Assembly: GCF_023653455.1 (NCBI RefSeq)
Contig: NZ_JAKEDR010000047.1
Coordinates: 1-20,640, forward strand
From: Paraclostridium ghonii
Lineage (GTDB): Bacteria; Bacillota; Clostridia; Peptostreptococcales; Peptostreptococcaceae
Reading direction: 5' to 3'
Length of the DNA stretch: 20,640 nucleotides
The position numbers and the translations under genes were made by a program. Positions 1-20,640 of the stretch are shown here, piece by piece (positions within the stretch are counted from its first letter, which is position 1; the number at the start of each line of letters is the position of its first letter). The notes beneath the pieces were generated by a model, which ran no database searches, had not been told where the DNA came from, and saw only the letters and a program-made list of their open reading frames with translations.

Positions 1-77
1 ATTCTTTAAAAGTCAATAAATCAAGTACTTAACTTAAAAATCAATTGGAATAATAGACATACTTAGGGGGTATATGA

Positions 78-755
78 ATGAATAAATTTTTAAATACTGT
101 GAAAAGGTTAACATTATTTTTCATAGGAATGACTATAGTTCAATTTGGGGTTGCCTTATACTTAAGAACAAATATAGGATCTGATCCATTTACAATTTTT
201 ACACAAGGCTTAGCATTAACTTTAAATAATGTTGGGGTAAACGCTACTACTGGAACAGCAAATAGAATAATATTAGTAATATTGTTTGCAATAATATTTT
301 TAGTTCAAAAAAAATACATAAAAATAGGTACCTTCATATGTGCTATTGGAATTGGCCCAATTATTGATATGGCTGTAAACGTTGTTTCATATTTCCAAAT
401 TCAAAATTGTAGTTATGCTGGGAAAATAGCTTTAGTAGTATTAGGGTGTCTTGTAATAGCTATAGGATTTTCTATACTTTCATCAACTAATGTAGGTATG
501 GCACCAAATGATATAATACCATTTATAATAAAAGATAAGATTAAATTAGAATATCGTTGGATAAGAATGGGATTTGATGCTACGTTTTTGATTGCTGGAT
601 ATTTATTAGGAGGTACTGTAGGTCTTGGAACAGTTATAGCTATGCTTATAACAGGTCCTTTTATACAAACTTGTTTACCATATGGGGAGAAAATTGTAAA
701 CTTTATTTTAGCTGAAGAATCTTTAAGCAATGGAGTAGAGGACATTAATATATAA
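78..755 (+). CDS. YczE/YitT-like integral membrane protein
   Basis: A 225-residue protein made almost wholly of hydrophobic segments (about five or six membrane spans) separated by short polar turns. The N-terminal pattern, including LRTNIGSDPFTIFTQG near residues 29-44 and a Gly-rich stretch followed by SSTNVGMAPNDIIPF further on, is typical of the YczE/YyaS/YitT family. The start at 78 is preferred over the out-of-frame ATG at 74 because AGGGGG at 65-70 is well spaced from it. The family's transported substrate is not established and nothing nearby suggests one. The gene stands alone, convergent with the glutamate symporter, and has its own hairpin terminator. It looks unrelated to the microcompartment cluster. 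Confidence 0.8.
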   Translation: MNKFLNTVKRLTLFFIGMTIVQFGVALYLRTNIGSDPFTIFTQGLALTLNNVGVNATTGTANRIILVILFAIIFLVQKKYIKIGTFICAIGIGPIIDMAVNVVSYFQIQNCSYAGKIALVVLGCLVIAIGFSILSSTNVGMAPNDIIPFIIKDKIKLEYRWIRMGFDATFLIAGYLLGGTVGLGTVIAMLITGPFIQTCLPYGEKIVNFILAEESLSNGVEDINI

Positions 756-771
756 TTTTTTGTTAAATATG

Positions 772-816
772 AAAACTATTTCTTAGTAATTTTATTGTTA
801 TTAGGAAATGGTTTTT
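772..816 (+). terminator. Intrinsic terminator of the YczE-like gene
   Basis: An AT-rich hairpin with arms 772-789 and 798-815, paired throughout with a few G-U pairs, ends in a run of T. It starts 16 bases after the stop codon. Confidence 0.6.
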
Positions 817-840
817 TATAAATCGAGTATATTTTAAAAA

Positions 841-878
841 CAAAAGGAGTTGTCTGAATTAAAAGACGACTCCTTTTG
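841..878 (-). terminator. Terminator of gltS, possibly bidirectional
   Basis: A 15-bp stem with arms 841-855 (CAAAAGGAGTTGTCT) and 864-878, containing one G-U pair, lies directly past the minus-strand stop. T-rich sequence follows on both strands, so it can end transcription from either side of this convergent pair. Confidence 0.75.
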
Positions 879-880
879 TT

Positions 881-2146
881 TTATGATAACATATTTATAA
901 ACATTATTATAGTAGGTATAGCAACTAAGTCTATTAAGAAAGCACAAACAATTGGTATTGTAAAAAATGCTCTTTCTGAGTAGCCGTATCTACTACATAT
1001 TGAATTTAAATTTGCAAGTGCATTTGGAGTAGCCCCAAGTTCATGACCTATAAACCCTCCAACCATTACAGCTGCGTCATAATCCTTACCTAATAATCTA
1101 AACATTATAAATATAGTAAATAAAACTATAAATAATACTTGCATTAAAACTATAATCAACATAGGTAATCCAAGTGTTTTTAATTCCCAAAGTTTTATAC
1201 TCATAAGAGCCATAGTTAAGAATAAATTTAAGCTTATATCACCTAAAAGGTCAAAACATGAATAGTCAACAGTTACAAGCTTAAATTTATCATTAGCATT
1301 TCTAAAAGTTATTGCAACTAATATACCACCTACATATTCAGGTAAAGCATAACCTGTAATGCTAGTAATAAAATTACTAACAACATATCCTATAGACATA
1401 CATGCAGTTAATATAAAAATATGTTTAATAAACTCTGAAGAATCTAATTTTGATGATGCTGTAGTATCTTTACATACAGCTACTTCTTCGTTAAAATTAT
1501 CTTCATTATTAACTTGATTATGTAAATCACTTAAAACAAACTTATTTGGCTTTAATTTATATTTTTCAATTAAAAATTTTGAAGTTGGGGCACCTATAAA
1601 TCCGCCACAAATAAGACCTAATGTTGCAGCGGCAAGGCCTATTGTATTAGCCCCTACAACTCCCATTGATTCTAGCGTTGGACCAAAAGTTGCACTAGTA
1701 CCATGTCCTCCACCCATAGAAATTGCACCACACATAAGACCAAGTAGTGGATCAAGTCCTGTTAACATTGCACCAAATAATCCTATAATATTTTGTGCAA
1801 ATATAAGTATTATACAAAATATCCAATAAATAAGTACAGATTTTCCACCTTTTTTTATAAGGTTAAAGCTGGCACCTATACCTACAGTAGTGAAAAAAGC
1901 CACCATAAAAGTAGATTGTAAGCTAGTATCTAGTACAACGCTTAATATATTGAATTGATTAAGTAAAAAAACTAAAAGTGCAAATAATATGCCTCCAATA
2001 ACTGGGGCAGGGATACATAGTCTATCTAAAATTAAAATTTGTTTTTTTAAGGTTTTACCTAGTATTATTAAAAAACACGTTAATGCAATTGTAGCAGCAA
2101 TGTTTAGATTAAGAGTAAGGATTCCATTAATGTTGGTAAGTTCCAT
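881..2146 (-). CDS. gltS: Sodium/glutamate symporter, GltS family
   Basis: A 421-residue, roughly 11-12-span membrane protein whose length and layout match GltS, the Na+-coupled glutamate symporter of the inner membrane. Two internal repeats carry the family's glycine-rich re-entrant motifs: GGGHGTSATFGP at 145-156, and GGFIGHELGATPNAL near residue 370. A central hydrophilic loop near 205-235 separates the halves. The ATG at 2146 has TAAGGAG seven bases upstream (2154-2160). A terminator between this gene and the xanthine-type permease argues that it has its own promoter. Glutamate supply has no obvious place in the purine pathway next door, so the neighbourhood may be accidental, or the real substrate may differ. 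Confidence 0.88.
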   Translation of the reverse strand: MELTNINGILTLNLNIAATIALTCFLIILGKTLKKQILILDRLCIPAPVIGGILFALLVFLLNQFNILSVVLDTSLQSTFMVAFFTTVGIGASFNLIKKGGKSVLIYWIFCIILIFAQNIIGLFGAMLTGLDPLLGLMCGAISMGGGHGTSATFGPTLESMGVVGANTIGLAAATLGLICGGFIGAPTSKFLIEKYKLKPNKFVLSDLHNQVNNEDNFNEEVAVCKDTTASSKLDSSEFIKHIFILTACMSIGYVVSNFITSITGYALPEYVGGILVAITFRNANDKFKLVTVDYSCFDLLGDISLNLFLTMALMSIKLWELKTLGLPMLIIVLMQVLFIVLFTIFIMFRLLGKDYDAAVMVGGFIGHELGATPNALANLNSICSRYGYSERAFFTIPIVCAFLIDLVAIPTIIMFINMLS

Positions 2147-2266
2147 TAAATCGCTCCTTATTCAAATTGATTAGATATTTAACTATTATACTGTAAAGTG
2201 TCATAAAAGTAAATAAAATTTAAACAATTCTTAAATTTCATAATAAAAAATTAATTGAATGAAATT

Positions 2267-2305
2267 AAAAAGAACTATCTTTTTTTACGAAAGGTAGTTC
2301 TTTTT
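2267..2305 (-). terminator. Terminator of the cyclase-permease transcript
   Basis: A 16-bp stem, arms 2267-2282 and 2290-2305 with one G-U pair, has T-rich sequence after it on the minus strand. It lies 15 bases beyond the permease stop and separates that gene from gltS. Confidence 0.7.
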
Positions 2306-2319
2306 AGAAAATTTATATT

Positions 2320-3657
2320 TTATTTATCAGTATCTTTTAAAACTAAATTAAGAATTAAAGCAAATATAGTACCCGTACTTATACCTGAGCCAAATAACAT
2401 TTTTAAACTGTTAGGAAGGTTTACTAAAAGATCTGGTCTAGTTGTAATTCCAAGACCTAAAGCTAGTGAAATAGAAATTATAATTAAGTTTCTATTATTC
2501 ATGTTAACTCTACTTAATGTTTTGATACCACTAGCAGCAACAACTCCAAACATTACAATTCCAGCACCACCTAAAACAGGACTAGGAATAGATGCAACTA
2601 AAGCCCCTAATTTGGGGAATACACCAAGTAGCATCATAATTATTCCTGACATTACAACTACATGGCGACTTGCAACTTTAGTTATAGGAATAAGACCAAC
2701 GTTTTGACTGAAAGATGTATTTGGACCTGCTCCGAAAAAACCAGCTATAAAACTTCCTACACCATCAGCTAAAACACCTTTACTTATTTCATCTCTTGAA
2801 GTTTCTCTTTCAGAAGCTTCTCCTATAGCGATTAAACATCCAACTGTTTCTATAGTAGTTACTAAATATGCGACTATAAATGGAGCTACTCCTGCTAAAC
2901 TAAACTTTATTCCATGTTCTAATACTAAAGGAATACCAGGAATGCCTACCCAAGTTGCTTCTTTTATAGGAGTAAAATCAACCAATCCAAGAGGAATACA
3001 TATTAAGTATCCTACAAACATTCCTATTAAAATAGATGCGCTACTAAGAATGCCTTTACCATATATATTAAACCCTATTACTATAATCATAACTATTAAA
3101 GATATACAAATATTTATAATACTTCCATAATCAGATGAGCCCACACCACCTGCACACCAATCCATAGAAACTGGAATAAGTGTAAGTCCTATTAAAGTTA
3201 CTACAGTACCTGTAACGACTGGTGGGAAAAATTTCATAAGAGGTTTTATAAATCTACTTAAAATCATTTCTATGAAAGAGCCAAGTATGGTAGCCCCAAG
3301 TATTCCAGCAAGACCCATAGAACTGCCTACTGCTATAGATGGACCTACAAAAGTAAAATCAGTTCCCATAATACATGGAAGTTTAGACCCAACTTTACAA
3401 ACACCATGAGCTTGAATCACAGTTGCAATGCCTGCAACAAATATTGCTGCACTAACCATTAAAGCTGTGGTTTGAACATCAAGACCTATTGCAGGGCCTA
3501 CAACTAAAGGGACAGCTACAATTCCACCGAAAGCTGCAACTATATGTTGAAAACCAAGAAGAATTGAAAGCTGTAAATTTGGTTTATCGTCTATCTTGTA
3601 AAGTAATCCTGAGTTATTTTTATTTTTAATCTTTTGAGAAGAACTATTTTCACTCAT
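2320..3657 (-). CDS. NCS2/NAT family xanthine/uracil-type permease
   Basis: A 445-residue protein of the nucleobase-cation symporter-2 (NAT) family, with about 14 membrane segments. It imports a purine or pyrimidine base together with a cation. Visible family marks are GFQHIVAAFGG at 35-45 with the conserved His38, TTIETVG at 267-273 with the conserved Glu, and the NAT signature QNVGLIPITK at 318-327. The hydrophilic first 25 residues are cytoplasmic. The start has TAGGAGGAG upstream. It follows the cyclase gene by 39 bases on the same strand, so the two are probably co-transcribed, divergent from the purine-catabolic microcompartment operon. The context favours xanthine or uric acid over uracil; the motif alone does not decide this. 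Confidence 0.9.
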   Translation of the reverse strand: MSENSSSQKIKNKNNSGLLYKIDDKPNLQLSILLGFQHIVAAFGGIVAVPLVVGPAIGLDVQTTALMVSAAIFVAGIATVIQAHGVCKVGSKLPCIMGTDFTFVGPSIAVGSSMGLAGILGATILGSFIEMILSRFIKPLMKFFPPVVTGTVVTLIGLTLIPVSMDWCAGGVGSSDYGSIINICISLIVMIIVIGFNIYGKGILSSASILIGMFVGYLICIPLGLVDFTPIKEATWVGIPGIPLVLEHGIKFSLAGVAPFIVAYLVTTIETVGCLIAIGEASERETSRDEISKGVLADGVGSFIAGFFGAGPNTSFSQNVGLIPITKVASRHVVVMSGIIMMLLGVFPKLGALVASIPSPVLGGAGIVMFGVVAASGIKTLSRVNMNNRNLIIISISLALGLGITTRPDLLVNLPNSLKMLFGSGISTGTIFALILNLVLKDTDK

Positions 3658-3696
3658 AAAATTCTCCTCCTATATAAAATTTGATACTAACTTGTA

Positions 3697-4389
3697 TTAA
3701 TCTTCCAAAAGAGCAATTGCTCTTATAGGTGAACCTGAACCTTCTCTTATTTTAAGAGGTAATCCAAAGTATAAAAATCTTTTGCCAACTAATTGATCAA
3801 GGTTGCATAGATTTTCTGTATTGGTAATATCATATTCACCACATACTAAATGACCTGAAAAATTTAAGTCATCTGGATGGTCAATAGCAGGCGCATCTAC
3901 GCCTATATTTACAACACCAGATTTTGCTAAATATGTAGCGGCATTATAACTAAGCCCAGAATACTCAGTTTGCCATTTATAAGTATTAAAGTTTCTATCA
4001 TAATGTCCGGTATACATTAGTAATATATCACCTTTTTCAATTTGTAAATTTGATTTATTCAAAGCATTTTCTATATCTGAAACTTCAATATACCTACTAT
4101 AAGAAATATCACTTAAATCTATACAAATAGCACTTCCAAAAAAATAATCTAGTGGCATATTTTCTATAGTTTTTCCACTTGGTTTATATTCCCACACTGC
4201 ATCACAATGAGTTCCTCCATGTTCGCTTATAAGTAAATTTCTAGCAGAAAATCCAAGAGTTTTGCTACCAGTTTTTTTCATATTTTCTTCATGAGTCATG
4301 TTAGTCATTATAAAAGTAGGCTGATGCATTGGAAAAACAGACATGCCTTGATAAATTTCTTGAGACAAATCAATTACTCTAAACCCCAT
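3697..4389 (-). CDS. Cyclase-family metal-dependent hydrolase; candidate 4-imidazolonase
   Basis: This 230-residue protein belongs to the cyclase family that includes kynurenine formamidase (KynB) and isatin hydrolase. These cytosolic metal-dependent enzymes cleave N-formyl or cyclic amide bonds. The family motif HGGTHCD is at 57-63 (His57, His61, Asp63). Also present are VDAPAID at 164-170, a later His at 180 and Glu185, all expected near the metal site. I chose ATG at 4389 because AAGGAGG (4400-4406) is eight bases away; an in-frame GTG at 4398 overlaps that site. It shares a transcript with the permease. Because relatives open lactam rings and the other five steps of xanthine breakdown are covered elsewhere here, opening of 4-imidazolone to formiminoglycine is my inference. 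A formamidase or unrelated role is possible. Confidence 0.85.
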   Translation of the reverse strand: MGFRVIDLSQEIYQGMSVFPMHQPTFIMTNMTHEENMKKTGSKTLGFSARNLLISEHGGTHCDAVWEYKPSGKTIENMPLDYFFGSAICIDLSDISYSRYIEVSDIENALNKSNLQIEKGDILLMYTGHYDRNFNTYKWQTEYSGLSYNAATYLAKSGVVNIGVDAPAIDHPDDLNFSGHLVCGEYDITNTENLCNLDQLVGKRFLYFGLPLKIREGSGSPIRAIALLED

Positions 4390-4614
4390 AAAAAACACCT
4401 CCTTAAAAAGTTTATTTAATAAGTTATATTCACAATGGATAGAAAATATAATTTATTAAACAAGTGTAAATATAAAAATTAAAAAATAGACGTTAAATCA
4501 AAAGATAAATTCATTATAGTAAAAATTTAAATCATAAGTTTGGATAAATGAAGATTTGCTTGTTTTAATAGTTTATCTACTTATTAAATTAAAAAAAGAT
4601 AAGGAGATAATTGT
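4390..4614 (+). promoter_or_regulatory. Divergent regulatory region between cyclase-permease and BMC operons
   Basis: This 225-bp, very AT-rich gap must hold the promoters of both divergent transcripts. No confident -35/-10 pair is visible. The 11-mer ACTTATTAAAT occurs once on each coding strand, at mirror positions: minus strand 4414-4424 and plus strand 4579-4589, each about 25 bases before its start codon. Each copy is preceded by a TAT-rich stretch (TATAA or TATCT) that could be a -10 element. No known riboswitch fold was recognised. Confidence 0.45.
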
Positions 4615-5556
4615 ATGGAGAAAAAACAATATGTACTAGCAGTACCAAATTTTAGTAATGGTAAAGACAAAAATGTAATTGAAGCAGTTGTAGATGTAGT
4701 TAGAAGTTCAAACGTTAAACTAGTAAGTTATGAACCTGAAGAAGATTTTAATAGAACAGTTGTAACATTTATAGGAGAGCCAGAAGATGTAAAAGATGCA
4801 TTAGTTAATATGGCTAAAAAATCCATAGAGCTTATAGATATGAGAGAGCATAAAGGAACTCACCCTAGAATTGGAGCACAAGATACTCTTCCTATATTCC
4901 CATTAAAAAATATAACAATAGAAGAGTGTGTAGAATTGTCAAAAGAGATAGGAGAAAGATTACATAAAGAAACTCAAGTCCCTATATATTTTGCAGGAGA
5001 AAGTGCTACTACTGAAGAAAGAAAAGCATTTGCATATATCAGAAAAGGACAATATGAAGGTGTTAGAGATCTTTTAAAAGCAATAAAAGATAATGACACT
5101 AGACAAGAAGAATACAACAATAGAAAGCCAGATTTAAGTGTAGATGGACTGTTAAGTGAAAAGTCTGGAGCAACATTATCAAGCGCTGAATTTAATGGGC
5201 TTACAGCTTACAACATATTCCTTGGAACTGAAAATGTAGAGATAGCTAAAAAAATAGCAAAAGCATTAAGAGGGCCAAGCGGGGGATTTAGTACTGTTAG
5301 GGCAGTTGGAATAAAGTTCCCTGAAAAAGAAGGAGTAGTAGTTTCAATGAATCTTCTAGATTGCTATAAAACCCCTATTCATAGAGCTTTTGAATTTGTA
5401 AAAAGAGAAGCGAAGAGATATGGAGTAACAGTAACAGGAAGTCAATTAGTTGGACCTATTAAACTAGATTATGTATTAGATACATTTAATTACTATTTAC
5501 AATTAGAAGATTTTAAAAATGAACAAGTGTTAGAAACTCATTTAATGGATATATAA
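4615..5556 (+). CDS. Formiminotransferase (glutamate or formiminoglycine formimidoyltransferase)
   Basis: A 313-residue stand-alone formiminotransferase, the length usual for single-domain bacterial enzymes without the cyclodeaminase half. It moves a formimino group to tetrahydrofolate in the cytosol. The catalytic motif HKGTHPRIGAQD is at 79-90; His83 matches the catalytic histidine known from mammalian FTCD. The N-terminal AVPNFSNGKD and the C-terminal domain (about 180-305) fit the family. AAGGAG lies nine bases before ATG. It opens the plus-strand operon and is followed 12 bases later by the amidohydrolase. In histidine breakdown the donor is formiminoglutamate, but no hut gene is near; in xanthine fermentation the donor is formiminoglycine, giving glycine, which fits this locus better. 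Donor choice is inferred. Confidence 0.9.
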   Translation: MEKKQYVLAVPNFSNGKDKNVIEAVVDVVRSSNVKLVSYEPEEDFNRTVVTFIGEPEDVKDALVNMAKKSIELIDMREHKGTHPRIGAQDTLPIFPLKNITIEECVELSKEIGERLHKETQVPIYFAGESATTEERKAFAYIRKGQYEGVRDLLKAIKDNDTRQEEYNNRKPDLSVDGLLSEKSGATLSSAEFNGLTAYNIFLGTENVEIAKKIAKALRGPSGGFSTVRAVGIKFPEKEGVVVSMNLLDCYKTPIHRAFEFVKREAKRYGVTVTGSQLVGPIKLDYVLDTFNYYLQLEDFKNEQVLETHLMDI

Positions 5557-5568
5557 GGGGGATTTAAA

Positions 5569-7116
5569 ATGATAGATTTAATTATAAAAAATGCCAACAT
5601 ACCTCAAGGAGACGAGATGGTTCTTACTAATATATTAGTAAAAGATGAAAAAATAGTAGGTTTTGTTGATGATATAAACATAATAGATTCAAAAGAAGTT
5701 ATAGATGCGAATAGAAATTTAGTAATGCCAGGGTGCATAGATTCACATACACACTTTATGTATCAAGGATTTCCTCATAGAGAGAACTTTTTAACAGGAA
5801 CAGCAGCAGCAGCAACTGGTGGAGTTACCACTATAATTGATATGCCTTGCTGTTCAGTTCCTTCGGTTAGAAGTGTAGAACAACTAGAAACAAAACTAGG
5901 AATATGTGGACCACAAGCGTTAGTAGATTATGCTATGTGGGGAGGCGTTACAGGAGAAGATGTACGCGAAGGTTGGATGCATAATGTAAAAGAACAAGCA
6001 GATTATGGAGTAGTTGCTTTTAAAGTTTATATGACTCCATCAGTTCCAACTTATCCAAGAGTTACAGATCCAGAAATGTTTGAGTGTTTTAAAGCGGTAT
6101 CACAAACTGGTCTTCCAATAGGAATCCATGCTGAGAATTTTGCAATGTGTGATTTTTATGTAAATAAATTTAAAGATGAAGGTAGACTTGATGGACCTGC
6201 TTGGGCAGAAGCTAGAATGGAACTTGCTGAAAAGGTAGCTATAGAATTAGGAATTAGCTTTGCAGAAGCTAGTAAAGCTAGGCTTCACATAGTTCATATG
6301 AGTACAGGAATTGGAGCTAAATTAGTTAAAGAAGCTAAAATGAGAGGTTTAGATGTAACTAGTGAATCTTGTCCTCATTACTTAACTTTAAATTACCAAG
6401 ATGCTATGACTGAATACGGACCACTTGCAAAAATAGCACCACCTCTTAGAACTAAAAAAGATAATGAAGAGAATTGGCAAGGTATAAATGATGGAAGTAT
6501 AGATTTTATAGCAACAGATCATGCACCATATGAACTAGAAAGTGAAAAAATAAAAGAAGGCATGAATATATGGACTTCATTCCCAGGTATACCGGGAGTT
6601 GAAACTATGGTTCCTGTTATAGTTAGTGAAGGATACAATAAAGGAAGAATTTCACTAAGTAAATTAGTTGATATTTTAAGTACTAATGCAGCTAAACACT
6701 ATGGATTATATCCTAAAAAAGGTGCTTTAAACATAGGATCTGATGCTGACTTTTCAATAATAGATTTAAATAAAGAATGGACTATAAAAAGAGAAGATTT
6801 AGTAACTATGTGTGGATATACTCCACTTGAAGGTATGAAGTTAAAAGGAAGAATAGTTAAAACTATAGTTAGAGGTAATTTAGTTTATGAAGCTGGAGAA
6901 GCTGGAGTTTTAGGCAAACTAGATAATTATGATGTATTATTTAACAACCCACAAGAATTAACTAGTGAGTTATATAAAGTTAGTTATAGAAAAGATCATC
7001 CAGAGTTGATTGTTGATCATGTTAAAAATATAAAAGGTATAAAAGTTAAACCAGGATTTGGTAAATTTATAAAACGTCAAACAATAAGTAAGTTAGATAA
7101 AAATATTAAGTTTTAA
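5569..7116 (+). CDS. Dihydropyrimidinase/allantoinase-like amidohydrolase; candidate xanthine amidohydrolase
   Basis: A 515-residue cyclic amidohydrolase. All ligands for a two-metal site are visible: HTH (His60, His62), the lysine that becomes carboxylated (FKVYM, Lys152), HAEN (His187), HIVHM (His243) and TDHAPY (Asp317). The family hydrolyses ring amides in dihydropyrimidines, hydantoins and allantoin. Here the likely substrate is the pyrimidine ring of xanthine, giving 4-ureido-5-imidazolecarboxylate; that is an inference from the neighbours. The usual terminal motif (PGFGKFIKR, 495-503) is separated from the barrel by about 44 extra residues (450-493), and a Lys-rich tail follows. GGGGG at 5557-5561 serves the ATG. 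The gene lies between the formiminotransferase and hairpin element A. Allantoinase is the main alternative. Confidence 0.88.
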   Translation: MIDLIIKNANIPQGDEMVLTNILVKDEKIVGFVDDINIIDSKEVIDANRNLVMPGCIDSHTHFMYQGFPHRENFLTGTAAAATGGVTTIIDMPCCSVPSVRSVEQLETKLGICGPQALVDYAMWGGVTGEDVREGWMHNVKEQADYGVVAFKVYMTPSVPTYPRVTDPEMFECFKAVSQTGLPIGIHAENFAMCDFYVNKFKDEGRLDGPAWAEARMELAEKVAIELGISFAEASKARLHIVHMSTGIGAKLVKEAKMRGLDVTSESCPHYLTLNYQDAMTEYGPLAKIAPPLRTKKDNEENWQGINDGSIDFIATDHAPYELESEKIKEGMNIWTSFPGIPGVETMVPVIVSEGYNKGRISLSKLVDILSTNAAKHYGLYPKKGALNIGSDADFSIIDLNKEWTIKREDLVTMCGYTPLEGMKLKGRIVKTIVRGNLVYEAGEAGVLGKLDNYDVLFNNPQELTSELYKVSYRKDHPELIVDHVKNIKGIKVKPGFGKFIKRQTISKLDKNIKF

Positions 7117-7119
7117 TTT

Positions 7120-7227
7120 TTGATAAGAGAGTGGGAGTTATGACTTGTTTCTGTCGCTAAAGACCTAAAGTGCTCGGTCTTTAACGCTCCTTCAACAAGT
7201 CATAACTCCCGCTCTATACACTATCAA
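7120..7227 (+). repeat. Long hairpin element A (permuted form)
   Basis: The outer stem pairs 7128-7149 with 7194-7215 (22 pairs, one G-U), extended by 7120-7125 with 7222-7227. The apical stem pairs 7158-7165 with 7176-7183. Between the stems is an internal loop with TGTCGC on the 5' side (7152-7157) and GCTCC on the 3' side (7186-7190). The helix flanking the loop contains CTTGT (7144-7148) and ACAAG (7195-7199). The same blocks recur in elements B and C, but with the two loop strands in the opposite order. No T-run follows, so it is not a typical terminator. It fills most of the gap between the amidohydrolase and the cysteine hydrolase. Confidence 0.8.
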
Positions 7228-7277
7228 GCTTTATAAATTTAATTTTTAGGTGAGAGAGAATAAGAGGGGGATTTATT

Positions 7278-7889
7278 ATGAAAAGACATGCAATTTTAGT
7301 TATAGATATGTTAAATGATTTTGTTGGAGAGAAAGCTCCGTTAAGATGTCCAGGAGGAGAGAAGATAATACCCGATCTTCAAAAGCTTTTTGCTTGGGTT
7401 AGAGAGAGAAATGCTAAAGGTTTAGATGATGTTCAGTTAGTTCATATACAAGAAGCTCATAGAAAAAATGATGCTGATTTTAGAGTTAGACCTGTTCATG
7501 CTGTAAAAGGGACTTGGGGTTCTGATTTTATAAAAGAACTTTATCCCCAAGGTGAAGAATATATAGTTCCAAAGAGAAGACATAGTGGATTTGCGCATAC
7601 TGATTTAGATTTATACTTAAGAGAAGAAAATATAGATACAGTTGTTGTTACTGGAGTATGGACTAATGTATGTGTTAGAAGTACTGCAAGTGATGCTTTA
7701 TACAATGCTTACAAAGTTATAACTTTAAGTGATGGGGTACATTCTAAAAATGATGAAATGCATGAAGCAGGACTTAGAGACTTAAGTATATTTACAAAAG
7801 TTATGACTATTGATGAGTATATAGATGCATGGGAAAAAGGCCTAGACCCTTGGTCCGGTGGAGGAGATACAGAAAATAAAGTAGAATAG
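7278..7889 (+). CDS. Isochorismatase-like cysteine hydrolase; candidate ureido-imidazolecarboxylate amidohydrolase
   Basis: A 203-residue cytosolic amidase of the isochorismatase-like family. The catalytic triad is visible: Asp10 in VIDMLNDF, Lys99 in VPKRRHSGF and Cys132 in GVWTNVCVRST. The presence of the Cys indicates an amide hydrolase (like N-carbamoylsarcosine amidase, nicotinamidase or the ureidoacrylate hydrolase RutB), not an isochorismatase. Relatives remove ureido (carbamoyl) groups as CO2 and ammonia, which is the second step of xanthine fermentation, from 4-ureido- to 4-amino-5-imidazolecarboxylate. That assignment is inferred from the locus. GAGGGGG precedes the ATG. A hydrophilic tail of about 15 residues (189-203) follows the catalytic fold. 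The gene is bracketed exactly by hairpin elements A and B. Confidence 0.9.
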   Translation: MKRHAILVIDMLNDFVGEKAPLRCPGGEKIIPDLQKLFAWVRERNAKGLDDVQLVHIQEAHRKNDADFRVRPVHAVKGTWGSDFIKELYPQGEEYIVPKRRHSGFAHTDLDLYLREENIDTVVVTGVWTNVCVRSTASDALYNAYKVITLSDGVHSKNDEMHEAGLRDLSIFTKVMTIDEYIDAWEKGLDPWSGGGDTENKVE

Positions 7890-7890
7890 T

Positions 7891-8026
7891 TAAATAGTTT
7901 TGTTAGGCTGGTTTGGGCTTGGGGACGATATGAGGGATTTGCTCCATACAAGCTGGGAAGATACTTGTAAATGTCGCTGTATCCCTCATATCATCCCCAA
8001 GCCTTACAGCATATCAAAACTATTTA
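7891..8026 (+). repeat. Long hairpin element B
   Basis: The outer stem pairs 7891-7902 with 8015-8026; after an unpaired stretch it continues as 7916-7938 with 7981-8003 (22 of 23 positions paired). The apical stem TACAAG (7947-7952) pairs with CTTGTA (7964-7969). The internal loop has GCTCC (7941-7945) opposite TGTCGC (7972-7977), as in element C. The element begins right after the cysteine hydrolase stop and ends 56 bases before ubiX. No T-run follows, so read-through into ubiX is likely. Confidence 0.8.
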
Positions 8027-8081
8027 AAAATACATAACTTTATTTAATAGATAAAAAAGATAGAGATTGGAAGGAAATTTT

Positions 8082-8636
8082 ATGAAAATTGTTGTTGGGA
8101 TTTCAGGTGGTAGTGGAGCTATTTATGCTTTGGGAATTTTACAGGCACTAAGAGAGCTTAAAGTGGAGAGTCATTTAGTTGTTTCAAATATGGGAGAATA
8201 TGTTGTAAAACATGAGTGCGGATTAAGTTTAGACGAGCTTAAAGATATGGCTGATTTTTATTATGAAAATTATGATTTAGCAGCTTCTATAGCAAGTGGT
8301 TCATTTAAAACAGATGGGATGATTATAGTTCCTTGTTCTATGAAGACCCTGGCATCTGTTGCTCATGGATTTAGTGAATCTTTATTAACTAGGTGTGCTG
8401 ATGTTTGTATTAAAGATAGAAGAAGATTAGTATTGCTTCCTAGAGAAACTCCGTTAAGTTCTATTCATCTTGAGAATATGTTAAAGCTTTCTAACATAGG
8501 GGTAACTATTATGCCTCCTACTCCAGGTTTTTATAATCATCCTCAAGATTTAAGTGATATTGTTACATCCATTGTAGGTAGATGCTTAGACCAGTTTGGA
8601 ATAGAACATAGTTTACTTAAGAGATGGGGTGAATAA
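8082..8636 (+). CDS. ubiX: UbiX-type flavin prenyltransferase
   Basis: This 184-residue protein is a full-length UbiX/Pad1 relative. It attaches a dimethylallyl group to FMN to make prenylated FMN, the cofactor of UbiD decarboxylases. The flavin-binding start GISGGSGAIYALG (about 6-18), the central IVPCSMKTLASVAHG and the late LVLLPRETPLSSIHLENM and MPPTPGFYNHP motifs are all present. I chose ATG at 8082, served by GGAAGGA at 8069-8075; an upstream in-frame TTG at 8067 overlaps that site. The gene is followed at once by ubiD, so the pair forms a cofactor-maker and decarboxylase unit. It lies downstream of hairpin element B and upstream of the shell genes. The family assignment is secure. Confidence 0.95.
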   Translation: MKIVVGISGGSGAIYALGILQALRELKVESHLVVSNMGEYVVKHECGLSLDELKDMADFYYENYDLAASIASGSFKTDGMIIVPCSMKTLASVAHGFSESLLTRCADVCIKDRRRLVLLPRETPLSSIHLENMLKLSNIGVTIMPPTPGFYNHPQDLSDIVTSIVGRCLDQFGIEHSLLKRWGE

Positions 8637-8637
8637 C

Positions 8638-9978
8638 TTGGAGAGTCAAATGCTTAGGTCTACTTTAGATAAATTAGATAAATTAGGATACTTAAAAACT
8701 TGTAAAAAGAAAGTTGATAAGGATTTTGAGTTAGGTGCTATACTTAGATACTTTGACAATGAAGTACCTATAGTTTTTAATAATATAAAAAATTATGATA
8801 TAGATTTAGTTGGAGGTATATATGGAAGTAGGAAAACATTTAATGATTTAATGGATGTAAATGAAGAAGATAGGATTTATAAATTTATGGATGCTATAGC
8901 AAATCCTAAACCTTATAAAGAGATTAAAAATGGACATATTAAACAAAATATTTTAACCAAAAACATAGACATAAACAAATTATTTCCAATTCCAACTTCA
9001 CATGAAAAAGACTCTTCTAACTTTATAACAGCAGGGATGCTTATAATAAAAGATCCAGAGACAAAAGACATACATATGGCTGTTAGAAGATTTCAAGTAA
9101 ATGATAAAGATAATATAAGTGCATTGGTATCTGGAGCTTCTCCACATTTAAATAATATTATAAAAAAAGCTGAAGCAAAAAATGAAAAGTTAGAATGTGC
9201 AGTAGTTTTAGGATATGATGCAGAGTTTTTAATAGCATCTCAAATTAGTTCTTCAAAATATGGACTAGATAAATATGAGGTTTATAGTGCTTTAAAAAAT
9301 GAACCACTTGAGGTTGTAAAGTGCAGTAGCGTTGATATACTAGTTCCAGCTTTTTGTGAAATTGTAATAGAAGGACACTTAAATCCAAATAAAAAAGTTA
9401 AAGAAGGTCCTTTTGGAGAGCTTATGGGTTATTACGGAGAAATAGCCAATCACCCAACTATAGATATTAAAGCTGTAATGCATAGAGATAATCCAATTTT
9501 TCAACATGCATTTCCTTCAAGAGAAGAACATTTATCAAATGGGCTTATAAGAGAGGTTGAAATATATAGTGCTTTAAAAAATATAGTAGATGTATTAGAC
9601 GTAAATGTAACTGTAGGTGGAGGATGCAGGCTTCATGCAATAGTAAAGATAAATAAAAGAAATGAAGGCGATGGAAAAAGTGCAATACTTACAGCACTTG
9701 GAAGTAGTAAAGATTTAAAACATGTAGTTATAGTTGATAAAGATGTAGATATATATAATTACAAAGATGTAGAATTTGCAATAGCCTCAAGAGTTCAAGC
9801 AACTAAGGATGTAGTTATAGTATCTAATGCACTGGGAAGCCCACTAGAAGCTTCACATGTACATAAAGGGCTTAGTGATAAGATGGGAATTGATGCTACA
9901 AAGCCTTTAGACAATGAATTATTTAATAGAGCTATAATACCAGGTTATGAAAGTATAAATATAGATGATTATTTTTAA
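8638..9978 (+). CDS. UbiD-family decarboxylase; candidate 4-amino-5-imidazolecarboxylate decarboxylase
   Basis: A UbiD-family protein of about 446 residues, which uses prenylated FMN to decarboxylate (hetero)aromatic or unsaturated acids. Family marks include the mid-protein AVRRFQVNDKD (metal/cofactor region), EGPFGELMGYYG with the conserved acidic and glycine residues, and the late VQATKDVVIVSNALGSPLE. I prefer TTG at 8638, six bases after GGGGTGA (8625-8631), the same layout as the next gene; GTG at 8629, overlapping the ubiX stop, is the alternative. In xanthine fermentation the third step removes the carboxylate of 4-amino-5-imidazolecarboxylate, and this is the only decarboxylase in the cluster. 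The substrate is inferred. It is followed 28 bases later by the first shell gene. Confidence 0.92.
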   Translation: MESQMLRSTLDKLDKLGYLKTCKKKVDKDFELGAILRYFDNEVPIVFNNIKNYDIDLVGGIYGSRKTFNDLMDVNEEDRIYKFMDAIANPKPYKEIKNGHIKQNILTKNIDINKLFPIPTSHEKDSSNFITAGMLIIKDPETKDIHMAVRRFQVNDKDNISALVSGASPHLNNIIKKAEAKNEKLECAVVLGYDAEFLIASQISSSKYGLDKYEVYSALKNEPLEVVKCSSVDILVPAFCEIVIEGHLNPNKKVKEGPFGELMGYYGEIANHPTIDIKAVMHRDNPIFQHAFPSREEHLSNGLIREVEIYSALKNIVDVLDVNVTVGGGCRLHAIVKINKRNEGDGKSAILTALGSSKDLKHVVIVDKDVDIYNYKDVEFAIASRVQATKDVVIVSNALGSPLEASHVHKGLSDKMGIDATKPLDNELFNRAIIPGYESINIDDYF

Positions 9979-10006
9979 CTTCCTAGTTTAAAAGGGGTGA
10001 GAATTA

Positions 10007-10267
10007 TTGAAAGCATTAGGAATAGTAGAGGTAAGAAGTTTAATAGGTGCAATTCAAGCAGCAGATGCAATGTTAAAATCGGCAGATGTTGAACTTGTAG
10101 ATATAGATTTAGTAGGTTCTGGAATAGTTGCTGCAATTATAAAAGGTGATGTAGCAGCTGTTAAAGCAGCCGTTGAAAATGGAGAAGAGAGTGCTAGCAA
10201 ATTAGCAGAAATAATATCTACTAATGTAATAGCAAGACCTCATGATGAAGTAAGTAAAATTCTATAG
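10007..10267 (+). CDS. BMC-H shell protein 1
   Basis: An 86-residue single BMC-domain protein, expected to form hexameric tiles of a microcompartment shell. It begins KALGIVEVRSLIGAIQAADAM and ends with the family's VIARPHDEV. The pore loop reads LVGSG (35-39): the GSG seen in PduA/CcmK types is kept, but the Lys usually just before it is absent. The start is TTG at 10007, six bases after GGGGTGA. It is slightly short compared with the usual 90-100 residues and has no C-terminal extension. It lies between the decarboxylase and a small Lys/Asn-rich gene, which supports encapsulation of the upstream enzymes. Confidence 0.95.
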   Translation: MKALGIVEVRSLIGAIQAADAMLKSADVELVDIDLVGSGIVAAIIKGDVAAVKAAVENGEESASKLAEIISTNVIARPHDEVSKIL

Positions 10268-10278
10268 GTGGTGGTTAA

Positions 10279-10596
10279 GTGGCAGATTTGTTGACAAAGG
10301 TTGTTATGAAAAATATATCAACTAAAGCACTTAATAAAACATATAAAAAAGAAGAATATATAAGAGTTGAAAATATAAACAGCAATGAAGAAGATATATT
10401 AAAAAGAATACTTTACAAAGGTAGTAAAAAACCTATCTTAGATAATTTAAAAGATGATAAGAATAGAATGGAAAAAATAGATTTTAAATCTTTAAATTAT
10501 TTAAATCATAATTTAGTTAGTAATAAAAATGTATCTAAAAATATAAATAATAAGCAATCTAAAAATATGATTAGTTTAAAAGATTTAGCTAGATAA
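10279..10596 (+). CDS. Unrecognised small Lys/Asn-rich protein between shell genes
   Basis: I do not recognise this 105-residue protein. Its start is GTG at 10279 with AGGTGG at 10266-10271; the stop is 11 bases before the next shell gene. It is polar and rich in Lys and Asn, probably poorly folded in its second half. The first 18 residues (ADLLTKVVMKNISTKAL) could form an amphipathic helix, with hydrophobic pairs LL, VV and AL spaced as in microcompartment encapsulation peptides. EKIDF at 65-69 recurs near the start of the other small protein (3-7), and the end NMISLKDLAR has a weak likeness to the ITLNDI segment of that protein. A scaffold or linker between enzymes and shell is a guess. Confidence 0.7.
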   Translation: MADLLTKVVMKNISTKALNKTYKKEEYIRVENINSNEEDILKRILYKGSKKPILDNLKDDKNRMEKIDFKSLNYLNHNLVSNKNVSKNINNKQSKNMISLKDLAR

Positions 10597-10607
10597 GGGG
10601 GGAGCAC

Positions 10608-10961
10608 ATGAGAAAAGCCCTAGGAATGATTGAATCAGTAGGACTTACTACAGCAATAGCAGCACTTGATGCTGCAAGCAAAGCTGCAGATATTACTTTA
10701 GTTGGATATGACAAAGTAATAGGAGTGGAAAAAGCAGTCAGCGTAACTATACATATAGCTGGTGAGGTTTCTGCAGTAAACGCAGCTATAGACGCAGGTG
10801 TTGAAGCTGGAAATAGAGTTGGAAAAATTGTTTCAAGCAAAACAATAGCGAGACCTCATGAAGATATAGATTTTTTAATTAAAGAATTTGAAAAAAATCT
10901 TAAACAAAAAAATAATAGTAAAAAACTAAAAGAAAATAAAAATAAAGAAGAAAATAATTAA
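10608..10961 (+). CDS. BMC-H shell protein 2 with altered pore and charged tail
   Basis: A 117-residue BMC-domain hexamer protein. Residues 1-91 cover the fold (RKALGMIESVGLTTAIAAL at the start, TIARPHEDID near the end). Compared with its two neighbours, the pore loop is about four residues longer: KVIGVEKAVSV at 36-46 replaces KIGFG or LVGSG, putting Glu41 and Lys42 near the pore. A tail of about 25 residues (93-117), almost all Lys, Asn, Glu and Gln, follows the fold and is probably disordered. AGGGGGGAG precedes the ATG. The tail shares KNLKQ with the nearby 126-residue protein, though composition alone could cause that. It probably forms a tile with a distinct permeability. Confidence 0.93.
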   Translation: MRKALGMIESVGLTTAIAALDAASKAADITLVGYDKVIGVEKAVSVTIHIAGEVSAVNAAIDAGVEAGNRVGKIVSSKTIARPHEDIDFLIKEFEKNLKQKNNSKKLKENKNKEENN

Positions 10962-10979
10962 TAATTGGAGGTATAGGTT

Positions 10980-11255
10980 ATGGGGCAAGCGCTAGGAATG
11001 ATAGAAACTAAAGGTTTGGTAGGAGCAGTAGAAGCAGCTGACGCTATGGTAAAGTCAGCTAATGTAACTTTAATGGGATATGAAAAAATAGGATTTGGGT
11101 TAGTAACAGTTATGGTAAGTGGAGATGTAGGTGCAGTAAAAGCAGCTGTTGATGCAGGTGCAGAAGCAGCAAGAAATGTAGGGGAACTACACTCAGTTCA
11201 TGTTATACCAAGACCTCACTCAGAAGTTGAAAGAGTAATACTAAGTAGAGACTAA
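10980..11255 (+). CDS. BMC-H shell protein 3 (canonical)
   Basis: A 91-residue BMC-domain protein closest of the three to canonical PduA/EutM-type tiles: [20 protein letters not shown] at the start, [10 protein letters not shown] at the end. The pore reads KIGFG at 36-40, where the usual motif is KIGSG; a Phe in place of Ser would make the central pore more hydrophobic and possibly narrower. GGAGGT at 10967-10972 serves the ATG. It follows shell protein 2 by 18 bases and is followed by the 126-residue protein only five bases after its stop. It is likely the main facet protein of this shell, judged by its conventional sequence. Confidence 0.96.
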
Positions 11256-11259
11256 CTAA

Positions 11260-11640
11260 ATGAAAGAAAAAATTGATTTTACAAAAAATATATTAAATAA
11301 GATAAGTAAAAATCTAAAACAAGATACTAAAATCAAATCTAATAATTATAAAAATACCAAACCTAATAATATAGATGACAATTCATATATAATGATACCT
11401 ACAAATCATAAAAATATAAAAGAAATCCTTAAAATTTTAAATAATGAAAATCTGAATTATAAAAAAGAAACAAACAAAATTAAAAATAATGAAGAAAAAA
11501 TAAAAAGAGAAGTAATAACATTAAATGACATAATTAATTCAAACAAAGAAAGTATAAACATATCAAAAGATTCTATAATAACTCCGATGGCAAAAGATTA
11601 TATAAAACAAAAGAAAATAAAAATAAAAATAGGGGGATAA
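11260..11640 (+). CDS. Unrecognised small protein with EutQ/EutT-like C-terminal motif
   Basis: A 126-residue Lys/Asn-rich protein that I cannot name as a whole. Residues 1-80 are polar, with a possible amphipathic helix near the start (FTKNILNKISKNLKQ, 7-21). Residues 84-123 are different: EVITLNDI, then SIITPMAKDYI and KKIKIKI. The same pattern (a V/LITxxDI strand-turn, then S-I-I-T-P-x-A-x-D/E and a short Ile-rich strand) occurs at the N terminus of EutQ, and a related LTPAARD segment occurs in EutT. Both belong to ethanolamine microcompartment operons. No strong ribosome binding site is seen; the ATG is five bases after the shell 3 stop, suggesting coupled translation. A role in shell or core assembly is inferred. 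Confidence 0.72.
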   Translation: MKEKIDFTKNILNKISKNLKQDTKIKSNNYKNTKPNNIDDNSYIMIPTNHKNIKEILKILNNENLNYKKETNKIKNNEEKIKREVITLNDIINSNKESINISKDSIITPMAKDYIKQKKIKIKIGG

Positions 11641-11642
11641 AC

Positions 11643-11915
11643 ATGCAAATAGGAAAAGTTATAGGAACAGTAGTTTCTACGAAAAAAGATGAGACTTTAG
11701 TAGGAAGTAAGCTAATGATAACTCAACCATTAAATTTTAAAAATGAAATAGACGGAAAGCCACTAATAGCTGTAGACACAGTAGGAGCAGGAATTGGAGA
11801 ACTTGTAATATATACAGAAGGAGCAGCGGCTAGAAATGCAACGAAAAAAGTACAATCATCAATAAATGCAGCCATTATAGGTATTGTGGATAATATAGAT
11901 GTTTGGGAGGATTAA
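11643..11915 (+). CDS. BMC-P pentameric vertex protein (EutN/CcmL family)
   Basis: A 90-residue EutN/CcmL-type protein, which forms the pentamers that close the vertices of polyhedral microcompartments. It begins MQIGKVIGTVVSTKKDETLVG, carries the central VDTVGAGIGELVIYTEG with the family's Gly-rich turn, and ends AAIIGIVDNIDVWED, as is usual. AGGGGGAT lies just before the ATG, which is two bases after the stop of the preceding gene. It is the only vertex protein in the window, and no BMC-T (tandem-domain) protein is present. Its last codons contain the ribosome binding site of the adenine-deaminase-like gene. Confidence 0.96.
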   Translation: MQIGKVIGTVVSTKKDETLVGSKLMITQPLNFKNEIDGKPLIAVDTVGAGIGELVIYTEGAAARNATKKVQSSINAAIIGIVDNIDVWED

Positions 11916-11917
11916 AA

Positions 11918-13720
11918 TTGAAATATATAAAACAAGCAATGGAGTATAAGGAGTTAATAGATACTCTTATGAGTGATAAACACCATGCAGATATTGTTCT
12001 GTATGGTGGTAATATTATAAATGTATTAACTAGAGAGATATACACAGGGGATATGGCTATAAAAGGAAATCATATATTAATGGTAGGAGATTGTGATAAT
12101 TTAATAGGGGAAAACACTATAGTTGTAGATGTCTGTGGCAAATATTTATCTCCAGGATTTATAGATTCACATATGCACTTTGAAAGTAGTATGTTAACAG
12201 TTACCGAATTTTCTAGATTTTCTATACCATCAGGAACTACGACGTTAATAGCAGATCCTCATGAAATAGGAAATGCATTAGGTAGCGTTGGGATGAAAGC
12301 TATGGCAGATGAAGCAAGTCACGTTCCAAATTATGTAAGGTTTGTAGTTCCAGCACTAACTCCGGACTGCCCTAGCCTTGAAACAGCAGGAGTTGATGTT
12401 AATTCTAAGGATATGGAAGATTTGTTAAATTATAAAAATATAATAGGTATAGGAGAACTTCAAGGCTTTAGTAATGCAAAGCATGTGTATAATAATACCC
12501 CAGAAATAATAACAGATTTATTAGCATCTACCACATATGCTAAAAGTATAGGGAAAATAGTAGATGGTAATGCTCCAGAGCTATTTTCAAATGAACTTGC
12601 TGCACATATAGTGTGTACTGGAGGAAAATGTTCTTGTCATGAAACAACTACTAAACATGAATGTATAGAAAAGTTAAGACAAGGTGTTTATGTATTTATG
12701 AGAGAAGGTTCAACTCAAAAGAATATGGGAGAATGTATAAAAGCAGTAACAGAAGAAAATTTAGATTCAAGAAGATGTATATTAGCTACAGATGATATGG
12801 TAGCAAAGGACTTACAAGAGCTAGGGCATATGAATGAAATAATAAAAAGAACTATAAATGAAGGAATAAATCCTGTTGAAGCTATACAAATGGCAACTAT
12901 AAATCCCGCAACTTATTTTAATTTAGAAGATAGAGGGGTATTAGCTCCAGCTAAAGTTGCTGATATTGCAATAATTAATGACTTAAATAATATGGATGTA
13001 GAAGCAGTTTTTATAGGTGGGAAAATTGTAGCTTCTGATAAAAGGTTATTGATAGATTTGCCTAAATATACTTATCCTGATAGTGTTAAAAATTCTATTA
13101 AAATAAATAAGATAAATGAAAAAGATATAGGTATTATAAGTGATAAAAAAGAAGTTGTTGCTAGATGTATAAAAGCAATACCTGATCAAAATTTAACTGA
13201 GTGTATTAAAGTTAAGCTAAAAACTAGAAATAATATAGTGGAAGCTGATGTTAATGAAGATATTTTACATATTGCCTGTATCGAAAGATATGGAAGAAAT
13301 AACAATATAGGTAAGGCCTTTGTCAATGGATTTGGACTTAAAAAAGGTGCATTTGCAGAAAGTATTGCTCATGATACTCATAATATAATTGTGGTAGGAA
13401 CTAATATATACGATATGGTAGTTGCAGTTAATAAAGTAATAGAAATGGGTGGAGGCATTGCTGTTGTCAACAATGGTAGAGTATTAGAGGAACTAAGATT
13501 AAATGTAGGTGGACTTATTACAGATGAGCTTACTGGAAGCGAAGTAAGTGAAAAAATTGATTTACTAGAAAATGTAGTAAATAAGGACTTAGGTGGGAAG
13601 ATACATGCTCCATTTATGCATTTATCTTTCTTAGCGTTATCTACTAGCCCTAAATGGAAGATTACTGATAAGGGATTAATAGATGTTAATAATTTTGAAG
13701 TGCTAAGTCCAATTTTATAA
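11918..13720 (+). CDS. Adenine-deaminase-like amidohydrolase; candidate 4-aminoimidazole deaminase
   Basis: A protein of about 600 residues with the full architecture of the adenine deaminase (Ade) family: N-terminal small domain, metal-dependent barrel and a C-terminal domain with HDTHNIIVVG and GGGIAVV. Metal-site residues visible are HMH (His85, His87), DPHE (His115), GELQGF (Glu180), SCHET (His241) and ATDD (Asp292). Where E. coli Ade has DGHCPG, this protein has DGNAPE, so a conserved His is Asn218, and AEMM is GELQ. I chose TTG at 11918, served by GGGAGG at 11905-11910; an upstream TTG at 11903 overlaps that site. It ends the operon. Adenine deamination is possible, but the changed residues and context suggest another amino-purine-derived substrate such as 4-aminoimidazole. 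Confidence 0.88.
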   Translation: MKYIKQAMEYKELIDTLMSDKHHADIVLYGGNIINVLTREIYTGDMAIKGNHILMVGDCDNLIGENTIVVDVCGKYLSPGFIDSHMHFESSMLTVTEFSRFSIPSGTTTLIADPHEIGNALGSVGMKAMADEASHVPNYVRFVVPALTPDCPSLETAGVDVNSKDMEDLLNYKNIIGIGELQGFSNAKHVYNNTPEIITDLLASTTYAKSIGKIVDGNAPELFSNELAAHIVCTGGKCSCHETTTKHECIEKLRQGVYVFMREGSTQKNMGECIKAVTEENLDSRRCILATDDMVAKDLQELGHMNEIIKRTINEGINPVEAIQMATINPATYFNLEDRGVLAPAKVADIAIINDLNNMDVEAVFIGGKIVASDKRLLIDLPKYTYPDSVKNSIKINKINEKDIGIISDKKEVVARCIKAIPDQNLTECIKVKLKTRNNIVEADVNEDILHIACIERYGRNNNIGKAFVNGFGLKKGAFAESIAHDTHNIIVVGTNIYDMVVAVNKVIEMGGGIAVVNNGRVLEELRLNVGGLITDELTGSEVSEKIDLLENVVNKDLGGKIHAPFMHLSFLALSTSPKWKITDKGLIDVNNFEVLSPIL

Positions 13721-13726
13721 ATTATT

Positions 13727-13866
13727 AAAATAGGTTGTTTTAAAGTGGGACGCTTTGGATAAAGATGCAAGTTTTGCTCCATACAAGCGATAGTGCATGC
13801 TTGTAAATGTCGCTAAAACTTACATCTTTATCCTTCGCGGACTGTTTTGAGACAACCTATTTTTTT
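13727..13866 (+). repeat. Long hairpin element C, also likely terminator of the BMC operon
   Basis: The outer stem pairs 13727-13738 with 13852-13863. After a poorly paired middle it continues as 13757-13775 with 13815-13833 (one C-A mismatch). The apical stem TACAAGC (13782-13788) pairs with GCTTGTA (13799-13805). The internal loop has GCTCC (13776-13780) opposite TGTCGC (13808-13813). A run of T from 13860 to 13866 ends the outer stem, so this copy can also act as an intrinsic terminator just past the last cluster gene. Confidence 0.82.
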
Positions 13867-13960
13867 ATGCCCTAGGAAATTACATCAAATAAAAAATTAT
13901 AGATGAACTAAAAAATCTATGTAATAATATACTTAATAATGATGCAACAGGGGGTAAGGT

Positions 13961-14443
13961 ATGAAGAAAGAAATATATAATAAATTAGATGAACTAAATA
14001 TAAAATATAAAATTTTAGAGCATGAGGAAGTTTTTACGGCTGATGAATTTTATAAAGTTACAAAGGATATGCCAGGGCATCACTGTAAGAACTTATTTTT
14101 AAAGAACTCTAATAAAAGTACTAATTATTTGGTAGTGGTAAAACACGATAAAGCTGTTGATTTAAAAGAGATAAGATCTCAAATTGGAAGTAGTAGACTT
14201 TCTTTTAATTCACCAGAAAGATTATATGAATTGATGAAGGTAACACCTGGGAGTGTAAATCCATTTAGTATTATAAATGATGTAAATAGTGAAGTAGAAG
14301 TGCTAATAGATAATGATTTATTAGATGGTCAAAATCTTAATTTTCACCCTGCTATAAATACGGAGACGTTTAATATATCTGGAGATGATTTTAATAAGTT
14401 TTTAGATTACATAGATAATAAGGTTATTAAGGTTAGTATATAG
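13961..14443 (+). CDS. ProX/YbaK-type aminoacyl-tRNA deacylase (ProXp-ala-like)
   Basis: A 160-residue single-domain protein of the YbaK/ProX family. Members hydrolyse mischarged tRNA, mainly Ala-tRNA(Pro), as free-standing versions of the prolyl-tRNA synthetase editing domain. Visible marks are the conserved Lys in CKNLFLKN (about 43), a G-x-V-x-P-F segment (PGSVNPFSI, 97-104), and NFHPAINTET (127-136) with the late conserved His and Asn. The length matches free-standing ProX. AGGGGGT lies before the ATG at 13961. It stands alone after the microcompartment operon terminator and is not expected to take part in purine breakdown. The exact tRNA substrate cannot be read from the sequence. Confidence 0.87.
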   Translation: MKKEIYNKLDELNIKYKILEHEEVFTADEFYKVTKDMPGHHCKNLFLKNSNKSTNYLVVVKHDKAVDLKEIRSQIGSSRLSFNSPERLYELMKVTPGSVNPFSIINDVNSEVEVLIDNDLLDGQNLNFHPAINTETFNISGDDFNKFLDYIDNKVIKVSI

Positions 14444-14587
14444 AGTGATTCATTTTTGATTACACAAAGTATGTTATTCCAGAGTATGAGTTTTCAATAA
14501 ATAGTAATGGATATCCAAAAACATTTTAAGCATAATTTTTAGAATTATATATGATATTAATTTTATATGGTGCATGGACAATAGATA

Positions 14588-14622
14588 AGCCTATTTTTAG
14601 TATAATATACTAAAGATAGGCT
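14588..14622. other. Perfect-stem hairpin between convergent genes
   Basis: Arms 14588-14603 and 14607-14622 form a 16-bp stem with one G-U pair and a 3-base loop. It lies between the ProX-like gene and the convergent glycosyltransferase-like gene. Neither strand has a clear T-run after it, so a terminator role is only probable. The rest of 14444-14653 shows no gene apart from a possible short remnant (14449-14529). Confidence 0.55.
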
Positions 14623-14653
14623 ATAAAATAATAAGTATTTCTAATTTGAAATT

Positions 14654-15373
14654 TTATAGTAATTTAAAATCTTTTAAAGCTTTATTTTTAAAATCTTCAG
14701 ATGTTCTAGGAATTCCCTGGTATGCAGATAATGAATTTAAAATATTGGTTCCATGCATTAGCACCATAACGTATTCATGCAAAAGGTATTCATGTGTTAA
14801 ATGAACTACATCACCATGATTTACATATTTATAACGTAATCCATTAATGTATGAATTAACATCATAGATTAATGCATATAAGCCACAATGATGATCAGGT
14901 GTAGTAAAGGAAAGCATAGTATCAGTTGGTATATCATAAATATAAACATTTCTATTTATAATACATTGAGTGTCTGATTTAATTTGAAAATCTATTAGTT
15001 TTTGAAGATATTGAGGGTGCATTAGATTATCAGAATCAAAAGGAACTAAATATAAATAGTCATATCCAATTATGGATTCTTTCACAAAATCATCTTCACA
15101 TATTTGTTCAAATCCAATAGTTGAAATCATAGGTCTAAATATAATATTATTAGCAAGTTTAGGATATTTAGATAGAGCATCCAAAACTAAATCTTGGCTA
15201 TTGACATCATAGTAAATTAATGCCAAAAAATCTTGATAAGTTTGATTAATTAAGCTAAAATAAGTGTACTTTATAAACAAATCAATTCTATAATCTATCC
15301 ATTCTTTGGTTAATCTATTTTTTGATAAATCCATTGTATTAAAATTTATAGTAACAATTAATTTTTTTTTCAA
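14654..15373 (-). CDS. Glycosyltransferase-like protein (putative rhamnosyltransferase type)
   Basis: A 239-residue protein resembling the putative rhamnosyltransferase group of GT-A glycosyltransferases. The N-terminal INFNTMDLSKNRLTKEWIDYR, then FSLINQTYQDFLALIYYD (39-56) and VPFDSDNLMHP (110-120), follow that pattern; DSD at 113-115 would be the metal and nucleotide-sugar binding DxD motif. No membrane segment or signal peptide is seen, so it should be cytosolic. The start is TTG at 15373, eight bases from GGAGGT (15382-15387 on the other strand). No other sugar or cell-wall gene is near, so donor and acceptor are unknown. Both nearest coding neighbours are on the other strand and functionally unrelated. 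Confidence 0.7.
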   Translation of the reverse strand: MKKKLIVTINFNTMDLSKNRLTKEWIDYRIDLFIKYTYFSLINQTYQDFLALIYYDVNSQDLVLDALSKYPKLANNIIFRPMISTIGFEQICEDDFVKESIIGYDYLYLVPFDSDNLMHPQYLQKLIDFQIKSDTQCIINRNVYIYDIPTDTMLSFTTPDHHCGLYALIYDVNSYINGLRYKYVNHGDVVHLTHEYLLHEYVMVLMHGTNILNSLSAYQGIPRTSEDFKNKALKDFKLL

Positions 15374-15754
15374 TTAAAGTAACCTCCATGGTATTAAACA
15401 TAACTAAAAACTTTTAATAAAAAACTAGCCATATAAATTTTATAACAAGAGGCTAGTATATAATAATAATATGATTTATATGCCAAATAGGTTACATATA
15501 ATTTAAAAAGATTATTATATATATCTACTAATTTCTATTGTATTTTAGCATAAGCTAGATAGGTATTCCAATAAATATTTAATCATGTTATAAGTTTTGA
15601 GAATCGAATTCACCATTTAAATCAACGGAAATATGGATAAGAGAACTGCTAAGTTTATAGTCTAGCGGTTCTTTTTATGTTATTCTAAAATAGAGATATA
15701 ATTGTAAAAAATTTACATAAATACATATCTAAAATTTGTATAAGAGGAGAAACC
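15374..15754. other. Intergenic region without a gene; two hairpins
   Basis: This 381-base stretch lies between divergent genes. It has a hairpin with ACTAGCC (15424-15430) pairing with GGCTAGT (15451-15457), a terminator-like hairpin at 15642-15676, and the GAGGAG ribosome binding site of the radical SAM gene near its right end. I see no ORF with a ribosome binding site and no recognisable riboswitch. Confidence 0.6.
15642..15676 (+). terminator. Intrinsic terminator in the radical SAM gene leader region
   Basis: The stem AGAACTGCTA (15642-15651) pairs with TAGCGGTTCT (15663-15672), with one G-U pair, and is followed by five T. No plus-strand gene lies upstream for 1.2 kb, so it ends either a short RNA or an attenuated leader of the radical SAM gene. 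Confidence 0.65.
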
Positions 15755-17014
15755 ATGCTGACTAATATTTTAAGACCGATATTAAACAGGAACTTTAAGC
15801 CATTTGAATTTGTAAAATGCACCGATAATAATGATTTAGATTATGTGAATTTAAACAATAAAGATAATTTAGGATTATATATACATATACCATTTTGCAA
15901 AAGTATATGTTCTTTTTGTCCATACAATAAAGTGTTATATGACGAAAAGAAGGCTTTTGAATATAAAAAAGCTCTATTAAAAGAGATAAAACTAGCCAAT
16001 ATAAGATATAAAAAGCAGGATATAACATCTTTATATTTTGGAGGCGGAACGCCCGCCTTACTTATAGAATTCCTTGAAGAAATTATAGTTACTGTAAAAG
16101 AAAACTTCAATCTAAAAGGTAGTTTAGGAATAGAATTACATCCAAGTAATATAAATTTAAGATTATTGAATAAGTTAAAAAGTTTAGGATTTAATATGAT
16201 AAGTGTTGGAATTCAATCATTTAATAAAAATTGTTTAAAAAGTTTAGGAAGAAAAGAAAATAATGAAGTAGAAAAAATAAAGTTAATCAAAGAAGTGGGA
16301 TTTCAAACCATAGATATAGATTTAATATTTGGAATACCTAATCAAAGTATAGAAGATTTAAAAGAAGATGTAGCCTTGGCTTTTAAAATTGGAGCGACTC
16401 AAATTTCTACATATCCATTTATTGATTTTTCTTATGCTAACAATAAAAGAAAACCACTATCTGCTAATGAAAAGAAAAAAATGCTTTTTGAACTTGTAAA
16501 TATTGCAGAGAAAATAGGCTTAGAAAGAACCTCTGTATGGACTTTTGCTAAGCCTGATACAGAAAAATATTCTTCTATAACTAGAGAAAATTTTATAGGA
16601 TTAGGGCCAGGAGCTGCCTCATTATTTGATGATAAATTTAGATTAAATACTTTCTCAGTTGAAGAATATATAAATGCAATAAATAAAAATGAATTTCCTT
16701 GCGCTTTGGTGTTGAACTTCACTAAATTTTCAAGAAAATCTTATTGGCTATTTTGGAATGTTTATAATATGAATTTAGATAAAGAGCTTTATAAAAAGAT
16801 GTTTGATAGTGAGTTAAGTAAAGACTACAGATTTGAATTGAGTTTAGCGAAAAAAATGAATCTATTGAAGGAAGATGAATCAGGATATAAAGTTACTACA
16901 AAAGGTTCTTATTATTTTCATGTAGTAGAGCAAATTTATACTTCTCAATATATTGATAAGACGTGGAGCATTGCACAAAATAATCCATGGCCTAACAAGA
17001 TAAAATTATATTAA
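15755..17014 (+). CDS. HemN/HemW-like radical SAM protein
   Basis: This 419-residue radical SAM protein resembles the coproporphyrinogen-oxidase-like group. The 4Fe-4S cluster motif is CKSICSFC (Cys48, Cys52, Cys55) inside LYIHIPFC, followed by YFGGGTPALL (about 94-103), the ELHP glycine/Glu strand and SVGIQSFN, all typical of HemN/HemW. Later segments ENFIGLGPGAASLF and the C-terminal winged region also fit. The extra Cys that gives HemN its CxxxCxxCxC pattern is absent (CPYNK follows), so it is unlikely to be the classical oxidase. A haem chaperone (HemW) or haem-utilisation enzyme of the ChuW/HutW kind is possible. GAGGAG precedes the ATG. No other haem gene is nearby. Confidence 0.82.
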   Translation: MLTNILRPILNRNFKPFEFVKCTDNNDLDYVNLNNKDNLGLYIHIPFCKSICSFCPYNKVLYDEKKAFEYKKALLKEIKLANIRYKKQDITSLYFGGGTPALLIEFLEEIIVTVKENFNLKGSLGIELHPSNINLRLLNKLKSLGFNMISVGIQSFNKNCLKSLGRKENNEVEKIKLIKEVGFQTIDIDLIFGIPNQSIEDLKEDVALAFKIGATQISTYPFIDFSYANNKRKPLSANEKKKMLFELVNIAEKIGLERTSVWTFAKPDTEKYSSITRENFIGLGPGAASLFDDKFRLNTFSVEEYINAINKNEFPCALVLNFTKFSRKSYWLFWNVYNMNLDKELYKKMFDSELSKDYRFELSLAKKMNLLKEDESGYKVTTKGSYYFHVVEQIYTSQYIDKTWSIAQNNPWPNKIKLY

Positions 17015-17098
17015 ATGGTTAAGAAGAAGAGTTTTCAAAGGGAATCCTAAAAAATATGTCACAGAAATAGTAATGCCAATAACTAGGGAGGAATAATT

Positions 17099-17722
17099 AT
17101 GAAACATGAATGGAGAAAAAGAGAAAAGGAATATTATATACCAAAAGAAAAACCACAGTTAGTAGAAATACCAGAGTTTAAGTTTTTTACATTAAAAGGA
17201 AAAGGTAATCCAAATACAGAAGCATTCAAGGAATGTATAGGAGTATTGTACTCACTATCTTATGCAATTAGAATGATGCCTAAAAATGGCATAACTCCAG
17301 ATGGATACTTTGAATACACAGTATACCCATTAGAAGGAGTTTGGGATTTAACAGAACAAGGTCGATTAAACGAAACTTTAAATAAAGACGAACTTATTTA
17401 TAAATTAATGATTAGACAACCTGATTTTGTAACAGAGGAAATTGTAAAAATGGCTATGGAAATAGTTAAAAAGAAGAAGTATCATCCATTATTAGAAAAA
17501 GTTGAGTTTGAATCAATTAAAGATGGCCTTTCTGTTCAAATGCTTCATGTAGGACCATATGATGATGAACTAAGAACTTTTTCATTTATGAAAGATTTTT
17601 GTATTGAAAACAACCTAGAAATTAAAACTTTGGCTCATAAAGAAATTTATCTTTCAGATTTCAGAAAAACTGAAGCATCAAAATTAAAAACAGTGCTTAG
17701 ATATTTGGTAGAGCAAATATAG
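17099..17722 (+). CDS. GyrI-like small-molecule-binding domain protein
   Basis: A 207-residue cytosolic protein of the GyrI-like (SOUL-related effector-binding) family. Recognisable parts are the opening RKREKEYYIPKEKPQLVEIP, the FFTLKGKGNPNTEAFKECI strand-helix (29-47), and the late MLHVGPYDDELRTF (148-161) with the GPYD turn typical of this fold. There is no DNA-binding domain, so it is a stand-alone ligand-binding or enzyme-like member. GGGAGGAA precedes the ATG. It lies 85 bases after the radical SAM gene on the same strand, so the two could be co-transcribed, and its own terminator follows. Ligand and function are unknown. Confidence 0.8.
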   Translation: MKHEWRKREKEYYIPKEKPQLVEIPEFKFFTLKGKGNPNTEAFKECIGVLYSLSYAIRMMPKNGITPDGYFEYTVYPLEGVWDLTEQGRLNETLNKDELIYKLMIRQPDFVTEEIVKMAMEIVKKKKYHPLLEKVEFESIKDGLSVQMLHVGPYDDELRTFSFMKDFCIENNLEIKTLAHKEIYLSDFRKTEASKLKTVLRYLVEQI

Positions 17723-17778
17723 TAAAAGTATGTGAGACTGCCTATAGACTTGTGTAAATATAGTACTTAATACTCAAT

Positions 17779-17813
17779 ATTACTGGGATTTAATCAATTC
17801 TAGTAATTTTTTT
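17779..17813 (+). terminator. Terminator of the GyrI-like gene
   Basis: A 12-bp stem with arms 17779-17790 and 17796-17807, a 5-base loop, and a run of T from 17807 to 17813. Confidence 0.75.
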
Positions 17814-17887
17814 ATTGGGATATAAGAGATAGTACAATACGGAATTGGCTTCGATGTGTTTCGTCTCAACCATTGAAATCCACGAAA

Positions 17888-17923
17888 AGATATTGACATA
17901 AATTTATGTTAATATCTTTTTTT
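17888..17923 (+). terminator. Second intrinsic terminator downstream of the GyrI-like gene
   Basis: A 15-bp stem pairs 17888-17902 with 17903-17917 (a near-perfect palindrome with a G-U pair; a few central bases must form the loop) and is followed by a long T-run. It may end a short separate transcript. Confidence 0.65.
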
Positions 17924-18175
17924 ATAAGTAATTTTAATATTAGAGAAAAAGAATACAATGTTATTAAGTAAATTTATTTAAGCTTGTTGTAATAATAAAA
18001 ATAAAAAGTAGTTTGTAAGCAAAGGCTATAATTATACAAAAATAGTATAAAGCATAATACGCTAATAGTTACTGTTGATTTTATAGAACCTATTATAATT
18101 ATTAAATTTTTAATTGAATAATTTAAAGGATAGGTAGCTATGATAAAGTTAAACAAATAAATTAATTAATCATAA

Positions 18176-19216
18176 TCAATTATTTCTTAGACTTAATTGA
18201 TCTTTTACCCAGATCGCCATTTTTTGAACACGTATATCTTTATCATGGCAAGCTATATCAATGTATTCATCATAAGTAGGATTATAAGTATTTAGCATAG
18301 CATTAAGTGTATTAGTTTTCCATCTCCAAACATCATATTTAGATATATACCAAAACTTAGTACTTATGATATCTCTTAAAAAATTATAATCCATTTCAAT
18401 TATTTTTTCTAAAGATATTGAAATACTTAATTTTTCTAGATTTGGGAAGCTATTTTCTTCTGACCACTTATTTTTATTAAAAGGACAAATATCTTGGCAA
18501 ATATCACATCCATAAATCCATTTACCTATTGAACTATTATATTTCTCATTAGGTAAATCCCAACCACCCCAAGTTGTAAGACAAGAAATACAAGTATTTC
18601 TATTCATTACATAAGGTTCTAATAATGAATTTGTTGGACAAGCTTTGATACAAAGATTACAATTTGTTGGACAATTTTTTAAGTTTATATTTTCTTTTAA
18701 TGTAAGATCCTGATCGATAATCCAAGCTTCTAAATATACCCAAGAACCTGAAGCTGAATAGAAAAAATTATTCTTTCTTATAATTCCAAGACCTGCTTTA
18801 TGTGCAGCCCACCTTAAAGCTGTGACTCCAAACTTTCTATTAGTAGCTGTTTTTAGTCCTAATTTATTTAAATAGTTTTCAAATGATATACTATCTTGAT
18901 AATCTTTGGAATTTGTATCTATACGGCTATCTACTAAATAGTATTTTCCAATTAGGCCATCTAGATGGTTAGGGATTTTATATTTTCCATATATTCTTGT
19001 GCATACAATAACAGATTTAGCCCAAGGATAATCATTTTCTAAGTTAGAAAAACTATAAAATTCTTCTGTATATGGTTTTATTTCTGGAAATTTGTTTATA
19101 CGTTCAGTTAGTTTTTGAGAATAGTCTTTCATTTCATTTATTTGTATAATTCCACAGTTTTCATAACCTAGTTTTATAGCTTTATTTTTTATTTTATTTT
19201 CAAAATTTATTTCCAT
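18176..19216 (-). CDS. QueG-like protein with two 4Fe-4S clusters
   Basis: A 346-residue cytosolic protein resembling epoxyqueuosine reductase (QueG) and related corrinoid/iron-sulfur proteins. The C-terminal half has a double-cluster ferredoxin domain: Cys182, 186, 189 and 193 (CPTNCNLCIKACP), then Cys209, 212, 237, 240 and 244 (CISC ... GCDICQDICPFNK). AGLGIIRKNNFF with GSWVYLE (about 142-162) matches the cobalamin-binding region of QueG. However, the VDT segment holding QueG's catalytic Asp appears replaced (FGVTALRW), so true queuosine activity is doubtful. I chose ATG at 19216, served by AGGAG eight bases upstream, over an in-frame GTG at 19225. The divergent LysR gene suggests regulated expression. 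Confidence 0.8.
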   Translation of the reverse strand: MEINFENKIKNKAIKLGYENCGIIQINEMKDYSQKLTERINKFPEIKPYTEEFYSFSNLENDYPWAKSVIVCTRIYGKYKIPNHLDGLIGKYYLVDSRIDTNSKDYQDSISFENYLNKLGLKTATNRKFGVTALRWAAHKAGLGIIRKNNFFYSASGSWVYLEAWIIDQDLTLKENINLKNCPTNCNLCIKACPTNSLLEPYVMNRNTCISCLTTWGGWDLPNEKYNSSIGKWIYGCDICQDICPFNKNKWSEENSFPNLEKLSISISLEKIIEMDYNFLRDIISTKFWYISKYDVWRWKTNTLNAMLNTYNPTYDEYIDIACHDKDIRVQKMAIWVKDQLSLRNN

Positions 19217-19390
19217 TTTACACACTCCTATTTATGGTATATTATAAAATGCATTAAAGATTATTAAAATTTGTTATCTAACATACATTTGTATAAATTA
19301 TTGTATAGTAGATTTAAATATTTGTATAATTGAAATAAATAGAGTTAAGTATTGGAAATATCGATATATTAAAGAGGGTGTGAAATAAAT
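19217..19390. promoter_or_regulatory. Divergent promoter region of the QueG-like and LysR genes
   Basis: This 174-base AT-rich gap between divergent genes is the usual place for a LysR-type operator. Short imperfect inverted repeats of the T-N11-A kind are present, but none stands out from the base composition, so no operator is called. Confidence 0.45.
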
Positions 19391-20269
19391 TTGGAGATAA
19401 GACAATTAATAACATTTAAAAAAGTAGTTGAATTAGGAAGTCTGACTAAAGCAGCTCATTATTTAGGATATACTCAGTCAACCGTAACTACGCACATACA
19501 AGAATTAGAAAAAAGTATAGATGCTAAGTTATTTGATAGGATGGGAAGGAAAAATATAATAACAGAATCCGGAGAACAATTAATGGAGTATACTAAAGAA
19601 CTAATGATTACAATAGATAAGATAAATAGTATATCTGTTAATGGTGAAGTAAAAGGAGAAATAAAGATAGGTGCACCAGAGTCTATAACTGTGTACATGT
19701 TACAGTCAATACTAAAAGAATATAGAGAAAAATTTCCTAATGTAAAAATCAGTATAATAAATGGTAATTGTAATTATCTTAAAATGCTTTTATTTAAGGG
19801 AGAAATAGATATTACATTTTTAATGATGGAGGATTTTAAAGATGTAAATCTAGTAGTAAACAAAATAAAGGAAGAAAAATTAGTAATAATAGCTAACAAT
19901 GAATTTGATTTTAAAAATTTAGATTTTACACAGAAAAATAATAAGATAGATCAATGTATTATATATAATGAAAAAGATTGCAGCTATAGAATAGCCTTTG
20001 AAACTTACTTAGACTCACAAAAAATTATAGCTAATAATACGATGGAACTTTGGAGTATAGAATCAATAAAGCAATGTGTGAAAACAGGATTGGGAATATC
20101 TATACTTCCTGAAATAACTGTAAAAGAGGATATTGAAAAAGGTAATTTACAAGGAATTGAATTTGAAAGTATAGATAGAAAAATATGCTCATTACTTGTT
20201 TACCATAAAAATAAATGGCTTTCAAAATCTTTGATTGAGTTTATAAATATATGTAAAAAAATTAATTAA
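19391..20269 (+). CDS. LysR-family transcriptional regulator
   Basis: A 292-residue LysR-type regulator of normal length. The N-terminal winged helix-turn-helix (1-60) is clear: EIRQLITFKKVVELGSLTKA, then LGYTQSTVTTHIQELEKS and AKLFDRMGRKNIITESG. The substrate-binding domain spans about 88-290, starting GEIKIGAPESI. It acts as a DNA-bound tetramer whose activity depends on a small effector, not identifiable here. The start is TTG at 19391 with AGAGGGTG about ten bases upstream. It is divergent from the QueG-like gene, the usual arrangement of a LysR regulator and its target. Nothing links it to the microcompartment operon more than 5 kb away. Confidence 0.92.
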   Translation: MEIRQLITFKKVVELGSLTKAAHYLGYTQSTVTTHIQELEKSIDAKLFDRMGRKNIITESGEQLMEYTKELMITIDKINSISVNGEVKGEIKIGAPESITVYMLQSILKEYREKFPNVKISIINGNCNYLKMLLFKGEIDITFLMMEDFKDVNLVVNKIKEEKLVIIANNEFDFKNLDFTQKNNKIDQCIIYNEKDCSYRIAFETYLDSQKIIANNTMELWSIESIKQCVKTGLGISILPEITVKEDIEKGNLQGIEFESIDRKICSLLVYHKNKWLSKSLIEFINICKKIN

Positions 20270-20324
20270 GATAAATTAAAGCATATATAGAAAATAAAAA
20301 ATTTGACTTAATAGAGGAGAAATT

Positions 20325-20640
20325 ATGTTAGTTAGTTCTTATATTTTAGCTGTTATAAATATTGGAATATTTATAACTTTATTTTTTATACTAATGGATA
20401 AAAAAGGTTATGTTCATAGATATGAATTTGATATTCAGTGTATACTTACAAGTATAGGTTTACTTATTATGATTAAAAGCGGATTAAGTTTTGGAGTCGT
20501 ATCTTTACAAGAGATATTAAGGATGTTTTTAATTATGTATTTAATTTGTAAATTTTTTTATAGAATTGATTCGAGAAAATCTATTACTATCTCAGCAATA
20601 TACAGTTTAATTTATATTTTAGTAGGGTGTAGTATTTATT
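20325..20640 (+). CDS. N-terminal part of a multi-pass membrane protein (cut by window edge)
   Basis: An open frame of 105 codons runs off the right edge, starting at ATG 20325 after GAGGAGAAA. It encodes hydrophobic segments at about 4-23, 42-57, 66-82 and 90-105, separated by short charged loops such as MDKKGYVHRYEFD. This layout resembles the N-terminal membrane domain of AgrC/GHKL-type sensor histidine kinases, but no kinase motif lies within the window, so that is only a suggestion. It follows the LysR gene by 55 bases on the same strand with no terminator between them, so the two may be co-transcribed. Confidence 0.75.
   Translation, partial: MLVSSYILAVINIGIFITLFFILMDKKGYVHRYEFDIQCILTSIGLLIMIKSGLSFGVVSLQEILRMFLIMYLICKFFYRIDSRKSITISAIYSLIYILVGCSIY

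Follow-up and report, generated by a model that had tools for sequence, protein, structure and literature searches.

The window considered here, meaning the whole stretch of DNA that was analyzed, spans 20,640 nucleotides of a Paraclostridium ghonii contig, and its positions 2320 to 13720 hold an array of catabolic and shell protein genes. Matches to family models bore out the gene list of the initial annotation, with each named gene intact and in its place. On the reverse strand lie a PbuX-type xanthine permease of the NCS2 kind (2320..3657; TIGR03173, 477.4 bits, cut-off 414) and a cyclase-family hydrolase (3697..4398; PF04199, 114.7, cut-off 23), whose motif H..TH.D...E is present in 44 of 44 cases, with a Glu at the position of a His in aligned PDB kin. 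The forward strand then carries the formiminotransferase FtcD (4615..5556; TIGR02024, 324 bits, cut-off 221), a cyclic amidohydrolase (5569..7116; passing the broad subfamily model TIGR00857), an isochorismatase-type cysteine hydrolase (7278..7889; PF00857, 147.8) of which PDB 3hb7 is an ortholog, the flavin prenyltransferase UbiX (8067..8636; PRK06029, 250.8, cut-off 188), for which an internal ATG, judged by eye, is probably the start, and a UbiD decarboxylase (8629..9978; TIGR00148, 322 bits, cut-off 245).

Shell genes follow on the same strand: BMC-H shell protein 1 (10007..10267; PF00936, 88.1 bits), BMC-H shell protein 2 with a charged C-terminal extension (10608..10961; PF00936, 74.8 bits), the EutM-like BMC-H shell protein 3 (10980..11255; PF00936, 106.9 bits), and a BMC-P vertex protein of the EutN/CcmL type (11643..11915; PF03319, 107.6 bits). 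An Ade-like deaminase, also on the forward strand (11903..13720; TIGR01178, 474.7, cut-off 472.5), completes the array; its true start, judged by eye, probably lies a few codons 3' of 11903. Inside the shell operon are two further forward-strand ORFs that had been overlooked, the unannotated sm1 (105 aa; 10279..10596) and sm2 (126 aa; 11260..11640). Xanthine dehydrogenase (XDH), formimino-THF cyclodeaminase, and any BMC-T are all absent from the window; XDH-like genes, cyclodeaminase-family genes, and a glycine reductase component are found elsewhere in the same genome, and a scan of genome contigs with UbiD as the query yielded a single locus. No riboswitch or other structured RNA, purine riboswitches included, was found in the window, where Rfam gave two sub-threshold matches that look like chance rather than a sign of purine control, and a promoter and terminator scan of it gave no more sites than shuffled sequence.

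Sampling 393 genomes of the order gave 44 other UbiD-bearing loci, of which 43 carry the cluster, and the gene order in those 43 is the same, with additional genes interposed at times. Because these loci keep the genes together in the same order, the gene set is non-random. Genes missing among the 43 fall mostly at the edges of contigs or of the retrieved stretches; the cyclase is absent from L066 and L070 despite a full 19.9-kb stretch. Left out of consideration were L040 (which shares a contig with L009), L083 (UbiD without the cluster), and L108 and L110–L113 (UbiD alone). The absence of several of the six enzymes from related loci had been named in advance as evidence against the proposed pathway. 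Such absence is not seen within the order, where nearly all of the enzymes are kept; outside it the set is looser, with no FtcD in the stretches of L101, L119, L120, L121, and L126, and neither cyclase nor FtcD in those of L102–L104 (in G440 they lie further downstream). L076, used for comparison below, we take to be Alkaliphilus metalliredigens.

Loci of this kind are known as BUF1 or XAU microcompartment loci (Axen 2014; Ravcheev 2019), the BUF1 name appearing in PMC8156839 and Sutter 2021. The window has in common with them amidohydrolases, a deaminase, a carboxy-lyase, an isochorismatase, and a formiminotransferase alongside BMC-H and BMC-P genes, so that the enzyme set of the class (two amidohydrolase-type enzymes, cysteine hydrolase, UbiD, FtcD, and cyclase) and its shell genes are all in place; an aldehyde dehydrogenase core is absent from both, the family matches of the locus genes including none. 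It differs in lacking BMC-T, XDH, and a 445-aa amidohydrolase, and in its short sm2. XDH adjoins the XAU locus in four of five genomes (Ravcheev 2019), and since one genome of that study also lacks it, XDH adjacency is not strictly defining. BMC-T is in the list given for BUF loci by Axen 2014. Single BMC-H queries are blind to PduB-like BMC-T, and the search was repeated with PduB-like queries, which found such an ORF in 5 of 58 stretches (L102–L106), at the sm1 slot; these queries missed the EUT-type BMC-T of control L138, and the result excludes the PduB-like kind alone. Given that so few stretches bear a PduB-like BMC-T, we treat BMC-T as a subtype feature of BUF1/XAU and not as a defining one.

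Our best joint reading, to which we give a probability of about 0.8, is that the window holds a BUF1/XAU-type BMC locus for anaerobic xanthine breakdown, with the enzyme order described below and possibly with dedicated core–shell tethers; taken alone, the tether portion is the doubtful part. The xanthine-degrading compartment proposed by the initial annotation is largely right. Its claim to novelty, that no assignment of each step was known, does not hold, as Ravcheev 2019 had assigned every step of the pathway and PMC12507026, citing Tong 2023, reports a "xanthinase pathway" gene cluster in Clostridia and Bacilli. The two sm proteins, as putative bare tethers, look like an addition beyond the xanthine BMC already described.

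What the comparisons show directly is gene content and its conservation, the structure of modules, and the architecture of domains; the enzyme activities and encapsulation that we infer for the locus would fit together as follows. PbuX would bring xanthine into the cell, where the cyclic amidohydrolase, as the proposed xanthinase (step 2), would open its pyrimidine ring to give 4-ureido-5-imidazolecarboxylate; the cysteine hydrolase, a putative amidohydrolase of that intermediate (step 3), would take off the ureido group, and UbiD, with prenyl-FMN supplied by UbiX, would decarboxylate 4-amino-5-imidazolecarboxylate to 4-aminoimidazole (step 4). The Ade-like enzyme would deaminate 4-aminoimidazole to 4-imidazolone (step 5), the cyclase-family hydrolase would open the 4-imidazolone lactam to yield formiminoglycine (step 6), and FtcD would transfer the formimino group to THF with release of glycine (step 7). 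Three BMC-H proteins and one BMC-P would make up the shell, to which sm1 and sm2, two small dedicated proteins, would possibly hold the core. Aminoimidazole and imidazolone may be kept inside this shell, as the initial annotation suggested. The proposed chemistry is the same as that of the anaerobic xanthinase pathway of clostridia (Rabinowitz; Tong 2023). The shell is not indispensable to it, because two genomes that carry the pathway genes contain no BMC-domain gene.

This one-to-one order of six enzymes, as the initial annotation gave it, departs from Ravcheev 2019 in three of six step assignments, and the pathway claim therefore touches disputed ground in a published genomic reconstruction. 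In the 2019 order, which was reasoned from homologs, the cyclase-family enzyme is XauA and opens xanthine, the cyclic amidohydrolase is XauF and opens imidazolone, and the 445-aa amidohydrolase Amet_4572 is XauE, the aminoimidazole deaminase. Gene counting in L076 puts all seven tagged functions at the positions given in that paper, and for this reason the published tags can be read as the genes discussed here. The module split in BMC-free relatives, together with gene distribution, nevertheless favors the annotated order at steps 2, 5, and 6. In the BMC-free genomes G631 and G556 (loci L107 and L109), the amidohydrolase, the isochorismatase-type hydrolase, and UbiD are kept as one module; elsewhere in G631 (L133) the cyclase stands at a contig end, followed by FtcD, an FchA-like gene, TrxB, glycine reductase subunits, and FTHFS, and in G556 an XAU-type Ade adjoins partial cyclase pieces at contig ends. 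This argument draws on two genomes of one genus, and G631 yielded no XAU-type Ade. Of 42 stretches that bear Ade and extend far enough downstream, 32 match the 445-aa amidohydrolase, the 2019 candidate for step 5 by gene counting, one of these matches being odd and upstream. No Amet_4572-like gene occurs in the six loci of the window's family that were checked, and the best relative in the window's genome is only 31% identical. To judge from these gene arrangements, the 2019 order appears very improbable.

Two further alternatives concern substrates. Some other cyclic amide or azole (allantoin, a hydantoin, or a histidine-like imidazole) could in principle take the place of xanthine, since the curated families closest to the cyclic amidohydrolase are allantoinase, hydantoin-5-propionate amidohydrolase, and hydantoinase; among the best 25 of 56 matches, all equivalog models fall below cut-off, the allantoinase and hydantoinase kinds scoring highest. 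Against such a substrate stand the above-cut-off xanthine permease adjoining the cyclase, the FAD subunit of XDH type that 38 of 42 related stretches (picked for bearing Ade) contain, the FtcD and glycine reductase context, and the xanthinase-pathway cluster reported in PMC12507026, leaving this alternative with only a slim chance. It is also rather unlikely that the Ade-like protein is an ordinary adenine deaminase that feeds the pathway instead of a 4-aminoimidazole deaminase, even though its score barely exceeds the adenine deaminase cut-off. The gene is present in 53 of 57 stretches (42 of 43 inside the order and 11 of 14 outside), and all four misses (L050, L106, L121, and L124) end at a contig edge ahead of the Ade position. 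All 56 distinct XAU-type Ade sequences carry N223 and H235, where five of five paralogues have His and Tyr; the two residues mark the XAU Ade subfamily, the His-to-Asn change running through all of it. Besides this protein, the window's genome encodes an Ade paralogue (39% identity, with one in-frame stop as read).

Turning to the two small ORFs, sm1 is predicted by AlphaFold to be mostly disordered with four short helices, and has no Pfam or NCBIfam matches, and hence lacks the tandem BMC domains of PduB. It occupies the slot that holds the PduB-like BMC-T in distant XAU loci, and a motif matrix recovers its N-terminal motif in 47 of 49 loci, the pattern failing in L071 and in L070, where the longest ORF at the slot is an unrelated insert. 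Ranked by this motif, the PduB-type N-terminus of L105 comes 3rd of 995, and those of L106, L103, and L102 come 96th, 203rd, and 259th; only L105's matches well, and L104's is not picked out. Its likeness to the PduB N-terminal linker (PduB 1–37) thus consists of the common slot and a motif shared with one such protein, whereas the BMC domain of PduB is missing and the hydrophobic moment gives no sign of amphipathicity in the sm1 helix: the test failed for the window's first helix, whose moment is reached by 3034 of 5000 shuffles, and 5 of 47 sm1 N-termini attain the 5% level.

The longer homologs of sm2 consist of a helix, a UbiX-fold domain, and a PduM-like C-terminal module, and the window's copy keeps both ends (N-terminal helix, linker, and C-terminal module at about residues 82–124) without the UbiX-fold middle. 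That module aligns with PduM 113–153 (E 5.8e-5) and has seven invariant columns across the 18 sequences of alignment A3, of which 14 match PduM and all 18 match TIGR02536 at E ≤ 0.01. The window's sm2 is alignable to both families and scores far under their curated cut-offs (23 bits against 50 for the PduM family TIGR04493 and 25 bits against 152.6 for TIGR02536), and because of the TIGR04493 score we call it only the bearer of a PduM-like C-terminal module. An encapsulation peptide is marked by a terminal helix, amphipathic and attached through a linker; the helix of the window's sm2 passes on amphipathicity, its hydrophobic moment being reached by 47 of 5000 shuffles, and sm2 N-termini attain the 5% level in 11 of 49 loci. 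On a tree in which short means <200 aa, with the full state of L102–L105 set by hand and 3 of 56 rows carrying no state, sm2 changed between long and short at least four times, and short forms on separate branches retain the same ends.

In Pdu compartments the PduB N-terminus and PduM connect the shell with the core (PMC9132943; PMC12108088), and it is on this account that we propose that sm1 and sm2 may be core–shell tethers. The XAU core would then be loaded through free-standing tethers and not through enzyme-borne encapsulation peptides, sm1 being a PduB linker without its shell domain in a shell that lacks BMC-T, and sm2 a PduM-like adaptor cut down to its two binding ends on several lineages. 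We put this forward tentatively, at somewhat less than even odds. Were it true, it would outweigh the pathway claim in importance, in that core–shell linkage would be separable both from the shell trimer and from a folded adaptor, and short, genetically separate tethers would become usable in compartment engineering. The contrary possibility that sm1 and sm2 are decaying remnants without a present role would account for their lack of folded domains and for rapid protein change, with 38 of 102 sm1 codons and 38 of 126 sm2 codons non-synonymous between the window and L009, whereas UbiD has 49 such codons among 446 and BMC-H 3 has none among 91. Decay is hard to square with the finding that both slots hold an ORF in each of the 49 loci that could be read (of 52 given; L050, L121, and L124 were dropped for contig edges), or with the recurrent sm1 motif, the invariant sm2 columns, and the shared ends of short sm2 forms, and we regard it as unlikely. 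Repeated loss or gain of the sm2 middle domain with the ends kept suggests which parts of the protein are the working ones.

Enzyme termini were considered as cargo tags as well. The conserved C-terminus of the amidohydrolase was rejected, the same C-terminus being present in BMC-free relatives, and the Ade N-terminus as an encapsulation tail was likewise set aside, BMC-free Ade looking alike by eye. Among the enzymes compared, only the cysteine hydrolase bears a tail: 49 of its 55 aligned sequences end in PW.GGG. The four aligned PduB-type loci and the BMC-free L107 and L109 lack this tail, and L123 and L124 have a changed form of it, a distribution confounded with phylogeny that makes it a candidate docking tail only.

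The initial annotation had read the window as a microcompartment locus covering every step of clostridial xanthine breakdown, and all of the genes that it named are found at 2320–13720, along with two ORFs within the shell operon that it overlooked, sm1 (10279–10596) and sm2 (11260–11640). The window is the entire contig G000:C317 (20,640 bases). PbuX (2320–3657) adjoins the cyclase in loci of the window's family (L009 and L040–L046, the L045 copy reading as two ORFs), but across the order just 11 of 43 stretches have a PbuX match. For the flanking genes at 881–2146 and 13961–20269 (a sodium/glutamate symporter, an aminoacyl-tRNA editing domain protein, a radical SAM protein, a GyrI-like protein, and a LysR regulator), a link to purine breakdown is not evident. 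Outside the window, the same genome carries XDH-like genes on C80 and C362, two cyclodeaminase-family genes, and a glycine reductase component on C224; its 10 PF00936 domain matches comprise three in the window and seven at one other locus (C307).

The accompanying claim of novelty fails because this kind of locus had already been described as BUF (Axen 2014), xanthine utilisation had been proposed with one gene assigned per step (Ravcheev 2019), and a xanthinase pathway gene cluster has recently been identified (PMC12507026, citing Tong 2023); PMC11346464, PMC8156839, and PMC8217296 are further sources on the prior art. For step 3 (ureido removal), Ravcheev 2019 repeats Amet_4587, apparently in error for 4583.

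The same locus occurs in P. benzoelyticum, with a UbiD 89% identical to that of the window. Searching 393 genomes of the order with the window's UbiD (E <= 1e-60) gave matches in 45, including the window's own, and in three of the six listed genomes of the same genus; the cluster is present in 43 of the 44 other UbiD loci of the order. Beyond the order, the gene set is looser. The phylum and class samples gave UbiD matches in 14/398 (at 1e-100) and 13/391 (at 1e-105), from which 13 and 8 further stretches were fetched: 14 carry BMC genes of the xanthine-utilisation (XAU) kind, five carry UbiD only, and L107 and L109 carry a partial pathway without BMC genes. FtcD is absent from the stretches of five loci outside the order (L101, L119, L120, L121, and L126), and neither cyclase nor FtcD was found in the L102–L104 stretches; in one genome, G440, both are present further downstream.

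Individual steps can be compared at locus L076, which we take to be that of A. metalliredigens. Gene counting, with consecutive Amet numbering assumed, places the cyclase at 4587, FtcD at 4586, the amidohydrolase at 4584, the cysteine hydrolase at 4583, UbiD at 4581, the Ade-like gene at 4574, a 445-aa amidohydrolase at 4572, and a split XDH at 4569–68, and all seven functions tagged by Ravcheev 2019 fall in the expected places. Read through this count, Ravcheev 2019 therefore has the cyclase open xanthine, the amidohydrolase open imidazolone, and 4572 deaminate, leaving the Ade-like protein unused; it differs from the order in the initial annotation, where these roles go to the amidohydrolase, the cyclase, and the Ade-like protein, at steps 2, 6, and 5, respectively. 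By eye, and with the UbiD set on the + strand, L076 also shows a formate-THF ligase-like gene between FtcD and the amidohydrolase (4826–6496) and, upstream, a cyclodeaminase-like gene and a possible PucR-type regulator (268–912 and 1141–2796).

Three results favour the order of the initial annotation over that of Ravcheev 2019: a splitting of the pathway into modules, the distribution of 4572-like and Ade-like genes, and the Ade residues. The split is seen in genomes G631 and G556, neither of which has BMC-domain genes (0/2), and in both of which amidohydrolase, cysteine hydrolase, and UbiD stay together. In G631, the cyclase lies at a contig end, followed by FtcD, an FchA-like gene, thioredoxin reductase, glycine reductase subunits, and formate-THF ligase (FchA and GrdG-type model scores are under their cut-offs); this adjacency fits a cyclase whose product, formiminoglycine, is handed to FtcD. 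In G556, an XAU-type Ade adjoins partial cyclase pieces at contig ends. Against the argument from this split, it comes from a single genus, and no XAU-type Ade was found in G631. The Ade-like gene is present in 53 of 57 stretches, all four misses being cut off by contig edges, and a 4572-like gene in 32 of the 42 Ade-bearing stretches with room for one (one of the 32 is an odd upstream match), but in 0/6 of the window's family, where the closest gene in the window's genome is a 31% relative. Asn223 and His235 occur in all 56 distinct XAU-type Ade sequences (from 59 rows, two of them copies from G556); five of five paralogues have His and Tyr at these positions.

The pathway in Tong's 2023 work reportedly involves four hydrolases from different families and a prenyl-FMN decarboxylase. 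In our set, the cyclase motif H..TH.D...E is present in 44/44 sequences, with Glu replacing the His of aligned PDB relatives. The proposed step-3 enzyme (7278–7889) has an ortholog in PDB 3hb7, deposited merely as an isochorismatase hydrolase, with the same N-terminal residues as the L076 cysteine hydrolase. Its PW.GGG tail (7756–7889), a candidate docking tail, is found in 49 of 55 aligned members and absent from BMC-free L107 and L109 and four aligned PduB-type loci. Compared with BMC-free kin, the cysteine hydrolase alone has an extra tail; the amidohydrolase, UbiD, and (by eye) the N-terminus of Ade show none.

Both small-ORF slots are readable, and filled, in 49 of 52 loci, the other three being lost to contig edges. 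A common N-terminal motif marks 47 of 49 sm1 proteins; further motifs in their alignment (A2) are one in the middle with EE and I..K and, near the C-terminus, SL..L-type motifs missing from some short members. The AlphaFold model of sm1 is a low-to-middling confidence chain of four short helices (mean pLDDT 68.8, pTM 0.24). In the five XAU loci outside the class (L102–L106), the sm1 slot is occupied by a PduB-like BMC-T of 324–343 aa with a long N-terminal extension (289 to 373 bits against PRK15415, cut-off 173, in the three of five scanned); sm1 and this protein thus have a gene slot in common. Scored on 995 non-sm1 rows, an sm1-motif matrix ranked the PduB-type N-terminus of L105 third and those of L106, L103, and L102 96th, 203rd, and 259th; that of L104 was not picked out, and sm2 N-termini make up 16 of the top 20 rows (five of the 16 recognised by slot and length). 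Homology of sm1 to the PduB linker is suggested only.

sm2 is 239–298 aa long in 35/49 loci and 74–143 aa in 14/49. In the L057 model (mean pLDDT 82.5), a floppy N-terminal helix precedes an alpha/beta domain, which a disordered linker joins to a C-terminal module modelled with confidence. Against the PDB, the alpha/beta domain matches flavin prenyltransferases of the UbiX kind and related flavoproteins, the best being 6m8u (E 3.3e-8); at E <= 0.01, 26 of 29 members have a PF02441 match. The window's sm2 keeps both ends without this domain; at its C-terminus lie matches to PduM (E 5.8e-5) and TIGR02536 (E 1.2e-5), both well under family cut-offs, and in alignment A3 these models match 14/18 and 18/18 members, respectively. 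On a quick-method tree of UbiD, Ade, and Iso (the step-3 cysteine hydrolase) with 14 short and 39 full forms, four state changes are needed (starred branches force four; shuffled mean about 12), with gain and loss indistinguishable. Loss of the middle domain is nevertheless the simpler reading, because the ends are common to both forms and the outgroup has the full form.

By analogy with Pdu, where the PduB N-terminus and PduM join shell and core, sm1 and sm2 would do so in XAU compartments, and we infer a possible tether role. Against it, hydrophobic moment shows no amphipathicity in the first helix of sm1, the 5% level of that measure is reached by just 11/49 sm2 and 5/47 sm1 N-termini, and both proteins are fast-changing. 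No paper describing such tethers was apparent from titles and abstract openings in a search of open-access full text; the two genes may already be drawn, uncommented, in the supplementary locus diagrams of Sutter 2021.

The second BMC locus of the window's genome (L138, on C307) is ethanolamine-utilisation-like. By eye, its ORF at 3854–4543 has the same C-terminal IITPLA module as sm2, and that at 5194–5952 starts with a module resembling it.
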